DNA of 64,000 nt, from contig JAATEV010000031.1 of NCBI GenBank assembly GCA_015655585.1, positions 1 to 64,000 of the forward strand, written 5' to 3'. Shown piece after piece: positions 1-64,000 of this stretch. Position 1 is the stretch's first letter. Each line of letters opens with the position of its first letter. The notes beneath the pieces are model-generated. The model did no database searches, was not told where the DNA came from, and was given only the letters and a program-made list of their open reading frames with translations. A program made the translations under genes and the position numbers. Origin of the DNA: Terriglobales bacterium. GTDB lineage: Bacteria; Acidobacteriota; Terriglobia; Terriglobales; Acidobacteriaceae.

Positions 1-586
1 GCAGCATGATGATGACGATGAAGGCGAGGACGAAGACGTCCTCGAAGATGGCGAGGACGCCGGAGGTGAACATCTCGTTGAGGGCGTCTACGTCGGAGGT
101 GACGCGAGTGACGAGCTTGCCTACGGGGTTGTGGTCGAAGAAGGCAGGGGCCATGAGTTGCAGGTGGCGGAAGATCTGGCTGCGGAGATCGAACATGATC
201 TTCTGGCCGGTCCACTGCATCATGTAGGTCTGGAGGAATTCGAGGACGTAGGTGAAGAGAAGCGCGCCGAGGTAGAGGGCGGCTAGCTGGGTAACTCCGG
301 TGATGGCGTTGGGGCTGAGATGGCGGGCCAGCCAGGAGAGTTTGGTGGGCGGGGTGTCGGCCATGTAGGTATCGACGGCTACCTTGACGAGGTAGGGGCC
401 CATGACGTCGCTGCCTGCCTTGAAGATGATGGAGATGGCGGAGATGGCGGTCTGGAGCTTGTAGGGACGCAGATAGGTGAGGAGGCGTCGCATGAGGCGG
501 CCATCGTAGGCCTTGCCCATTACGTCGTCGTCCTGCTGCGGTTTCTTTGCGGGCTTCTTTGCTGGTTTTGTCTGTTTGTCTGCCAT
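1..586 (-). CDS. ABC exporter, membrane + ATPase type (N-terminal part only)
   Basis: Reading right to left from the ATG at 584-586, the frame stays open to the window edge, giving about 195 residues of an exporter half-transporter. After a Lys-rich, Ala/Pro N-tail (MADKQTKPAKKPAKKP) comes the type I exporter pattern: a short amphipathic segment (RRLLTYLRPYKLQ), a first membrane span, then a second one running into TYVLEFLQTYMMQWTGQKIMF and the intracellular-loop signature DLRSQIFRHLQLMAPAFFDHNPVGK. This loop pattern is typical of MsbA/LmrA-like lipid or drug exporters. The nucleotide-binding domain lies outside the window, so the substrate cannot be assigned. It is divergent from hemW, with about 107 bases between the two starts. 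A second exporter of the same class is at 20283-22190. Confidence 0.85.
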   Translation of the reverse strand, partial: MADKQTKPAKKPAKKPQQDDDVMGKAYDGRLMRRLLTYLRPYKLQTAISAISIIFKAGSDVMGPYLVKVAVDTYMADTPPTKLSWLARHLSPNAITGVTQLAALYLGALLFTYVLEFLQTYMMQWTGQKIMFDLRSQIFRHLQLMAPAFFDHNPVGKLVTRVTSDVDALNEMFTSGVLAIFEDVFVLAFIVIIML

Positions 587-693
587 GCGTCCTGTTCCAT
601 TCTAGATGAGTGAGGTGGGGGTGGAGATTCGGTGAGTTGGCTCCGCTGAGGGCCGGCGCGTGAAAGAATTGAAGGAGAGGGGTTTGTTGGCGA

Positions 694-1905
694 ATGCCGG
701 AGAGTTTGGGCGTTTATATCTCGGTGCCGTTCTGCAAGGCGAAGTGCACGTTCTGCAACTTTGCCTCGGGGGTGTTTGGCGACGGCAGGATGCAGCGGTA
801 TGTGGAGCGGCTTTGCGGGGAGATTCGCGGGGCGAGGGCGGCGACGGAACGGATGGGAGCGCGGCTGCCGGAGTGTGTGGATACGGTTTACTTTGGCGGG
901 GGGACGCCTAGTTTGCTGACGGCGGAGATGGTGAAGGAGGTCTTTGCGGCTCTGCGGGGGGAGTTTGAGATTGCGGGCGAGGCGGAGACTACGCTGGAGT
1001 GCGCGCCGGGGCAGTTGGAGGAGGAGACGCTGGGGGAGTATCTGCGGTGGGGGGTGAATCGGGTCAGTTTTGGGGTGCAGTCGTTTGTGGATGCGGAGAG
1101 TGCGGCGGTGGGGCGGCTGCATACTCGGGCGATGTGCGAGGAGGAGATTGTTCGGGTGCGTGGGGCTGGGGTGGAGGACATCTCGCTGGATTTGATTGGG
1201 GGGCTTCCGCACCAGACGCGGGAGAGCTGGCGGTTCTCGGTGGAGCGGGCGATTGAGACGGGAGTGCCGCATGTGAGTGTGTACATGCTGGAGGTGGATG
1301 AGGAGTCTCGGCTGGGCAAGGAGATGCTGGCGCAGGGAAGCCGGTATGGCGCGGCCGCGGTCCCTGCGGAGGATGAGGCGGCGGAGATGTATCAACTGGC
1401 GTGCGGGTGGCTGGATGGGGCTGGCGTGCGGCAGTATGAGATTTCGAACTTTGCTCGGGAGGGGCGGAGGTCGAGGCATAACCTGAAGTATTGGCGGCGG
1501 GAGCCGTATGTGGGGTTTGGGCTGGATGCTCATTCGATGCTGGAGGGGGCGCGGGGAGCGGTGCGGTTTGCCAATACGGATGATCTGGATGGATATCTGG
1601 GTGGTGGCGAGTTTCGGGTGCTGGGGGCTCGGGAGGCAGTTGCTCCGGAGCTGGTGGATGAGGCCGCGGCCTTTGAGGAGAGCTTGTTTCTGGGGCTGCG
1701 GTTGAATGAGGGGGTTCGGCTGGGCGATCTGCGCGGTCGGTTTGGCGATGCGATGCTGGATGAAGTGATGGGTTCGCTGCGGGAGGTCGAAGAGGCTGGA
1801 TTGCTGGAACGGGATTCGGAGTTTGTGAGGCTGACTGCGGCGGGCAGGATGGCTTCGAATGAGGTCTTCAGCCGCTTGCTGGTGGGGCGAGCGGCTTATA
1901 TTTAG
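694..1905 (+). CDS. hemW: Radical SAM heme chaperone HemW-like protein
   Basis: 403 residues. Near the N-terminus the radical SAM cluster motif CKAKCTFC (Cx3Cx2C) follows VYISVPFC, and the next residues are NF rather than the extra Cys of HemN (CGC). This points to HemW, a heme chaperone, rather than a true oxygen-independent coproporphyrinogen oxidase. Other family signatures visible are YFGGGTPS, RVSFGVQSF, DLIGGLP and YEISNFA, with RHNLKYW downstream. The C-terminal winged-helix HemN_C region is present. Length is normal. A GGAGAGG lies 13 bases before the ATG at 694, slightly far. The + strand here is extremely G-rich (31 G against 7 C in 1021-1080). HemW binds heme and is thought to deliver it to respiratory proteins. 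Name from motifs; no experimental basis. Confidence 0.9.
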   Translation: MPESLGVYISVPFCKAKCTFCNFASGVFGDGRMQRYVERLCGEIRGARAATERMGARLPECVDTVYFGGGTPSLLTAEMVKEVFAALRGEFEIAGEAETTLECAPGQLEEETLGEYLRWGVNRVSFGVQSFVDAESAAVGRLHTRAMCEEEIVRVRGAGVEDISLDLIGGLPHQTRESWRFSVERAIETGVPHVSVYMLEVDEESRLGKEMLAQGSRYGAAAVPAEDEAAEMYQLACGWLDGAGVRQYEISNFAREGRRSRHNLKYWRREPYVGFGLDAHSMLEGARGAVRFANTDDLDGYLGGGEFRVLGAREAVAPELVDEAAAFEESLFLGLRLNEGVRLGDLRGRFGDAMLDEVMGSLREVEEAGLLERDSEFVRLTAAGRMASNEVFSRLLVGRAAYI

Positions 1906-1936
1906 ATTTGTAACTATTATAGGAGCGAATGAAAGC

Positions 1937-2968
1937 ATGATCGATTTACGCAGCGATACCCTTACCCGGCCTACTCCAGCGATGCGCGAGGCGATGGCCT
2001 CGGCGGAGGTTGGCGACGATGTTTATGGCGAAGACCCGACGCTGAACCGGCTGGAGCGCGAGGCCGCCGAGGTCTTCGGCAGGGAAGCGGCCATCTTTGT
2101 GCCGACGGGAACGATGGGGAACCAGATTGCGATTCGCCTGCATACGCAACATGGGCAGGAGGTGATCTGCGAGTCGCGGTCGCACGTGCTGGACTGGGAG
2201 ATGGCGATGATTGCGTCGTTTGCCGGATGCCAGGCGCGGACGGTGGCGGCGGAGCGCGGGATTCTGACGTGGGAGAAGATTCGTCCGGCGATTGGGCCGA
2301 AGATTTATTACCGGGCGCAGACGGCTTTGATTTGTATCGAAAACACGCACAATATGGCGGGCGGCACGGTGACTCCGCTGGCGGTGCTGGAAGAGGTCTG
2401 GGCTGGAGCGAAGGAGGCCGGGCTGCCGGTGCATCTGGATGGTGCGCGGGTGTTCAATGCGGCTGCGGCGCTGGGTATCAGCGTGGCGAAGCTTACGAGC
2501 GGGTTCGATACGGTGATGTTCTGCCTGTCTAAGGGGCTGGGCGCGCCGGTGGGGTCGATGCTGGTGGGGAGCAGGGCGGTGATTGAGCAGGCGCGGATTC
2601 ATCGCAAGGCGCTGGGCGGCGGGATGCGGCAGGCGGGAGTCCTGGCGGCGGCGGGATTGATCGCTCTGCATGAGATGCCGAAGCGGCTGGGCGAGGACCA
2701 TGCGAATGCGCGGGTGCTTGCGGAGGTGGTTGCGGCACACCCTGCGGTTGCGGAGATTGATCTGGACGTGGTGCAGACGAACATTGTGATCTTCTCGCTG
2801 CGCGAGGGCGGGGATGCTGCAGCATTTGTGGCTGCGTTGAAGGAGAAGGGCGTGGCGGCGAGCGCGATTGGGCCGCACTCGATCCGGTTTGTTACGCACT
2901 TTGATGTCAGCAGTGCGGAGTGCGTGCGGGCGGCGGCGGTGGTGTCGGAGTTGTTGGCTAAGGGGTAG
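1937..2968 (+). CDS. ltaE: Low-specificity L-threonine aldolase
   Basis: 343 residues from the ATG at 1937, with AGGAG 11 bases upstream; the open frame extends further 5' into hemW, but the family N-terminus MIDLRSDTLTRPTPAMREAM fixes the start. PLP-dependent fold-type I enzyme that cleaves L-threonine or allo-threonine to glycine and acetaldehyde. Family signatures are GDDVYGEDPTLNRLE, IFVPTGTMGNQ, CIENTHNMAGGTV, HLDGARVFNAA and the PLP-lysine segment FCLSKGLGAPVGS. It follows hemW by 31 bases on the same strand, so the two may be cotranscribed. A perfect hairpin starts 12 bases after the stop. Cytosolic; complete length. Confidence 0.92.
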   Translation: MIDLRSDTLTRPTPAMREAMASAEVGDDVYGEDPTLNRLEREAAEVFGREAAIFVPTGTMGNQIAIRLHTQHGQEVICESRSHVLDWEMAMIASFAGCQARTVAAERGILTWEKIRPAIGPKIYYRAQTALICIENTHNMAGGTVTPLAVLEEVWAGAKEAGLPVHLDGARVFNAAAALGISVAKLTSGFDTVMFCLSKGLGAPVGSMLVGSRAVIEQARIHRKALGGGMRQAGVLAAAGLIALHEMPKRLGEDHANARVLAEVVAAHPAVAEIDLDVVQTNIVIFSLREGGDAAAFVAALKEKGVAASAIGPHSIRFVTHFDVSSAECVRAAAVVSELLAKG

Positions 2969-2980
2969 TTTCTTTTTGGG

Positions 2981-3007
2981 GCCTCTCGCGATGAGATCGC
3001 GAGAGGC
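2981..3007 (+). terminator. Perfect 12-bp stem, 3-base loop after the threonine aldolase gene
   Basis: The arm GCCTCTCGCGAT at 2981-2992 pairs perfectly with ATCGCGAGAGGC at 2996-3007, with a GAG loop. It starts 12 bases past the stop codon of the aldolase gene. There is no strong T-run after it (TCTGCTTCTTGG follows), so it may end transcription weakly, protect the 3' end, or belong to the repeat cluster that begins just beyond. Confidence 0.5.
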
Positions 3008-3039
3008 TCTGCTTCTTGGGCTGGAGAAGGAAGAAAAGC

Positions 3040-3315
3040 AACGGCAACAGCAAGAACAAACAACGACAAACGCAGATTCCCTTCGGGAATGACAAACCAA
3101 AAAACAGGCAACAGTAATAGTAAAAGCAAGAACAAGTGCTTATGGGCTTGGGAAGGGTATGGGTAGAGAAGCGGATTTCTCCGCTGCGCAGCGCGATTAG
3201 GCCGCGCTGCTTCGGTTGAAATGACAATGTTGGGGTGGGGTGGAGGAAAAGCGACGGCAAGAACAACGGCAACAGCAAAAACAATGATAAGTACAAGAAC
3301 AACGGCAAGGGCGGC
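3040..3315. repeat. Intergenic mosaic repeat, copy 1
   Basis: The gap between the aldolase gene and the kinase gene holds short CAACGGCAACAGCAAGAACAA-like low-complexity units flanking two conserved blocks. The block at 3067-3097 is a perfect 31-base inverted match to 60967-60997 and contains the small palindromic core ATTCCCTTCGGGAAT. The block around 3150-3225 (containing GATTTCTCCGCTGCGCAGCG) matches 60820-60910, also inverted. The copy abuts the stop codon of the kinase gene at 3316. No credible ORF lies inside it. Such mosaics usually reflect mobile or recombining intergenic elements; the mechanism is not visible here. Confidence 0.8.
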
Positions 3316-5115
3316 TTAGTCGCCGCCTGTGTTGATGGTGGGGTTGGCGGCGAGGAAGACGCTGATGGTGGTGCCGTGGGTGTTGGCGGAGGTGTTGCTG
3401 ACAAGCTTGATGCTGCCTCCGTGCTTGTTGACGATGCCCTGGCTTACCCAGAGGCCGAGGCCGGTGCCTTGCTCGCCCTTGGTGGTGTAGAAGGGCTGGA
3501 AGAGGTGCGGCATTACGTCGTCGGGGATGCCGGGGCCGTCGTCGACGATGGAGATGATGGCTCCGGCCTGGAGCTTCTGACCGGAGGGGTCGGTTTTCGC
3601 TAGCTGTGGCTCCACGGCCACTTTGACGGTGCCGTTGCGGCCAGCGGCTTCTGCGGCATTGGTGATGAGGTTGGTGAAGACCTGGCGTAGCTCGGCAGGG
3701 AAGGCGGCGACCTCTACGCTGGAGGGAAGCTGCGTTGCGAGGGTGACTCCTAGATCGGAGAAGCGGCGCTCCATGAGGAGAAGGATTTCGCCGAGCATCT
3801 CGCCCAGATCGACAGGGACGGGGGCGCGCGACTCGCGGTAGAGTCCGAGCATGGCGCGGCTGATGTGGGTGACGCGAGCCAGCTCCTGCTCGGCCATATC
3901 CATAAACTGCTTCGATTCCTCTTCGGAGACTCCTCCGTTACGCATGAGGTAGAGGAGATTTGCCACCGAGTCGAGGGGATTGTGGATCTCGTGCGCGATG
4001 GTGGCGGCGAGCCTTCCGGCTACGGCGAGTTTCTCGTTGGCGATGAGGGCGTCCTGGGTCTTGCGCTCCATTGTGACGTCACGGAAGACGAGGACGATGC
4101 CGACGGTTTTGCCGGTCTTGTCGCGGATGGGCGCGCCGCTGTCGGAGATGTCGATCTCGGTGTGGTCGCGGCGGACGAGCACGGTGGGCCGGGCGATGTT
4201 GACGACCTCGTTGAGACGCTGGACCTTGGCTACGGGGTTTTCGGCGGGGGCGCGGGTCTCCTCGTTGAGGATGGGGAAGACCTGTTCGAGCGGTCGTCCG
4301 AGGGCTTCGGCCTGCGTCCAGCCGGTGAGCTGCTGGGCCACGGGGTTCATCATCTGGATGAGACCGGAGGCGTCGCAGGTGATGACGCCGTCGCCGATGG
4401 AGTCGAGGGTGGTTCGGAGGCGCTGCTCGGACTGGTAGAGCTCTTCGGCGCGATGGCTGAGGACTTCGAGCGAGTTTCGGTAGGCGTCGGAGACGGCGTG
4501 CAGGCGGCTGCGCATGAAGAGGCCGATGAGGACGCCCATGCTGAGGGCGAGGAAGAGCAGCACCCAGAGCATCTCGCGGACCTGCTTATGCCAGAAGGCG
4601 ACGCGGCGCATACGATGGGTTTCGGCGTTGGAGATGATGTTCTGGAGATCGCGGCGGATCATGTCCATCTCTTCTTTGCCGGTGAGGTTCAGGTCGGGGT
4701 CGTCGGTGTTGCCGCCAGCTTTGACGGTTTCGATGAGGGGCAGGGCGAAGGTGTCGCGCCAGGTCTGATGCTCGTTTTCGAGGTTGTTGACGTAGTGCTT
4801 CTGGTCGAGATCGGTCCTGGCGAGATCTTCGAGGCGGGTGAACTCGGAGGGGAGATGGGACTCGGCGTCGTTGTAGGGCTGGAGAAAGCGGGAGTCGGCG
4901 GTGGTCTCGTAGCCGCGGAGGCCGGATTCCTCGTCGGCCATGAGCTTGGCGATGAGGGTGGCTTGGGAGATGCGGGCGTCGGACTCCTGGATGAGATCGA
5001 CGGTGGCGTTGGCTCCAAGGATTTGCCAGTAGAGCGCTCCGGCCGTGAGCAGAAGCGCCACAACCGGCAACAGGAAGACCTGGCGGAGAATGCTATGGAA
5101 TTGGCCTAGGTTCAC
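3316..5115 (-). CDS. CHASE3-PAS sensor histidine kinase
   Basis: 599 residues from a GTG at 5113-5115. Order: N-terminal membrane span (about 10-30), an extracytoplasmic CHASE3-like helical domain (about 35-175, with the typical DEESGLRGYETTADSRFLQPY), a second span (about 183-205), a PAS domain (about 230-350; TTLDSIGDGVITCDASGLI), a HisKA dimerisation helix with the phospho-acceptor His in AATIAHEIHNPL, and an HATPase_c domain with N box (NLITNAAEAA), DDGPGIP and GTGLGLWV. It should autophosphorylate in response to a signal sensed outside the membrane. The response-regulator gene at 5159-5536 lies 43 bases upstream on the same strand and is the obvious partner. Substrate signal unknown. Confidence 0.92.
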   Translation of the reverse strand: MNLGQFHSILRQVFLLPVVALLLTAGALYWQILGANATVDLIQESDARISQATLIAKLMADEESGLRGYETTADSRFLQPYNDAESHLPSEFTRLEDLARTDLDQKHYVNNLENEHQTWRDTFALPLIETVKAGGNTDDPDLNLTGKEEMDMIRRDLQNIISNAETHRMRRVAFWHKQVREMLWVLLFLALSMGVLIGLFMRSRLHAVSDAYRNSLEVLSHRAEELYQSEQRLRTTLDSIGDGVITCDASGLIQMMNPVAQQLTGWTQAEALGRPLEQVFPILNEETRAPAENPVAKVQRLNEVVNIARPTVLVRRDHTEIDISDSGAPIRDKTGKTVGIVLVFRDVTMERKTQDALIANEKLAVAGRLAATIAHEIHNPLDSVANLLYLMRNGGVSEEESKQFMDMAEQELARVTHISRAMLGLYRESRAPVPVDLGEMLGEILLLMERRFSDLGVTLATQLPSSVEVAAFPAELRQVFTNLITNAAEAAGRNGTVKVAVEPQLAKTDPSGQKLQAGAIISIVDDGPGIPDDVMPHLFQPFYTTKGEQGTGLGLWVSQGIVNKHGGSIKLVSNTSANTHGTTISVFLAANPTINTGGD

Positions 5116-5158
5116 TACGCTCTCATGCCGGCGGCTGGTGTATCCGGATCTCCACTTA

Positions 5159-5536
5159 TTATGATGCAGGCATGGGATGAAGCAGACTGCTCAATTTATT
5201 GAGAAGAATGGGAGCGCCTTCTCCTTTCGTCATATAGAGATCGACGAGCGAGGTGACTTCCGCGGGCAGGCCGAGGTAGGCCGAGAGTAAAAGGATGGGA
5301 ACTGCGGGCTTGATCTGGCGCATCCGGGCCGCGACCTCTCCGCCGTGCATTCCGGGCATGGAGTAATCGAGGACGACGGCTTCGACGGGCTCGGAGGAGA
5401 AAAGCTCCAGCCCGAGGTCTCCGTTCAACGCGGTGACGACTCGGTATCCGGCCCTCTCCAGCAGAATCTTGCGAACCTGGAGTCCAACCAGTTCGTCATC
5501 TACGCATAGGACGAGATGGGATTCTTGCGGCATCAT
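5159..5536 (-). CDS. Single-domain response regulator (CheY-like receiver)
   Basis: 125 residues, a receiver domain only. The acidic pocket is CVDDE, the phospho-acceptor Asp is in VVLDYSMPGMHGGE, and the conserved Ser/Thr position is in LLLSAYLG. The conserved Lys is followed by Gly (MTKGEG) rather than Pro, and the loop before it is longer than in CheY. No output domain is present, so it acts by protein contact or as a phosphate relay. It is the first gene of a probable two-gene operon with the CHASE3 kinase. Two consecutive ATG codons (5536, 5533) could each start it. It is divergent from phoB; the 224-base gap carries promoters for both directions. Confidence 0.88.
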   Translation of the reverse strand: MMPQESHLVLCVDDELVGLQVRKILLERAGYRVVTALNGDLGLELFSSEPVEAVVLDYSMPGMHGGEVAARMRQIKPAVPILLLSAYLGLPAEVTSLVDLYMTKGEGAPILLNKLSSLLHPMPAS

Positions 5537-5717
5537 TTGTTAAAAGACGTAGGGAGCTACAGTGCAGAAAGCTATTTTAAAGTATACAGATAGCGGATTT
5601 TACGAGGCGCATGTTTACCCTCTTTCGGAGGGAGGTTTGTCGGGCATTCCCATATAGGGAATTGGCTCCGTCAACGACGATTCATCGTACGTTCGCAAAA
5701 TTATCGCTGGGTTTACG

Positions 5718-5739
5718 CTAACCTGACAGTAATATAGCC
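5718..5739 (+). promoter_or_regulatory. Possible Pho box upstream of phoB
   Basis: Two half-sites in 11-base register, CTAACCTGACA at 5718-5728 and GTAATATAGCC at 5729-5739, lie 22 bases before the phoB start. PhoB dimers bind direct repeats spaced by 11 bases, and a similar TAACC-containing 11-base repeat precedes pstS (7880-7901). The match to the classical Pho box is loose, so this is an inference from position and spacing. Confidence 0.35.
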
Positions 5740-5760
5740 GTTTGTGCGAGGACCATTCAT

Positions 5761-6465
5761 TTGAGTCAAACGATTTTTGTATTGGAAGACGATGCCGATA
5801 TCTCCCGCCTGGTGCAGTATCACCTGGAGAGTGCAGGTTTTACCGTACGTCCGTATCTGGCGATCAATCAGATACTTAGCGACGCCGAGCGGCAGCCGCC
5901 GTCTTTGTTTCTTCTGGATATCATGGTTCCGGGTGGGGATGGACTGGATCTCTGCCGCAGGCTGCGTCAGAATCCTACACTGAGTGTTGTGCCGATTATC
6001 TTCCTGACAGCGCGGGCGGCGGAGAACGACCGCGTCCACGGCCTTGAGATGGGCGCCGATGACTACATCACCAAGCCTTTTGCCACGCGCGAGCTGGTGG
6101 CCAGGGTAAAGGCTGTGCTGCGGCGGTTCGAGCGTCCTACTTCGCCTTCGGTGATCAAGTTCGAGAATATCGAGATCGATGCTGGCGCGATGCAGCTTCG
6201 CGTGAACGGCGAGCTGGTGACGACGACGGCTACGGAGTTCCGCCTGCTGGATTACCTGGCGCGGCATCCGGGCCGGGTTTTCAGCCGCGATCACCTGCTG
6301 GACGCTGTATGGGGCGACGCTCGCTTTGTGACGCCGCGCTCGGTGGACGTGTATGTGCGCCGCATCCGCGAGAAGATCGAGGCCGATGCCGAGACGCCGC
6401 GCTATCTTAAGACCATGCGTGGAGCGGGCTACCGGTTCGAGATTCCCAAGACCGGAGCGGCATAA
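5761..6465 (+). CDS. phoB: Phosphate regulon response regulator PhoB
   Basis: 234 residues from a TTG at 5761; no in-frame ATG gives a full receiver domain. Receiver domain about 1-120: VLEDDAD acidic pocket, phospho-acceptor in LLDIMVPGGDG, FLTARA switch residue, YITKPF lysine. OmpR/PhoB winged helix about 130-230: TEFRLLDYLARHPGRVFSR, then DVYVRRIREKIE and the wing MRGAGYRFE. PhoB activates phosphate-starvation genes when phosphorylated by PhoR. The gene is followed after 15 bases by phoR and then by the pst operon and phoU, which makes the assignment firm although OmpR-family regulators look alike in sequence. Confidence 0.92.
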   Translation: MSQTIFVLEDDADISRLVQYHLESAGFTVRPYLAINQILSDAERQPPSLFLLDIMVPGGDGLDLCRRLRQNPTLSVVPIIFLTARAAENDRVHGLEMGADDYITKPFATRELVARVKAVLRRFERPTSPSVIKFENIEIDAGAMQLRVNGELVTTTATEFRLLDYLARHPGRVFSRDHLLDAVWGDARFVTPRSVDVYVRRIREKIEADAETPRYLKTMRGAGYRFEIPKTGAA

Positions 6466-6480
6466 GCACTGGAGTTGTCT

Positions 6481-7851
6481 GTGACGCGTGGTCTTTTCTT
6501 TTCTTTCTTCATCCGGGTGACGATTGCGTTGGCCGTCGTCTCCCTGGTGAAGGTCTGGTTTCATCCGCTGGGATGGATTCTGGGCTCCGTTCTGGTGGTG
6601 GCATGGGCTGTGCTCAATGCCTATCTGCTGACGCGCTCAATGCGCCGCACGATCGAGCAGTTGCAGAAGGAAGTGGCGTCTGTTCCGGAGAAGAGGGCCG
6701 AGGTCGTTCAGCCTACGTTCAGCGACTTCGACGGGCTGGCCGGTGCGATTGCGAGAACCTCCAGCCATGTGGAGCATATTCTGGCGAAGGCCGCCGAGAG
6801 CCGCACGGAGCTGGAGGCGATGATCGACAGTATGCAGGATGCTGTTGTGGCTGTCGATTCCGCAGGCCGTATTCAATGGACGAACCAGCGGATGCAGAAG
6901 CTGATGCCGGGGGCGTCCTTCAGCAGCTCGGTGCGTGTGGGACATGCCCTGGTGCAGACGATCCGCGACCCGGACGTGTTGCAGTGCGTTCAGGTGGCGC
7001 TGGAGCAGAGGAGCATCAGCGAGCGGCGGTCCACGTCGCTGCTGCCGGGAAAGATCTTCGAGGTGAGCGCCTCGCCGATGCCGGGCGGAGGCGCGGTGGC
7101 GGTGCTGCACGACATTACCCGGATCGAGCAGGTGGAGCGAACGCAGAGGGACTTTGTGGCGAACGTCTCGCATGAGCTGCGCACGCCGCTGACCTCGATT
7201 TCGGGATACGTGGAGACGCTGCTGGATCATGAGGCGTCGTTGAGCCCGCAGGCGCGAGAGTTTCTGAGCACGATTCTGAAGAATGCGACGCGCATGAACC
7301 GGCTGACGGAAGACCTGCTGATGATGGCGAGGGTCGAGTCTTCAGAGCAGAAGCTGCATCCGGGGCCGGTGCCCGCAGATATTCTGGTCCACGATGCAGT
7401 GCAGGCGATGAGTGGACTGGTGCAGGATACGCAGGCCGAACTGGAGATCGGAGAGACGACCTCGACGGAGGTGTATGCCGATGCGGATGCCGTGCTGCAG
7501 GTTCTCAGCAACCTGATCGAGAATGGAATCAAGTATGGGCAGGCTCGCAATCAGGCGCATTGCAGGATTATCGTGAGCGCTCACGATGTCTCGGAGCCGG
7601 CTCGCGGCGTAGAGTTTCGCGTCCGCGACTTTGGGCAGGGAATCGCATCGGAGCATTTGAGCCGCATCTTCGAGCGTTTCTACCGGGTCGATAAGGCGCG
7701 GTCGCGGGAGTCGGGCGGAACCGGGCTGGGACTTGCGATTGCGCGGCACATGGTGGAGTCGCAGGGAGGAACGATCCGGGCCGAGAGTGAACTGAATTCC
7801 GGGAGCACATTTATTTTTATGCTTCCTGTGGCTGCACAGACTGAGGGATAA
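6481..7851 (+). CDS. phoR: Phosphate regulon sensor histidine kinase PhoR
   Basis: About 456 residues. I prefer the GTG at 6481, six bases after GGAG (6471-6474); a TTG at 6475 sits directly on that motif. Two hydrophobic helices (about 3-50) anchor it with almost no periplasmic loop, as in PhoR of Pst-coupled systems. A PAS domain (about 110-210) follows, then HisKA with the phospho-acceptor in FVANVSHELRTPLTSISGY, and HATPase_c with NLIENGIKYG, RDFGQGI, IFERFYRVDKARSRESGGTG and GLGLAIARH. PhoR lacking a sensor loop is thought to read phosphate status through PstSCAB-PhoU; all of those partners are encoded directly downstream. Confidence 0.92.
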   Translation: MTRGLFFSFFIRVTIALAVVSLVKVWFHPLGWILGSVLVVAWAVLNAYLLTRSMRRTIEQLQKEVASVPEKRAEVVQPTFSDFDGLAGAIARTSSHVEHILAKAAESRTELEAMIDSMQDAVVAVDSAGRIQWTNQRMQKLMPGASFSSSVRVGHALVQTIRDPDVLQCVQVALEQRSISERRSTSLLPGKIFEVSASPMPGGGAVAVLHDITRIEQVERTQRDFVANVSHELRTPLTSISGYVETLLDHEASLSPQAREFLSTILKNATRMNRLTEDLLMMARVESSEQKLHPGPVPADILVHDAVQAMSGLVQDTQAELEIGETTSTEVYADADAVLQVLSNLIENGIKYGQARNQAHCRIIVSAHDVSEPARGVEFRVRDFGQGIASEHLSRIFERFYRVDKARSRESGGTGLGLAIARHMVESQGGTIRAESELNSGSTFIFMLPVAAQTEG

Positions 7852-7879
7852 AGTGTTTTTCCCTGTTTATCACTGCTAT

Positions 7880-7901
7880 GTAACCTTGCCGTAACAAATA
7901 G
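7880..7901 (+). promoter_or_regulatory. Possible Pho box upstream of pstS
   Basis: GTAACCTTGCC at 7880-7890 is followed immediately by GTAACAAATAG at 7891-7901: an 11-base direct repeat sharing GTAAC at the same phase, 58 bases before the proposed pstS start. This is the spacing expected for tandem PhoB binding. The sequence differs from the enterobacterial consensus, so the assignment rests on repeat phase and position. Confidence 0.45.
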
Positions 7902-7958
7902 CAGTCAGACTTAAACAGAAACTTATTGTTGCTTCCGGTGTTTAATTCAGGGGGAATA

Positions 7959-8966
7959 GTGAAACTGAAAGTTATTGCAGCAGGTGTCTTGGCAATGCTG
8001 GCCGCAGGTGCCAGTGCGCAGAACCTCAACGGCGCGGGGGCGACCTTCCCGTACCCGATCTACTCGAAGTGGTTTACCGAGTACAGCGCGGCCCATTCCA
8101 ACGTCAAGATCAACTACCAGTCCATCGGCTCCGGCGGCGGTATCCGCCAGGTGACCGAGGGTACTGTGGACTTCGGCGCCAGCGATGGTCCGATGTCGGA
8201 CGAGCAGATCGCGGGAGCCAAGGTCAAGGTGATGCACATCCCCACCGTTCTCGGTGCGGTGGTTCCGGTCTATAACATTCCGGGCGTCAACAAAGAGCTG
8301 AACTTCTCCGGTGATGTGATTGCCGATATCTATCTCGGCAAGATCACGAAGTGGAACGATGCCCGCATCGCGAAGGACAACCCGGGCGTCAGCCTGCCGG
8401 GCAATGCGATCCTTCCGGTGTATCGTTCGGACGGGAGCGGTACGACCTACATTTTCACCGACTACCTTTCGAAGGTGAGCTCGGACTGGACCAGCAAGGT
8501 GGGCAAGAACACCTCGGTGAAGTGGCCGACGGGTATTGGGCAGAAGGGTAACGAGGGCGTTGCCGGTATGGTGCGTCAGTCGCCTTACTCCTTCGGCTAT
8601 GTCGAGCTAATCTACGCGGTGCAGAACAAGATGTCGTATGGCCTGGTGAAGAATGCTGCCGGTAAGTTCGTCAAGGCTTCGACGGCTGGTGTTACGGCTG
8701 CTGCCGCCGCCGCTGCCAAGTCGATGCCCGCTGACTACCGCGTCTCCATCACCAACGCCGCCGGCGCTGAGTCGTACCCGATCTCCAGCTTCACCTGGCT
8801 GCTGATTCCGACGCACTCCACCGACCCCGCGAAGGCCAAGGTGCTTGCCGACTTCCTCGGCTGGATGCTCGATCATGGCGAGGCTGAGGCCTCCGGCCTG
8901 ACCTATGCTCCTCTGCCGAAGCCGGTGCAGGACATGGTCCGCAAGAGCATTGCGAACGTCAAGTAG
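7959..8966 (+). CDS. pstS: Phosphate ABC transporter substrate-binding protein PstS
   Basis: 335 residues from the GTG at 7959, preceded by AGGGGGA; the open frame reaches 7926 but the extra residues would spoil the signal peptide. The N-terminus VKLKVIAAGVLAMLAAGASA-Q is a classical signal peptide with an ASA cleavage site, and no lipobox Cys, so a soluble periplasmic protein. Phosphate-binding motifs are visible: GAGATFPYPIY, YQSIGSGGGIRQ, DFGASDGPM, PVYRSDGSGTTYIFTDYL and GNEGVAG. First gene of the pst operon and the most highly expressed component in other bacteria; a hairpin with T-run after the stop may set its excess over pstCAB. Confidence 0.96.
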   Translation: MKLKVIAAGVLAMLAAGASAQNLNGAGATFPYPIYSKWFTEYSAAHSNVKINYQSIGSGGGIRQVTEGTVDFGASDGPMSDEQIAGAKVKVMHIPTVLGAVVPVYNIPGVNKELNFSGDVIADIYLGKITKWNDARIAKDNPGVSLPGNAILPVYRSDGSGTTYIFTDYLSKVSSDWTSKVGKNTSVKWPTGIGQKGNEGVAGMVRQSPYSFGYVELIYAVQNKMSYGLVKNAAGKFVKASTAGVTAAAAAAAKSMPADYRVSITNAAGAESYPISSFTWLLIPTHSTDPAKAKVLADFLGWMLDHGEAEASGLTYAPLPKPVQDMVRKSIANVK

Positions 8967-8974
8967 CTTCAACG

Positions 8975-9020
8975 CCGCCGCACGAACTCGGTGCTTTTCT
9001 GGGTTCCGTGCGGCGGTTTT
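8975..9020 (+). terminator. Terminator-like hairpin between pstS and pstC
   Basis: CCGCCGCACG at 8975-8984 pairs perfectly with CGTGCGGCGG at 9007-9016, followed by TTTTATTT. It lies just after the pstS stop codon. A factor-independent partial terminator here would give more pstS than pstCAB-phoU message, which is the usual stoichiometry of the phosphate transporter. Confidence 0.75.
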
Positions 9021-9092
9021 ATTTCATCTTCAACATCGATTCTCCCAGTCTCGATACAATCGGCTTAGAGTCTTATCTACAGGAATAGGATT

Positions 9093-10169
9093 GTGTCCTC
9101 GCCCCGCATGACTACCGAAAACGAATCTGGATCCGGGTTGCCGAACATAGTTCCGGCTCCTCCGGCGAAGTTTGTCTCCGATCCCAACCCGGTGTCTTCT
9201 GCCCCTGCCGCGCCGTCGATGATTCGGGAGTACCTCAATAATTGCGATAGCGGAGCGATGGCGGACAAGAGCTTTGCCGCGGTGATGCTCCTTTGCGCGT
9301 GCAGCATCTTCGCCATTGTCGCGTTCATCTTTGGGATACTGGTGGTCCACTCGCATCTGAGCCTGGCCCAGTTCGGCTGGAAGTTTTTTGCGCGCTCTGC
9401 GTGGGACCCGGTCTCCGGCGACTTCGGCGCGTTCCCGTTTATCTATGGAACGCTGGCGACGTCACTGCTTGCGCTTGTGATGGCTGTGCCGCTGGCGTTG
9501 GGCGTTGCGATCTTTCTGACGGAGCTCTGTCCGCAGGTACTGCGAGCTCCGATCTCGTTCCTTACCGAGCTGCTTGCCGCCATCCCTTCGGTGGTCTACG
9601 GCCTGTGGGCTGTCTTTGTGCTGGTGCCGATCATGCGCGACACCCTTGGACCATTTCTGTACAAATTCTTTGGCTGGACCGGGCTCTTTGAAGGAGCCAA
9701 CTTCGGCGTCGGTCTGCTGACGGCCAGCATTATCCTCGCGATCATGATTCTTCCGATCATCTCTTCACTGACGCGCGACATCATGACGGCCGTTCCGAAC
9801 AGCCAGCGCGAGGCCGTGCTGGCGTTGGGAGCTACTCGCTGGGAGATGATCCGGGTCGGCGTTTTGCGCAACTCGCGCATCGGCATTGTGGGTGCGATCA
9901 TGCTTGGGCTTGGCCGTGCGCTGGGTGAGACGATGGCGGTCACGATGGTGATCGGCAACCACCCCGAGATTTCGAAGTCGCTTTTTGCGCCGGGCTACAC
10001 GCTGGCGAGCGTGATCGCCAATGAGTTCTCCGAAGCCACTGGGGACCTGTACCTCAGCGCGCTCATCGAGATCGGCCTGGCGCTCTTCCTTGTCACCATT
10101 ATCGTGAACGCCATCGCGCGCCTGATGGTCTGGGCGGTTACGCGCGGCGCACCGGCGAGGGTCCACTAA
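9093..10169 (+). CDS. pstC: Phosphate ABC transporter permease PstC
   Basis: 358 residues from a GTG at 9093 with AGGA motifs upstream; an ATG at 9108 is an alternative without a good ribosome site. A polar N-tail of about 55 residues (rich in Pro, Ser, Asn) precedes the first membrane span (about 62-90), longer than in many PstC proteins. Six membrane spans follow. The conserved permease loop contacting the ATPase is seen in AVPNSQREAVLALGATRWEMI, and YGLWAVFVLVPIMRDTLGP is the PstC signature. It forms the inner-membrane channel with PstA. Two bases separate it from pstA. Confidence 0.94.
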   Translation: MSSPRMTTENESGSGLPNIVPAPPAKFVSDPNPVSSAPAAPSMIREYLNNCDSGAMADKSFAAVMLLCACSIFAIVAFIFGILVVHSHLSLAQFGWKFFARSAWDPVSGDFGAFPFIYGTLATSLLALVMAVPLALGVAIFLTELCPQVLRAPISFLTELLAAIPSVVYGLWAVFVLVPIMRDTLGPFLYKFFGWTGLFEGANFGVGLLTASIILAIMILPIISSLTRDIMTAVPNSQREAVLALGATRWEMIRVGVLRNSRIGIVGAIMLGLGRALGETMAVTMVIGNHPEISKSLFAPGYTLASVIANEFSEATGDLYLSALIEIGLALFLVTIIVNAIARLMVWAVTRGAPARVH

Positions 10170-10171
10170 TC

Positions 10172-11083
10172 ATGAGCACGCAGCCCCTCAGCAATCAACG
10201 CAGACCGATGGATTTTCAATCGAAGTCGATGCGCATTAACTCGGCCTGGCGGTCGGCGATGAATTATCTGGTCAGCGGCCTCTCCATTCTGGCGACCATC
10301 ATCGTCATCCTGCCGCTCATCGCGATCCTCTTCTACCTGGTCTACAAGGGAGCCAGCTCTCTCAATCTTGCCTTCTTCACCCATATTCCCGCTCCTGTCG
10401 GCGAGTTGGGCGGCGGCATGGCGAACTCGATTGTAGGCTCGGCCATCGTACTTCTGCTGGCCAGTCTTATGGGGATTCCCATCGGCATTGCCGCGGGAGT
10501 TTACCTGGCGGAGTTTGGCCGAGGCACAGCGCTGGCCAACGCGGTTCGATTCACCGCCGATGTGCTCAATGGCGTTCCTTCGATCGTGATGGGCATCTCG
10601 ATTTATTCTCTGATCGTTATGCAGCAGAAGCACTTCTCGGCGCTAGCTGGCGGCGTGGCTCTTGCGATCATGATGGTCCCGACCATCACCCGGACCACGG
10701 AAGAGATGCTGGCCACGGTGCCTCATGCAATCCGCGAGGCGGCGCTTGGACTGGGCGTGCCAAAGTGGCGGACAGCGGTTTCGGTGAGCCTTCGGACGGC
10801 ATCGCCGGGCATCATCACGGGCTGCATGTTGGCCTTTGCGCGTGTTGCCGGAGAGACGGCTCCGCTGCTGTTTACGGCCTTTGGAAATCAGTTCTGGAGC
10901 TTCCGGCTCGATCAGCCTATCGCTGCGCTGCCGCTTCAGATCTACGTCTACGCGATCTCGCCATACGATGAGTGGCATCGCCTGGCATGGGCGGGTTCGC
11001 TGGTTCTTATCGTCATGATTATGGTTTCGGTCACGCTGGTTCGGATCTTTGCCAACCGCGGCGTACTCAAGGGAGGAAGTTAG
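10172..11083 (+). CDS. pstA: Phosphate ABC transporter permease PstA
   Basis: 303 residues, six predicted membrane spans starting at about residue 30 ([19 protein letters not shown]). The PstA family signatures [44 protein letters not shown] and the ATPase-coupling loop [20 protein letters not shown] are present, with [13 protein letters not shown] near the C-terminus. The stop TAG at 11081-11083 overlaps the GTG start of pstB by one base, indicating translational coupling. Partner of PstC in the membrane channel. Confidence 0.95.
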
Positions 11084-11841
11084 TGGGAGTCGGCATCTTA
11101 GTTGAAAATCTGAACGCGTGGTACGGCTCAACCCATACGCTGCAGGACATTAATCTGCATATTCCGGCGAACCATGCGACTGCGCTGATTGGGCCTTCGG
11201 GCTGCGGCAAGTCCACCTTTGTCCGCTGCCTGAATCGTATGCACGAGACGAACCCTGTGGCTCGGGCCACGGGCGTCGTCAAGATGGGCGAGATCGATAT
11301 CTACAAGGATGCGTCGCCGGTTGAGATTCGCCGCCGCCTCGGCATGGTGTTCCAGCGGCCGAACCCGTTCCCTACGATGTCGATCTATGACAACGTCATC
11401 AGCGGGCTGAAGCTGAACGGTTTCCGCAATCGGCAAATTCTGGATGAGACTGTCGAACGCTCACTGAAGCAGGCGGCCCTGTGGGAAGAGGTCAAGGACG
11501 ATCTGAAGAAGAAGTCCGGGGCTTCGCTCTCCGGCGGCCAGCAGCAGCGTATGTGCATTGCGCGCGCGCTGGCGGTGGATCCTGAGGTGCTGTTGATGGA
11601 CGAGCCGGCCTCGGCGCTCGATCCTGTCTCCACGTCGAAGATTGAGGACCTTATCTTCCAGCTCAAGAGCCAGTACACTATCGTCATTGTGACGCACAAC
11701 ATGCAGCAGGCGGCTCGTGTGGCGGAGAACACCGGGTTCTTCCTCAACGGCAAGATGGTTGAGTTCGATTCGACGCACAAAATCTTTACGAATCCGCGTG
11801 ACAAGCGCACAGAGGACTACATTACCGGGAGATTTGGTTAA
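11083..11841 (+). CDS. pstB: Phosphate ABC transporter ATP-binding protein PstB
   Basis: 252 residues from the GTG at 11083, which overlaps the pstA stop and has GGAGGAAG just upstream; an open frame 37 codons longer runs inside pstA and is not used. Walker [11 protein letters not shown], PstB-specific [10 protein letters not shown]-loop [16 protein letters not shown], signature LSGGQQQR, Walker [14 protein letters not shown] and switch His [12 protein letters not shown] are all intact. The end [18 protein letters not shown] is the usual PstB C-terminus. Energises phosphate uptake and takes part in PhoU/PhoR signalling. Confidence 0.97.
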
Positions 11842-12509
11842 TGGCGGGACGCATTCGGTTTCATCAGAGCCTTGACGACCTTAAAGAGCACTTGCTGGTC
11901 ATGGCAGGAATGGCCGAGCAGGCCATTCAGCGCTCGATTGAAGCCTATCGGACACGCGATCTGAGTATCTGCGAGCTTGTTTTCCGCACGGAGCCTTCGA
12001 TCAATCGCCTTGAGCGCGAGATCGACCAAATGGCGCTCGACCTGCTGGCCATGGAGCAGCCCATGGCGATCGACCTTCGTTTTATCCTCTCGGTGATTCG
12101 CATCAATGCAGACCTGGAGCGTGTTGGCGATCAGGCGGTCAATATTGCGGTTCGCGTTCGTGAGATGGGGGCCTTTGCCAATATCGATCTTCCGGTCGAT
12201 ATCCCCAAGCTTGCCTCGCTCTCTTCGGCGATGGTTCGCAAATCGCTGCAGGCCTTTATCGATGCGGATGCAGAGCTTGCAGACTCCGTGCTTCTGCTCG
12301 ACGATCAGGTCGATAAGATGAACGACGCCGCCTTCTATGCGTTGAGCACGCTCATTAAAGAAAAGCCGGAGCTGACCCCGCAGTCGTTGAATGCGCTGAT
12401 TATTGCGCGCAACCTGGAGCGCGTGGGCGATCATGCAACCAACATTGCGGAAGATGTCATCTTCTGGGTTCGCGGCTCAGATGTTCGCCATCACAGCCCT
12501 ACGACGTAA
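11841..12509 (+). CDS. phoU: Phosphate transport system regulator PhoU
   Basis: 222 residues, start ATG at 11841 sharing one base with the pstB stop (TAATG). Two repeated three-helix bundles are visible, each with the metal-binding E/DxxxD pattern: INRLEREIDQMALDL with DLRFILSVIRINADLERVGDQAVNIA, and VDKMNDAAFYAL with IIARNLERVGDHATNIAEDVIFWVRG. PhoU represses the Pho response in high phosphate by linking PstB to PhoR. It is the last gene of the cluster; its 3' end overlaps the convergent addA gene by 11 bases. Confidence 0.95.
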   Translation: MAGRIRFHQSLDDLKEHLLVMAGMAEQAIQRSIEAYRTRDLSICELVFRTEPSINRLEREIDQMALDLLAMEQPMAIDLRFILSVIRINADLERVGDQAVNIAVRVREMGAFANIDLPVDIPKLASLSSAMVRKSLQAFIDADAELADSVLLLDDQVDKMNDAAFYALSTLIKEKPELTPQSLNALIIARNLERVGDHATNIAEDVIFWVRGSDVRHHSPTT

Positions 12510-15500
12510 GAGGAGATGAAGTCTCTTCGGGCTTCCACCAGACGAGACGCGACAGCATGGGATAGTAGAGTCCGATGCGGAGCTTTCCGCTCTCCGCCGT
12601 GTTGCGCATGATTTCGGCATAGAGGTTCATCTGCGGCGCGTACCTGGTGCGCTCCTGCTCCAGAAACTCTTCCAGCCCTTCGCGTCCGTGCGTGGCGGTC
12701 TTGTAGTCGATAATCCAGAGATAGTCATCGCCTGTTGCGTGCGGAGTCGCGCCTGCACGAAAGACTCTATCGAGACGCACGCTGCTTCTATTCTCGTCCC
12801 ATGCGGTCAACGCGTATTCGCTGACGGCATCGGTCTGCGCGCCAAGCAGCCAGATGCCCGTGTCGTCACTCAGCGCATTCCGCAGCGCGGCCTCGACCTG
12901 TGACGCAAGCTTCTCGACGCGATGGGGCGCAAGTCCATCTGCACGAAGCACCGCGGCGATGCGCGGTTGCCATGTTGCCGTCTCCTCCAGCAAAGCATCC
13001 CGGCCTACTCCATCCGCCATTCGCTTCGCAGCCATTTCGAGAAAAACGTGAACTGCATTGCCGAGCGAACGCGCCTCGAAGGAGCCCTCCGGACGGGAGA
13101 ACCTTCGAGGGGCAGCGTCTTCGGCTTCTGGCTGGAAGCGTTGCTCGGAGGTTTTGAACCGTGCCGTGGGATCGAACTCCAGAGGCAAGCGTTGCAGCTT
13201 CGGAGCTCGCACTCTTTCTTGTAGAGTCTCCTCTGCATCTTCAGTAGCGGCAATCGCGAGACCGTCTTCCTGAGAATCTTGCGGCTCCATCTCGATCGCC
13301 TGTGTGTGCGGCGTGGCGGCGATGTTCGCAAAATGTCTCTGCGCGGCAGGCCACGCTGTATCGAGCAGAGTTCCTTTTGCCGGGTTGATCTCTCCCTTGC
13401 TGTTTTCCTGGGGAGATGCGAACAGGTGCAACTCCTCGCGCGCGCGTGTGCAGGCGACATAGAACAATCGCTTGCGTTCTGCCGCATCGCGAGCTTTGTC
13501 GATGCCGCGCAGCCACGCATTCAGAGCAAGCGAGGGCTCTCCCTTGCTGGCTATTGGAGCAAGTACCACGTGCGCGGCGTCGTCGTCCTTCGAGACAATC
13601 TCGTTCCAGTTGAGGAGACGCTCCCGAGTTCCGCGAGCCTTCTTTTCGAGTCCCGGCACGATGACAACATCCCACTCCAGCCCCTTCGCGCCGTGGATTG
13701 TCATCAGGTCAACGGTGACGGAATCTTCGCTTGTGCTCGATTCCGCATAGAGACGGCTGATCTTCCGCTCCAGAAGGCCCAGGTCAAGCGGCCCCGATTC
13801 TCGTTCCACTTCGTCGAGCAGATGAAGATAGCTTCGAGCATTCGCCATCTGGTCGTCCGTCAACACGGCGTCGCCGCCAAGGGAGCGCCATGTCCGCTCT
13901 ATGCGCTGCACCATCGTCAGCCTGCCGTGCGATTGCACTGCCGCTTGCAGGATGGGCCACACGCGCATGAGCCTTGCGCAGCTCTCTTCCCTCAACAGAT
14001 CGCCACGCTCTGCGATGACGTCCTGCATGGATCTTTCGGCGTAGTCAGGATCGTCGGCCCCGGTGAGCAGATGCAACTCGGCCAATTCCAGCCCGCACCA
14101 CGGAGCGCGCAGCACTGCAAGCCACGCGACCCGGTCGGCGGGATGCAGCAAGGCTCGCGTCAGGGCCAGAAGGTCAAGCACCTCTTGCCGCTCCTTGAGC
14201 GGTTCGATATCGACCGCGCGGAAGGGAACAGAGATTTCTTTCAAGGACGATACGATATGTGCCAGGTGAGTGCGCGTTCGCACAAGCACGGCAATCTTCC
14301 AGGGGGCGCGTCTGCCTTCGGGAAGCGAACGCGTCCTCCACTGCTGTACGATCTCGCATACCTGCTGTGCCTCCCGCCTTGCCTGTCTGCGCTTTTCGCG
14401 CTTTGCGTCGTCTCTCCGCAAGACGTGCGCGTGCCACACGAGTCCGCGCGCGTCGTATTGTGTGGGGCCGTTCACAGCTTCGGCCCGGACATACGCGACC
14501 TCTTCGGGATTGGCTGCGCTCACCGTGCGCGGAAACAGCAGCTCGAAGTCTTCGTTGAAGGCTTCGACGAGCTCTCTCTGCGAGCGGAAGTTTGCCGTAA
14601 GCTGCAAAGCCTGCAACGGCAGATCGCCTAGCCGCTCCTCCTCCATTGTTTGCACGAATCGCTCCACGCGCGCCTGCCGGAAGAGATAGATCGACTGCTT
14701 GGGATCGCCGACGAGAAATACCGTCTGGCTGCTTCCGTCCCACGACTGCGTCAGCAGATGCAGCAGTTCGTATTGGCCGGTCGAGGTGTCCTGCATCTCA
14801 TCGACCAGCAGATGCTGCAATTTCATGCCAAGCGTTTCGTTCAGATCGTCGACGGCGCCCTCGCGCCGCAGAGCCGAGCGGGCAAGCAGGCCAAGCTGAG
14901 TGAAATCGCACTCGCCCCGCTGTGCGAAGACAAGCTGCAACTCTGCCATAGCGCGGTTCAGCACGTGAAACAATGCTTTGGCCACGACCCATTGTTCCTG
15001 CGGATAGATGTCCGGCGGCAGGTTGTTCACGCGCTGGATTGCATGGAGCAGATCGTCTCGATCTGCGACCTCATCGAGCAATGCCTTCAGTTGTTGCTTC
15101 TGCTTTGGAGTTGTTTCAAAGCCCAGCGTGTTTTTGGCAAAGCTCTTTCTCCACGTGCCTTTGGATGGAGTCACCAGCAGATGAATCAGGGCCCGCCAAT
15201 GTTGGAGATCAGCCGCATCGCACGAAGGAACTCCGGCGTTGCCGATGCAGGCGGCAAGAGGAGAATGCTCGCGATCATGTGGTTCAATCTCGGCAAGCGA
15301 AGAAGCCATAGAACAAAGTGCGTTGAGAAAGCTTTGTGGCATTGCGTCGGCGAGTGCGGTCAGACCTGCATGGATGGCCTCTTCGAGGGAACGTTGGAGC
15401 TTCGGCAGGACAACATCTTCGAGATAGTCATCGCTGAGTTCGCGCCCCAGCGGGACCAACTCTCCCCACTGGTCTCGCCATTGCAGCATCTCTGCGATGA

Positions 15501-16128
15501 GGGACTCGCACTCGTTCAGGTTGCCGTCGCGATGCAGCAGCACCGTGCGCAGCGAATCGTTCAGCACAGGATTCGTGCCGCCAAGCTGCATCAAGGTCTG
15601 TTGCGCAGCCTCGCGGTAGAGATGCGTGGCATCTTCCACAGGAGACTGACCGCCGCCGCCCGACAACACAGGCAAAGAGCGGGCGATCTCTGCACAGATG
15701 GAGTCGATTGTTTGAACCCGCAGCCTGCGTGGATACTCCAGCAGTCCCCATGCATAGTTACGATCGCGTGCCAGAACGGCAAGCGCAAGGGATCGTGTCT
15801 CGTGTACAAAGCCGCTTTCACTCTTGAGGGGAGCACCGTTTGCTGCGTTCTCCAGTTGCTCCAGTACGCGCTCACGAATCTCTGTGGCGGCTTTTACGGT
15901 AAAGGTGATTGCCAGAACCTGTTCGGGCTTTTCGACGCTCTCGTGCGCCAGCAGCTTCAGGAAACGTTGAATCAGCAGGCCGGTTTTGCCCGATCCCGCA
16001 GGCGCTTCGACGATCCATGAATGTTCGACATCAAGCGCGGATTCGCGAGCCGCGTGATCGGGAGGAAGCTGTTGCTGCGGAGTCTCGCGCTCGTTTTCGG
16101 GCCTGGGAACTAGAAACAGATCAGCCAC
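12499..16128 (-). CDS. addA: AddA-type UvrD helicase with C-terminal nuclease domain
   Basis: 1209 residues from the GTG at 16126-16128, which has GGAGG six bases upstream and overlaps the addB stop by eight bases; an upstream ATG at 16170 would lie inside addB and lacks such a site. UvrD/RecB superfamily motifs in order: Q motif/Walker A IVEAPAGSGKTGLLIQRF (about 40), Ia ITFTVKAATEIRER, II LLVDEMQDTS, III FLVGDPKQSIYLFRQA, IV TANFRS, V VDLMTIHGAKGLEWD and VI ACTRAREEL. Near the C-terminus WIIDYKTATHG is the Asp-x-Lys core of a RecB-family PD-(D/E)xK nuclease, followed by QMNLYAEIM. With the product of the next gene it should process double-strand breaks. Name is by class; alphaproteobacterial AddA is the closest type by architecture. 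Confidence 0.88.
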   Translation of the reverse strand: MADLFLVPRPENERETPQQQLPPDHAARESALDVEHSWIVEAPAGSGKTGLLIQRFLKLLAHESVEKPEQVLAITFTVKAATEIRERVLEQLENAANGAPLKSESGFVHETRSLALAVLARDRNYAWGLLEYPRRLRVQTIDSICAEIARSLPVLSGGGGQSPVEDATHLYREAAQQTLMQLGGTNPVLNDSLRTVLLHRDGNLNECESLIAEMLQWRDQWGELVPLGRELSDDYLEDVVLPKLQRSLEEAIHAGLTALADAMPQSFLNALCSMASSLAEIEPHDREHSPLAACIGNAGVPSCDAADLQHWRALIHLLVTPSKGTWRKSFAKNTLGFETTPKQKQQLKALLDEVADRDDLLHAIQRVNNLPPDIYPQEQWVVAKALFHVLNRAMAELQLVFAQRGECDFTQLGLLARSALRREGAVDDLNETLGMKLQHLLVDEMQDTSTGQYELLHLLTQSWDGSSQTVFLVGDPKQSIYLFRQARVERFVQTMEEERLGDLPLQALQLTANFRSQRELVEAFNEDFELLFPRTVSAANPEEVAYVRAEAVNGPTQYDARGLVWHAHVLRRDDAKREKRRQARREAQQVCEIVQQWRTRSLPEGRRAPWKIAVLVRTRTHLAHIVSSLKEISVPFRAVDIEPLKERQEVLDLLALTRALLHPADRVAWLAVLRAPWCGLELAELHLLTGADDPDYAERSMQDVIAERGDLLREESCARLMRVWPILQAAVQSHGRLTMVQRIERTWRSLGGDAVLTDDQMANARSYLHLLDEVERESGPLDLGLLERKISRLYAESSTSEDSVTVDLMTIHGAKGLEWDVVIVPGLEKKARGTRERLLNWNEIVSKDDDAAHVVLAPIASKGEPSLALNAWLRGIDKARDAAERKRLFYVACTRAREELHLFASPQENSKGEINPAKGTLLDTAWPAAQRHFANIAATPHTQAIEMEPQDSQEDGLAIAATEDAEETLQERVRAPKLQRLPLEFDPTARFKTSEQRFQPEAEDAAPRRFSRPEGSFEARSLGNAVHVFLEMAAKRMADGVGRDALLEETATWQPRIAAVLRADGLAPHRVEKLASQVEAALRNALSDDTGIWLLGAQTDAVSEYALTAWDENRSSVRLDRVFRAGATPHATGDDYLWIIDYKTATHGREGLEEFLEQERTRYAPQMNLYAEIMRNTAESGKLRIGLYYPMLSRLVWWKPEETSSPLTS

Positions 16129-18829
16129 GCTCTTCCTCCGCGAACTCTTCATCGATATCGTTCTCTTCAAGAAGAGAAGCGTCCAGCCTGCACAGGATGC
16201 GTTGCGAGCAGCGTTCGCAGGTGGAAGGGTAGTGGTTCGGCGCGACCTGTGCGGCTCCGGAGACGAACTCCTCCGCGAGATGTTCGAGTACGCGCTGCCA
16301 GTCTTCGACCTGCGCTTCGAGGCTCGGCAGCTTCATACGTGAGAGCTTCGGAAGAATCTCGCTGCTTACCGCATAGCCCTGCAGCGCTCTTCCTTCTCCT
16401 GCACGCACCAGCCCGAACGCCACGCCGCGAAGTTTTTCAGGGTCGGAGAGAATGGCATACAAGGGAAGCTGCGGCGCGTTCGGCCTGTCCGTCAGCCAGT
16501 CGCTGGGCGAGGCTGGCCCTGTCTTGTAATCGATCAGAACCTCTCCGTTATCCATGATGTCAACGCGATCCATCCTTACACTCAAGCGTAGCGGACCTAC
16601 TCTGATGTCTTCGAACTCCTTTTCGCTCAACTTCACTTCAAAGGGAGCGCGCTCCATCTCAAGCTCAAGCCACGATCCCAGAAGGCGGTGCAGTCTCTCG
16701 GTCTGCATGGCGATGTAGGCCGCGTCCCAAGGCGTCCGGCTCAACGCGGAGGCCCTCTGTAAGGCGCGAGCGATACATTCGCCGAGCAACTCTCTGCGTG
16801 CAGACGATGTCATCTCGCGCAACGCGTGCTGCGTCTGCACACTCTCCCAGAAGAGCTCCAGAATTTTGTGGATGAGCGTGCCGCGTTCGCGTGCATCCAT
16901 GCCCGGCTCGGTCGGCTCGATCTCTGTGGACCAGAGTCGGCACTCTGCGAAGGCGCGGAATCCGCACGCCGCCTGCAACTCAAGGATTCTTGCTCCACCG
17001 TGAATTACCTCGTCCGGCAGAGGAAGGATCGGGGCTGTGTCCTCGATCTCTTCCAGCGTAACGGGCTCGCGTTTCTCTGTAGGAACGATCCACTCCGCGG
17101 ACTCAGCTTCATCGAGCGCGAGTCCGGCCAGCGCGGGCGAAGGCCGTTGTTTTCCATCGCCGGCCTTGATGGAGTAGCTGAACACAGTTGTGCTCGCGCT
17201 CTCCGCGATACGCCGGGCAATCCGTTTCGCCGATTCGCCGTCTCGCATTGCGTCCGTTCCCGGCATCTCCAACTCGCGCTGCATCTGCCACGGCAACAGG
17301 GGATTGGCTCGCGGCAGTACCGGCCAGTTGAGATCTCCTGCCCGCAGAAACCACACTGCATCGAAGGTCGCTCCCGCGGTCTCTAGGGGCCCCATGACCT
17401 GTACTGGAGCATCGTGCGATTCGGGCGCAAAGATCGTCTGCTGCGCGAGTCGCTCTGCCTCGTCTACAGCTTGCAGAAAGGACACTTGTCTTCCATCGAA
17501 GTCCAAAGTAGCCATCTCATCGAGCACGCTTTCCCATCTGCGTCTTATCTGGAACTCGATGCTGTTCTCTCCGTCGTTCGCGCCCCACATCGCGGCATCG
17601 AGCAGCTCCCGCATTCTCGCGGTACATTCTGCGTAGCTGCGAGAGGCGTTCTGCTGAAGATGACGCGTGGCAAATCTCTCTATCGCTCGCAGCGACTCCG
17701 GCAATCGACCCAGCTTCTCTCTCCGCTTCGATCTTGCGATCAGGGCGCCGAGCCACTCGACCGAGACCTCAGGCCGCAGCATTCTCGCCTGCCTCAATTC
17801 GAACGCGTCGAACTCCGCTCGCACGCCGCGTTCTGTATCGGCCATGCAGAGATACGGCGACAACAGCAGAGTGCTTACCTGCTCTGTCGGCAGCGGCCCG
17901 GCGGCCCAGCGCAAGATCGCAAGAGCGGTCGCGATCATCGGGGTTCCAGCCAGAGGTACTCCGAGCGAGAACTCGTATGGCGCTGCTGTTCTGTGCGCCT
18001 GAATGTTCTCAAGCTCCGGCGCCAGCACCTCGCAGAGAACCCTGTCAATCTCCGCCCTCTGCGTCTCCAGTCCGGGCACGATCAAGGCTACCCGCGCCTG
18101 CGGGCGCTGTTCCAGAAATGTTTTTATCCAGCGAGCCGCGATGAGGAGCTCTTCCTCCTCGCTCTGTGCCGATATCAGAATGCGAGCCTCAGGCTGCATC
18201 CGCGGCTCTATCTCTTCTACGATGGTTCCCGCTGCTTGAAACGCTTCCATCAGCCTCGTCTGCGCGGGCGTCTTCGTGTCGAATCCGGCAAGCAACACTT
18301 CATTCGAAGTCAATTGCCCGGCCTCCACGGCGTTGCGAAGCTCTCTCTCCAACTGTGCTTGCGGCAAGAGACCATCGCTGTTACAAATTCGTCCGAAGGC
18401 AGATGACCATCGCTGAAACGCCCGCGAGTCCATCGTCACGGCTGCGCGCCGCAGCTTTTCCTGGCCTTCGTACTGACACAGAAGCCTCCATGCCTCTGCG
18501 GCGATCTCCGCCAGGGAAGCGGGGCTTTGCAGGCTGGCCAACTCCCGGTCCGCCTCAAGCACGGAGCGCCACACGGCATCTTCCTGCGTGCGATTCATCA
18601 ACAGATGCGTCGTCGAACCCCGGAGTAACAGACTGCGCCAGAGGCTGGCTGTCCACGCGTCCCAGTGCAGAATCGCAGGCGGCTGCCAGTGTGTTTTGCC
18701 CAGACTGCGATTGCGCCGGTCGAAGGCACGGCGCAGCGTTCGCGCCGCGCGCTGGTTTCCCGTGACCACGGTCGCGCCGCGCTCCAACGCCTCTACAATC
18801 TCTGCGGGCAGCATCTCTCGACCGTCCAT
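16121..18829 (-). CDS. addB: AddB-type PD-(D/E)xK nuclease/inactivated helicase subunit
   Basis: About 902 residues if the ATG at 18829 is used (MDGREMLPAEIVEALERGA); the frame is open further 5' to 19033, but that would cover the divergent lipoprotein gene. The N-terminus has a degenerate nucleotide loop (VVTGNQRAARTLRRAF), and helicase motifs are eroded, as in AddB. The C-terminal third carries the nuclease motif VLIDYKTGPASPSDW and a run of cysteines (STCERCSQRILCRL) that, with an upstream Cys (LQAACGFRAFAECRLW), could bind the 4Fe-4S cluster found in AddB nucleases. It resembles the 'probable DNA repair protein' type found in several soil bacteria. Translationally coupled to addA by an eight-base overlap. 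Confidence 0.82.
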   Translation of the reverse strand: MDGREMLPAEIVEALERGATVVTGNQRAARTLRRAFDRRNRSLGKTHWQPPAILHWDAWTASLWRSLLLRGSTTHLLMNRTQEDAVWRSVLEADRELASLQSPASLAEIAAEAWRLLCQYEGQEKLRRAAVTMDSRAFQRWSSAFGRICNSDGLLPQAQLERELRNAVEAGQLTSNEVLLAGFDTKTPAQTRLMEAFQAAGTIVEEIEPRMQPEARILISAQSEEEELLIAARWIKTFLEQRPQARVALIVPGLETQRAEIDRVLCEVLAPELENIQAHRTAAPYEFSLGVPLAGTPMIATALAILRWAAGPLPTEQVSTLLLSPYLCMADTERGVRAEFDAFELRQARMLRPEVSVEWLGALIARSKRREKLGRLPESLRAIERFATRHLQQNASRSYAECTARMRELLDAAMWGANDGENSIEFQIRRRWESVLDEMATLDFDGRQVSFLQAVDEAERLAQQTIFAPESHDAPVQVMGPLETAGATFDAVWFLRAGDLNWPVLPRANPLLPWQMQRELEMPGTDAMRDGESAKRIARRIAESASTTVFSYSIKAGDGKQRPSPALAGLALDEAESAEWIVPTEKREPVTLEEIEDTAPILPLPDEVIHGGARILELQAACGFRAFAECRLWSTEIEPTEPGMDARERGTLIHKILELFWESVQTQHALREMTSSARRELLGECIARALQRASALSRTPWDAAYIAMQTERLHRLLGSWLELEMERAPFEVKLSEKEFEDIRVGPLRLSVRMDRVDIMDNGEVLIDYKTGPASPSDWLTDRPNAPQLPLYAILSDPEKLRGVAFGLVRAGEGRALQGYAVSSEILPKLSRMKLPSLEAQVEDWQRVLEHLAEEFVSGAAQVAPNHYPSTCERCSQRILCRLDASLLEENDIDEEFAEEERG

Positions 18830-18899
18830 ACCATCGGTTATACGCTCCTGCGCGTTGGAAATCCGGCACCAGCCGGTATCATGGAGCGAGGAGTTTTTC

Positions 18900-19781
18900 G
18901 TGGTCCGCAGACTCAGCTCGCTTAGCCTTCTCGCCGTCCTTCTGACAGGGTGCCATTCCTCGCCGTCTCCCTCGGGAGCCCCCTCGCAGCAGCCCAGGAC
19001 CTTCCCCATTCGCGGCAAGATCGTCGCCGTCAAAGGCGCCCAGGTCGATCTTAACGGTCAGGAGGTTCCCGGCTACATGGAGGCGATGGAGATGCCGTAC
19101 AAGCTCAAAGACCCCAGCGTGGCCAGCGAGCTTCATCCCGGCGACCTCATCTCCGCGAAGATCCTCGTCCCGCAGGACGCCAACGGCGATCCCATGCTTG
19201 ATGAGATCGTCGTCACCGGCCAGGCTCGGCCCGACTACAAACCGCCCGTGCAATACCACGTCCCGCAACCGGGAGAGCCGGTGCCCGACTTCAAACTCCG
19301 CAACCAGAACGGCGAGATCATTCACCTCTCGCAGTTCAAGGGGAAGTCGCTTCTCATCACCTTCGTCTACACGCGCTGCCCGCTGCCGGATTTCTGTGTC
19401 CGCATGAGCCGCAACTTTGCGGAGATCGACAAGGCGCTCGCGGCCGATCCTGCGCTCTACAAGCAGACGCATCTGCTGACTATCAGCTTTGACCCCGCCT
19501 ATGACACCCCCAAGGTGCTCCGCAGCTACGGCGGAGCCTATACGGGGAATTACACGAAAGAAAACTTTGCCCACTGGGACTTTGCCGTTCCCTCGGCGAA
19601 AGACCTTGCCACGGTCGATCAGTTCTTCAACGTGGGCGTCACGCCGGGCGATGCCCGCAGCCTGGACCACTCGCTATCCACCATCCTGATCGGCAAGGAC
19701 GGCAAAATCGCGGCCTGGTATCCCGGCAACGACTGGGCCATCACGGACGTCCTCAAGGACATCCGCATCGCCGCAAAATAG
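18900..19781 (+). CDS. SCO1/SenC-type copper chaperone lipoprotein with CusF-like domain
   Basis: 293 residues from the GTG at 18900, with GAGGAG six bases upstream. The N-terminus VVRRLSSLSLLAVLLTGCHSS is a lipoprotein signal with lipobox LTGC. A small domain at about 45-105 (IRGKIVAVKGAQVDLNGQEV, then PGYMEAMEMPYKL with an MxM pattern) resembles the copper-binding CusF/CopK-like fold. The SCO thioredoxin-fold domain follows, with Cys pair in YTRCPLPDFC (CX5C spacing, seen in a subgroup of SCO proteins) and the third ligand His in LDHSLSTILIG. SCO proteins insert copper into the CuA site of cytochrome oxidase. No oxidase subunit II is in the window; subunit I is at 58.7 kb. Confidence 0.88.
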   Translation: MVRRLSSLSLLAVLLTGCHSSPSPSGAPSQQPRTFPIRGKIVAVKGAQVDLNGQEVPGYMEAMEMPYKLKDPSVASELHPGDLISAKILVPQDANGDPMLDEIVVTGQARPDYKPPVQYHVPQPGEPVPDFKLRNQNGEIIHLSQFKGKSLLITFVYTRCPLPDFCVRMSRNFAEIDKALAADPALYKQTHLLTISFDPAYDTPKVLRSYGGAYTGNYTKENFAHWDFAVPSAKDLATVDQFFNVGVTPGDARSLDHSLSTILIGKDGKIAAWYPGNDWAITDVLKDIRIAAK

Positions 19782-19841
19782 TCTCTGACTCTTCGAAGAG
19801 CCGCGCACTTCCGGTATGCTGAAACAGGAGTTATTCACGTC

Positions 19842-20216
19842 ATGGCAAAGATTACGATCGTCTTCGGTGTTCTGCTCATTCTGCTCGGAGCCGTCGCCTA
19901 CGCTACCCTCGGCCACCATCCTCATACGCTGATCCCCCTGGGATTCGGTGTGCTGCTGGCCATCTTTGGAGCGCTGGCCAATACGCCTGACTCGAAGCGC
20001 CGTATGCTCTTCATGCACATCGCCGTGACGGTCGGGTTGCTTGGCTTCCTCGGCACCATTCCCGGCATCCTCGGGATGATCCAGATGGCAGGCGGTCACG
20101 CCGTTGCACGTCCTGACGCGGCAAAGGTCCAGACCATCATGGGGACGCTCTGCTTCCTCTTTGTGGCGCTGTGCGTTCGCTCGTTCATCGCCGCCCGCCG
20201 CGCCCGCGTCTCGTAG
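19842..20216 (+). CDS. Small four-helix membrane protein, unknown function
   Basis: 124 residues with four hydrophobic segments (about 5-24, 31-46, 57-80 and 97-113) separated by short loops (GHHPHT, NTPDSKRR, GGHAVARPDAAK), ending in a basic tail (RRARVS). AGGAG lies 11 bases before the ATG. It sits 60 bases after the SCO-like gene and 66 bases before an ABC exporter, all on the same strand. I do not recognise a named family beyond a generic small integral membrane protein common in Acidobacteriota and related phyla. Confidence 0.7.
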   Translation: MAKITIVFGVLLILLGAVAYATLGHHPHTLIPLGFGVLLAIFGALANTPDSKRRMLFMHIAVTVGLLGFLGTIPGILGMIQMAGGHAVARPDAAKVQTIMGTLCFLFVALCVRSFIAARRARVS

Positions 20217-20282
20217 TTACGCAAAACTTCATGGGGCCGTGGAGAAAAGAGTCCGTCCGCAGGCGTAGACTTTAACCTGTCT

Positions 20283-22190
20283 ATGTCCTCTTCCTTCGGA
20301 GCCGCCGGTTTGGGCGGCGGCATGAAAGCTCCAGATCGTCCTTCTCGCAACTCCGGCAAGTCCGCCGCTGCGGACCTTACGGCGTCGCGGCCTCGGCCAA
20401 AGATAGGCAAGGTTCTTCCCGAGGTCTGGAAGATCGTCCGGCCGCTGCGCTGGCTGCTCGCAGGCAGCTTCATCCTGATGGTCATCAACCGGTTGTGCAG
20501 CTTTGCACTGCCGATATCTTCCAAATACCTGATCAACGACGTGATGTCCAAGCATCACTTCGAGTTGCTGCCGCGGATCATCGCCATTGTTGCCTCGGCG
20601 ACCTTCATTCAGGGCATCACCACGTACACGCTCACGCGCCTGCTCTCTACCTCGGGGCAGCGGCTCATCGCCGACCTGCGTATGCGAGTGCAGCAGCACG
20701 TTGGCCGTCTACCCGTTGCCTATTACGATGAGAACCGCACCGGCACGCTCGTCGCCCGCATCATGAGCGACGTGGAAGGCGTGCGCAACCTCGTCGGCAC
20801 CGGCCTGATTGAATTCGCCGGAGGCATCCTTACCGCGATCATCGCCTTCTGCATCCTCATCCGCATCAGCAGCCGCATGACGCTGCTGACCTTCGGCATC
20901 TTCTGCATCTACGGCCTGCTTCTGCGGAAGGCCTTCACCACCATCCGCCCCATCTTCCGCGAGCGGGCGAAGATCAACGCCGAGGTCACGGGCCGCCTTA
21001 CCGAGTCGCTGGGCGGCGTCCGAGTCGTCAAGGGGTACCATGCCGAGGCCAGTGAGTCGAAGGTCTTCGCCGCCGGTGTGGACCGCCTTCTCAAGAACGT
21101 CATCAGCTCCATCACGGCGCAGTCGCTCATGACGCTTGCTTCGACCATGGTGCTCGGGATTGTTGGCGGGCTGGTGATGTATGTCGGCGCAAAGGAGATC
21201 TCCGCGCACCGCCTCGATGTCGGCGGATACGTGGAGTACACTATGCTGCTCGCCTTCATGGTGGCTCCCATCGTTCAGCTCGTCAACATCGGCACCCAGA
21301 TCACCGAGGCTCTCGCCGGTCTCGACCGCACTGCCGAGATTCTCGCCGAGACCGAAGAGGACTCCGAGCCCACGCGCACACACATGCTTGGCGCTATCCA
21401 GGGCGATGTTCTCTTCGACAACGTGACCTTCGCCTACGAGCCCGGCAAGCCCGTGCTGCATGGCATCAGCTTCGAGGCCAAACCCGGCAGCGTCACCGCG
21501 CTGGTCGGCTCCTCCGGCTCCGGCAAATCGACCATCATCTCGCTCGTCTGCGGCTTTCACAATGCGGTCGGCGGAACGATCCTCATCGACGGTATCGACC
21601 TGTCCACGGTTCGTCTCAGCAGCTATCGCGAGCAGCTCGGCGTCGTTCTTCAGGAGACTTTTCTCTTCGATGGCACCATTCGCGAGAATATTCTCTTCAG
21701 CCGCCCCAAAGCCACTGAGGAGCAGTTGATGGAGGCCTGCCGCATCGCTCGCGTCGATGAATTCGCCGAGCGTTTTCCGGAGCAGTACGACACCATCGTC
21801 GGAGAGCGCGGCGTCAAGCTCTCCGGTGGCCAGCGCCAGCGCATCTCCATCGCCCGCGCCATCCTCGCGGACCCGCGCATCCTGATTCTCGACGAGGCCA
21901 CCAGCTCGCTCGACTCCGAATCGGAGGCGCTGATTCAGGAAGGTCTCGGCTACCTCATGCAGGGTCGCACGACCTTCGTCATCGCGCATCGACTCTCCAC
22001 CATCCGCCGCGCCGACCAGATTCTGGTCATCGAAAAGGGAGTCGTTGTCGAGCGCGGAACGCACGAGTCGCTCTACCAGCTACACGGTCGCTACTATGAT
22101 CTCTACACGCGCCAGCACAACCTGGAGACCAATCTCTTCCTCGCGCCCGGTGAAGGCGACAAGGTCGAGACGGCCCCGATCAAGCGATAA
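20283..22190 (+). CDS. ABC exporter, fused membrane and ATPase domains (MsbA-like)
   Basis: 635 residues. A disordered N-tail of about 50 residues leads into six membrane spans with exporter loop signatures (IADLRMRVQQHVGRLPVAYYDENRTGTLVARIMSDVEGVR) split over about 150-190. The nucleotide-binding domain has Walker A ALVGSSGSGKST, Q-loop VVLQETFLFDGTIRENI, signature VKLSGGQRQRISIARA, Walker B ILILDEATSSLDSESE and switch FVIAHRLSTI. Family roles range from lipid A/phospholipid flipping to drug export; the sequence does not decide. The start is uncertain because no strong ribosome site precedes the ATG at 20283. Confidence 0.92.
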   Translation: MSSSFGAAGLGGGMKAPDRPSRNSGKSAAADLTASRPRPKIGKVLPEVWKIVRPLRWLLAGSFILMVINRLCSFALPISSKYLINDVMSKHHFELLPRIIAIVASATFIQGITTYTLTRLLSTSGQRLIADLRMRVQQHVGRLPVAYYDENRTGTLVARIMSDVEGVRNLVGTGLIEFAGGILTAIIAFCILIRISSRMTLLTFGIFCIYGLLLRKAFTTIRPIFRERAKINAEVTGRLTESLGGVRVVKGYHAEASESKVFAAGVDRLLKNVISSITAQSLMTLASTMVLGIVGGLVMYVGAKEISAHRLDVGGYVEYTMLLAFMVAPIVQLVNIGTQITEALAGLDRTAEILAETEEDSEPTRTHMLGAIQGDVLFDNVTFAYEPGKPVLHGISFEAKPGSVTALVGSSGSGKSTIISLVCGFHNAVGGTILIDGIDLSTVRLSSYREQLGVVLQETFLFDGTIRENILFSRPKATEEQLMEACRIARVDEFAERFPEQYDTIVGERGVKLSGGQRQRISIARAILADPRILILDEATSSLDSESEALIQEGLGYLMQGRTTFVIAHRLSTIRRADQILVIEKGVVVERGTHESLYQLHGRYYDLYTRQHNLETNLFLAPGEGDKVETAPIKR

Positions 22191-22206
22191 AGACCAGACG
22201 ATAAGC

Positions 22207-24294
22207 CTAGCTCTCGACGCCTAGCTCCCGCAGCAGAAACGCGTAGTCGAACGCGATCTCTTTCAGATAGTCGTACCGACCGCTGGCTCCGCCGTGTCCC
22301 GCATCCATGTTGATGTGCAGCAGCAGGGGAGTGTCGTTCTTCTTCAGCGTCCGCAGCTTCGCAACGTACTTTGCGGGCTCCCAGTACATCACCTGCGAGT
22401 CGTTCAGGCTGGTCTTCACCAGCATCGCCGGATACTCCCCGGCCTTCAGGTTGTCATACGGCGAATACGAACGCATATACGCAAAGGCCTCCGGCTCGTT
22501 CGGATTCCCCCACTCCTCATACTCCGCCACGGTCAGGGGCAGGGAAGCGTCCAGCATCGTATTCATCACATCGACGAACGGCACATGCGAGAGCACCACG
22601 CGAAACAGGTCCGGCCGCTCGTTCACCACAGCGCCCATCAGCAGCCCGCCCGCGCTTCCGCCTTCGATGGCGATGCGGTCCCTCGCGCCATACTTCTTCG
22701 CAACCAGCTCCTCCGCTACGGAGATGAAGTCCGTGAAGGTATTCCGCTTCACCATCATCTTGCCAGCGTCATGCCAGGCATCGCCCATCTCGCCGCCGCC
22801 GCGAATGTGCGCGTAAGCAAGCACCACGCCGCGATCCAGCAGCGAGAGCCTGCTCGAACTAAAACCAATCGGCAGCGGATACCCATACGAGCCATAGCCA
22901 TACACATACAACGGATTGCTTCCATCACGCGAGAACATGTCACGCCGATAGACCAGCGAAGCGGGAATCTTCACGCCATCCGTGGCCTCCACCCACACGC
23001 GCTCCGAAGCATACAGCGCCGAATCAAATCCTCCCGGCACCTCCTGCTGCTTCAGCAGCTCCGAGCCGCCGCTGCGAACATCGTATTCATATACCGAAGC
23101 CGGCGAGACCAGCGACGTATACGAGTAGCGATAGACATGTGTCTCGAACTCACGGTTCGCATGGGCTCCCGCCGTATACACCGGCTCGGGGAACTCGATC
23201 TCCCGCGAATGACGCAAGCTTCCGTCTTCGGCAAACTCCGCCACCGTCAACGTAGGCAGGCCGAGCCGTCTGCGCGTGCTCACGCAGAACGAAGCAAACA
23301 CATCGAAGTCCTCAAGCGGAGCCTCCGCGTCCAGCGCGACAAACTCCTTCCAGGCCTCGCGCCCCGGCGTCTCCACCGCCGCAGTGACCACGCGGAAGTT
23401 CTTGCCCACATCATTCGTCCGAATATAAAAAACTCCATCGCGATGCTCGACCGAATACTCCTGCTCATCCACGCGCGGAGCGATCATCTGGAACTCACCC
23501 TCCGGCGCATCCGCGGCAAGAAAGCGCGTCTCGCTCGTCGTGTGGCTGCCCGCCTCCATCAGCAGATACCGGCCATCTCGAGTCTTGCCCACGCCCAGGT
23601 TGAATCGCTCGTCTGTTTCTTCGTACACCTTCACATCCTGCGCCGCAGCGTCCCCAAGACGATGCCGCCACAGATGATCGTGCCGCTTCGTGACCTCATC
23701 CTCCGTCGTATAGAGGAGCGTCTGCGAATCCGCCGCCCACACGATCGAACCCACACGCTCCGCCGTATCCGGCAGGTCTTTGCCCGTAGTCAGATCGCGA
23801 ACATGCAGCGTGTACTGCCGAAAGCCCGTGTTGTCGGTCGAGTACGCCAGCTTCAGGTTGTCCGGGCTTATCGTGATCGCACCCAGCGACATAAACGGCT
23901 GCCCCACGGCCAGCTCGTTCACATCCAGCAGAATCTCCTCCGGCTGCGACTCGTCGTACTTCTCGCCAGCAGCTTTTCTGCGGCAGTGGATCGGGTACTG
24001 GCTCCCCTCGACCGTCCGCACATAGTAGAACCATCCCCGCTGCGGATAAGGAACCGACTCGTCGGTCTCCTTGATGTGCGAGAGCATCTCCGCGTACAGC
24101 TTTGCCTGTAACTCCTCCGTCGGCTTCATCGCGGCGCTGGTATAGGCGTTCTCCGCCTCCAGATACGCGATCACCTCGGGCGAAGATTTCTCCCGCATCC
24201 AGCGGTAATCGTCCTCCAGCGTGAATCCATGCAGGGTCGTCGGAGTGGGCTCTTTGCGGGCAACGGGCGGCGTCAGGGTGGTCAGGATATTCAA
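22207..24294 (-). CDS. ptrB: Oligopeptidase B-like S9A prolyl oligopeptidase family peptidase
   Basis: 695 residues from the TTG at 24292-24294, which has GGAGG five bases upstream; the frame is open to 24348 but the extra residues are unlike the family. The N-terminus PPVARKEPTPTTLHGFTLEDDYRWM matches oligopeptidase B. A seven-bladed propeller (about 70-420) precedes an alpha/beta-hydrolase domain with nucleophile GGSAGGLLMG, YGYGSYGYPL and RGGGEMGDAWHDAGK, and the catalytic His in NMDAGHGGASGRYDYLKE. No signal peptide, so cytosolic. Expected to cut after Arg/Lys in short peptides. Divergent from the DUF4142 gene with 117 bases between. Confidence 0.9.
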   Translation of the reverse strand: MNILTTLTPPVARKEPTPTTLHGFTLEDDYRWMREKSSPEVIAYLEAENAYTSAAMKPTEELQAKLYAEMLSHIKETDESVPYPQRGWFYYVRTVEGSQYPIHCRRKAAGEKYDESQPEEILLDVNELAVGQPFMSLGAITISPDNLKLAYSTDNTGFRQYTLHVRDLTTGKDLPDTAERVGSIVWAADSQTLLYTTEDEVTKRHDHLWRHRLGDAAAQDVKVYEETDERFNLGVGKTRDGRYLLMEAGSHTTSETRFLAADAPEGEFQMIAPRVDEQEYSVEHRDGVFYIRTNDVGKNFRVVTAAVETPGREAWKEFVALDAEAPLEDFDVFASFCVSTRRRLGLPTLTVAEFAEDGSLRHSREIEFPEPVYTAGAHANREFETHVYRYSYTSLVSPASVYEYDVRSGGSELLKQQEVPGGFDSALYASERVWVEATDGVKIPASLVYRRDMFSRDGSNPLYVYGYGSYGYPLPIGFSSSRLSLLDRGVVLAYAHIRGGGEMGDAWHDAGKMMVKRNTFTDFISVAEELVAKKYGARDRIAIEGGSAGGLLMGAVVNERPDLFRVVLSHVPFVDVMNTMLDASLPLTVAEYEEWGNPNEPEAFAYMRSYSPYDNLKAGEYPAMLVKTSLNDSQVMYWEPAKYVAKLRTLKKNDTPLLLHINMDAGHGGASGRYDYLKEIAFDYAFLLRELGVES

Positions 24295-24411
24295 ACAAAC
24301 CTCCAGCCGACAGAATACAGGGTTCTCTCTTCTGGTTCGACAAGGCAACCCGGCTCTGGCGCTGACGTCTGAAATGAAGTAGCATCTTGATTTTTACAGG
24401 GAGGTGCACCG

Positions 24412-25023
24412 ATGACGTTCGCTCTAAAGCAAATTGCAGTATTTGGAGTGGCAGTTCTGCTCTCTCCGGTCCTTTTGCCGGCTCAGGACCCCAGCCAGCA
24501 ATCCACGCCCGCCACCACGCAGGACTCCGGCGCCAACATTGGCGAGATGAGTCAGGCTATGCGCGACAAGATGTTTCTCCAGAAAGCAACCGAGGGAGGC
24601 ATTGCCGAGGTAAAGCTGGGCCAGTTGGCGGCCCAGAAGGGAAGCAGCGACGAGGTCAAGACCTTCGGCCAGAAGATGGTCGATGACCACACCGTGCTCA
24701 ACACCGACATCGCCTCCGTGGCCGACACTATGGGCGTTCGCCTGCCGAAGACCATCACGAAGGAAGATCAGGCCGAGTACGACAAACTCAGCGGTCTCTC
24801 CGGAAGCGACTTCGACAGGGAATACCTGATCGTCATGGTGAAGGCGCACCACACCGACCTTCACGCCTTCCGCATGGCCGCCGATCACACCGGCGACTCC
24901 TCGTTGGGCGAAACCATCGCCAAAGCGCTCAGGGTCATCCGCGAGCACACCATCATGGTCGATAAGCTTGCCCGCGATAAAGGCGTTCCCATGCCGCCAC
25001 GTCCCGGCACGCATTCTTCGTAA
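24412..25023 (+). CDS. DUF4142 ferritin-like exported protein
   Basis: 203 residues; GGGAGGTG lies five bases before the ATG. Signal peptide about 1-25 ending in LLPAQD. The mature part is helical with the DUF4142 pattern DKMFLQKATEGGIAEVKLGQ, FGQKMVDDHTVLN and YLIVMVKAHHTDLHAF, which predicts a four-helix ferritin-like bundle. The family is periplasmic, widespread and of unknown biochemical role; the His/Glu/Asp positions suggest but do not prove metal binding. Confidence 0.88.
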   Translation: MTFALKQIAVFGVAVLLSPVLLPAQDPSQQSTPATTQDSGANIGEMSQAMRDKMFLQKATEGGIAEVKLGQLAAQKGSSDEVKTFGQKMVDDHTVLNTDIASVADTMGVRLPKTITKEDQAEYDKLSGLSGSDFDREYLIVMVKAHHTDLHAFRMAADHTGDSSLGETIAKALRVIREHTIMVDKLARDKGVPMPPRPGTHSS

Positions 25024-25119
25024 GGCATTCCTGGCGGGAAGGGCTTCCCGGTGAAGCCTTTCCCGCTCGCCGCGTGGCGAACAAGCAGCTTCGTGCCGTC
25101 AGGCGTAGAATGAGCATCG

Positions 25120-25914
25120 ATGAGGCATCTCTCTCGTTGGCTGGCCGTCGTTGTTCTTCTCTTCTCGCCCATCATGGGGATGGCCGAGTCCGTCAACACC
25201 CTCCCTGCACCCACGGGCTACGTCAACGACTTCGCCAATGTCCTCTCTCCCGCTACGAAACAGAGCGTAGAAGACCTCTGCACGCAGGTGGACCGCCAGG
25301 CCCACGCCCAGATCGCCGTCGTCACCATCAAGACCCTCGATAACGATCAGTCCATTGAAGAGTTCGCCACGGAGCTGGAAGACAAGTGGAAGGTCGGAGC
25401 CAAGGGGACCGACCGCGGCGTCATCATGCTTCTGGTCATGAGTCCCCGTCGTGGCCGCATCGAGGTTGGCTACGGCCTCGAAGGCATCCTCAACGACGCC
25501 CGTGCAGGCGATATCCTCCGCTCCATGGTCCCCTACACCCGTCAGGGCGACTACAACACAGCCGTCACCACCGGCACCGGCCAGATCGCCCGCATCATCG
25601 CCGCCGACGCTGGTATCACGCTCTCGAACGTGCCGCCGCTCCCGCAATACCGCCGCCAGCAGCAGCCGCAGCAGATCCAGTTGAGCTTCACGCAGCTTCT
25701 CATCGGCGGCGGCGTTCTGCTTCTCATCGTCATTCTGCTCGCCGGCACCGGCAACGCCGGACTGCTCTTCTTCCTCCTCGGCAACCTCATGGGAGGAGGC
25801 GGGGGAGGCCGCGGCCGTGACGACGACTGGGGCGGTGGAGGAGGAGGCGGTGGCGGCTTCGGAGGTTTTGGCGGAGGAGGCTCAGGAGGCGGAGGAGCCA
25901 GCAGCGACATGTAA
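25120..25914 (+). CDS. TPM-domain membrane protein (YgcG-like)
   Basis: 264 residues: signal peptide (about 1-24, ending MGMAES), TPM domain (about 32-165; GYVNDFANVLSPATKQSVEDL, IAVVTIKTLDN, GTDRGVIMLLVM, RIEVGYGLEGILNDARAG), one membrane helix (about 190-215; LLIGGGVLLLIVILLAGTG) and a C-terminal Gly-rich low-complexity tail ending in SSDM. TPM proteins with a Gly-rich tail are regularly paired with lemA, which follows here after 141 bases. Proposed roles are in membrane or photosystem maintenance in other lineages; the function in acidobacteria is unknown. Confidence 0.88.
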   Translation: MRHLSRWLAVVVLLFSPIMGMAESVNTLPAPTGYVNDFANVLSPATKQSVEDLCTQVDRQAHAQIAVVTIKTLDNDQSIEEFATELEDKWKVGAKGTDRGVIMLLVMSPRRGRIEVGYGLEGILNDARAGDILRSMVPYTRQGDYNTAVTTGTGQIARIIAADAGITLSNVPPLPQYRRQQQPQQIQLSFTQLLIGGGVLLLIVILLAGTGNAGLLFFLLGNLMGGGGGGRGRDDDWGGGGGGGGGFGGFGGGGSGGGGASSDM

Positions 25915-26055
25915 CCCTTCAGATTTCAGCAGGAAGAGTGGTAAAGTACAGCCGGTGGGCCAGCATGGAAGCCGCCGGACAAGTCTGGGAGATCAATCCG
26001 GGAGACCAATCCGGGGAGACCGGATCAACCAAAGAAACCGAGGATAGGGAAGACT

Positions 26056-26640
26056 ATGAAATCTTTATGGATCGTGCTTGGCATCGTCGGGCTCATCATC
26101 GTTCTGGCGCTCTTCGTGGGCGGAAGCTACATCGGCGCCAAGAACACCCTGGTGCAGAAGAACGAGGCGGTGAACCAGGCGTTCTCACAGGTCAGCGTCG
26201 TCCAGCAGCGTCGTCTCGACCTGATACCGAACCTCGTCGCCTCGGTCAAAGGCTACGTCGCCGAAGAATCGACCGTGCTGACGAACATCGCCAACGCCCG
26301 CGCTGGAGTCCTAGCTGCCGGTTCCGATCACGCCGCCAACATCAATGCCAACAATAAGCTGGACGTCGCGCTTGGCCCGCTCTACCGCCTGCAGGAGCAG
26401 TATCCTAACCTGCAAAGCAACCAGCAGTTCATGCGCCTCAACGACGAGCTGGCCGGAACCGAGAACCGCATCGCCGTCGAGCGGCAGCGCTACAACAAGA
26501 CCCTGCAGGACTACAACACCTATTTGCAGCAGTTTCCCACCAGCATCTGGGCCAACATGGCAGGCTTCCACTACCGCGACGAATACTTCAAGGGCAACCC
26601 CGCCAACGCCGAGGCCCCGAAGGTCGATTTCTCGAAGTAG
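26056..26640 (+). CDS. lemA: LemA family protein
   Basis: 194 residues. One N-terminal membrane helix (about 4-26) and a helical LemA domain with signature residues NTLVQKNEAVNQAFSQVSVV, RRLDLIPNLVASVKGY, ENRIAVERQRYNKTLQDYN and FPTSIWANMAGF. The protein is probably anchored with the helical bundle outside the cytoplasm. It forms the usual pair with the TPM gene upstream; a strong terminator follows 22 bases after the stop codon. Confidence 0.93.
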   Translation: MKSLWIVLGIVGLIIVLALFVGGSYIGAKNTLVQKNEAVNQAFSQVSVVQQRRLDLIPNLVASVKGYVAEESTVLTNIANARAGVLAAGSDHAANINANNKLDVALGPLYRLQEQYPNLQSNQQFMRLNDELAGTENRIAVERQRYNKTLQDYNTYLQQFPTSIWANMAGFHYRDEYFKGNPANAEAPKVDFSK

Positions 26641-26662
26641 CGTCCTGTTTCAGGGGCAACAA

Positions 26663-26690
26663 AAAGGCCTCCGCATCGGCGGAGGCCTTT
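26663..26690. terminator. Bidirectional terminator between lemA and the STAS gene
   Basis: AAAGGCCTCCGC at 26663-26674 pairs perfectly with GCGGAGGCCTTT at 26679-26690 around an ATCG loop. The stem has A's on the left and T's on the right, so it works in both directions between the convergent lemA and STAS genes. Confidence 0.88.
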
Positions 26691-26703
26691 CCCATTCAGC
26701 AAT

Positions 26704-27051
26704 TTACTTCGTAAAGGAAGCGACCGCGGCAGTCTCGTCGTCCTTCACGTCGAAGACCGTGTAGAGCTTCGTGATCTGCAGCAGGTCGTGAATCTTCTTG
26801 GTCAGGTTCAGCAGCTTCAGCTCGCCGCCCGCGTTCTTCACCGTCGTAAAGGCGCTCACCAGCTCGCCGATCCCGGAGCTGTCGATATAGGTGACGTTCC
26901 CAAGATTCAGCAAAATTTTGTTGCTTCCCTTTGCAAGCACCTCGCGAACCGCGTCGCGAATCGTGACACTACCTTCGCCGAGCGTAATCCGGCCGCTGAG
27001 ATCGAGAATGGTTACGCCGTCTACCTGGCGAGTCGTTACCTTGATGCTCAT
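26704..27051 (-). CDS. STAS-domain anti-sigma factor antagonist (RsbV/SpoIIAA-like)
   Basis: 115 residues, a single STAS domain. The N-terminal strand [10 protein letters not shown]-like segment ([14 protein letters not shown]) and the phosphorylation site region [13 protein letters not shown], with the conserved Ser pair, are intact. AGGAGAAG precedes the ATG. The RsbW-like kinase gene lies 15 bases upstream on the same strand, so this is the expected antagonist-kinase pair of a partner-switching circuit. Neither a sigma factor nor a PP2C phosphatase gene lies nearby, so the controlled target is elsewhere. Confidence 0.92.
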
Positions 27052-27066
27052 GTATTTGTCTTCTCC

Positions 27067-27546
27067 TTATGTCCCCGGTTGTGCCGGTGTTCTGTGCTTG
27101 ATCAGCGTCAGTTCTGTGCCTGGATGCAACTGCCGAAAGTGTACCTCATCCATAAAAGCACGTATCAGAAAGATTCCACGGCCAGAACCGCGCAGGATGT
27201 TCTCCGGAGCCAGAGGATCGGGAATCCTCTCCGGATCGAGTCCCGGCCCCTGATCGCTCACCCGGATAATCAGCGAGTCCGTCGTTGTCTCGAACGAGGC
27301 GACGAGATGTTTCCCCGAATCATACGCATTGCCGTGCAGCACGGCGTTCACCGCGGCCTCGCGCACTGCCATCGCAATCTGTGGAACCGCATCCTCATCG
27401 AACCCCGCGCGCACAGCATACTGCTCCGCAAGCTGCTCAATCTTATTAACGCTATCGAGGGATGAATCCAATGTGTAGCTGGCGCGGCTTGTGGTTGAAT
27501 CGGCCAAAGCTGTCCTTGAAATGTCTGTATGCAAGTCGTTAACCAT
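27067..27546 (-). CDS. RsbW-like anti-sigma regulatory serine kinase
   Basis: 159 residues from the ATG at 27544-27546; a TTG two codons earlier is less likely. GHKL ATPase fold: N box MAVREAAVNAVLHGNAYDSG, G1 box VSDQGPGLDPERIPDP and G2-like RGSGRGIFLIRAFMDEV. Expected to phosphorylate the STAS protein encoded next and to bind an unlinked sigma factor or other effector. The N-terminal 25 residues are polar and not conserved. Cytosolic. Confidence 0.9.
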   Translation of the reverse strand: MVNDLHTDISRTALADSTTSRASYTLDSSLDSVNKIEQLAEQYAVRAGFDEDAVPQIAMAVREAAVNAVLHGNAYDSGKHLVASFETTTDSLIIRVSDQGPGLDPERIPDPLAPENILRGSGRGIFLIRAFMDEVHFRQLHPGTELTLIKHRTPAQPGT

Positions 27547-27707
27547 GAACAACAGCGATGATGGCAGTTTGCTTGTGCATTCCCCCGGATGTCAAGGTGA
27601 GCCACCGCGATCCATCCATCTTTCCATCCATATTCGGTCCATAATCCACCATCATTCCTCCAGTTCCCGTCCACTGGGCTAACATGCGGATACGAGGAGA
27701 TTTCCGA

Positions 27708-29759
27708 ATGCACCGTCTCGCAGCCATCCTTACCGCGGCCGTCCTGCTGACCGCCCCCATGAGCCCGGCCCAGACCGCCACGACTGCAACTCCTTTACCA
27801 TCTATGCCTTACTCGCCAAGTCTCGACCTTTCCTCGATGGATAAAAGCGTCGATCCCTGCGTAGATTTTTATAAATACTCCTGCGGCGGCTGGATGAAGA
27901 AGAACCCAGTCCCCGCCGACCAGGCAAGCTGGAGCGTCTACGGCAAATTAGCCAATGAAAACGACCAGTTTCTCTGGGGAATCCTGCTCGCTGACGCCAA
28001 AGCCACCCACCGAACACCCGTCCAGCAGAAGGTCGGCGACTACTTCGCCGCCTGCATGGACACCGCCGCCATCGACAAGCGCGGCGCACAGCCCATCGCC
28101 GCCGAGCTGGCCACCATTGAGAATCTGGCCGACCGCAAAGCCCTCATCTACCATCTCTCCACCCTGCAAGAGTCCGGCATAGGCTCGTTCTTCTTCCACA
28201 TCGGCCCCACGCAGGACCCCGGCAACTCCAGCCAGATCATCGCCGACGTAGGCACCGGCGGCCTTGGCCTGCCCGACCGCGATTACTATCTCAAGACCGA
28301 CGCCAAGAGCGAAGAGACCCGGCAGAAATATCTCGCCTACATCGCCCAGCTCTTTACCCTGACCGGCGAACCCGCCGCTCAGGCCGCGTCCGATGCCGCC
28401 ACCGTCCTCCGTATCGAAACCACCCTCGCCAAGGCTTCGCTCACCCGCGTAGAACGCCGCGATCCCTACAAGCAATACCACAAGATGTCGGTGGCCGAGC
28501 TCTCTGCCATCAGCCCCGATGTCCCATGGGATCAGTATCTTGCGGCAAGGGGAGGGAACACCGTCTCTACCCTCAATGTTTCGCAGCCTGAGTTCCAGAA
28601 GGCAGCCAATGCCATTCTCGCCTCCGAGTCGCTCCCCGCGCTCAAGGCCTACCTGCGCTTTCACCTGATTACCGCCGCCGCGCCTTCTCTCGCTTCGCCC
28701 TTTGAGACCGCGAACTACGAGTTCTTCAGCCACTATATGCGCGGTACCCAGCAGATGCCTCCCCGCTGGAAGCGCTGCGTCCGCCAGGTAGACCGCTCGC
28801 TCGGCGAAGCCCTCGGGCAGGAGTTTGTTGCCCATACCTTCACTCCCGAGACCCGCCAGAAGACCCTCCTGATGACCGAACAGATCGAGCAGGTCATGCA
28901 GGATGAGATCGAGCATCTCGACTGGATGAGTGCCCCGACCAAGGCCGAGGCCCTGCGCAAGCTCCACGCCATCCGCAATAAGATCGGCTACCCCGCCACC
29001 TGGCGCGACTACTCCGCCCTCTCTATCCGGCCCGATGACTACTTCGGTAACGCTCTCCGCTCCAGCCGCTTCGAGAGCTCTCGCCAGTGGGCCAAGATCG
29101 GCAAGCCTGTCGACCGCAACGAGTGGAGCATGACGCCGCCCACCGTCAACGCCTACTTCAGCCCGCAGATGAACGATATCAACTTTCCTGCCGGAGTCCT
29201 GCAGCCGCCCCTCTACGATCCGCGCATGGACGACGCCCCCAACTACGGCAACACCGGCGCGACAATCGGCCACGAACTCACCCACGCCTTCGACGACGAG
29301 GGCCGCCAGTTCAACGCCGAAGGCAACCTAAAGGACTGGTGGACCAAGGAAGATGCCAAGGGTTTCGAGGAGCGCATCGAGTGCCAGCGCCAGCAGTTCG
29401 CCGGCTACACCGTCGTCGATGACATCCATATCAACTCCAAACTCACCAGCGGCGAAGACGTAGCCGACCTCGGCGGCACACTCATCGCTTACATCGCCTG
29501 GAAGCACGCTACCGCTGGCCAGAATCTGAAGCCCATCGACGGCTTTACCCCTGACCAGCGCTTCTTCATCGGCTTCGCCCAGTGGGCCTGCGAGAACAAT
29601 CGTCCTGAAAACCTGCGTCTCCACGCCCTCACCGACCCGCACTCTCCCGGCTTTGCGCGCATCAACGGCATCGTCAACAATATGCCTCAGTTCGCCACCG
29701 CCTTCGCCTGCAAGGCTGGACAACCCATGGTAAAAACGCCAGTATGTAAGGTCTGGTAG
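27708..29759 (+). CDS. M13 family metallopeptidase (neprilysin/PepO-like)
   Basis: 683 residues from the ATG at 27708 (GAGGAG eight bases upstream); an ATG at 27684 would put a charged stretch before the signal peptide. Signal peptide MHRLAAILTAAVLLTAPMSPAQ. M13 N-domain (about 40-430; VDPCVDFYKYSCGGWM, GLGLPDRDYYL) and catalytic domain with NAYFSPQMNDINFPAGVLQPP, zinc site HELTHAFDDEGRQF (HExxH), third zinc ligand in EDVADLGG and the conserved RLHALTDPHSPGFARIN and final VW. Secreted zinc endopeptidase. It ends nine bases before the MgtE-like gene. Confidence 0.95.
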   Translation: MHRLAAILTAAVLLTAPMSPAQTATTATPLPSMPYSPSLDLSSMDKSVDPCVDFYKYSCGGWMKKNPVPADQASWSVYGKLANENDQFLWGILLADAKATHRTPVQQKVGDYFAACMDTAAIDKRGAQPIAAELATIENLADRKALIYHLSTLQESGIGSFFFHIGPTQDPGNSSQIIADVGTGGLGLPDRDYYLKTDAKSEETRQKYLAYIAQLFTLTGEPAAQAASDAATVLRIETTLAKASLTRVERRDPYKQYHKMSVAELSAISPDVPWDQYLAARGGNTVSTLNVSQPEFQKAANAILASESLPALKAYLRFHLITAAAPSLASPFETANYEFFSHYMRGTQQMPPRWKRCVRQVDRSLGEALGQEFVAHTFTPETRQKTLLMTEQIEQVMQDEIEHLDWMSAPTKAEALRKLHAIRNKIGYPATWRDYSALSIRPDDYFGNALRSSRFESSRQWAKIGKPVDRNEWSMTPPTVNAYFSPQMNDINFPAGVLQPPLYDPRMDDAPNYGNTGATIGHELTHAFDDEGRQFNAEGNLKDWWTKEDAKGFEERIECQRQQFAGYTVVDDIHINSKLTSGEDVADLGGTLIAYIAWKHATAGQNLKPIDGFTPDQRFFIGFAQWACENNRPENLRLHALTDPHSPGFARINGIVNNMPQFATAFACKAGQPMVKTPVCKVW

Positions 29760-29768
29760 AGGCGCAGA

Positions 29769-31046
29769 ATGAGCAAACACGCCAATCAACGGACAAGCGT
29801 CTCCGCCCTGCTGGGAACGACCATCGTGGATCAGGGGGGCAAGCCTATCGGCCTCATCCGCGAGGTCGCCATCGCCCCGGCATCCGACGCCGCGCATGTC
29901 TACGGCATGGTGCTCAGGCCCGCTTCCTCGAAACGTAACTCCCGCTCCGAGTTGGTCCAGATTGCTGACCTCCAGTTCAATCACTCCGGCCAGATGCAGC
30001 TCCGCAAAAATGCCTCTACAATCGCGCTAGACAACGATCAGGACTATCTCCTGCTCGAACGCGATCTCCTCGACCAGCAGATCATCGATATCCACGGCCA
30101 TAAGGTCGTCCGCGTCAACGACGTTGAGCTCGTCTGGGAGTCCTCGCACGAGACTGCCGACGACCTTATCCTACGCATCTGTGAGGTCGAGGTCGGCTTG
30201 CGCGGAGCCGTTCGCCGCCTGCTCAAGGGGCTACCTCATCGCTCCGTTCACAAGGTTGCCTCCCGCTTCGGCCCCAGCGTCATTCCGTGGGAGTTCGTCG
30301 ACCTCATCGAGCGCGACCCTGCCCGCCGCGTCCGCCTCAAGATCGAGCAGGATCGTCTCTCCGAGATGCATCCCTCCGACATCGCTGAGATCCTCGAAGA
30401 GCTCGCTCCCGCCGAGCGCCAGGCGCTCTTCGTCTCGCTCGATGAGGAGGTCGCCGCCGAGGCACTGGAAGAGGTTGACCCCAAGCTCCAGAGGGCCCTC
30501 ATCGAAGATCTCGACTCCGAGCAGGTTGCCGGTATCGTCGAAGAGATGGACCCCGGAGCCGCCGCCGATCTTCTCTCCGAACTGTCCGACGAACGTTCCG
30601 AAGCCATCCTCGACGAGATGGACCCCGATGGCCGCCAGGAGGTCGAAGAGCTACTCGAATTTTCGGGAGACTCCGCCGCAGGCCGCATGACTACCGAATA
30701 CATCGCTTTGCCCGCCACCGCCCGCGTCAGCGAGGCCATCGAAGCCCTCCGAACCTACGAGGGCGACACAGCGATCCTGACCGACATTTATCTGGTCGAC
30801 GAAGAGGAGCGCCTTACCGGCGTCGTCCCCCTGGTTCATCTTCTTCTCGCGCCAGCAGAAACCCCGCTCACCGAGCTCCCCGACAGCCATATTGTCACCT
30901 GCAACACCGAGGCCAACGGGAAAAAAGTAGCCGAGCTTTTCGATAAGTACAATCTTCGTTCCCTGCCTGTTCTCGATGAAGAGAAGAAGCTGGTAGGAGC
31001 CATTCACGCCGAGCAGGTCATCGCTCTTTTACGAGAAAATCATTAA
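29769..31046 (+). CDS. Soluble MgtE-N/tandem CBS protein with PRC-barrel-like N-terminus
   Basis: 425 residues, no membrane span. Residues about 8-85 (SALLGTTIVDQGGKPIGLIR, VYGMVLRP) look like a PRC-barrel; a second similar unit may follow at about 95-170. MgtE_N superhelix about 195-285 (MHPSDIAEILEELAPAERQA, EEMDPGAAADLLSELSDERS) and two CBS domains about 290-425 (AAGRMTTEYIALPATARVSE; LRSLPVLDEEKKLVGAIHAE). In MgtE these domains sense Mg2+ and gate the channel, but the channel itself is missing here. The Nramp-related transporter gene two positions downstream is a plausible partner, so I infer a metal- or nucleotide-sensing regulator of that transporter. Confidence 0.85.
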   Translation: MSKHANQRTSVSALLGTTIVDQGGKPIGLIREVAIAPASDAAHVYGMVLRPASSKRNSRSELVQIADLQFNHSGQMQLRKNASTIALDNDQDYLLLERDLLDQQIIDIHGHKVVRVNDVELVWESSHETADDLILRICEVEVGLRGAVRRLLKGLPHRSVHKVASRFGPSVIPWEFVDLIERDPARRVRLKIEQDRLSEMHPSDIAEILEELAPAERQALFVSLDEEVAAEALEEVDPKLQRALIEDLDSEQVAGIVEEMDPGAAADLLSELSDERSEAILDEMDPDGRQEVEELLEFSGDSAAGRMTTEYIALPATARVSEAIEALRTYEGDTAILTDIYLVDEEERLTGVVPLVHLLLAPAETPLTELPDSHIVTCNTEANGKKVAELFDKYNLRSLPVLDEEKKLVGAIHAEQVIALLRENH

Positions 31047-31126
31047 CACAGACGAAACTGAGATCATTACAAATAGAAAAGTCTCTAGAAACCAGAGATT
31101 CTGGCAGCCCTCCCCAAACGACACGA

Positions 31127-32197
31127 ATGAAGATTCTCTACGCATCCGGCCTTTCGCCCAACGATTCCTCGCTCTATCGCCTCTGGGCGCTGGAGCGTCT
31201 CGGCCATCAGGTCATCCCTTTCAATGCCTATGAATACCGGTCGAGCAATTCGCTCCTCCGCAAGATCGAGTATCGCGCCGTCATCGGCCCCGGCGTCGAC
31301 CGCCTCAACCGCGACATCCTCCAGATCGCGCAACGCGAGCGGCCCGATCTCCTTTGGGCAGACAAACTTCTCTGGATACGTCCCCAGACCCTCGATCGCC
31401 TGCGCGCGCTCGGCATTGCTACCGTCAGCTACATGATCGACAATCCCTTCGGTCCTCGTCAGGACCCCGGCTGGCGCGTCTACATGAAGGACATTCCGCA
31501 CTACGATCTCCATGTAACCCAGCGCGATAAGAATGTCCTCGACTACAAATCCCGCGGGGCCCGCGATGTCATTAAGATTCAGACCGCCTACGAGCCAACC
31601 CTCCACTATCCGCCTCCCGTGGGCTGGTCCGACAAAGAGCGCGATCGCGGAGTCTCCTTCATCGGCACTCCCTACGACGACCGTGCCCAGACGCTCACTC
31701 GGCTCTCCCGAGACTGCGGCCTCCCGGTCGTCATCTCGGGTGGCACACATCACTGGGTTCGTGCTCTCGATCCGGCCGCCTTCCAGTCGCTCTACCGCGA
31801 GGGAGAGCTCCACCAACAGCAGTACCGCGAGGCAGTCTGGCGCTCGAAGATCAGCCTCAGCTTCCTTACCCACTCCAATCAGGACGAGTTCGTCCATAAG
31901 AGCTTCGAGATCGCGGGCTGCGGCGGTTTCCTCCTCGCCGAGCGCTCCGAAGGCCATCTGCAGCGTTTCAGAGAGGACGAAGAGGCCGTCTTTTTCACCG
32001 GTTTCGACGAACTGCAGCAGAAGATTCGCCGCTATCTTCCCGACGAAGCCGCCCGCACACGTATCGCCGCGGCTGGACATCAGCGAGCCGTCCGCGACGG
32101 CTACTACAATGACCGCCAGGTGAGCCTTATTATCGAACGCATCAAGTCAATTCTGGAAAAGACACGTCCGACAATCCAGGTTCAGACAAAGCTCTAG
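31127..32197 (+). CDS. CgeB-like glycosyltransferase (GT-B type)
   Basis: 356 residues. N-terminal half begins with a Rossmann strand (MKILYASGLSPNDSSLYRLW) and contains PDLLWADKLLWIRPQTLDRL and VSYMIDNPFGP, like the DUF3880/CgeB group. The C-terminal half carries the glycosyltransferase family 1-like end: VSFIGTPYDDRAQTLTRL, SLSFLTHSNQDEFVHKSFEI, AGCGGFLLAERSEG, with an acidic EDEEAVFFTGFDEL sugar-nucleotide region. No membrane span. Donor and acceptor are unknown. It interrupts the MgtE-like/Nramp pair on the same strand with gaps of 80 and 147 bases. Confidence 0.82.
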   Translation: MKILYASGLSPNDSSLYRLWALERLGHQVIPFNAYEYRSSNSLLRKIEYRAVIGPGVDRLNRDILQIAQRERPDLLWADKLLWIRPQTLDRLRALGIATVSYMIDNPFGPRQDPGWRVYMKDIPHYDLHVTQRDKNVLDYKSRGARDVIKIQTAYEPTLHYPPPVGWSDKERDRGVSFIGTPYDDRAQTLTRLSRDCGLPVVISGGTHHWVRALDPAAFQSLYREGELHQQQYREAVWRSKISLSFLTHSNQDEFVHKSFEIAGCGGFLLAERSEGHLQRFREDEEAVFFTGFDELQQKIRRYLPDEAARTRIAAAGHQRAVRDGYYNDRQVSLIIERIKSILEKTRPTIQVQTKL

Positions 32198-32344
32198 GCA
32201 GAACTTTCCTTGATCTGAAGCATCTGAAGCATATTTCGAAACTGACAATCCGGCCCGACTCGCGGTTTTCCTCCCATCATTTGAGCTAACCTGATAGTGG
32301 CGAGCACATACGTTCTCCTATCCAGTAAAAAAGGAATCAGCCGC

Positions 32345-33595
32345 ATGACCACTTGGCGCACATGGAGAACTCGCCTCATCATGTTCTTCGCCGTCCTTGG
32401 TCCCGGCTTCATCACAGCCAACGTAGACAATGACGCGGGAGGCATCTTCACCTACTCCGCCGCCGGAGCCCAGTTCGGCTATACCCTCCTGTGGACGATG
32501 ATCCCCATCACCCTCGCGCTCATCGTCGTGCAGGAGATGTGCGCCCGCATGGGAGCTGTCACCGGCAAAGGTCTCAGCGACCTCATCCGCGAAGAGTTCG
32601 GCCTCCGCATCACCTTCGTCATGATGGTGCTGCTCGTCATCGTGAACTTCGGCAACGTCATCACCGAGTTCTCCGGCATCGCCGGCAGTATGCAGCTCTT
32701 CCACGTCAGCAAGTATGTCAGCGTGCCCATCTGCGCCTTCATCGTCTGGGCGCTCGTCGTCAAGGGTGACTACAAGAGCGTCGAAAAGATCTTCTTGATC
32801 GCCAGCGTCTTCTACATCGCCTATATCATCACCGGCGTCCTCAGTGGCCCCGACTGGCACCTCGCCATGGTCCAGACCGTCAAGCTGCCCAGCAGCAGCG
32901 TCTGGCACGATAAAAGCTACGTCTACATGACCGTCGGCGTCATCGGCACCACGATTACTCCGTGGATGCAGTTCTACCTGCAATCCTCCATCGTCGAAAA
33001 AGGCGTGAGCGTTCGTCAGTACAAAGCCACCCGCCTCGACGTCATCGTCGGCTCCATCTTTACGGATATCGTTGCCTGGTTCATCGTCGTTGCCTGCGCC
33101 GCGACGCTCTTCACGCACGGCGTCCGCACCCTCACCGACGCCTCCGACGCCGCCGGAGCCATGAAGCCCCTTGCCGGTCAGTACGCCTTCATCCTCTTTG
33201 CCGCTGGGCTCTTCAACGCTTCACTCTTCGCTGCGTCCATTCTGCCGCTCTCCACGGCCTACACCGTCTGCGAGGGGCTCGGTCTCGAAAGCGGCCTCGA
33301 CAAGTCCTTCCGCGAGGCGCGTTTCTTCTACTGGTTCTATAGCCTGCTTATCGTTGCCGGAGCAGCGGTTGTCCTCATCCCCAATTTTCCTCTGGTCAAG
33401 TTCAGCATCCTCTCGCAGGTGCTCAACGGCATCCTGCTCCCGGTCGTCCTCATCTTCATGTTGAAGCTCATCAACAAGCACGACCTCATGGGCAAGTACA
33501 CCAACTCCCGCTGGCTCAATGTAATCGCCTGGCTGACAGCGATCATCGTAATCGTTCTCTCCATTGCCCTCGTTTGGAATACTCTCCACAGCTAA
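32345..33595 (+). CDS. Nramp-related divalent metal transporter
   Basis: 416 residues from the ATG at 32345 (AAGGA nine bases upstream); a GTG at 32297 lacks a ribosome site. Eleven or so membrane spans. The helix 1 metal site, DPGN in classical Nramp/MntH, reads NVDNDAGGIFTY here, and the helix 6 site, MPH in MntH, reads GTTITPWMQFYLQSS. These changes remove the thioether ligand and place it in an Nramp-related subgroup whose members have been linked to other divalent ions including Mg2+. With the MgtE-N/CBS protein upstream, Mg2+ or Mn2+ is a fair guess, not a proof. Stop codon directly abuts the convergent TAXI gene. Confidence 0.85.
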   Translation: MTTWRTWRTRLIMFFAVLGPGFITANVDNDAGGIFTYSAAGAQFGYTLLWTMIPITLALIVVQEMCARMGAVTGKGLSDLIREEFGLRITFVMMVLLVIVNFGNVITEFSGIAGSMQLFHVSKYVSVPICAFIVWALVVKGDYKSVEKIFLIASVFYIAYIITGVLSGPDWHLAMVQTVKLPSSSVWHDKSYVYMTVGVIGTTITPWMQFYLQSSIVEKGVSVRQYKATRLDVIVGSIFTDIVAWFIVVACAATLFTHGVRTLTDASDAAGAMKPLAGQYAFILFAAGLFNASLFAASILPLSTAYTVCEGLGLESGLDKSFREARFFYWFYSLLIVAGAAVVLIPNFPLVKFSILSQVLNGILLPVVLIFMLKLINKHDLMGKYTNSRWLNVIAWLTAIIVIVLSIALVWNTLHS

Positions 33596-34945
33596 TCAGG
33601 AAGCAGGCACGGCGCTTGTTCCGGCACTGGAAGAGGACAGAATGGCTCGGCGTTCCTTTGTGACCTCCATGCCGATCTGAAGAATCGACCGGAAAGAAAG
33701 AAACGATTCCTCAGAGAGCTTTTCCGCATCGAGATCGCGAACAGCTTCTTCCAGAATGGCCAGCAGTTCGCGCCATATTGCATCCAGCGGCTCTATCGCA
33801 TTGGCCTCCTGCACAACTCCGATCAGCGCCACCACCCGGTTACTATATCCGTCCGCCGTACTCTTCTGCTGCTTCTGCATCCATCGGTTCAGTTGCCATA
33901 TCCACGAAGCAACCATGAACCCCGTCGTGATGATAAAGCCTATAAAGTCTGCATTTGCCTGGAGGAACGTGGGCTTATCTTTGTTGTAGAAGTTGATCGC
34001 TCCAGCGTGCAGCGCAGGGCCAAATCCCCTTTGTGCATCGGGCCTGCGTACCTGCGCAAGCAATAAACGCGCATCTGTCATCTGCGCTGGAATCTCCATC
34101 ATCAATTCCTGTTGCCGCTCTATCAGGACCCCTGTAATGGCTTGAATTGCGGCTGCATCTACATTGTCGCGCGTCAGCAGCGTGCGATGCACCGCGATCG
34201 TTGGCAGGTCTTGCATTGGAACTGGCGGTTCGCCTGAATACGCACCTACGGGAATCAAAGCCGGTTCAAACGCGGGGTGCTCGATCTTCATTGCGGCGGC
34301 CTGCTCGATGGGAAGGAATCGAACCTTGTTCGATTGCACGAGCTTCAGAATCGATGGATTGCCAATGGCACGTACTCGAAAGACGGCATCGGCCTGCCCA
34401 TTTAGAAATGCCTGGTCCGCGGCTTCATCGTTCGCACCGACGAAGTGAAAATCTCCCTCATGCAGTTCGAAGTGTTCTGCTACACGGAGAAAGGATTGAT
34501 ACTGCCCCCCGCTCTGCGCCAGTGCGATTCTCTTTCCGCGCAGATCGATAAAGTGCCGGATCTGAGAGTTTTGCGGCACCATCAGTTGAAACGTGTCGTC
34601 GTACATCACAGCCAGAATTCGCGCCGTCGATGGGGGCATGATGTCGGATTGTGCGGTAGCCAGCTGTGCGCGGCCTTCGCTCAACATCCGCAGGTTTTCT
34701 ACTGTTCCGCCTGTTTCAAGAAGTGTGATTCGAATCTTGGGATGATGCCGTTCTACAACCTTCTTCAACGCATTGCCGAGGATATAACTCTCACCGCCCG
34801 AGTCTCCCGCCGCCAGTGTCAGATACTGCGTCCGAGATTGCTCCCATAGGATGCTCGCGAGCCCGAAGAGGAAAGTCGCGCTCAACAGCATCATCATCAT
34901 CCGAACAACCCTGTTGACGTCCAGATTGAAGTTCAGCTTGACCAT
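33596..34945 (-). CDS. TAXI family solute receptor with C-terminal membrane anchor
   Basis: 449 residues. N-terminal membrane helix (about 14-32), then the TAXI (NMT1-like) binding fold: LTLAAGDSGGESYILGNALK, ETGGTVENLRMLSEGRAQLATAQSD, HFIDLRGKRIALAQSGGQYQ, ADQAFLNGQADAVFRV. A second membrane helix (about 338-358; FIGFIITTGFMVASWIWQLN) and a cytoplasmic helical tail of about 90 residues follow. Typical TAXI receptors end after the binding domain and work with DctQM permeases; none is nearby. The two-anchor form suggests a sensor-like or orphan role. It lies 111 bases downstream of ppk1 on the same strand. Confidence 0.85.
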   Translation of the reverse strand: MVKLNFNLDVNRVVRMMMMLLSATFLFGLASILWEQSRTQYLTLAAGDSGGESYILGNALKKVVERHHPKIRITLLETGGTVENLRMLSEGRAQLATAQSDIMPPSTARILAVMYDDTFQLMVPQNSQIRHFIDLRGKRIALAQSGGQYQSFLRVAEHFELHEGDFHFVGANDEAADQAFLNGQADAVFRVRAIGNPSILKLVQSNKVRFLPIEQAAAMKIEHPAFEPALIPVGAYSGEPPVPMQDLPTIAVHRTLLTRDNVDAAAIQAITGVLIERQQELMMEIPAQMTDARLLLAQVRRPDAQRGFGPALHAGAINFYNKDKPTFLQANADFIGFIITTGFMVASWIWQLNRWMQKQQKSTADGYSNRVVALIGVVQEANAIEPLDAIWRELLAILEEAVRDLDAEKLSEESFLSFRSILQIGMEVTKERRAILSSSSAGTSAVPAS

Positions 34946-35056
34946 GAATCAAAATGCGCCTTCCGAGAGATCTATGCCGGATCATGTGAATCGGCGGGAA
35001 CCGTTGCTCTGGTTCCCGGCGACTCAGCACGCAGCAGGACGACCGCTGTTGAATCG

Positions 35057-37165
35057 TTACTCGCCCAACCGATCGCGCGTCAGGCGCATAAGAGCCTGAT
35101 GGCTTCCGATTGTCTCTGGCCCATTGAGGTCTCCTCCTGGTTGAAGCTGCGTATAGTGGCCCTCGACATCGAGTACCCACGCCTGTCTTGAGTCGCGCAG
35201 GAAGATGTCCAACACCTCCCACAGCTTCTGTTTCGCAGCTTCCGCACGCACCGGTGTCACCACCTCGATACGGTTGGAGAGGTTCCGGTGCATCCAGTCC
35301 GCCGAGCCGATGAAAAACTCTCCCTCGGTCGGAATGTCGCTGCCGTTTGCGAAGTGGAAGATGCGAGAGTGCTCCAGAAAGCGGCCGATGATCGAGCGTA
35401 TGCGAATGTTGTCCGTGCGCCCGGCAACTCCCGGACGCAGGCAGCAGAAGCCGCGAATAATCAAGTCGATCTGAACGCCTGCCTGCGATGCATTGCACAG
35501 CGCCTGGATCATGTCCGGATCTTCCAGTTGATTCATCTTGGCGATGATTCTCGCTGGTTTGCCTGCCTGCTTGTTCGCGATCTCCCGGTCAATCAGAGCC
35601 AGCAGCTTCGGCCGCATCGTGGACGGCGCAACCAGCAACGACGTACATGCCGGAGCATGGGAGTGTCCGGTGAGATAGTGGAAGAGGTTCACTACGTCAC
35701 GAGTCAGCTCGGGATTGCAGGTCAGCAGTCCGAGATCCGAATACAGGCGTGCAGTCTTCACGTGATAGTTGCCGGTGCCGATGTGAACATAGGTATGGAG
35801 TCCGCCTGCTTCCTTGCGAACCACAAGTGCTGTCTTGGCATGGGTCTTCAGGCCGCTTACCCCGAAGGTCACATGTGCGCCTACCCGCTCCAGCTCCGCT
35901 GCCCAATGCAGATTGCGCTCTTCGTCGAAGCGCGCTTTGATCTCCATGACACAGGCAACCTGTTTGCCATGCTCCGCCGCGCGAATCAGCGACTTCACAA
36001 ACGGGGTATCGTCGCCGACACGATACGCCGTCATCTTGATTGCGACAGTAGCCGGATCGTCGGCCGCAGTGGCGATGAAGTGCTCTACCGAGGCATCGAA
36101 GCTTTCATAGGGATGGTGCACCAGGATATCGCCTGCCTGAATCGCAGAGAAGAGCGTTCCTTCTCCCAGTGAAGGAGGAGCAATGGGCGTCCACGGCTCA
36201 TCGCGCAGCTCCGGAATCGGGAGTCCGGCGATCTCAAACAGCGACGTGTAATCCAGTTCCTCATCGAGGTCGTACGCGTCGGCGGGAGTCAATTGGAAGC
36301 GTACTCGAAGCATCTCGCGGATCACAGGATCGGAACCGGGTCCGAACTCCAACCGAACCACAGGTTCATAGCGACGCTGACGGATCTGCTTTTCGACAAG
36401 CTCGCGAATCTCCGCGGACGAACCCTCTTCGAGCTCAACCTCTGCGTCGCGAGTGATGCGAACCAGCGTCATGCCGGAGATCGTCATGCCGCCATAGAGC
36501 TTCTCGATGTTGCCGCGAATGACTTCCTGCAACGGCACCAGCAGGCGCTGCCCCGGAGCCACTTCCTGAGTAAGCGGAACCCACTGCCTCAGCCCCGTCG
36601 GAATCTTCAGCCGCGCAACCAACTGCTCGGAGCGCTCCGGATCGTGCAGACGGAACGTCAAGGACGTCGAGAGATTGGAGAGAAACGGGAACGGATGCTC
36701 CGGGTCGATCACCAGCGGTGTCAGCGCTGCAGAGATATTGTTATCGAAGTAAGTGCTGGCCTCTTCCTTCTGTGCAGCGCTCAGGTCGTCCCAGCGCCGC
36801 AGCAGGACGCCATGCTGCTCAAGCTCCGGGATCAACGAGTTGCGATAGCAATGGGCCTGAAGGGCAAGCATCGGGAGCAGCTTCTCGCGCAGTTGCGTAA
36901 ATAGATTGCGCTGCTCTTCTGTCGTCGATCCGCGAAGTACAGCGAAGCGCTTCATGAAGAACTCGTCGAGGTTCGACGTGAAGATGGCCAGAAACTTCGC
37001 ACGCTCCAGAAGAGGAGTACGCACATCCAATGCCTCTGCCAGAACTCTCTCGTTGAAGTCCAGCCAGCTCAGGTCGCGGTCAATCCAGACCTCAGACAGT
37101 TCGACCGACAGTGGGGCGTTCAGAACTCCCTCGTCGCCTACAGATGCGAGAACACTCGTTGCCAT
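35057..37165 (-). CDS. ppk1: Polyphosphate kinase 1
   Basis: 702 residues, normal PPK1 length. N domain opens with WIDRDLSWLDFNERVLAEAL; head domain follows; C1/C2 domains carry the family signatures HHPYESFDASVEHFIATAAD, KMTAYRVGDDTPFVKSLI, HTYVHIGTGNYHVKTARLYS (with the conserved His) and HSRIFHFANGSD with EFFIGSADWMHRNLSNRIEV. PPK1 reversibly makes polyphosphate from ATP, on the inner membrane in other bacteria. A phosphate link with the pst/pho module at 5.7-12.5 kb is likely in physiology, but no clear Pho box was seen in the 481-base gap upstream. Confidence 0.96.
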   Translation of the reverse strand: MATSVLASVGDEGVLNAPLSVELSEVWIDRDLSWLDFNERVLAEALDVRTPLLERAKFLAIFTSNLDEFFMKRFAVLRGSTTEEQRNLFTQLREKLLPMLALQAHCYRNSLIPELEQHGVLLRRWDDLSAAQKEEASTYFDNNISAALTPLVIDPEHPFPFLSNLSTSLTFRLHDPERSEQLVARLKIPTGLRQWVPLTQEVAPGQRLLVPLQEVIRGNIEKLYGGMTISGMTLVRITRDAEVELEEGSSAEIRELVEKQIRQRRYEPVVRLEFGPGSDPVIREMLRVRFQLTPADAYDLDEELDYTSLFEIAGLPIPELRDEPWTPIAPPSLGEGTLFSAIQAGDILVHHPYESFDASVEHFIATAADDPATVAIKMTAYRVGDDTPFVKSLIRAAEHGKQVACVMEIKARFDEERNLHWAAELERVGAHVTFGVSGLKTHAKTALVVRKEAGGLHTYVHIGTGNYHVKTARLYSDLGLLTCNPELTRDVVNLFHYLTGHSHAPACTSLLVAPSTMRPKLLALIDREIANKQAGKPARIIAKMNQLEDPDMIQALCNASQAGVQIDLIIRGFCCLRPGVAGRTDNIRIRSIIGRFLEHSRIFHFANGSDIPTEGEFFIGSADWMHRNLSNRIEVVTPVRAEAAKQKLWEVLDIFLRDSRQAWVLDVEGHYTQLQPGGDLNGPETIGSHQALMRLTRDRLGE

Positions 37166-37646
37166 GATTCTTGGGCTCCTGGTTTTGGGTTGTGTCCGTC
37201 ACTTTACATGGGTCGCCTACAGATATGCCTGATCACGACACGGCAAGACTCCGTGCATCAGGACCTCATCGTCGTCAGGCAACTCAAAAAAGCGGGACGT
37301 GCCACGGTTCATCGGGATTGCATGAGATAAGCAACCTCACTCATCTCAATAGTTTTGGAATCGGAAAGATATGTTTCCTTTTCGGTGTGACCATATCAGA
37401 CAGCGGTATCCATCCATAACCGTGGGAATGATAATTTTCCATCAAATAGAAGAAGAGCGAAGAGATGTTGGCTTTAAATCAAGAGCTGACTGCGAAATTA
37501 ATATGTCCGTAACTTATGGATTGTGATGACGACGATGGAACAGAGTGACGATCTTACGGTTCGCTTGCGTGCCCAGAGGCATTGCTTATCCTGCAACTTC
37601 AAGCTGGTTGGTCTTCTCTCTGTAGCGTTGTATCCTAAGCACGCCA
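37166..37646. other. Gap between divergent ppk1 and ecsC-like genes
   Basis: 481 bases without a gene I can support. The middle (about 37330-37510) is clearly AT-richer than the surroundings (for example AATAATTTTCCATCAAATAG), consistent with promoter DNA for both directions. ORFs of 60-80 codons seen here overlap the EcsC gene or have no ribosome site. No hairpin or tRNA-like fold was recognised. Confidence 0.5.
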
Positions 37647-38495
37647 ATGACGCCCGAGCAAGAGCCCATGGATACAACGGACCGCGCGAGCCTGGTGCGT
37701 GCGGTTGCACTTCTCGAAAAAAATAGTTTTGTCACGATGCTTGCTGGCGTGCTGGATCGTCCGGTCAACGCAGTGGTAGCATCCATGCCGTCGTTTGTCG
37801 GCGAGACCATCATGAGGGCTTCTAAGAATGCGATCCTGCAATGTCTTAAGATCGCCTTGAAGCCTAGAAGTCAGCAAAGTCTTCTCGCCAGGGCGGGAAA
37901 TCATCCGGCATTGATATCCGGAATCACCGGGGCGGTCGGTGGCTTTGCAGGAATGGCCGGACTTGCGCTGGAACTTCCTTTCACCACGCTCATCATGTTT
38001 CAGTCGATTACCCGTATTGCCGCTGAGGAAGGTGAAGACATCTCCCGGCCTGAAGTTCGGCTGGCGTGTCTTGAGGTGTTCGCTTTGAGCACCGACGGAA
38101 GAGGCCCCGCAACCGTTGAGTCCGGGTATTACGCGGCTAGAAGCGCCCTGGCCAAATCAGCGGACGAAGCCGCAAACTACGTGTTGCGGCGCAGCACTTC
38201 GCTGGAGGCGGGTCCTGCAGTGGTAGGGTTAGTCTCCGCGATCGCTCCTCGTTTCGGATTGCTCGTCTCCCAGGAACTCGCGGCAGCGGCCATTCCTATT
38301 ATTGGCGCGGCTGCCGGAAGTTCGCTGAACATTGCTTTCGTGCAGCACTTCAACAACATCGCGCGTGGTCATTTCGTAGTACGCCTGCTGGAACGAAAAT
38401 ATAGCGAGGAAAGAGTTCGCGCAGAGTTCGAGGCGATCCGGTTGGCCGCCGAACAGCAGAGAAGACTGAAGCATGAAAGAAAAACTTCCAGATAA
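37647..38495 (+). CDS. EcsC family protein
   Basis: 282 residues. The EcsC-like pattern is visible: an N-terminal helical part, a hydrophobic Gly/Ala-rich hairpin (ALISGITGAVGGFAGMAGLA) running into LELPFTTLIMFQSITRIAAE, and a second hydrophobic hairpin (LAAAAIPIIGAAAGSSLNIA) followed by HFNNIARGHFVVRLLERKY. EcsC was first named in a Bacillus ABC transporter locus, but its biochemical function is unknown. Two possible ATG starts (37647, 37668), neither with a strong ribosome site. Its 3' end overlaps a DUF1345-like remnant on the other strand. Confidence 0.8.
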   Translation: MTPEQEPMDTTDRASLVRAVALLEKNSFVTMLAGVLDRPVNAVVASMPSFVGETIMRASKNAILQCLKIALKPRSQQSLLARAGNHPALISGITGAVGGFAGMAGLALELPFTTLIMFQSITRIAAEEGEDISRPEVRLACLEVFALSTDGRGPATVESGYYAARSALAKSADEAANYVLRRSTSLEAGPAVVGLVSAIAPRFGLLVSQELAAAAIPIIGAAAGSSLNIAFVQHFNNIARGHFVVRLLERKYSEERVRAEFEAIRLAAEQQRRLKHERKTSR

Positions 38496-38641
38496 ATTCC
38501 TGCGAGAACGAATAGTCCGATGTAGGTGATTGCGGCAACATCGAAGCAGAGAATAAACCGCATACCGCTCGGCAGGTTTGGTGTCACCATGAACGCAATG
38601 ACTGCGGATGCAAGAGACGCCAAAGGCCGTCCACGATCATG
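38477..38641 (-). pseudogene. Remnant of a DUF1345-like membrane protein gene
   Basis: On the minus strand a fragment reads HDRGRPLASLASAVIAFMVT, a short loop with LPSGMRFILCFDVAAITYIG, then LFVLAGIYLE. The order (basic start, helix, Pro-containing loop, Leu-Arg, a [WF]D-[AV] motif, second helix) matches the first two helices of DUF1345 proteins, which are normally about 200 residues long. After this the frame runs into antisense EcsC sequence and family likeness ends, so the rest is lost. It supports a past deletion or insertion event at this junction. Confidence 0.4.
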
Positions 38642-38824
38642 AAGTACCCCTGGCAGGGAAGATCGAATGGATGGAAATGGTGGCGGACTCACGGCTGCCC
38701 ATGCTAGCTTACTGGTGCTGGCACCTCTTTAAATCTTGCAGGAAACTCTTCGTCGCGCCCGAATGTTCGGTGCGCATCTCATCATGATTGAGCAGTCCGA
38801 CGCGCATCCGCAGGAGTTTCGACC

Positions 38825-39919
38825 ATGAAGGAAATCGGCACCAACTTGCGGAGATTCATTCCGCTTGTATTCGTACCCTTGTCTCTTGTCCTTCATCATT
38901 TTTCTCTTGTTGCTACGCCGTGGGTGTTCCTCTGCGGTTTGATCGCGATCGGAGTGCTGGCCAACTGGGTGCGAAAAGGCACCGAGCAGGTGGCGGCCCA
39001 TGCTGGGAATACGATTGGCAGCTTGCTGAATGTCAGCTTCGGCAATGCTTCCGAGCTGGTTCTGGCTTTGTTCGTGTTATCGAGCGCGCAAACCAGCGTG
39101 GTACAGGCTCAGATCACCGGCTCAATCATCGGCACTACGCTCCTGTTCCTCGGAGTAGCGGCTCTGGTGGGTGGTCTGCGGCAGGAACGACAAAAATTCA
39201 ACCAGGAGCACGTCGGGCTGCTATCCACTCTGCTGCTATTGCTGGCCGTGGCCATCGTGCTCCCCGCCGTCTTCCATGCGACCGAGCGGCATTTGACTCC
39301 AGAAGCAAATTTTTCTCGGCTGGACGAAGGTCTGAGCCTGGGCGTCTCGGTCGTGCTGTTGTTGCTGTACGGAGCCCACCTCGTCTATGTCCTCGTAACT
39401 CATAAAAGCGTTTTCTCTAGTGGGCATGAGGACAATGGAGGCACGCCAGAGTGGAGCCTGCCAGCAGGCTTGGCGGTGATGGTACTGGGGACCATCGCAA
39501 TCGCATTCGAATCCGAGTTGGTTTCGGCCCGGCTGGCTGAGACCGCATCGAAGACCGGCTTATCTCCCGTCTTCATGGGCGTAGTGGTACTGGCGCTGAT
39601 CGGCACCGTATCCGATCTTTTCGTAGCTGTGTCGTTTGCTCGCGCAGGTCAAATGGATGTCGTGATCAGCCTCTGCCTGGGCTCCGCCATTCAGATTGCC
39701 CTGGTCGTCGCGCCAGTGCTTGTGCTCGTGTCCTGGGCAATCGGACACCCGATGAATCTTGTCTTCGGTAGCCCGCTCGATCTGTTTGCGATTGTCAGCT
39801 CTGTCTTCATCGTGCGGTTCATCGTGGCCGACGGCGAGACGACATGGTTCGAAGGATTTCTACTGATTGGCGTCTACATTCTGTTTGCGCTGGCTTATTT
39901 TTTCCTGGGACACGCATAA
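38825..39919 (+). CDS. CAX family Ca2+/H+ antiporter-like protein
   Basis: 364 residues, ten or eleven predicted membrane spans. The first half carries the canonical CaCA motif (HAGNTIGSLLNVSFGNASELV), with the cation-binding Glu. At the equivalent place in the second half, where CAX proteins normally have GNAAEH, this protein reads LIGTVSDLFVAVSFARAGQM, so Asn is Thr and Glu is Asp, while the following SLCLGSAIQIALVVAP matches CAX well. The acidic loop usually found between halves is reduced to SSGHEDNGG. It may have altered ion selectivity or activity. It is convergent with a carbonic anhydrase gene 17 bases away, hinting at calcium/bicarbonate physiology. Confidence 0.87.
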   Translation: MKEIGTNLRRFIPLVFVPLSLVLHHFSLVATPWVFLCGLIAIGVLANWVRKGTEQVAAHAGNTIGSLLNVSFGNASELVLALFVLSSAQTSVVQAQITGSIIGTTLLFLGVAALVGGLRQERQKFNQEHVGLLSTLLLLLAVAIVLPAVFHATERHLTPEANFSRLDEGLSLGVSVVLLLLYGAHLVYVLVTHKSVFSSGHEDNGGTPEWSLPAGLAVMVLGTIAIAFESELVSARLAETASKTGLSPVFMGVVVLALIGTVSDLFVAVSFARAGQMDVVISLCLGSAIQIALVVAPVLVLVSWAIGHPMNLVFGSPLDLFAIVSSVFIVRFIVADGETTWFEGFLLIGVYILFALAYFFLGHA

Positions 39920-39936
39920 GCTTACGCTGCGGTGCT

Positions 39937-40590
39937 CTATTGGAGTTGGGCCAACAGCGTCTCCATGGGTAGCAACTCGCGATCTTCTGCATCGAAGACA
40001 CGTATCGTGCCTGCGCCGATGTTGTAGACCCAGCCATGCATCTCCACGCTGTTGTCAGCAAGTCTCGTCGCTATGGCGGGATGCGTTCGCAGATTAGCAA
40101 GCTGCGTGCGCACATTCTGCTCCACCAGCGACTGGACCGCTTCTGGTCCCTCAAGCCCCGAGTTCGCGGCCTCGACCGTATCGCGGACGACCGTCGCGTT
40201 GCGTAGCCAGGAGTTGACGGCGGGCATGTGCTCCGTCTTTGTGGGCATGTGCAGGCCCTTCATCGCACCGCAATCGGAGTGCCCGCAAATCACGATCTCT
40301 TTCACGCCCAACTCGATGCAGGCGTACTCGATCACGGCAGAATCTTCACACGAACTCCTGTTATAGGGAGGCACGATATTGCCGATGTTGCGGCACACGA
40401 ACAGCTCTCCCGGGGCAGTCTGGGTGATGAGTTCAGGAACAATGCGGCTGTCCGCGCAGGTGATGAACAGCGTATGAGGGTGCTGGCCAGACGCTAGATG
40501 TTCGAAGATGGCGTGATCATGCGGAAACTCGTTGTCGTGAAACCGGCGGACACCTTCGAGCAGCCGTCGTATCGGTCGTTTTTCGCTCAT
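39937..40590 (-). CDS. Beta-carbonic anhydrase
   Basis: 217 residues from the ATG at 40588-40590 (AAGGAGA four bases upstream); the frame is open further but without a start of equal quality. Zinc ligands are seen in FITCADSRIVPE (Cys, Asp-Arg dyad) and VICGHSDCGAMKGL (His, Cys), in the normal order, with FVCRNIGNIVPP and VIEYACIELGVKEI between. Interconverts CO2 and bicarbonate in the cytoplasm. It lies between the CAX-like gene (convergent) and an Nramp-related gene whose stop is 77 bases upstream on the same strand. Confidence 0.95.
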   Translation of the reverse strand: MSEKRPIRRLLEGVRRFHDNEFPHDHAIFEHLASGQHPHTLFITCADSRIVPELITQTAPGELFVCRNIGNIVPPYNRSSCEDSAVIEYACIELGVKEIVICGHSDCGAMKGLHMPTKTEHMPAVNSWLRNATVVRDTVEAANSGLEGPEAVQSLVEQNVRTQLANLRTHPAIATRLADNSVEMHGWVYNIGAGTIRVFDAEDRELLPMETLLAQLQ

Positions 40591-40667
40591 GCGCTCTCCT
40601 TTGGCCTCGCTTCGTTTGACATGGTACAAATACCCGTCGAATCTCTTACCGCATGGAACGTAAAACC

Positions 40668-41975
40668 CTAAGGCTGCAAACTCGATGTCGCGGCCTTCAG
40701 GTGTGTCGCGAGCTGAAGCTGAACCTTCCGCGGCAGATGCTGCTCCGAGATGACACCGGCAAGCCCAGTAACAATGACAAGGCTCGATATCCCAATCAAA
40801 GACCAGAGATACACACCTTGCGGTCGGAACGGCTGCGGAAGCACCTTCACCGCCAGCGCGACCAGAAGAATAATCACCAGCGGAAGCATAAAAACATTCA
40901 CTACCTGCGCGGTGATCGTGAGCCATACAAGATCCGGTGCAAAGCAAACCAGTGCAGCAGCGCCCATAACGCTGGCGGAATAGATTCCATAGAGCCACTT
41001 TGCTTTGAACGGATGGTTCTCCAGGCTACGCTGCTGACCGGTAACCTCACTGACTCCCCATGTGAGCGCCAGCGAGGACACGATGGCGGCCACCGTAGAG
41101 GCACCCAGCACGCCAATGCTGAAGACCAGGCGACCGATGTGTTCTCCAAGAAAGGGTGATAGTTCCTTGCTGATGTCGCCGACAGTGTGCAGACCCGGAA
41201 CAATGCCGTGAGAAGCCAGCGCCGCTGCTGCAATCAGGATGGCTCCGGTCAGGCACTGCGTCAGCACAGCACCGATGGCAGTGTCCCATCGAGCTGCCCC
41301 GATGCTGCACGGCGAGAGCTTTTTATCGGCAAAGGCGGATTGTTGATAGAAGATCATCCACGGGCTGAAAACCGCGCCAATGATTGCAGTCGCCAGATAA
41401 GTGAACTGTCCATTCCTGATCGGCAGGTTCACGACATCCTTGCCCATGGCTGCGAGGCTCGGATGTGCGGACCAGGCAACGAAGAAAAAAACAAGTTCGA
41501 AAAGCCCGATAACAACGAGGATGCGTTCCACTCGCCGATACGAGCCCGTAGCTGCAATAGCCAGAAGGATCACCACAGTAAAGGACAGCGTGATGCCGCG
41601 CGGCACGCCATAGAGATCGCCGATACCAGCTATCCCGGTGAACTGTGTGACCAGCGTGCTGATCGCAGCTACAGCCATCGCTGCCGTCGCCGACCAGGCC
41701 CAGCCAGTGCCAAACCGTTCCCGGATCAACTCGCCAAAGCCGCGTCCTGTGTAGATCCCCAACCGCACCGTCAGCTCCTGCACCATGTAGAGCATCGGTA
41801 TCAGAAGCAAAACCAGCGGCAACAGCCGATATCCCCACTGAGCTCCAGCCTGCGCGCCAGTCACTACGTTGCCCGCGTCTGTATCGGACAACATCACCAG
41901 AAGTCCCGGCCCTCCGACGGTCATCCATTTGAGGGGCGTTTTGATGTTTATCTTGAGTGGCGCTTCAGTTACCAA
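40668..41975 (-). CDS. Second Nramp-related metal transporter
   Basis: 435 residues, eleven or so membrane spans. Helix 1 site reads MLSDTDAGNVVTGAQAGAQW instead of the classical DPGN context, and helix 6 reads AVFSPWMIFYQQSAFADK instead of MPHNLYLHS, so the soft-metal Met ligand of MntH is replaced by Ser-Pro-Trp. It is only distantly like the Nramp-related protein at 32345-33595. Likely to carry a divalent cation with proton coupling, but the ion is unclear. It is upstream of the carbonic anhydrase gene on the same strand and may share its transcript. Confidence 0.83.
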   Translation of the reverse strand: MVTEAPLKINIKTPLKWMTVGGPGLLVMLSDTDAGNVVTGAQAGAQWGYRLLPLVLLLIPMLYMVQELTVRLGIYTGRGFGELIRERFGTGWAWSATAAMAVAAISTLVTQFTGIAGIGDLYGVPRGITLSFTVVILLAIAATGSYRRVERILVVIGLFELVFFFVAWSAHPSLAAMGKDVVNLPIRNGQFTYLATAIIGAVFSPWMIFYQQSAFADKKLSPCSIGAARWDTAIGAVLTQCLTGAILIAAAALASHGIVPGLHTVGDISKELSPFLGEHIGRLVFSIGVLGASTVAAIVSSLALTWGVSEVTGQQRSLENHPFKAKWLYGIYSASVMGAAALVCFAPDLVWLTITAQVVNVFMLPLVIILLVALAVKVLPQPFRPQGVYLWSLIGISSLVIVTGLAGVISEQHLPRKVQLQLATHLKAATSSLQP

Positions 41976-42189
41976 TGTTTGGTTCCTTGAATTTCAGGGT
42001 TCAAGAGGCTGACCATGAGAACTGAATCGTAGACGACGCTTACGAAAGGTAACACTGAGGCATTGCAGGGTTTGTTAATAAAGATGACGCAGATTTAAAT
42101 TCCATCGCGTTGTTTCGGAGACGCGCTACAGCCTTCATGATTCGATCATGAGATAGCCATGCAAGGGCTCTCTGAGAGCAGAAGTCCAA

Positions 42190-42300
42190 CAAGGTGTATC
42201 GACAAATTATTTTGAAAGAGCGATAAATTGCTTCGAAGGGCGGGGCTTGTTTTTTGAAAAGGCGGGGCTTCGGCCTCGCCAAGTAGGCCGCTCTTTTATC
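42190..42300. repeat. Intergenic mosaic repeat module, copy 4
   Basis: Contains GAAGGGCGGGGCTTG and then TTGAAAAGGCGGGGCTTC followed by GGCCTCGCC. The same two-unit pattern (TTGAAAGGGCAGGGCTTC and TTGAAGGGGCAGGGCTTC with GCCCCGCC) occurs at 62160-62230. Each unit can fold into a short GC hairpin. Sequence identity is partial, so this is a diverged copy. Confidence 0.6.
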
Positions 42301-42305
42301 TGGTT

Positions 42306-42350
42306 CTTTTGGTTTCTTCGTTCGCATACGACGAACGAAGAAACCAAAAG
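42306..42350. terminator. Perfect 19-bp hairpin at the 3' end of the P-type ATPase cluster
   Basis: CTTTTGGTTTCTTCGTTCG at 42306-42324 pairs perfectly with 42332-42350, with a seven-base loop CATACGA. It is the longest perfect stem I found. It lies 27 bases past the stop codon of the last cluster gene. Unlike a classical terminator it is only moderately GC-rich and lacks a long T-run on the minus strand, though the stem itself ends in TTTT/AAAA. It may be a terminator, an mRNA-stabilising stem or a repeat-derived element. Confidence 0.6.
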
Positions 42351-42376
42351 AGCGTCGGGCTCTGCCAGCCAGAGCC

Positions 42377-42703
42377 CTAGTCGCCGCTGACGGGGGTATC
42401 GGCTGCCTGACGCAGTACCTGCGAAGCTCCTGCCCAGATGACTGCGGTCGGCAACAGCATCGGTTTCTTCACGATCGTAAGTGTCAATTCGGAGCGAGCA
42501 CTATCGTGGCTGAAGCGCACGACGACATCTCCCACGCCCGGGTTCATACTGAGCACGCCGCCAGTGCGGTCCGGATCGAATTGAAGCGAATAATTTCCGC
42601 CAGTCTGGCCTGCGACGCCCGCCTGATTCTGTAGGTTCAAAAGCGATTGAAGCGTGACTCCGGAAAAAACGTGAGTCTTGGACGAAGAAGAAGTGGATGA
42701 CAT
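42377..42703 (-). CDS. Small protein of the P-type ATPase cluster, unknown family
   Basis: 108 residues from the ATG at 42701-42703; the ATG shares one base with the stop of the upstream gene (TGATG), so the two are translationally coupled, with GGGAG ten bases before. The frame is open further 5' but only antisense-like sequence lies there. A Ser-rich start (MSSTSSSSKTHVFSG) precedes a segment predicted to be mostly strands (NYSLQFDPDRTGGVLSMNPG, VVVRFSHDSARSELTLTIVK) and a hydrophobic stretch (PTAVIWAGASQVL). No family recognised. It is the last gene of the cluster. Confidence 0.6.
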   Translation of the reverse strand: MSSTSSSSKTHVFSGVTLQSLLNLQNQAGVAGQTGGNYSLQFDPDRTGGVLSMNPGVGDVVVRFSHDSARSELTLTIVKKPMLLPTAVIWAGASQVLRQAADTPVSGD

Positions 42704-43098
42704 CAGTGAGAGGCTCCCGGTGTGCTTGGATAGCGGCGTTCGATATCGTCGGCCATCCGCGTAATCTGTTTCAGGCTTGCGCGCGTCAGGCGTCCTGGAT
42801 TGCGCCCCACCCAGCGCGACAGCCACTTCCGTCCACCCGGCATCACCACGGCGCCCCCGGCGATCACCAGAGGGAAACCGATAATGCCCGGAAGAACGAC
42901 GCCTAGCACGCCGACATAAATCATCAGCCAGCCGAGCTCACGCGGAAAATTCGCGACGCGTCGCAGAGCCCGTTCGAACTCGGCCTGCTCTTCCGGCGTC
43001 ATCGTCTCTGCATCGGAATTGCCCAGAGGCACAAGGTACGCCGGAGTGGTGATCGTGAGGGCAACGTGAGGGTTGTTGGTGGACGCTTCGGTCGTCAT
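42703..43098 (-). CDS. Small two-helix membrane protein of the P-type ATPase cluster
   Basis: 131 residues from the ATG at 43096-43098 (GGGGAG five bases upstream). Cytosolic acidic N-half (MTPEEQAEFERALRRVANFP) followed by a Gly-rich membrane hairpin at about 58-84 (WLMIYVGVLGVVLPGIIGF, then LVIAGGAVVMPGG) and a basic amphipathic tail (KWLSRWVGRNPGRLTRASLK). The hairpin resembles PGPGW-type small membrane proteins, but I would not assign the family. It lies 25 bases after the pseudo-ATPase gene and overlaps the next gene by one base. Confidence 0.65.
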   Translation of the reverse strand: MTTEASTNNPHVALTITTPAYLVPLGNSDAETMTPEEQAEFERALRRVANFPRELGWLMIYVGVLGVVLPGIIGFPLVIAGGAVVMPGGRKWLSRWVGRNPGRLTRASLKQITRMADDIERRYPSTPGASH

Positions 43099-43123
43099 GT
43101 GCGCTCCCCTTGATCGGAGATTA

Positions 43124-45547
43124 TCATCTTCTGGAATCGTTCCATGATGAACCTGCTGTGTAAATTGACGAATCATCCTCTGCATACCAGGCGGCTTCCG
43201 GTGGTAAAGTATCGTTGCGTGAGATCAGACGAAGCGCTCGATGGGCGCGATTATAAGCTGTGCTGGTGCCGAGGTTGCTGATGACGACCACTGCCAGGCT
43301 GGGAAGTCCAAAGGCGAATGCACCGGCGACACAGGCAAGGTTCGGCACCATCGTCAATCGGCGCAGACTCGCAAGACGAGCCGCGCTGTCGTGAGCCAAC
43401 TGGGCCAGCGCAGGCAGAGGCGCAATCGACCGCCCCAATAGAACGATGTCGGCATCGTTCCAGCAGCTCTCGTTCGAGCCAGCAAGAGCAATAGACAGAG
43501 GAGCGCCGTCCGAATCACACACTTCCGCGCCGGAGTGAACATGGACCACATTCAAGCCTCGCTCGCTGAGGCCGCGCAAGAGCCGTCGACGCAAGTCCGC
43601 ATCCGCATTGCTTATAAACTGATCCACGCCGAGCCGCTCGGCAAGCGGAGCCACCACGGACGCCTCCCGTTCCGAGGCCAGCAACACGCGCAGCCCGGCG
43701 CGTTGCAGACGGCGCACACTGGCAGCCGCGGCAAGGCTCGCAGTACGCTGGAACCGCAGCCGCGCTATCTCGACGCCATCCAACTCGACGCGAAGCGGCG
43801 CGAACCGTGTGGGGTCTGCCTTGCCGGAGAGCCGCAACACATGACCCTCGTACTCAATGACGACAAACGTCGCGCCAATCTCCCGCAGGGCCGCTCTCCG
43901 TGCGATCAGATGACGAGCCCGGCAGGCACGCACCAGCGCCGGGCCGCGTGCATCGCCCAGCCAGACTCCGGCTGAGGCAAGGGCAGGGAACAGGCGGTCT
44001 TCCTCCACGCCGCGTACCTGTATCTCTGCCAGTTCGCAATCCGTCTTCTGCAACTCCTCATGATCCTCCAGAACGACCCACGAACTGGCGGCAAGACGGC
44101 CAAGCGCCTTGTCGGAGCGGATCAGTGCGCCATGACGAATCGCAACCCGGACAGAGCGCAGCGTCTCCAGCGGCACGGCAAGCCCCTCCGCAGTAGCGTA
44201 GTCCGGGCGCATAACTGCGACCGACATCGCCGGTCCACCGGCCAGCAGACCAAGTCCTGCCGCAGCCAGCGAGGGACCCACCGTGCTGTCCGCAAACGTT
44301 TCGGCCTGCCGATTCAGTGTCCATTCGCCGGGAGTCGGCACGGTGGTTCCGATCAGTGTTCGCGACACATGGGCCGCCCGCGTCTGACACCCGGTACGTG
44401 AAGCAGCGAGCTCAAGCTCTCCAGCCAGAAGCCGGCTGCCCGCCAGCACCTCATCTCCCTTGCTCCGCGTTACCGGTGCCGGATCTCCCAGTCTTGCCTC
44501 GTCCACAAGTGCCGCGCCGTCGATAACCACAGCGTCCACAGGAATACGCTCGCCTGCGCGAACCCGAAGACGTTGGCCGACTCCGATCTCCGAACGTGGC
44601 ACCATCTGCTCCAGTCCATCGGCGTTGATCGCCAGGGCTTCGGCGTGCGCTCCCACGATCTCGTCCAGCATGGCCTGGTTCTCGACCTCCAGATCGCGCC
44701 GGTATCGCTGTTCCCAACTACGAAGACACCAGAACATCACCGCAGCAGTCAGGAACTGTCCGCTCAGCAGCGTTAAGGCTGCAATGCTCGTATAGAGCAC
44801 GGGCAGGCCAACCCTGCCTTCGGATAACTGTTCCGTGGCAGCGCGAACAGTGTCCAAATTGTTCACAACAAGCAGGCCAGCCGCAACAGGCATCACCGCA
44901 GGGAGCACAAACTCGCTGATAGCAGACACGCCGAGCGAAACGTTGGCCATATCGAAATCGACCTTCTCCGCTACCTCCACAACATGCAGATCTGGCGGCG
45001 CCAGCAACTCGGCTTCAATACACCGCACCAGCTTCATCGCTGACGTAGTAGCGGGGTCGAACTCCATCATCAACTTGTCAGCGTCGAGAGTCGCTTCAAG
45101 CAGGCCCGGAATCTGCCGCAACGCATCCACGACTCGGCGAGTTGTCGATGAGTTGCGCCGGATAGCTCGATGCCTCACCTCAAGATAACTTTTCTCAAGA
45201 GTAAGGATTTCGAGGAGCGTGATCATGTCGCCATATCTACGCAGTTTGACGGTTTCTCCTGACCGCCACTTCGGCATCATCTCAGGTTTCGGATCGTCAT
45301 CGCTCGTCAAGGCATCGGCAAGGCGGCCTACGAAGATCTGTTGCTCCTTCATCGAACCGCGATACCGCACAGCCGCTGTTGCGCGCACGGTATCGATCTC
45401 GATCGAGCGCACCTCGGCAAGACGAAAGAGCCGTCGTGCGAACAGCTCTGCGGACGCTTCCTGTCCATGTGCAAACATGCGAGGATCGGTGACGAACAGC
45501 ATCCCCGGTCGGCTGATAACCGATAAACCTTGCGTCGCTTCGCTCAA
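43124..45547 (-). CDS. Degenerate P1B-like P-type ATPase (probable pseudo-ATPase)
   Basis: 807 residues from a TTG at 45545-45547, which overlaps the stop of a 54-residue ORF as TTGA. Two HMA-like N-terminal modules lack CxxC (about 1-82 and 118-185; IPGLLEATLDADKLMMEFDP). Membrane hairpins follow at about 203-230 and 246-275, an actuator domain at about 325-375 (RVRAGERIPVDAVVIDGAAL), and C-terminal helices at about 733-765. Catalytic motifs are lost: TGES becomes LGDP (353-356), DKTGT becomes EDHEE (494-498) and GDGxND becomes SGAEVC (672-677). The frame is intact over its whole length, so it is not a decaying pseudogene. It should not form the phospho-aspartate and I infer a structural or regulatory partner of the active ATPase at 46890-49463. 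Confidence 0.82.
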   Translation of the reverse strand: MSEATQGLSVISRPGMLFVTDPRMFAHGQEASAELFARRLFRLAEVRSIEIDTVRATAAVRYRGSMKEQQIFVGRLADALTSDDDPKPEMMPKWRSGETVKLRRYGDMITLLEILTLEKSYLEVRHRAIRRNSSTTRRVVDALRQIPGLLEATLDADKLMMEFDPATTSAMKLVRCIEAELLAPPDLHVVEVAEKVDFDMANVSLGVSAISEFVLPAVMPVAAGLLVVNNLDTVRAATEQLSEGRVGLPVLYTSIAALTLLSGQFLTAAVMFWCLRSWEQRYRRDLEVENQAMLDEIVGAHAEALAINADGLEQMVPRSEIGVGQRLRVRAGERIPVDAVVIDGAALVDEARLGDPAPVTRSKGDEVLAGSRLLAGELELAASRTGCQTRAAHVSRTLIGTTVPTPGEWTLNRQAETFADSTVGPSLAAAGLGLLAGGPAMSVAVMRPDYATAEGLAVPLETLRSVRVAIRHGALIRSDKALGRLAASSWVVLEDHEELQKTDCELAEIQVRGVEEDRLFPALASAGVWLGDARGPALVRACRARHLIARRAALREIGATFVVIEYEGHVLRLSGKADPTRFAPLRVELDGVEIARLRFQRTASLAAAASVRRLQRAGLRVLLASEREASVVAPLAERLGVDQFISNADADLRRRLLRGLSERGLNVVHVHSGAEVCDSDGAPLSIALAGSNESCWNDADIVLLGRSIAPLPALAQLAHDSAARLASLRRLTMVPNLACVAGAFAFGLPSLAVVVISNLGTSTAYNRAHRALRLISRNDTLPPEAAWYAEDDSSIYTAGSSWNDSRR

Positions 45548-45708
45548 TCCGTCGCGACTCCGTAGTACGAAATCGCAGTCTCCTGCCTCATCTCGTCGCG
45601 AGAGAGCAGGAACAGTACGTCTCGGTCTCTGAACATGTTGAGCAGAGATTGCAGCCTTCGCTGTATCTGTTGAATCGCGTCGATCGTAAGGGCCACCGTG
45701 CCAGTCAT
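45544..45708 (-). CDS. 54-residue ORF coupled to the pseudo-ATPase gene
   Basis: ATG at 45706-45708; stop TGA at 45544-45546 overlaps the TTG start of the pseudo-ATPase by the four-base TTGA. The product starts MTGTVALTIDAIQQIQRRLQ and continues SLLNMFRDRDVLFLLSRDEM, ending ISYYGVATD. It is amphipathic and helical in the first 35 residues, with no membrane span and no Cys. The frame remains open a little 5' of the ATG but has no better start, and the ribosome site is weak. No family recognised. The overlap and cluster position are the main reasons to believe it. Confidence 0.5.
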   Translation of the reverse strand: MTGTVALTIDAIQQIQRRLQSLLNMFRDRDVLFLLSRDEMRQETAISYYGVATD

Positions 45709-45784
45709 CGCGTCATAGACGAGCGCCGCACCCTTGAGGGATGCGGCTCGCCCTGACTGACTAAGAGCAATTCAAAATATGAAG

Positions 45785-45991
45785 TTAAGCAACCACGATT
45801 TTGTGGTGCGGGATGAGCGTTCCGGCAGCAACCATATCTTCCAGTTGGCCGAACATGACCGCATCATCCGCATCGATTATGTTAAACAACTCGCCCAGTT
45901 GCTTCCTCTTTCGCTGGATTGCAAAAGCAAGGTAGCCGACTGCAACCACAGCCACTGCACCCGCCAGAACATCACCGAAGCTTTCAAACAT
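45785..45991 (-). CDS. Small one-helix membrane protein of the P-type ATPase cluster
   Basis: 68 residues; GGAGGT lies six bases before the ATG, a strong ribosome site. One N-terminal membrane helix (about 8-24; DVLAGAVAVVAVGYLAFAIQ), a basic stop-transfer (RKRK), then a short cytosolic tail (LGELFNIIDADDAVMFGQLE, ending AAGTLIPHHKIVVA). Single-helix subunits of this sort accompany some P-type ATPases (for example KdpF or sarcolipin-like regulators), which is only an analogy. No family recognised. Confidence 0.75.
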   Translation of the reverse strand: MFESFGDVLAGAVAVVAVGYLAFAIQRKRKQLGELFNIIDADDAVMFGQLEDMVAAGTLIPHHKIVVA

Positions 45992-46043
45992 GGACTTACC
46001 TCCAAAAATATTGTTCTGTTTCTTTGCTGCATTGCTTGGAACG

Positions 46044-46733
46044 CTACGCTTCCATCATCGCCCCGTGAGCGGCCTCGCCCACAATCTCGATAGCGCCCGC
46101 CAGCCCCTGCTTGTTCAGCTTGCGACGAACATCCGCTTCCAGATCATGCGCGTCGCGATGTGTATTGATGAAGCGTGCAAACATCTTTAGTGCGGACAGG
46201 CAAGCGGCATCACCTTCCTGTAACCCAAGATGGAGCCGGAAGCCACGCGCATTTTTCCGGTTGCAATGGACCTTCGGAGATAGATCATGCACCGCAATAA
46301 TCGGATCGTGACCGATAAGCCCCTTGTTCTTACGCAGCAGTGCAACCGACTTTTCCCGGTCGAGGACGTAGATGGGGTCCTCGTGGGTAAGGTCGTGGAT
46401 AAGATCAAAATTCTCCTGTAGCACTTTGCTGGCGGGATGGTTCCAGCCGGAATCGATGATGAAGATGCGGAACCGCGATCCCTCGTCACGCGGATCGGCA
46501 GGCGGCATGGTCTTCGTCGAGGCCGCGACAGGTTCCGGCGCTGCCGCAGTCTCCACATGCTCAGAAACGCTCTCTGGGTGTGCGTCGATAGTCTCTATCT
46601 GTTCGTCGGCTTTGTCCGAATGTGCATCGGCAATCTCTGCCGTTGCGGCTCGCATAGCCGATGCTTTTGAAGATACGGAAACGATACGTTTGGACTTTCC
46701 GGAAATCTCTGTTCGCCCAGTTGTAGCAGCCAT
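46044..46733 (-). CDS. Cytosolic protein of the P-type ATPase cluster, unknown family
   Basis: 229 residues; GGGGGAG lies seven bases before the ATG. The first 85 residues are low-complexity Ala/Glu/Ser-rich and probably disordered. The folded part (about 88-229) reads RFRIFIIDSGWNHPASKVLQ, then DLIHDLTHEDPIYVLDREKS, IGHDPIIAVHDLSP and HLGLQEGDAACLSALKMFAR, an alternating strand/helix pattern suggesting a Rossmann-like or thioredoxin-like domain. No signal peptide or membrane span. I do not recognise a family. Located 156 bases after the active ATPase gene. Confidence 0.75.
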   Translation of the reverse strand: MAATTGRTEISGKSKRIVSVSSKASAMRAATAEIADAHSDKADEQIETIDAHPESVSEHVETAAAPEPVAASTKTMPPADPRDEGSRFRIFIIDSGWNHPASKVLQENFDLIHDLTHEDPIYVLDREKSVALLRKNKGLIGHDPIIAVHDLSPKVHCNRKNARGFRLHLGLQEGDAACLSALKMFARFINTHRDAHDLEADVRRKLNKQGLAGAIEIVGEAAHGAMMEA

Positions 46734-46889
46734 GTCAAATCTCCCCCTGATTTATCGATCTCCAGCCCTCTACTTCGTAACAGGCGCCGTTTCGCACCGT
46801 CTATACGCAAAGCATTAAAAAAGCTTCACTACGGCAAACTTGAAATCTGCGGTTGATGCTTTAGTTCGTAAACCGCAATGGAACCACGA

Positions 46890-49463
46890 TCAGGCCGCTT
46901 CCGAAGAGGCTTCCATCTCCTCTTCTTCGGCCTCCTCCATCTCATCGCTCTCGTTCGTCTGCGGTGCATCCAGCAGACCGCTCGCTCGCAGTTCCATCTC
47001 CATGATGTGCTGACGCTCTGCCTCGTAGCCCGCGACCTTCCGCATCGGGCGAATACCATTCGCCAGCGCCGCCAGGGCCGCGACATTGTTGGTCAGCACC
47101 GACATGGCGATCCCGAAACCCATCGTGAACACGCCCACGATGCACAGGATATTGGGTGCGAGGATGAGTCCCCAGCTAATGCGTACATTGCTCTGCAACT
47201 CGTGGGAGATGTCCAGCAGCTCGCACAGCTTGCCAAGCCCCGGCTCCATGAACACCACTTGAGCAGTATCCGTAGCAATCGAGGTGGCCCCACGCAGTGA
47301 GATCGAAACATTCGCCTTCTTCAGTGCAATCGCATCGTTCACCCCATCGCCCACGAAGCAGACCTTGCGGCCTTCCTGCTGCAACCGCTCCACATAGTCT
47401 GCCTTGTCGGTAGGCAGCACCTGTGCGAAGTAGCGGTCCATGCCAAGTTGTTCGGCAAGCCTGCGTGTAGGAGCTTCGTGGTCTCCGGAGATAATCGCGA
47501 TGTGCTTGATGCCTCGCTCACGCAGGCCCTTGATGATCTCCGGCACCTCCGGCCTCACCGAGGCGCGCAGCTCCAGCGCTCCTCCGATAGCATCGTCCAC
47601 TGCCACCATTACCATCGTGTGGCCCTCGCGATGCGCCTCCGCCAACGCTTCCTCCAACTCCGGTGTCAGCGCAATGCCTTCCATATCCATGAAGCGGCGG
47701 CTTCCCACGCGGATCAGGTGGCCGTCGATGCCAACGCTGATGCCATAACCCACCTTGTACTGCATGGAGTCGCCAAGTGGAAGTTCGAGCCCTTCCTCCT
47801 CTGCCTTCTCCAGAATGGCCAGCGCAATCGGGTGATGGAACTTGCGTTCCGCCGCAGCGGCATAGCGCAGAATCTCCGGCCCCGAGTGCCCGTTTGCGGT
47901 GATGATCTGCCCGATCTCCGGGCGTTCCCGCGTGAGCGTGCCCGTCTTGTCGAAGAGGACCGTGTCCACCTCGCACAGCAGATCCAGCGCACGTCCGTCC
48001 TTCACCAGCACTCCGCGCTGTGCGCACAGAGCCAGCGTCGAGAGCATCGCCAGCGGAGCAGCCATGCGAATGCCTGTTCCCATATCGCTGTTCAGCGCGG
48101 CAGCCGCGCCCTGCGGCCCTATCGTTGCGAACGCCAGCGCGCCAACCGCCAGCGTCGGGATCACGGCCTTATCAGCCAGTTGCTCGCCCTTATGCTGCGA
48201 AGCCAGCGTATAGCCAGCAGTGTTATTCAGGATCTGCGCGATCTTGGACGTTGCCGTCTCGCCGCCGGACTTCTCCACCGCAACCTGCACCTTACCGGCC
48301 ACCATAATCGTTGATGCAAATACCTGGTCCCCAACGCCCTTTTCCGCGGGAGTCGACTCACCGGTCAACGCCTGCTGATCGATCATCGCCATGCCCTCGA
48401 CCACCACGCCGTCCACCGGCACCACCTCGCCAGTGTGGACCAGGACAATATCGCCCTTCTCTAGCTTGTCGAGCGAAACTTGGATCTCCTGACCATCCTT
48501 CAGCATCCATACGAACCGCGGCTGCTTGCCGAAAGCGCCCAGCAGCAGCTTCTTCGAGTTGTCCTCGGTGCGGCGCACCAGGTAGCGTCCGAACCCAAGG
48601 CACCAGGCCAGAATCGCGCCCGGCAGCACCTGTCCGGTGGCCAGACAGGCCATCACGACGATGGAGTCCAACACATCCACGCCAAGCCGCCGCTCCTTGG
48701 TCAGAACCTGCCACGCACTCTTGAAGCTGGGCACCGAGGTATAGGCAAACAGCAGGGCCGATACCGGGATCAGAGCCGGAACCGCCAATTGTGCAACTGC
48801 CGCAATCGGTATCGACGCCGTGCAGATCGCCATGCTGCGGTCCAGCTTGTCGAGCTGGGTAGGATGCTCCGCCGCCATCAGCGCCGAGTCCAGAATCTCG
48901 ATAAGTTGCGAGAGATTCAGTTGGCGCGGATCGTATTCAATATCGATGCGGCACTTCACCGCGTTGGTGTCATAGCGGTTCACCCCGAGCACGCTCATCA
49001 ACTCGCGCTGAATCGCATCGCACAGCGCGCCCTTGCGATAGAGCACTGGATTATTCAGCCGAATCGAGCCCACACGCTCGCGCTCCACCTGCCATCCCGT
49101 AACCCGGCCGCCGGTCAACCGATAGCGCACCACGCCATGCTGGTCCCGAGCCGTGATCGACGGCGAGATCGCCAGCGGCTTCCTGCTCTCCGCGGCATCC
49201 CCGCGCAGCAACGACGCCAGCCGCTCCAGTACACGCTTGCGCGGATGCTGGTTCACGTCAAAATGCAGATCGACATAAGGTGTTTGCGTAGGCGAGAGGA
49301 TTGCCGTATCAATCGCAGGCAGCCGAAGAACGGCTTGAAGAAAGCGCTTGCACGCCTCCCCATCCGGCGACGCAAACAGTTGAGAGCTTTCGACCCGGAT
49401 CACGTCTGCAACGGGGTACGCTAGTCGTATTGCGGATGCTGCTGCCATCTGACCTTCACTCAT
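46890..49463 (-). CDS. P1B-like P-type ATPase without CPx or CxxC metal motifs
   Basis: 857 residues from the ATG at 49461-49463; a GTG at 49502 lies inside a hairpin and is less likely. Two HMA-like modules without CxxC (about 15-90 and 135-195; SVLGVNRYDTNAVKCRIDIE). Membrane helices at about 213-245, 265-291, 432-480 and 760-803. Catalytic motifs are intact: TGES (367-370), DKTGT (505-509), the P1B-type HP locus in KFHHPIA (543-545), and GDGVND (705-710). The helix 6 transport motif, CPC/SPC/CPx in metal pumps, reads GIRMAAPLAML (AAP at 468-470), so no Cys ligand is present. The acidic tail (838-855) is unusual. Substrate unknown; a soft heavy metal is unlikely by the usual logic. Confidence 0.88.
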   Translation of the reverse strand: MSEGQMAAASAIRLAYPVADVIRVESSQLFASPDGEACKRFLQAVLRLPAIDTAILSPTQTPYVDLHFDVNQHPRKRVLERLASLLRGDAAESRKPLAISPSITARDQHGVVRYRLTGGRVTGWQVERERVGSIRLNNPVLYRKGALCDAIQRELMSVLGVNRYDTNAVKCRIDIEYDPRQLNLSQLIEILDSALMAAEHPTQLDKLDRSMAICTASIPIAAVAQLAVPALIPVSALLFAYTSVPSFKSAWQVLTKERRLGVDVLDSIVVMACLATGQVLPGAILAWCLGFGRYLVRRTEDNSKKLLLGAFGKQPRFVWMLKDGQEIQVSLDKLEKGDIVLVHTGEVVPVDGVVVEGMAMIDQQALTGESTPAEKGVGDQVFASTIMVAGKVQVAVEKSGGETATSKIAQILNNTAGYTLASQHKGEQLADKAVIPTLAVGALAFATIGPQGAAAALNSDMGTGIRMAAPLAMLSTLALCAQRGVLVKDGRALDLLCEVDTVLFDKTGTLTRERPEIGQIITANGHSGPEILRYAAAAERKFHHPIALAILEKAEEEGLELPLGDSMQYKVGYGISVGIDGHLIRVGSRRFMDMEGIALTPELEEALAEAHREGHTMVMVAVDDAIGGALELRASVRPEVPEIIKGLRERGIKHIAIISGDHEAPTRRLAEQLGMDRYFAQVLPTDKADYVERLQQEGRKVCFVGDGVNDAIALKKANVSISLRGATSIATDTAQVVFMEPGLGKLCELLDISHELQSNVRISWGLILAPNILCIVGVFTMGFGIAMSVLTNNVAALAALANGIRPMRKVAGYEAERQHIMEMELRASGLLDAPQTNESDEMEEAEEEEMEASSEAA

Positions 49464-49480
49464 GACGCGGCTCTCATCAA

Positions 49481-49501
49481 TGCCGGAGCATCGCTCCGGC
49501 A
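49481..49501. other. Short perfect hairpin before the active ATPase gene
   Basis: TGCCGGAGC at 49481-49489 and GCTCCGGCA at 49493-49501 with an ATC loop, 18 bases before the ATG of the ATPase gene on the minus strand and 55 bases after the stop of the preceding gene. It has no T-run, so it is more likely an mRNA-processing or translation-modulating stem than a terminator. Confidence 0.5.
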
Positions 49502-49556
49502 CGGGTTTAGAGAAGTTGCAAAAACGTTTTGCTTCAGAACGCGCAAGCCGGATCGC

Positions 49557-49871
49557 TTACTTCGTCTCCAGAGCGTCGATCGCCGCGCGTGCGCCGTCTG
49601 TAAATCCACGCATGACCGCATTCTCCGAGGGCAGTGCGTTGGCCATAAAGACTGCGGCATAGGTCACACCGTAGGAGCAGACGTAAGCGCTGGTATAGGA
49701 CAGCTTGGAGAGCGACCGCATCGCCGTTGGCCCCGCTACGCTCACAGCCTCTTTCACCTTGGCGGCATGTTCGCTCGCTGTTGCTGCCGCGTCCCGCATG
49801 GCATCGGCGACAGCGTTGATCGTGGAGTCTTGCGTCCCTAATTCTTCAGCATTCGACACAGTAGCTTCCAT
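49557..49871 (-). CDS. First gene of the P-type ATPase cluster, small unknown protein
   Basis: 104 residues from the ATG at 49869-49871, with GGGGAG six bases upstream. Starts MEATVSNAEELGTQDSTINA; helical Ala-rich N-half (ADAMRDAAATASEHAAKVKE), then a moderately hydrophobic centre (SKLSYTSAYVCSYGVTYAAV) and FMANALPSENAVMRGFTDGA. It could be a peripheral or single-helix membrane protein. Ala-rich helices of this kind recall phasin or magnetosome-like accessory proteins, but likeness is too weak to name. An inverted repeat 41 bases upstream may control the cluster. Confidence 0.68.
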   Translation of the reverse strand: MEATVSNAEELGTQDSTINAVADAMRDAAATASEHAAKVKEAVSVAGPTAMRSLSKLSYTSAYVCSYGVTYAAVFMANALPSENAVMRGFTDGARAAIDALETK

Positions 49872-49911
49872 CTGTTTCTCCCCAAAGTGGATCGTTCCGG
49901 TTGGGCTCAAT

Positions 49912-49946
49912 CTATGAGCGGGAACAGCTCGTATCGACGCTCATAG
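49912..49946. promoter_or_regulatory. Inverted repeat upstream of the P-type ATPase cluster (possible operator)
   Basis: CTATGAGCG at 49912-49920 and CGCTCATAG at 49938-49946 form a perfect 9-base inverted repeat with a 17-base spacer (centre-to-centre 26 bases, about 2.5 helical turns). It ends 41 bases before the first ATG of the cluster. The spacing fits a dimeric regulator site, or a leader-RNA stem. No regulator gene is adjacent. Confidence 0.45.
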
Positions 49947-50306
49947 CGGGCGAATTTGAAATGACAGTGAAAGGCTTAATCGTGAGTGCCTTCGAGCTTC
50001 TAAGCCATCCGTACTGCTAGAGTAGTTCGCAGAAAGCAACCTTGCCGCCTCAGTATAGGAGCCGGTTGTTCTTAGAAGTATGAATTTTCAGCAGTAAGCA
50101 TTCAGGGGAGATAGCACAGTTCTTCATTGAAACAGAACGTCTTACTCGCAGCTCTTAACCTCATGGCAGGCGTGCCGGACACACTACAGACGGTCCCGCG
50201 CAAGTTAGTAACAATAAGAGTGACAAATTCAATCAAAGAAGAGCCTCTGGTTGAGACTGATGAAGGCCAGCGACAAGAGGCGCCTCCCGCAAAATCCCGC
50301 AACCGC
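49947..50306. other. Gap upstream of the P-type ATPase cluster
   Basis: 360 bases between the inverted repeat and the end of the Nudix gene. AT content is higher than in the flanking genes (for example 50060-50110 and 50205-50250). It must contain the promoter of the minus-strand cluster. The small plus-strand ORF through it runs on as antisense of the Nudix gene and is not accepted. No RNA gene recognised. Confidence 0.45.
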
Positions 50307-50783
50307 CTAAAGCAGTTTCCCCTCGGACAAATCCCGGATCAGCCCCAGGTCCGCCGCCAGAAAGTCATATCCCGGCAACTCCCCCAGCGGAACCCATCGC
50401 ATATCGTTGAAGATCCTGTTCTCCAGCGTGCCGTGGAACTCCCGCACCACAAAAAATTGCAGGTCGATCGCGCCGCCGTTTCTGTACTTATGTCTCACCC
50501 TGGCCACCCGCTGCCCAATCACAGCGGAGATCCCCAGCTCTTCCTGCAACTCACGCGCCAGCGCATCTTCCGAGCTCTCGCCCTCTTCGATCTTCCCCCC
50601 GGGAAACTCCCACTTCAAACTCATCGGCTGGTCCGGTTTGCGTTGACAAATCAGCACCTCAAGCCCCGCGCCGCCGCCCTCTCCTGCATCCCCACGCAGG
50701 ATCAGTGCTGCCACTACCAGGCGAAGCGGTTTTTCAACCGAAGAGTCCACAGGTCCCCCGAAATTGCGATCAGAATCTTTCAA
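50307..50783 (-). CDS. Nudix hydrolase (MutT-like)
   Basis: 158 residues from a TTG at 50781-50783 with AGGAAG seven bases upstream; a GTG at 50750, after GGGGG, is a second candidate. The Nudix box is complete: GGKIEEGESSEDALARELQE followed by ELGI, preceded by LKWEFPG, which together with the LICQRKPDQPM segment is typical of 8-oxo-dGTP-type MutT enzymes. Cytosolic; hydrolyses a nucleoside diphosphate linked to another moiety, probably for nucleotide-pool cleaning. Precedes the cluster region but is separated from it by 435 bases. Confidence 0.88.
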   Translation of the reverse strand: MKDSDRNFGGPVDSSVEKPLRLVVAALILRGDAGEGGGAGLEVLICQRKPDQPMSLKWEFPGGKIEEGESSEDALARELQEELGISAVIGQRVARVRHKYRNGGAIDLQFFVVREFHGTLENRIFNDMRWVPLGELPGYDFLAADLGLIRDLSEGKLL

Positions 50784-50836
50784 CTGTCAACTTCCTAAAC
50801 AGTTTAGACGATGCAACCTCGTAAAAGGACTGCCTC

Positions 50837-51565
50837 TTACGTTCCAGCCGGAGCAACCGAAGCCGGATAGTAAACCGCCCATCCCTCAGAATGGCTTCGC
50901 TCCACCAGGGCGGCCGTCGGATTCACCGGAAACGCCTTGCCTGCCATGGCCAGCATCGCCGCATCGTGCACCGAGTTGCCGAACACCGCATCCGGAGCCA
51001 GAACCCCCGACCGCTTCAGCGACGCTACCTTGCCCTCGTCCGTCGGCACATCGCGGATAGCGTCCGTCACCAGGCCATTCTTCACCTCGACGCACGCCGC
51101 CAGTACCCGCTCCGCCGGAATGCCGAACGGCTTCACGCCCTCTTCGATCACCCAGTTGTTAGTCGAGCTTACCGCCCATATCTCCACCCCGCGCGAGCGC
51201 AGCTCATCCACCAGCGCCAGCATCTCAGGGAAGATATTCCGGGCCACGTGGCCCTCGAAGTACGCCTTAGCCGCCCGACGCATCTCGTCCTCGCGCAGCC
51301 GCTGGTACATCTGCACCATCTCGCCGCAGATCGCCAGCTCCGAGACCTCGCCCCGCAGATATCCGCGATAACGCGCATCGATCCAGTCCGCCGCCTCGCG
51401 CGACACCAGACCCGTCTCTATGGTCCACTTCATGAATCCCGAACCCGCGTCACCAGACCACAGCGTACCGTCGCAGTCAAAGACCGCAACCGAAGGGGAA
51501 AGCGAAAGCACCGAGGAGTGAAACTCCTGCGTATCCAAACGATGAATGGAAAGTACGTCGTTCAC
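50837..51565 (-). CDS. HAD family phosphatase (HAD-IB, phosphoserine phosphatase-like)
   Basis: 242 residues from a GTG at 51563-51565. Motif I VAVFDCDGTLWSGD with nucleophile Asp and acid Asp, helical cap (about 55-115; YRGYLRGEVSELAICGEMVQ), motif II VSSTNNWVIEEG, motif III Lys in TDEGKVASLKRSG and motif IV GNSVHDAAMLAMAG. Compared with SerB, motif IV has Asn for the first Asp (GNSxxD). The arrangement is that of HAD-IB phosphatases acting on small phosphomonoesters; the substrate is not clear. Cytosolic. Confidence 0.85.
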   Translation of the reverse strand: MNDVLSIHRLDTQEFHSSVLSLSPSVAVFDCDGTLWSGDAGSGFMKWTIETGLVSREAADWIDARYRGYLRGEVSELAICGEMVQMYQRLREDEMRRAAKAYFEGHVARNIFPEMLALVDELRSRGVEIWAVSSTNNWVIEEGVKPFGIPAERVLAACVEVKNGLVTDAIRDVPTDEGKVASLKRSGVLAPDAVFGNSVHDAAMLAMAGKAFPVNPTAALVERSHSEGWAVYYPASVAPAGT

Positions 51566-51796
51566 AATAGAAACTCAACTCTTCTACGCATCCGGCATCA
51601 GGGGGAAGGGAAGTCACCCCGCCGGAGCGTCTCTCAATTCTACAACTCGCTCAACAGTAACTTTATCGTCATCTGCTACCGCCAATTGTTCCTGCAGCGT
51701 GAAAAAAGAATTCTTCACCCGACCAGCGAGAGGACCAAGCGAAGCCCAGCACCGCACGGAGTGCCGCCCACCCCGCGTAAGGGCGCATTTAAATCT

Positions 51797-52453
51797 TTAA
51801 ACCGGCGGCAACCCATTCACCACCGTAACTCCCTCCGGCGGCGCAAACGAGAAATCTGTATCTTTCACCGGAACATTCTCCTCCACCCCGGAGAACGCAA
51901 ACTCCGTCACCGCCCCATCGGTCTCCTCCAACCGCATCCGCTGGATCACCCCCGCCGCCGTCACCTCCAGCGTCAGCAGCTTCAGCCTCTCGGCCATACC
52001 CTTCGGAACCCCGGTAATCCGGAACCCAGCCCCCACCGAAGTCACCGCAAGGTTATCCAGTTCCTTCTGCAACTGCGTATGCCCCAGCAGAAACCGCAGC
52101 GGAGACCGCAGATCGTCCAGTTGCTTCGCCGGAACCCGCGTAGCCTGTGCATCTCCGGGGGTATAGAACCACCCGAACTTCCCATCCAGCACAAACACCT
52201 TGCCCACCGGAGCGGCATAGTTCCACCGCATCCGTCCCGGCTTCTTCAGCAGCAGCGTGCCCTCCTCGGACTTCTCCATCCCCATGCCCGAGTAGTGCTC
52301 CACGTAGTGCGCCCGCAGGGAAGCAAGGTGGTTGTAATGCTCCTCCACCTTCCGCACCACGGCCTCATTCTGCTGCGCCCCTGCCTGCAACGCAAAGCAA
52401 AGAGACGCAGCCAGAACAGTCCCAGTCCCGCGAATTCCTCTCACAAGCCTCAC
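51797..52453 (-). CDS. lolA: LolA-like outer-membrane lipoprotein carrier
   Basis: 218 residues from a GTG at 52451-52453 that overlaps the stop of the upstream pseudopilin gene (GTGA). Signal peptide ends LQAGAQQ. LolA-family pattern: VVRKVEEHYNHLASLRAHYV, EGTLLLKKPGRMRWNYAAP, FGWFYTPGDAQATRVPA, PLRFLLG and LEVTAAGVIQRMRLEETDG. Periplasmic carrier that moves lipoproteins from LolCDE to the outer membrane. The 231-base gap on its 3' side holds no gene I can support. Name at family level; acidobacterial copies are divergent. Confidence 0.82.
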   Translation of the reverse strand: MRLVRGIRGTGTVLAASLCFALQAGAQQNEAVVRKVEEHYNHLASLRAHYVEHYSGMGMEKSEEGTLLLKKPGRMRWNYAAPVGKVFVLDGKFGWFYTPGDAQATRVPAKQLDDLRSPLRFLLGHTQLQKELDNLAVTSVGAGFRITGVPKGMAERLKLLTLEVTAAGVIQRMRLEETDGAVTEFAFSGVEENVPVKDTDFSFAPPEGVTVVNGLPPV

Positions 52454-52971
52454 TGAAGCTGCTGCGTGCAGTTCGTTCCGCCCGCCGGGTCTTTCTTGAT
52501 GATGTTGTTCTCATCGCTGCAAAATCCGCTGTCGCCCGTTCGTCCCACCGACTGCGGAACCGCCGTGATCTCGTACCCGGTATACATGTCCTGGTTGTTC
52601 ACGTTCACCTTCGTGCAGTTCGTGATCGCGAACGTATACCCCGACTTCTGCCCGCTCGCCAGATCCGCGGCAATCAACTGCGCCGCCTGCGCCGTCGGAG
52701 CGCCCGACTTCGGGTCGCCGCCCAGCGCCGCCAGCGAACATGCAAACCCGTTCGCCGGGAACTGCGAGTTGTACTGCAACTGCGCCTGCCCAATCGCCCT
52801 CACCGACTGCATAGCCGAGGTCTCGTTCCCCTGCTTATGGATCTTCAACATCTGCGGAATCGCCAGCGTCATCAGGATCAGCATCACCGACATCACGATC
52901 AGCAGTTCGGCCAGTGTGAATCCCTCTTCTGCCGCGTATCTCTTCGCCTCTTTGAACCCCATAGCCTTCAT
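52450..52971 (-). CDS. Type II/IV pseudopilin-like protein
   Basis: 173 residues; GAGGAAG precedes the ATG. Prepilin leader ending in EEG, cleavage before FTLAELLIVMSVMLILMTLA, with Glu+5 conserved: a type III signal sequence handled by PilD. The rest is small and polar, with Cys residues in NGFACSLAALGG, FAITNCTKV, GFCSDENN and GTNCTQQLQ that may form disulfides. Resembles GspG/PilE-type acidobacterial pseudopilins, but no secretion or pilus genes are adjacent. Coupled to lolA by a four-base overlap. Confidence 0.85.
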   Translation of the reverse strand: MKAMGFKEAKRYAAEEGFTLAELLIVMSVMLILMTLAIPQMLKIHKQGNETSAMQSVRAIGQAQLQYNSQFPANGFACSLAALGGDPKSGAPTAQAAQLIAADLASGQKSGYTFAITNCTKVNVNNQDMYTGYEITAVPQSVGRTGDSGFCSDENNIIKKDPAGGTNCTQQLQ

Positions 52972-53018
52972 CGTCTTCCTCGCCCCTGCAATCTATTCGT
53001 GCAACTCCAGAACAAACT

Positions 53019-54335
53019 CTAACAGGCCAAATCTTCCCGCTCAATCTCCATCGAGCCAAGGTTCCCCAGCAGCGTCAGCGCAACCGACTCCGGACGGAAC
53101 AGCTCCCGCGCCAGGTTCTGAATCTCCGTCGTCGTCACTGCTTCAATCTCTTCCATAATCTCGCTCACGCCAAAGAACCGCCCGAAGTACATCTGCTGCC
53201 TCGCCAGATTCGCCATCCGGCTTCCCGAGCTCTCCAGCCCGATCACCATATTGCTCTTCAACTGGTCCTTGGCCCGCTTCAACTCCATCTCGCCAACGGT
53301 CTCTTCCTTCAGACGCCGCAACTCGTCCATCGTAAGCTGCAAAACCTGCTTCGTCTTGTCCACCGCCACGCCCGCATAGATGCACAGCGATCCCGTATCC
53401 CGATACGGACTCGTCTCCGAGAAGATCGAGTAAGCCAGTCCGCGGTCCTCGCGGATCGTCTGGAACAGTCGCGAGCTCATCCCGCCGCCCAGCATCGTGT
53501 TCAGCAGATAAACCCCATACCGCCGAGCATCGTTCACCGGGGGAGCCGGAACCCCCAGGCAAAGCTGCACCTGTTCCAGCGACTGCTTCCGCTTCAGCGT
53601 AATATGCGGGGTCGCCACCGGGGCCGCCATCTTCGGCATCACCGCTACGCCGCTCGGCGCCAGCGAACTGAACTTCCGCTCCACCATCTCCACAAACGCG
53701 TCGTGCTCCAGATTGCCCGCCGCCGAAAACACCATGTTCCGCGGCGTAAACTTCCGGCCATAGAAATCGAACAGCATCTTCTGGTCGAAGCGCGAGACCG
53801 TCTTCTTCGTCCCCAGGATCGGCCGCCCCAGCGCGTCGCCCTTCCAGAAGTTCTGGGTAAAGATCTCGTTCACCAGATAGTCCGGATTGTCCTCGTCCAT
53901 CTTGATCTCTTCCAGAATTACCCCCTGCTCCCGCGCCAGGTCCTCAGGAGTAAATGTGGGGTGCAACACCAGATCAGCCAATACATCCAGAGCCGGGGGA
54001 ACATTCTCATCCAGCACCCGGATCGTGAAGCAGACCATCTCTTTTCCGGTAAATGCATCCAGGTTCCCGCCGATCGTATCCACCTCGCGGGCAATCTGTT
54101 TGGCCGACCGCGTGGTCGTGCCTTTGAACACCATGTGTTCGATAAAGTGGGAGATTCCGTTCACCTCTGCGGATTCATCCCTCGATCCCGACCCCACCCA
54201 CGCCCCCATCGAGACGCTTCTCAGGTGCGGCATACTCTCGGTCAGCACCAGCAGACCATTCGACAACACTGTTTTGCGGATATTACGGGGAGCGTTCTTC
54301 CGTACTACGACTTCATCAATCAGGGTTACAGACAT
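53019..54335 (-). CDS. M16 family zinc peptidase (processing-peptidase-like)
   Basis: 438 residues, the usual length of the single-unit M16B class. The inverted zinc motif is HFIEH (in NGISHFIEHMVFKGT), with the downstream Glu in LAREQGVILEEIKMDEDNPD. Second-half signatures are QVQLCLGVPAPPV, LNTMLGGGMSSRLFQTIRED and RGLAYSIFSE. No signal peptide, so probably cytosolic. Lies 47 bases upstream of the pseudopilin gene on the same strand. Divergent from rlmN with 117 bases between. Confidence 0.93.
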   Translation of the reverse strand: MSVTLIDEVVVRKNAPRNIRKTVLSNGLLVLTESMPHLRSVSMGAWVGSGSRDESAEVNGISHFIEHMVFKGTTTRSAKQIAREVDTIGGNLDAFTGKEMVCFTIRVLDENVPPALDVLADLVLHPTFTPEDLAREQGVILEEIKMDEDNPDYLVNEIFTQNFWKGDALGRPILGTKKTVSRFDQKMLFDFYGRKFTPRNMVFSAAGNLEHDAFVEMVERKFSSLAPSGVAVMPKMAAPVATPHITLKRKQSLEQVQLCLGVPAPPVNDARRYGVYLLNTMLGGGMSSRLFQTIREDRGLAYSIFSETSPYRDTGSLCIYAGVAVDKTKQVLQLTMDELRRLKEETVGEMELKRAKDQLKSNMVIGLESSGSRMANLARQQMYFGRFFGVSEIMEEIEAVTTTEIQNLARELFRPESVALTLLGNLGSMEIEREDLAC

Positions 54336-54452
54336 ACATCCATTCTTTCATAGCAGGGCAGAGAACCGGACTTCAGGAGTAGACTGGATACAGGCAGAAT
54401 GCCGCGAAATCGCCCAAAATAACTGAATCCAAAGCATCAATTCAAGCCACCC

Positions 54453-55685
54453 ATGTCATTAGAAATAAAAGGTAAACAGGATTTTAACGAGGTTCCGGCT
54501 CCCCTCCAGCCCAAACCTCTCTTCGGACTCGATCAGCCCGAGCTGACCGCTCTCATGGAGCAGTTCGGCCAGAAGCCCTACCGCGCCACCCAGCTCCATC
54601 AGGCCCTCTACCGCCAGCGCGTCACCTCTCTCGATCAGGTAACCACCCTCCCCGAGACCCTCCGCACCGAGCTCTCCGCCGCCGGATACGTCATCGGCCA
54701 TCCCGAGATCGTCCAGACCGCCCGCTCCATCGACGGCACCGAGCGTTACCTCATCCGCATGGCCGACGGCGAGACCGTCGAAACCGTCTGGATGCCCGAC
54801 GGTGACGGAGGCGAGCGCGGCGACGGCTCTCAGGCCGCCGAAGAAGAGGAGAAGGAAGACGACGCCTCCGGCACGCCACCCGGAGCCACCCCCTACCGCC
54901 GCTCCACCATCTGCATCTCCAGCCAGGTAGGCTGCGCCGTCAACTGCCAGTTCTGCCTCACCGCCAAGCTAGGCATCCGCCGCAACCTGACCGCAGGCGA
55001 GATCGCCGGTCAGGTCGCCGCAGTCCTCAACCGCCACAACGTCGAGCTCGGCAGCACCCGCGGCAACTACTCCCCGGCGCGCATCAACCTCGTCTTCATG
55101 GGCATGGGCGAGCCTTTCCTCAACTACCAGAACTTCATCTCCGCCGTGCGCCTTCTCACCCAGATGCCCATTCCCGAGTCGCGCATGACCGTCAGCACCT
55201 CCGGCATTCTTCCCGGAATCCTCCAGTACGCGCAGGAACCCGTCCGCCCCAAACTGGCCGTCAGCCTCAACGCCTCCAACGATCAGGTCCGCGAATCCAT
55301 CATGCCCATCACGCGCAAATGGAACATAGCCGCCCTGTTAGACGCGCTCTCGACCATCCCCCTCCGCACCCGCGAGTGGATCACCTTCGAGTACGTCCTC
55401 TTAGGTGGAGTAAACGACACCCCCCAACACTCTCGCGAACTCATCGCACTCTTAGCCGGAGTCCGCTGCAAAGTAAATTTAATTGTCTGGAACTCCGGCC
55501 CCAACATGCCCTTCCACGAACCCACCCCCGACCGCGTAGCCGACTTCCAGAAGTCCGTGATAGCCGCCGGAATCCCCACCTACATCCGCCGCCCCCGAGG
55601 CCGAGACATCTACGCCGCCTGCGGCCAGCTCAAGCGTACCCTGGAAACCACCCCACTGATCGGAATCACCCAGACAGCCCTCTAG
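54453..55685 (+). CDS. rlmN: Dual-specificity 23S rRNA/tRNA methyltransferase RlmN with acidic insert
   Basis: 410 residues, about 30-40 longer than usual. N-terminal accessory domain (FGLDQPELTALMEQFGQKPY, ATQLHQALYRQRVTSLDQVT), radical SAM motif CAVNCQFC in CISSQVGCAVNCQFCLTAKL, then LVFMGMGEPFLNY, and LAVSLNASNDQVRESIMPI. The C-terminal methyl-carrying Cys is seen in AACGQLKR. It methylates C2 of adenine 2503 in 23S rRNA and A37 in some tRNAs. Between the strands VETVWMPD and YRRSTICISS there is an acidic, Gly-rich insert of about 33 residues (GDGGERGDGSQAAEEEEKED), not part of the standard RlmN fold. Confidence 0.93.
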   Translation: MSLEIKGKQDFNEVPAPLQPKPLFGLDQPELTALMEQFGQKPYRATQLHQALYRQRVTSLDQVTTLPETLRTELSAAGYVIGHPEIVQTARSIDGTERYLIRMADGETVETVWMPDGDGGERGDGSQAAEEEEKEDDASGTPPGATPYRRSTICISSQVGCAVNCQFCLTAKLGIRRNLTAGEIAGQVAAVLNRHNVELGSTRGNYSPARINLVFMGMGEPFLNYQNFISAVRLLTQMPIPESRMTVSTSGILPGILQYAQEPVRPKLAVSLNASNDQVRESIMPITRKWNIAALLDALSTIPLRTREWITFEYVLLGGVNDTPQHSRELIALLAGVRCKVNLIVWNSGPNMPFHEPTPDRVADFQKSVIAAGIPTYIRRPRGRDIYAACGQLKRTLETTPLIGITQTAL

Positions 55686-55690
55686 CCCCA

Positions 55691-56575
55691 TTAATTCTCA
55701 GAAGGCCGCTCAATGCGATCAATCACCAGCACCTCAACCGGCCCTTTGGCAGATTGCAGCTTCAACCCAAGCTGATCCTGCACCGCAGAAAAGAAGAACT
55801 GGTCCGCACCATCGGACCCAGCCTGAGACCACTTCATCTCGCAGTCATAAGCCCCATCCAGACCGGTCTTATCAATTACAGGGCGCCCCTGAAGCTCAGG
55901 CTGATGACTAAGCACCGTAACAACAAGCCAGAACGGCCAGCCCTTGGTCTGCATGTGCATGGATTGCGTGAGAACCTTCTTCTCCTCGGGGGAAGGAGGG
56001 TGCCAACCCGGTGGAGGCGGTGGTGGCGCGGGTGCGGCGGACCAGCGGAAGCGCGGACGCGAGGGATCGGAGATAGCAGGCTGCGAAGTAGTATCGCGCG
56101 GGCACTTGAAGCCCCCCTTCGCAATCTCAAGAAGATACACCGGCAGGTCGCGTTTCTCGAAGTGATAGGTAAGGTGGAAGCGCTCGGCAAGCATGGACTG
56201 CGCCATCAGGCGCATCTGTTCACCGCGATCGTCGCGACTCAGCTTACCAAGCGAAGCAACCTGATCGTCGTCGAGTTTCCCTTCGATGTTGAAGTGGTCA
56301 TTGAGAACCCATGAGGGAGCATTCTCAAGCTCATGGTCATACCCAAGCCCGAAGGCATAGGCAAGAACATCTTTGATCGTAGTGCGCTCCACGCGATAGC
56401 TGTCTGGACTCCCATTGCCGTGAGCGACCACCTCGTCGGAGTTGTTGGGATGCACACTCACCACGGCGAAGCTGGGCATAGGAGATGCAGGATGCAGAAG
56501 CTGCGCCGAGGCTGAGCCGCACAGAAGAACAACAGCAAGGAACTTCAGAGCAGGGAACTCCCTCAAGCCAGCCAC
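55691..56575 (-). CDS. TIGR03435-type soil acidobacterial protein
   Basis: 294 residues from a GTG at 56573-56575 that overlaps the aldo/keto reductase stop by 13 bases; a TTG three codons on (TTGA overlap) is another option. Signal peptide ends GSASAQ. Family pattern: FAVVSVHPNNS, TTIKDVLAYAFGLGYDHELE, SMLAERFHLTYHFEKRDLPV, LLEIAKGG, RPVIDKTGLDGAYDCEMKW and SAVQDQLGLKLQSAKGPVEV, ending in VIDRIERPSEN. A Pro-rich stretch (PAPPPPPPGWHPPSP) sits in the middle. The family is greatly expanded in acidobacteria, secreted, and of unknown function. Confidence 0.92.
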   Translation of the reverse strand: MAGLREFPALKFLAVVLLCGSASAQLLHPASPMPSFAVVSVHPNNSDEVVAHGNGSPDSYRVERTTIKDVLAYAFGLGYDHELENAPSWVLNDHFNIEGKLDDDQVASLGKLSRDDRGEQMRLMAQSMLAERFHLTYHFEKRDLPVYLLEIAKGGFKCPRDTTSQPAISDPSRPRFRWSAAPAPPPPPPGWHPPSPEEKKVLTQSMHMQTKGWPFWLVVTVLSHQPELQGRPVIDKTGLDGAYDCEMKWSQAGSDGADQFFFSAVQDQLGLKLQSAKGPVEVLVIDRIERPSEN

Positions 56576-57600
56576 TGAGGATTCTTCCCCGTCCCATCAA
56601 ACCGCTCGCTGGTCTTGAACTTCTCATAATCCCCCGTCAAAGCCAGCGTCCTGCTCTTGGCCAGCAGAGTATCGATCTGCGCCTGCGTCATCGGCTTGAA
56701 CGTCTTCGCCGCCGTCAGCGCCTGCTCCAGCCGCGGCATCGAATCCATCCCCGTAATCACCACCGACACCGGCAGCGACATCGAGTAATGCAGCATATCA
56801 ATCGGGTCCGCCACATTCGCTTTGATAATGTCCCCTGCCGCAAACGTCTTCATCGCCAGCACTCCGATCCCTTTCTCCTTAGCCACCGGAATCACCTGGT
56901 GCTGAAACGACCGGAAGTGCGCGTCCATAATGTTGATCGGCATCTGTAACGAGTCGAACGTGAACCCATGCTTCTGCCCCACCTCGATCATGTGCAGATG
57001 CATCGACGGGTCTTTATGCCCGGTAAACCCGATATACCGAATCTTGCCCGCCTTCTTCGCCGCCAGCGCGGCCTCCATCGCCCCGCCCGCCGCAAAGATC
57101 TTCTCCGGGTCATCTAACCGGATCACCTCATGGAACTGCACCAGGTCGATCATGTCGGTCTGGAACCGCCGCAGACTGTCCTCAAGCTGCGAATTAAATC
57201 CCTTAGCGCTTTGGCTATCCGTCTTAGTCATCAGAAAAACTTTCTGTCGATAGCCATCCTTCAGAGCCTTGCCCATCCTCTCCTCGCAAAGCCCGTTGCC
57301 ATAGTCCCAGGCATTATCGAAGAACGTAATCCCACGGTCGGAGGCCGCACGCATCAGCGCAATCCCATCGGCCTCCTCCATCCTTCCGCCAATGTTCGCT
57401 CCACCCAGCCCAATCAGCGAAACCTTCTCCCCCGTCCGCCCCAGCTCCCGGTAAGGCATATCCGGAGACGTAGGCCGAGCCACCACCCCACTGGCCGAAG
57501 CCCTCTTCTCCGCCTCAACGATCTCCTCCGCCACACCGGGAACCGCAATCGCTCCCATCCCGATCATCGCCGCCGACTTCAAGAACTCTCTACGCTGCAT
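56563..57600 (-). CDS. Tat-exported aldo/keto reductase
   Basis: 345 residues from the ATG at 57598-57600; the frame is open 33 codons further but the Tat signal starts here: MQRREFLKSAAMIGMGAIAV with RREFLK. Aldo/keto reductase barrel: ELGRTGEKVSLIGLGGANIG, FFDNAWDYGNGLCEERMGKA (Asp and Tyr of the tetrad), VFLMTKTDS (Lys) and LVQFHEVIRLDD (His). NADPH-linked oxidoreductase; the twin-arginine leader suggests a folded, cofactor-bound periplasmic enzyme, though the substrate is unknown. Divergent from the Crp/Fnr gene. Confidence 0.9.
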   Translation of the reverse strand: MQRREFLKSAAMIGMGAIAVPGVAEEIVEAEKRASASGVVARPTSPDMPYRELGRTGEKVSLIGLGGANIGGRMEEADGIALMRAASDRGITFFDNAWDYGNGLCEERMGKALKDGYRQKVFLMTKTDSQSAKGFNSQLEDSLRRFQTDMIDLVQFHEVIRLDDPEKIFAAGGAMEAALAAKKAGKIRYIGFTGHKDPSMHLHMIEVGQKHGFTFDSLQMPINIMDAHFRSFQHQVIPVAKEKGIGVLAMKTFAAGDIIKANVADPIDMLHYSMSLPVSVVITGMDSMPRLEQALTAAKTFKPMTQAQIDTLLAKSRTLALTGDYEKFKTSERFDGTGKNPQWLA

Positions 57601-57745
57601 CGTACCTCCCGAAGATCGCAGCCCTGCCGAACTGGCCGCCAAAACGTGGCAACAAGATAGCAAAATCCAGCCCATTCCGCACCCGGAAAAAGATCGCACT
57701 CAGCCCGCAGCCACTTATGGCGTAGGATCAAGACAGGACTATTCC

Positions 57746-58453
57746 ATGCCTCCATCCGGCAAAAACTGCCTCACCTGCATCGTGCGCGGCACAGACTGCT
57801 TCTGCAGCCTGCCCCTCAACGCTCTCCACGACCTCCAGGTCATCGGCAGCCACAAGCGTTTCAACGCTGGCGAACACCTCCTCTACGAGGGTTTCAACGC
57901 CGACCGCGTCTACATCGTCTGCCAGGGATGCATCAAGCTCACCGCCTCCTCCTCCGAGGGCAAAGTCTTCATCATCCGCATCGCTGGCCCCGGCGACGTC
58001 ATCGGCCTCGCCTCCGCCATGCAGGGAACCACCTACAAAATCGCTGCCGAGGCTATGGAACCCTGCGAGGTCAAGGTCATCAGCCGCTCCGAGTTCCTCG
58101 ACTTCATGGACCGCTTCCGCGAAGTGAACCGCAACGCCGTCGTCTCCATCTCGCTCGACTGCGAGGCCGCAACTCTCAGCGCCCGCCGTCTCGCTCTCTC
58201 CTCCTCCGCCGCCGGAAAGCTCGCCAGCGTCCTTATCGACTGGGGCCGCATGGGCCAGACCAACGGAATCCTCAGCAAAGAGCTGCATTTCCGTATGCCG
58301 CTCACCCACGAGGAGCTAGGCAGCATGGCCGGCCTCTCCCGCGAGACCGTAACCCGCCTGCTCGGCAAGTTCCGGCGCGAGGGTCTCATCAAGCTCGAAG
58401 GCGAGCAGATGACCGTGCGCGAACCCGAAAAGCTCGAACGCCTCTACCACTAA
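57746..58453 (+). CDS. Crp/Fnr family regulator with N-terminal cysteine cluster
   Basis: 235 residues. Cysteines at about 8, 11, 18 and 20 (KNCLTCIVRGTDCFC) resemble the FNR iron-sulfur region, with further Cys in YIVCQGCIKL. The cNMP-like barrel (about 35-125) has GEHLLYEGFNADRVYIV and GDVIGLASAM, and lacks the full cAMP-binding RxSA motif. The C-terminal winged helix reads MPLTHEELGSMAGLSRETVT. It is probably an oxygen- or redox-responsive regulator; the neighbouring cytochrome oxidase cluster (58.5-60.7 kb) is a natural target, by inference only. Confidence 0.88.
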   Translation: MPPSGKNCLTCIVRGTDCFCSLPLNALHDLQVIGSHKRFNAGEHLLYEGFNADRVYIVCQGCIKLTASSSEGKVFIIRIAGPGDVIGLASAMQGTTYKIAAEAMEPCEVKVISRSEFLDFMDRFREVNRNAVVSISLDCEAATLSARRLALSSSAAGKLASVLIDWGRMGQTNGILSKELHFRMPLTHEELGSMAGLSRETVTRLLGKFRREGLIKLEGEQMTVREPEKLERLYH

Positions 58454-58475
58454 CAAGCAGGCACCCGCCATCACG

Positions 58476-58673
58476 CTAAAAGCTGGAGACCGAGGCCAAC
58501 GCACGGTCCTTCGTCTCATAGCAGTCCGGGCACGGCGGAAACAGCTTCTCCATCTGGAAGCCCTTCCGGCTATTGCGGGTCTCGCTCTTCACGGGTTTCT
58601 TCGACAGCAGTAGAAGCTTCGTCTCAGGCGTCGACAGCGACTTCGAAGGCGGTACATACTTTGTGGCCAGCAT
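58476..58673 (-). CDS. Small CxxC protein downstream of oxidase subunit I
   Basis: 65 residues from the ATG at 58671-58673, with a strong GAGGAGG five bases upstream, placed just after the oxidase stop (58684-58686). An in-frame ATG at 58730 would overlap the oxidase gene. Basic N-half (MLATKYVPPSKSLSTPETKL, LLLSKKPVKSETRNSRKG) and a C-terminal FPPCPDCYETKDRALASVSS with one CxxC. No membrane span. Unknown family; a small zinc- or copper-binding accessory protein is possible. Convergent with the Crp/Fnr gene, 22 bases apart. Confidence 0.65.
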   Translation of the reverse strand: MLATKYVPPSKSLSTPETKLLLLSKKPVKSETRNSRKGFQMEKLFPPCPDCYETKDRALASVSSF

Positions 58674-58683
58674 CGGAACCTCC

Positions 58684-60342
58684 TCAACGGGCTGCGTGTT
58701 CACTTGGGGTATCGAGAGACGCGTAGTCATACGCCTCCCGCGTAACAACCGGAACTTCGGCAAAGTTCTCCGGCAAAGGCGGCGAGCTGGTCTGCCACTC
58801 CAGCCCATAAGCGTTCCAAGGGTTCGACCCCGCCAACGGCCCGGCATAGAGCGACCACGCCAGATAAACCATCGTCAACAGGTAGCCAAAGCCCATAATC
58901 GTGGCTCCGGCCGTCGAAAGTACGTTCAGAATCTGCCACTGTTCGGGATACGTCCCGTATCGCCGTGGCATTCCCAGGTATCCCAGGAGAAACTGCGGCC
59001 CGAAGGTAAAGAAAAACCCTACAAAGATCAGGACCGCCGCAAACTTGGCCGGAGCCTCCGGATACATCCGCCCCGTAATCTTCGGCCACCAGAAGTGCAG
59101 GCCTCCAAAATACGCCATAATTACCGATCCCACCATCACAAAATGAAAGTGGGCGACGATAAAGTACGTCTCTGTTAGATGCACATCCATGCCCATCGTG
59201 CCCAGAAACACGCCCGTGCATCCGCCAATCGCGAAAAGTCCCAGAAAACACATCACATAGATCATAGGGGCTGCAAACGTGATCGACCCCTTGTACAGCG
59301 TAGCCGTCCAGTTGAATACCTTGATCGCCGAAGGCACCGCCACCAGCATCGTCAGCAGCGAGAACACCAGCGCCGAGTATTGGCTCACCCCCATGATGAA
59401 CATGTGGTGCTCCCACACGAAGAACCCGAACACCGCAATCGCCACCGATGAGAACGCCACTGCCGTATAGCCAAACACGCGTTTCCGCGAAAAGCACGCC
59501 AGAATCTCCGATACCACGCCCATCGCCGGCAGCAGCATCAGGTAAACCGCCGGGTGCGAGTAGAACCAGAACAAATGCTGAAACAGCAGCGGATCGCCGC
59601 CCATCTTCGGATCGAAGATTCCGATTCCCACCAGCCTCTCCAGCGCCACCAGCACAATCGAGATCGCCACCACCGGCGTCCCCAGCACCATAATGATCGA
59701 GGCCGCATAGTTCGCCCACACAAACAGCGGCAGCCGAAACCACGTCAACCCCGGCGCACTCATCCGGTGGATCGTGACGATAAAGTTCAGCCCTGTAAAG
59801 ATCGACGAGAACACCGCCACAAACGCCGCCAGCCCCGCCGAGATCACGTTCGTATTCACAAAGTGCGTGCTCAACGGAGTAGTAAACGTCCACCCCGTAT
59901 CCACGCCGCCGTTGATGACGGTATACAGCAGCAGAATCCCCGCCACCACATAGCAGTACCAGCTCAACAAATTAATCCGCGGAAACGCCAGGTCCTTCGC
60001 ACCCAGCATCAGCGGCAGAATAAAGTTGCCGATCACCGCCGGGACCGCCGGAATCAGCACAAAGAAGATCATCACGATGCCGTGCATCGTAAAGACCTTG
60101 TTATAGGTATCCAGGGCCATCATGTCGGCCGCGGGAGTCAGCAGCTCCAGCCGCAGCACAAAGGCCAGCAGCCCGCCCACAATGAAGAAGAACGTAACGC
60201 CCATCAGGTACATCAGGGCAATGCGCTTGTGGTCGCGTGTAAGCAGCCAACTCATCAGACCATGCTCGGCGTTCAGATAATTACGCTCCGGCAGAGACGC
60301 AGGCTGCTGCGTAAGATTCGGGGAAGCGATCGCCGTGCTCAT
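58684..60342 (-). CDS. ctaD: Cytochrome c oxidase subunit I, A2-type
   Basis: 552 residues from the ATG at 60340-60342 (AGGAG nine bases upstream). Twelve membrane spans. Heme-copper ligands are in place: the low-spin heme His in [11 protein letters not shown], CuB His and Tyr in [16 protein letters not shown], the CuB His pair in WEHHMFIMG, and the heme a/a3 ligands in [18 protein letters not shown]. The YSHP-A-VY motif, with Ala where A1 enzymes have Glu, assigns it to the A2 subfamily of heme-copper oxidases. Reduces oxygen to water and pumps protons. Subunits II and III are not in the window, so this copy is orphaned or split from its partners. Its start overlaps the Cys-rich gene by ATGA. 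Confidence 0.95.
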
Positions 60343-60572
60343 GCCTGCACGCTCCTCATGCATCCAAATCCGAACGCCGGAAGATTCGCCGCTGCCAGCG
60401 CGGCCCTCGCATACTCCACCACCGCCAGCACAATCAGCGGAGGGCAGTTGGGGCTGGCCCCATACCCCGGACACTCCGAGTGTCCATCGCAGTGACGCAG
60501 GCTCCTGAGAGTATTCGGGCAGTTGGCGCAGGCCTTCGTGCAGGACGCAGTTTGTAGAACATGAAGCGGCAT
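60339..60572 (-). CDS. Cysteine-rich small protein coupled to oxidase subunit I
   Basis: 77 residues; AGGAG lies seven bases before the ATG at 60570-60572. The stop TGA (60339-60341) overlaps the ctaD start as ATGA. Six Cys in the first 42 residues ([30 protein letters not shown]), then a hydrophobic segment (about 45-68; [20 protein letters not shown]) and a last Cys. Third codon positions are strongly GC-biased, as in real genes here. It may be a metallochaperone or small membrane-attached redox/metal protein of the oxidase. No family recognised; a longer ORF in another frame overlaps it but fits worse. Confidence 0.65.
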
Positions 60573-60582
60573 TCGTGCTCTC

Positions 60583-60712
60583 CTAAGTCAACAGCATCGT
60601 CCCCACAAGAACGAATGACAGTGACCACCATCACACCCACCGTCACAATTTTGTAAGGCACCTCCAAACCGCTCTCCATCGAGTCGTAGCGATTGCCCGT
60701 TTTGTCCTCCAT
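60583..60712 (-). pseudogene. Possible small one-helix gene with a one-base frameshift
   Basis: From the ATG at 60710-60712 the frame reads MEDKTGNRYDSMESGLEVPY, KIVTVGVMVVTVI; if one base (near 60617) is skipped it continues VLVGTMLLT and stops at 60583-60585, just before the ribosome site of the Cys-rich gene. The joined product would be a 42-residue single-span protein like the small subunits often found in oxidase operons. Unshifted, the frame runs on through the Cys-rich gene with polar, unconvincing sequence. A real frameshift, a sequencing error or chance are all possible. Confidence 0.4.
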
Positions 60713-61283
60713 CCTCAATCAGCCACAAACCGGGTGCCCCATCTTCGTCTCGGCTTTATCGCGACTAAGGTGGGCATCGTCCGAAGAACGACCGCTTTCT
60801 CTCATCTGGCCACCCATATTTGTCATTTCGACCGAAGCGGCGCGGTACTATCGCGCTGCGAAGCGGAGAAATCTGCTTCTCTACCCATATCCAACCCAAG
60901 CCCATAAGCACTTGCTTTTGTCGTTGCACTTGCAGTTGCACTTATTTTTTGTCGTTGTCCGTTTTTGTTTGTCATTCCCGAAGGGAATCTGCGTTTGCTG
61001 TTGCTTTTGTTCTTGTTTGTGTCGTTGCACTTGCTGTTGTCGTTGTTTTTTTGGATTAGAGCCGGGCTTCAGCCCGGCGTGAAAAGCCGTCGCGAAGCGA
61101 CCACCGCTCTGCCGAAGGCTGGAGCAAAGGCGAAGCCGAAGCGACGGATTTATCGTCTTTGTTTTTGCCGTTGTTCGTGATTTTTGCCGTTGAAAATAGA
61201 CCATCCCAAAAAACCGACGCGAAAGCGGAGACACCTGTCTGCCGAAGCCCCAAATCAAACAACACCCGTTACACTAGACAACG
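60713..61283. other. Long gap before nadK, mostly repeat
   Basis: 571 bases between the oxidase gene set and nadK. Most of it (about 60815-61180) is a mosaic repeat copy described separately. The last 100 bases before nadK must hold its promoter; no convincing -35/-10 pair was chosen. The ORFs through the repeat are low-complexity and not accepted. Confidence 0.6.
60815..61180. repeat. Intergenic mosaic repeat, copy 2
   Basis: Starts with TTTGTCATTTCGACCGAAGC and AAGCGGAGAAATCTGCTTCT, matching copy 1 (3150-3230) in inverse orientation, then the perfect 31-base match at 60967-60997. Between and after lie TTGTCGTTGCACTTGCTGTT-like units. The last part (about 61053-61110; GCCGGGCTTCAGCCCGGCGT, then GCCGTCGCGAAGCGACCACC) is nearly identical to 62362-62430 in the same orientation. 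Blocks are therefore shared pairwise among copies, as expected for a modular element. Confidence 0.85.
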
Positions 61284-62141
61284 ATGCTTCAAGCCGCCAT
61301 CATCTCCAAGCCGCTCAAGCCCGAGCTTGCCACCATCCTCGCCGACCTCATCGCCTGGCTCAAGGCGCATAACTACGGTTATCTCCTCGACCCCGACAGC
61401 GCCGTCTACTTAAACGCGCCCAACGCCGTCGAACGCACCGAGATGCCGAGTCACAATCCGAACCTCGTCATCGTCCTCGGCGGCGACGGCACTCTTCTCG
61501 CCGCGGCCCGGGCCTTCGCCCGCACCACCATCCCCATCCTCAGCGTCAATCTGGGCTCCCTCGGCTTCCTCACCGAGATTCCCCTCTCCGATCTCTATCC
61601 CACCCTCGAAGCCTGGTGCCACAACTGCGCCGAGATCGAGGTCCGCAGCATGATGCACGCCTCCCTCATCCGCAACGGCGATGTCATCCAGCGCTGGGAC
61701 GCCCTCAACGACGTAGTCGTAGCCAAAGGCACCATCGCCCGCATGGGCGACTTCTCCGTAGAGATCGACCGCCAGCTCGTAGCCAGCTTCCGCGCCGACG
61801 GCATCATCGTCTCCACCCCCACCGGCTCCACCGCCTACAACCTAGCCGCCAACGGCCCCATCGTCATGCCCAACGTCAACGCGCTGCTCGTGACGCCCAT
61901 CTGTCCCCACCTGCTCACCATCCGCCCCATCGTAGTCCCCGGAGAATCCACCGTAAGCGTCCACGTAGTAGGCGTCCCCAACGAGATCTACCTGACCGTA
62001 GACGGCCAGGAGGCCATCGAGCTACAACTGGACGACTACGTCCACTGCCAGCGCTCCGAAGCCGCCGTCCGCCTCCTGCGCCACCAGCCCAACGGCCTCT
62101 TCAGCGTCCTGCGCTCCAAACTAAAGTGGGGCGAACGCTAA
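61284..62141 (+). CDS. nadK: NAD kinase
   Basis: 285 residues. NAD kinase signatures in order: LVIVLGGDGTLLAAARAF (GGDGT), ILSVNLGSLGFLTEI, RWDALNDVVVAKG (the NE/ND motif), FRADGIIVSTPTGSTAYNLA and TICPHLLTIRPIVVP-like VTPICPHLLTIRPI. The C-terminal EIYLTVDGQEAIEL closes the beta-sandwich. Phosphorylates NAD to NADP, cytosolic. A short repeat cluster lies on each side, so it appears as a single-gene unit. Confidence 0.96.
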   Translation: MLQAAIISKPLKPELATILADLIAWLKAHNYGYLLDPDSAVYLNAPNAVERTEMPSHNPNLVIVLGGDGTLLAAARAFARTTIPILSVNLGSLGFLTEIPLSDLYPTLEAWCHNCAEIEVRSMMHASLIRNGDVIQRWDALNDVVVAKGTIARMGDFSVEIDRQLVASFRADGIIVSTPTGSTAYNLAANGPIVMPNVNALLVTPICPHLLTIRPIVVPGESTVSVHVVGVPNEIYLTVDGQEAIELQLDDYVHCQRSEAAVRLLRHQPNGLFSVLRSKLKWGER

Positions 62142-62669
62142 GCTGTATAGGCAAATTGCCTTGAAAGGGCAGGGCTTCAGAGGCTGCGGCAAAAGTCGTT
62201 GTTTTGAAGGGGCAGGGCTTCAGCCCCGCCGTAAATCTCACCTATTCAGCGCGACTTTAGTCGCCGAGGGAATGACAGACGAGGCAATACCGATTCTCAG
62301 CATCCTCTTCAGCCTCGCCGAAGAGACCTTGTATTTCGTCTTTGCTGTTGTCGTTGTTTTTGGGATTAGAGCCGGCTTCAGCCCGGCGTCAAAAGCCGTC
62401 GCGAAGCGACCACCTCTCTGCCGAAGGCCTGAGCGAAGCCCGAAGGGCGAAGCGACTGATTCATCGCTTTTGTCTTTGCTCGTGAGCCAGCCAAAAATAA
62501 ACTTCCACCCACTGGCACATTTTTCAAACATCCCCACGATGGCAACAAAGAACCATCTCCCAGCCATCCAGGAACCACAATCCACCAGCAAAAAACCACG
62601 TTTTACCAGCAGGTTTTTCGCAAACCCCTAGCAAAAACGTGGTCTACCCACAAAAAATAAATCCGCGAT
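62142..62669. other. Long gap after nadK, mostly repeat
   Basis: 528 bases between nadK and the convergent ABC gene. About 62155-62480 is a mosaic repeat copy described separately. The remaining 190 bases (62481-62669) are AT-richer and contain CCACGTTTTACC and AAAAACGTGG at 62596-62607 and 62634-62643, a loose inverted repeat that might help to end transcription. No gene accepted. Confidence 0.5.
62155..62480. repeat. Intergenic mosaic repeat, copy 3
   Basis: Two TTGAA-GGGGCAGGGCTTC-AGCCCCGCC type units at 62160-62232 resemble copy 4 (42190-42300). The part at about 62362-62430 (GCCGGCTTCAGCCCGGCGTC, then GCCGTCGCGAAGCGACCACC and TCTGCCGAAGG) nearly repeats 61053-61110 of copy 2, preceded in both by a TTGTCGTTGTTTTT unit. 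So this copy links the two block types. Confidence 0.8.
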
Positions 62670-63428
62670 TTAACGCCGCAAAGTAACCACCGGCGAGCCC
62701 CCCACCGGATGGCAAAACACCTTCCCATGACTCAGCGCAATCCGCCGCTGCGCCAGCCCCGCCATCTCCGGATCATGCGTAACCATAACAATCGTATGGC
62801 CTTGCCCATGCAAATCCTTCAGCAGACCAGCCACAATCTCCTGATTCGCCGCATCCAGATTCCCCGTAGGCTCATCCGCCAGCAGTATCGGCGGATTATT
62901 AATCAAAGCCCGAGCAATACAAACCCGCTGCTGCTCCCCCCCCGAAAGCTCGCTGGGCAGATGCTCCGCCCGCTTCCCCAACCCAACCTTCTCCAGAGCC
63001 GCCCGAGCCTCGCCCTCATCTGTCATTGAGTGAAAATACTGCGCCAGCATCACATTTTCCAGCGCGGAAAGATAAGGGATCAGGTGAAACTGCTGAAAGA
63101 TAAACCCAATCTTATCAGCGCGAAACCTATCCAGTTCCGTCGCGCTCATGCTGGCCACGTCCACATTGTCGATCTTCAACTGCCCCGAAGTAGGCCGGTC
63201 CAGACACCCAATCAGATTCACCAGGGTGCTCTTACCCGACCCCGAAGGCCCCGTAATCGCCACCCACTCACCCGCCACAATCGAGAACGTGGCATCGCTC
63301 AAAGCCCGCACCGCACCCGCATGGCCCACATACTCCCGCGTAACCCCATGCAGCGCAATCACCGCGCAGTCAGGCCGCGTCTGGTCGTCAAAACTAGAAA
63401 AATTAGGCAGTTCCTTCATAGAGTCCAC
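62670..63428 (-). CDS. ABC transporter ATP-binding protein (MacB/LolD-like)
   Basis: 252 residues. A 25-residue polar N-tail, then Walker [22 protein letters not shown]-loop [20 protein letters not shown], signature [19 protein letters not shown], Walker [18 protein letters not shown] and switch [12 protein letters not shown]. The LSGGEQQR signature and DEPTGNLD are those of the MacB/LolD/FtsE class working with FtsX-type permeases. The FtsX-like gene lies 31 bases upstream on the same strand, so the two form one transporter, possibly for peptides, lipoproteins or a metal-related substrate. Confidence 0.93.
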
Positions 63429-63459
63429 TCTAGTCTCTCAAAAACTCGCGTCCCACGCT

Positions 63460-64000
63460 TTACTCACCCTTCAGCAACGCCGCGGGCTGCAATCCACGCA
63501 ACACGCGAACAGGGAACAGCGCAGCCATAGCCGCAATCACCAGATTCAGCGCCAGCACCACCGGCAACACCGAGAGATGCGGCAGCGTAGCCGTATGGAA
63601 GTTACCCTCGCTGATCGCCCACGCCGCAGCCGACCCAATTACAAACCCCGCCGCCACGCCCGCCAACGCCAAAGCCACGGCTTCCAGCAGAAACATCCCC
63701 ATCAACTGCCCCTGCGATCCCCCCAGAGCCTTCATCAGCGCAAAGTCCCGCCGCCGCTCCAGCACCGAGGCCGACAGCGTAGCCAGCACGCTTACTGCCA
63801 CCGTCAACGCGATCAGCACCACCGCGCCATACATCAGCGCGTGCGTCCGGTCCACAATCTTCGACTCGCCCTCCACCAACTGCCGCACCGGCTGAATCTG
63901 CAACTCCGGAAACTCCTGCTTCAGCCGCGCAATCGCCGCCTCCACCGTAGCCGCTCCGCCCGGAACCTGCACCTCGATCACCGAAGGCGCAACTCCCGTC
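63460..64000 (-). CDS. FtsX-like/MacB-type ABC permease (C-terminal part only)
   Basis: The minus-strand frame is open from the window edge (64000) to the stop at 63460-63462, giving the last 179 residues. A periplasmic segment (EVQVPGGAATVEAAIARLKQ, EFPELQIQPVRQLVEGESKI) leads into three membrane helices of the FtsX domain: MYGAVVLIALTVAVSVLATL, then VLERRRDFALMKALGGSQGQ with the typical coupling loop, MFLLEAVALALAGVAAGFVI, and a last helix LPVVLALNLVIAAMAALFPV ending in LQPAALLKGE. Partner of the ATPase gene at 62670-63428. The N-terminal part lies outside the window. Confidence 0.9.
   Translation of the reverse strand, partial: TGVAPSVIEVQVPGGAATVEAAIARLKQEFPELQIQPVRQLVEGESKIVDRTHALMYGAVVLIALTVAVSVLATLSASVLERRRDFALMKALGGSQGQLMGMFLLEAVALALAGVAAGFVIGSAAAWAISEGNFHTATLPHLSVLPVVLALNLVIAAMAALFPVRVLRGLQPAALLKGE

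Follow-up and report, generated by a model that had tools for sequence, protein, structure and literature searches.

The window, as we call the whole 64,000-nucleotide stretch analysed here, carries a multi-gene system that combines an active P-type ATPase (G2) with a catalytically dead paralogue (G6), and the pair is conserved across several phyla. An earlier note had placed eight minus-strand open reading frames in this cluster; all of them were found with the left ends it gave, as was the spacing around the active ATPase gene, 93 bases before its start at 49463 and 156 bases after it.

G1, 49557..49871, minus strand: small protein rich in alanine, with a single moderately hydrophobic stretch
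G2, 46890..49463, minus strand: active P1B-type ATPase, 857 amino acids
G3, 46044..46733, minus strand: soluble protein, possibly with a thioredoxin-like core
G4, 45785..45991, minus strand: single-TM protein, 68 amino acids
G5, 45544..45708, minus strand: doubtful 54-amino-acid ORF
G6, 43124..45547, minus strand: pseudo-ATPase, 807 amino acids, with P-type architecture and without catalytic residues
G7, 42703..43098, minus strand: membrane protein, hydrophobic over a single long segment
G8, 42377..42703, minus strand: small protein

Judging from the upstream bases and the overlap between G7 and G8, 43098 is the more likely start of G7 and the ATG at 42703 that of G8. Scans for promoters (1 site, where shuffles averaged 2.8) and terminators (9 against 6.2) were uninformative, and no Rfam riboswitch that might hint at the substrate matched the window at gathering scores.

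The active ATPase and its dead paralogue

G2 matches TIGR01525 with 414.7 bits (cut-off 346.25), which assigns it to the P1B-type (heavy-metal) ATPase family; its N-terminus is a diverged HMA_2-like region that the Pfam HMA_2 model matches with an E of only 0.012, below the cut-off. The catalytic motifs are complete, with TGE at residue 367, DKTGT at 505, HP at 543, (S/T)GD at 659 and GDGxND at 705. The contrast drawn in the earlier note between one working and one dead enzyme therefore holds, as TGES, DKTGT, HHP, SGD and GDGVND are all present in G2 and none of them in G6. P1B-type ATPases usually carry a TM4 motif of the CPx/SPC type. No such motif occurs in G2, whose TM4 reads NSDMGTGIRMAAP where CPx would stand. 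The TM4 consensus of its clade is DxGTGIRxAxP, and in the tree this clade is distinct from both the CPx pumps and the pumps of DYSCA(L/I)K type (HMA_2/P1B6-like), with L035, L036 and L038 as the closest relatives of the window G2. Neither CxxC nor CPC is found in G2 or G6. TM6 of G2 reads NN, its first Asn being kept in 43/43 paired relatives and the second in 37/43, and the HN motif given as a P1B6/FezB feature in the accessible part of PMC9374683 is absent. A Cys in TM5 is shared by all 43 active partners and 28 of the 43 dead ones; a further Cys, located in the TM region that precedes the A-domain, is kept in 42 of the 43 active partners.

In the window G6 none of the nine aligned catalytic residues remains, and no dead partner among 43 keeps more than two of them; the catalytic Lys, Glu and His are lost in every one (L045, a truncated active copy, was left out of all dead-partner counts). 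The membrane residues have fared differently: the TM4 Asp is present in 43/43 dead partners, the TM5 Asn in 42/43 and the TM6 Asn in 39/43, and a Trp of the helix that precedes the A-domain is invariant (43/43). The retained TM4, TM5 and TM6 residues may be structural. All 43 dead partners form a single tree branch (SH-aLRT 100) and, once CPx and DYSCALK types were added to a tree with 10 of the 43, the branch grouped with the G2 family, a result that gives the grouping and not the exact point of attachment. The AlphaFold2 model of G6 has a mean pLDDT of 84.7 and a pTM of 0.73; its best structural matches are P1B-ATPases (E 8e-32) with TM-scores of only about 0.3-0.5. G6 has diverged more quickly than G2 (mean distances of 0.72 and 0.44), and the pairwise distances of the active and the dead protein correlate over the 43 loci (r 0.77, reached in 0/2000 permutations), a correlation owed partly to shared species history.

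Recurrence of the pair and of the small proteins

A dead partner accompanies the active ATPase in 39 of the 44 sufficiently flanked loci, the window included, and the pair occurs in Planctomycetota, Verrucomicrobiota, Alphaproteobacteria and Gammaproteobacteria. Most loci have the two genes about 10 kb or less apart, with some variation in arrangement: the dead gene is on the opposite strand in L069 and L083, and upstream of G2, with other genes between, in Hansschlegelia (L075, L088) and Xanthobacter (L079). Among 45 Planctomycete genomes both genes were present in 24, the active one only in 5, the dead one only in 1 and neither in 15 (Fisher one-sided p 6e-7), and the two shared a contig in 19 of the 24. 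The dead gene without the active one in most relatives, the outcome that the earlier note named as refuting, was thus not found (1/25 genomes with the dead gene, 45 tested). A pseudo-ATPase peculiar to the window, or recently decayed there, is ruled out by the homologues elsewhere and the single branch that they form.

The active ATPase stands without a nearby dead partner in the other 5/44 flanked loci (L036, L038, L054, L081 and L099). For L054 and L099 a pair is found elsewhere in the MAG; in the MAGs of L036, L038 and L081 no pseudo-type sequence appeared among the hits at or below 1e-15. These loci argue against an obligate heteromer. L036 and L038 belong to the three closest relatives of the window G2 named above; the remaining one, L035, is cut off within the ATPase gene.

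The co-occurrence of all eight genes, as the earlier note envisaged it, stands for the pair and fails for the least conserved members. G1 is the commonest partner of the ATPase, with homologues in 51/64 G2-family loci (window included); it is preceded by GGGGAG, belongs to no Pfam family and has a hydropathy maximum of 1.23, below the cut-off used. Homologues of G3 were found in 24/64 loci, of G4, whose hydropathy peak falls within residues 1-27, in 22/64, and of G7 in 26/64. The hydrophobic segment of G7 comprises residues 54-90, and its resemblance to DUF6463/DUF454 is weak and below the cut-off. G8 was found in 3/64 loci, namely the window and two loci of a single Rhodopila MAG. No homologue of G5 was found in the 81 other loci compared, and since it also lacks a clear ribosome-binding site it is perhaps not a gene; as a conserved gene it is unsupported. 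The AlphaFold2 model of G3 has block means of 72-96 over residues 81-220 and a low-confidence N-terminus, and thioredoxin-fold proteins head its Foldseek matches (best E 0.012, none below 0.001), so that the core, about residues 80-220, is possibly thioredoxin-like; it contains no CxxC pair. A further small membrane protein, a104, accompanies 21/64 loci and is missing from the window. The small membrane proteins showed no mutual kinship in profile comparison. The count of hma379 was left out, its query sharing an HMA-like part with the ATPases.

The inserted island and its ion genes

The span 42377-49871 covers only part of the biological unit. The cluster lies within a 16.7-kb island (about 33,596-50,306), and three same-genus genomes are empty of it at this site, which rules out a cluster native to the genus; the window comes from a MAG (74.7% complete), and the join between island and flanks is that of the assembly alone. 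The remainder of the island includes the following genes.

Nramp-family transporter, 40668..41975, minus strand (PF01566, 1.9e-60)
Beta-carbonic anhydrase, 39937..40998, minus strand (PF00484, 6.3e-48)
CAX-type Ca2+/H+ exchanger, 38825..39919, plus strand (PF01699, 5.7e-41)
EcsC-family protein, 37647..38495, plus strand (PF12787, 9.3e-21)
Second polyphosphate kinase (PPK1), 35057..37165, minus strand (four PPK1 domains)
NMT1-like substrate-binding protein, 33596..34945, minus strand (PF16868, 2.4e-34), at the left end of the island

The ion-gene neighbourhood noted earlier is borne out: CAX, carbonic anhydrase and Nramp lie in the same inserted stretch and therefore arrived together with the cluster, and CAX recurs near it elsewhere. 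In raw counts, G2-family loci have CAX nearby in 14/64 and an EcsC-like gene in 12/64 (window included in both counts) and CorA in 9/64, carbonic anhydrase (5/64), PPK (2/64, including the window) and Nramp (2/64) being rarer. In Rhodopila L037 a 49% homologue of the Nramp gene flanks the cluster and the CAX counterpart is 74% identical to that of the island; in Methylococcus L047 a PPK gene adjoins the cluster. The island PPK1 is 40% identical to the resident PPK encoded elsewhere in the genome. The carbonic anhydrase ORF as listed has 353 residues, of which the family spans 176-331.

A proposed cation machine and its alternatives

We tentatively propose, at somewhat less than even chances, that the cluster encodes a pump for divalent cations, accompanied by a sister subunit that does not hydrolyse ATP and by small membrane proteins, perhaps so as to sequester the cation together with polyphosphate; the contact between the subunits, the substrate and the organelle are what we infer. 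In the model, ATP hydrolysis by G2 would drive the movement of a divalent cation. A hard ion of the Ca2+, Mn2+ or Mg2+ class is the likelier substrate, given that the conserved membrane residues are Asp and Asn, that CPC and CxxC are absent and that CAX, CorA and Nramp are neighbours. A soft metal would also be conceivable because the membrane Cys of TM5 (43/43) and before the A-domain (42/43) are conserved. G6 would sit beside G2 in the membrane as an ion-binding or gating subunit, by analogy roughly as KdpA does for KdpB, and the small proteins would confine the two to a patch of membrane or a vesicle. Polyphosphate would bind the ion and the exchanger would give it back, the outcome being sequestration of the cation and not plain efflux. 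The low counts of PPK, Nramp and carbonic anhydrase among the G2-family loci and the opposite strand of the dead gene in L069 and L083 speak against the model, as do the flanked loci that have G2 alone.

KdpFABC joins a P-type ATPase to small TM subunits and to a distinct subunit that handles the ion without hydrolysing ATP. The partner described here differs in having a P-type ATPase fold instead of a KdpA-type channel, and neither KdpA nor KdpC appears among the Pfam and NCBIfam matches of the cluster (for G2, among the 25 best of its 35 NCBIfam families). Bacterial acidocalcisomes and 'lanthasomes' store polyphosphate with divalent or lanthanide cations, whereas the likeness here consists of the PPK and CAX genes alone; a cation exchanger and a P-type ATPase for calcium are discussed as candidate loaders in the accessible part of PMC4853749. 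Lanthanide storage, prompted by the methylotroph members, is offered as an idea only.

Ferrosome (fez) operons likewise encode a P1B-type pump, the P1B-6-ATPase FezB, together with several small membrane proteins, and storage is suspected here too. The cluster could specify a ferrosome-like organelle, a lipid-bounded store of iron or another cation in which the pseudo-ATPase would be architectural. A six-gene fez operon is reported for R. palustris in the accessible part of PMC12016538, and the six-gene HMA_2 operon of L149-L151 may be that operon; it matches the window cluster in general architecture and in having small hydrophobic proteins. The two nevertheless differ in clade, the ATPases being about 30% identical and G2 being separated from L149-L151, L012 and L020 (HN/DYSCALK-type) by a branch with SH-aLRT 100 in a quick tree. 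They differ also in motifs (SCALK in TM4 and HN in TM6 of the putative fez operon, GTGIR and NN in G2), in the pseudo-ATPase, which only the present cluster has, and in the small proteins, as G1, a104, G4 and G7 showed no kinship to those of the putative fez operon (best probability 13.7%, with operon families of 4 rows each). On clade, motifs and small proteins, identity with the known fez operon is rejected, the comparison operon being itself a putative one, and a fez-like organelle appears unlikely. An efflux platform like PacL1-CtpC of Mycobacterium, in which pump clusters in the plasma membrane would confer metal resistance and G6 would act as decoy or regulator, strikes us as slightly less improbable. 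There too a P1B pump has a small TM partner, perhaps a scaffold; PacL proteins are called possible scaffolds of P-ATPase platforms in the accessible part of PMC9374683. The G2-family pump adjoins small membrane proteins such as a104, and its membrane Cys are conserved. Against this, neither the small proteins of the window nor two a104 examples match DUF1490 or DUF6110 in Pfam, G2 has no CPC or HN motif, a dead ATPase is present in addition, and the storage-type partners PPK and CAX come with the island.

Two further readings concern G6 by itself. As a sensor that binds the same ion as G2 without touching it, controlling the cluster or its small proteins, it would explain why membrane residues are retained while the engine is gone, and the upstream, separated dead genes of Hansschlegelia and Xanthobacter would fit; the Pfam scan showed no extra regulator domain, however, and TM bundle and headpiece were modelled as one whole; we give this reading a low probability. 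Least probable is a relic, a decaying duplicate that owes its place near G2 to chance and common ancestry. G6 does evolve faster, is missing in some lineages and is shortened in M. radiotolerans, but a decaying copy is not expected to keep 43 open frames in several phyla on one branch, the TM4 Asp and the Trp in all of them and a confidently modelled full-length fold.

Returning to the pump with its sister subunit, the boldest form of the proposal would be a new class of bacterial organelle or membrane machine. Its core would be a hetero-oligomer of a pump and a pseudo-pump, the latter with its ion site retained and its engine lost, and it would load divalent cations into a store linked to polyphosphate; the system would be ancient, moved between phyla as a unit and with small proteins unrelated to those of ferrosomes. 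We regard this form as rather unlikely.

P-type ATPases are usually regarded as single-engine pumps, and no active/dead pair was found in the literature searched (titles and abstract openings, with few subscription journals). A dead paralogue that stays close to the live one and keeps its membrane residues across phyla would extend transport biology to heteromers of pump and pseudo-pump, and it raises the testable question of what use an engine-less ion site is to its partner. The genetics of bacterial cation-polyphosphate stores is called poorly understood in the accessible part of PMC4853749; if the link to polyphosphate and Ca2+/H+ exchange is true, the cluster would provide a genetic handle on such stores.

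Pairing of an active and a dead P-type ATPase

The eight minus-strand ORFs (G1 to G8) reported in the earlier note were confirmed in the sequence with their spacing, as were an active and a dead ATPase among them, G2 and G6; of the eight, G5 (54 aa) is unsupported as a gene. The two ATPases are:

46890-49463, minus strand: G2, a P1B-type ATPase bearing the catalytic motifs (TIGR01525, 414.7 bits)
43124-45547, minus strand: G6, with 0 of the catalytic motif strings, matching the family of G2 chiefly across the A-domain and the adjoining membrane part

In our reading, the bases upstream of G7 and G8 call for reassigned start codons. The small ORF G3 may be thioredoxin-like with the CxxC pair absent; its structural match to such proteins is weak (best E 0.012, none below 0.001).

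Conservation of the pair was studied by a profile search of genome contigs, using as query an alignment of three ATPases trimmed before DKTG. The best 80 of the 349 relatives found, together with the M. radiotolerans plasmid pMRAD05 and the window, made up 82 loci, 64 of which carry a G2-family ATPase as defined by BLAST (score above 600 bits against G2, with one truncated copy also counted). Planctomycetota are in the majority, accompanied by Verrucomicrobiota, Alphaproteobacteria, Methylococcus, other Gammaproteobacteria and one Bacteroidetes-labelled MAG; L100, from Thiotrichaceae (Gammaproteobacteria), lies barely above the score limit. At least 4.5 kb of downstream sequence is available in 44 of the 64 loci, and a second ATPase devoid of DKTG was present somewhere in the locus in 39 of these 44. 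No dead partner was found in the remaining loci L036, L038, L054, L081 and L099. The pair occurs elsewhere in the MAGs of L054 and L099, and a MAG-wide search gave no pseudo-type match for L036, L038 and L081.

Since the contig scan had begun from the active gene, a reverse test was carried out on 45 genomes from the order to which Aquisphaera (the genome of L044) belongs, calling the dead gene at ≥35% identity to the copy in L046 and the active gene at E ≤1e-150. The dead gene was present in 25 genomes and the active one in 29; 24 have both, five (G634, G651-G654) have the active gene alone and 15 have neither. The earlier note had named dead genes mostly lacking an active companion as the outcome that would speak against it; a single genome (G635) of the 25 with a dead gene is of this kind. 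Co-occurrence is significant (Fisher one-sided p 6e-7, the species not being independent), and both genes share a contig in 19 of the 24 genomes and lie on separate contigs in the other five.

Losses and descent of the dead partner

Among 43 dead partners, the TGE Glu, the DKTG Lys and the HP His are each kept in 0/43, the GDGxND Asn in 1/43, the DKTG Gly in 3/43, the second GDGxND Asp and the DKTG Thr in 4/43 each, the SGD Asp in 5/43 and the DKTG Asp in 30/43. No dead copy keeps more than two of the nine catalytic residues, and G6 keeps 0/9. In the membrane, the TM4 Asp (43/43), the TM5 Asn (42/43) and the TM6 Asn (39/43) are maintained, but the TM4 Pro survives in just 13/43. Given these losses and retentions, the engine is gone and membrane residues are kept. 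A Trp in the helix preceding the A-domain is found in 43/43 dead partners, where active partners mostly have Gly. The AlphaFold2 model of G6 is confident (mean pLDDT 84.7, pTM 0.73), and from the order of its strands and helices we assign two ferredoxin-like domains at the N-terminus, an A-domain, a P/N headpiece and a TM bundle; its top structural matches are P1B-ATPases (ATP7B and CopA-type pumps, E 8e-32), with TM-scores of only ~0.3-0.5.

A quick tree built from all 43 dead partners and 70 of the 88 active rows (113 in total) set the dead partners apart by a branch with SH-aLRT 100, their three subgroups mirroring those of the active partners; G2 of the window is nested among alphaproteobacterial sequences. 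A second tree, which also took in CPx-type, DYSCALK-type and further GTGIR ATPases and used ten of the dead rows, joined those ten to L011 and 19 active rows (SH-aLRT 100); it is compatible with dead rows branching either inside or beside the G2 clade. Long branches call for caution in both trees. Pairwise distances among the active proteins track those among the dead ones across 43 loci (r 0.77; 0/2000 permutations as high), a correlation to which common species history contributes.

Other ATPases were seen during the survey. P1B-type enzymes with DYGTGIRVAAP in TM4 (L141, L146, L147, L148 and L099:5995-8139; L147 and L140 are one locus) form a lineage on the opposite side from the G2 family in the second tree; they directly adjoin EcsC in L146, L147 and L148, with a beta-carbonic anhydrase no more than a few kb away in L147 and L148. 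Thiotrichales-type loci, from relatives of giant sulfur bacteria, have two related ATPases, both with catalytic motifs (L092, L093, L101, L104), the second often divergent in TM4, or a fragmentary second copy (L095, L105, L114). The otherwise normal active ATPase at L074:9518-12226 has DNTGT in place of DKTGT.

Recurrent partners and the inserted island

Raw partner counts over the 64 G2-family loci, window included and many contigs short, were G1 51, G7 26, G3 24, G4 22, a104 (a small protein from other loci) 21, CAX 14, ExoD 14, EcsC 12, CorA 9, carbonic anhydrase 5, G8 3, PPK 2 and Nramp 2. Pfam confirms EcsC in L078 and L148. In clusters of Pirellulales and other Planctomycete MAGs (L076, L078, L086, L090) the EcsC protein ends in a C-terminal tail resembling G1, and in several Pirellulales-type loci this tail placed the EcsC protein in the G1 BLAST family. 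In L058, L059, L060, L063, L066 and L084 the C-terminus of the ATPase is seemingly fused to e103, a soluble protein of ~100 aa which in Planctomycetes other than these comes after the ATPase.

In the window, Nramp (32297-33595) and NUDIX (50307-50783) genes are separated by 16.7 kb containing an NMT1-like protein, PPK1, EcsC, CAX, carbonic anhydrase, a second Nramp and the ATPase cluster; their homologues adjoin each other in the same-genus genomes G002, G012 and G011, with alignment ends ~181, 24 and 121 bp apart, respectively. No Nramp was found within the stretch read of a fourth, G001. The window belongs to a MAG, 74.7% complete, and the joins between island and flanks are known from assembly alone. 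To the left lie an MgtE-like gene (29769-31046) and the resident Nramp, so divalent-cation genes were already plentiful here. A search of 297 genomes of the phylum recovered the N-terminal region of G2 in two, namely the source genome of the window and G255. Of the CAX proteins at the compared loci, the one from Rhodopila L037 comes closest (74% identical); Nramp, G1-G4, G6-G8 and CAX all occur together at that locus.

The PPK of the island is not the only one in its genome: a second PPK, matching it at 39-43%, exists there and in 8/8 same-genus genomes searched. Being additional to the resident enzyme, it suggests a possible polyphosphate link. In Methylococcus L047 a PPK adjoins the cluster. 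A relative of this PPK, broken by stops and with pieces in different frames, lies at L152:17527-19627 (G002:C5:31523-33617); no ATPase cluster was found in the surrounding 38 kb that were read.

Proposed function and known systems

From sequence and gene neighbourhood, we propose a model in which G2 would pump a divalent cation. A hard ion seems more likely because the membrane Asp and Asn are conserved, CPC and CxxC are absent and the neighbours include CAX, CorA and Nramp; however, the G2 family keeps a TM5 Cys in 43/43 and a Cys in the membrane region preceding the A-domain in 42/43, which argue against it. G6, with no engine, would be the ion-binding or gating half, the small proteins of the cluster would hold the assembly, and CAX and polyphosphate would complete a storage cycle.

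The cluster can be likened to KdpFABC. Other systems considered were ferrosomes (PMC10979944, PMC12574912, PMC12016538), the PacL-CtpC platform (PMC9374683) and acidocalcisome-like bodies (PMC4853749, PMC8969499). The small-protein families defining PacL-CtpC gave no match in the cluster. A six-gene operon at L149:6544-10548, also in L150 and L151, encodes an HN-type ATPase, two HMA_2-like proteins and three small hydrophobic proteins; as gene number and family agree, our guess is that it may be an R. palustris-type fez operon. G2, in contrast, falls outside the clade of the operon's ATPase, and the operon's small proteins have no detectable kinship with those of the cluster. The heteromer and the storage role are candidate readings; the active/dead P-type ATPase system itself, of which no description was found in the literature searched, is real and conserved.
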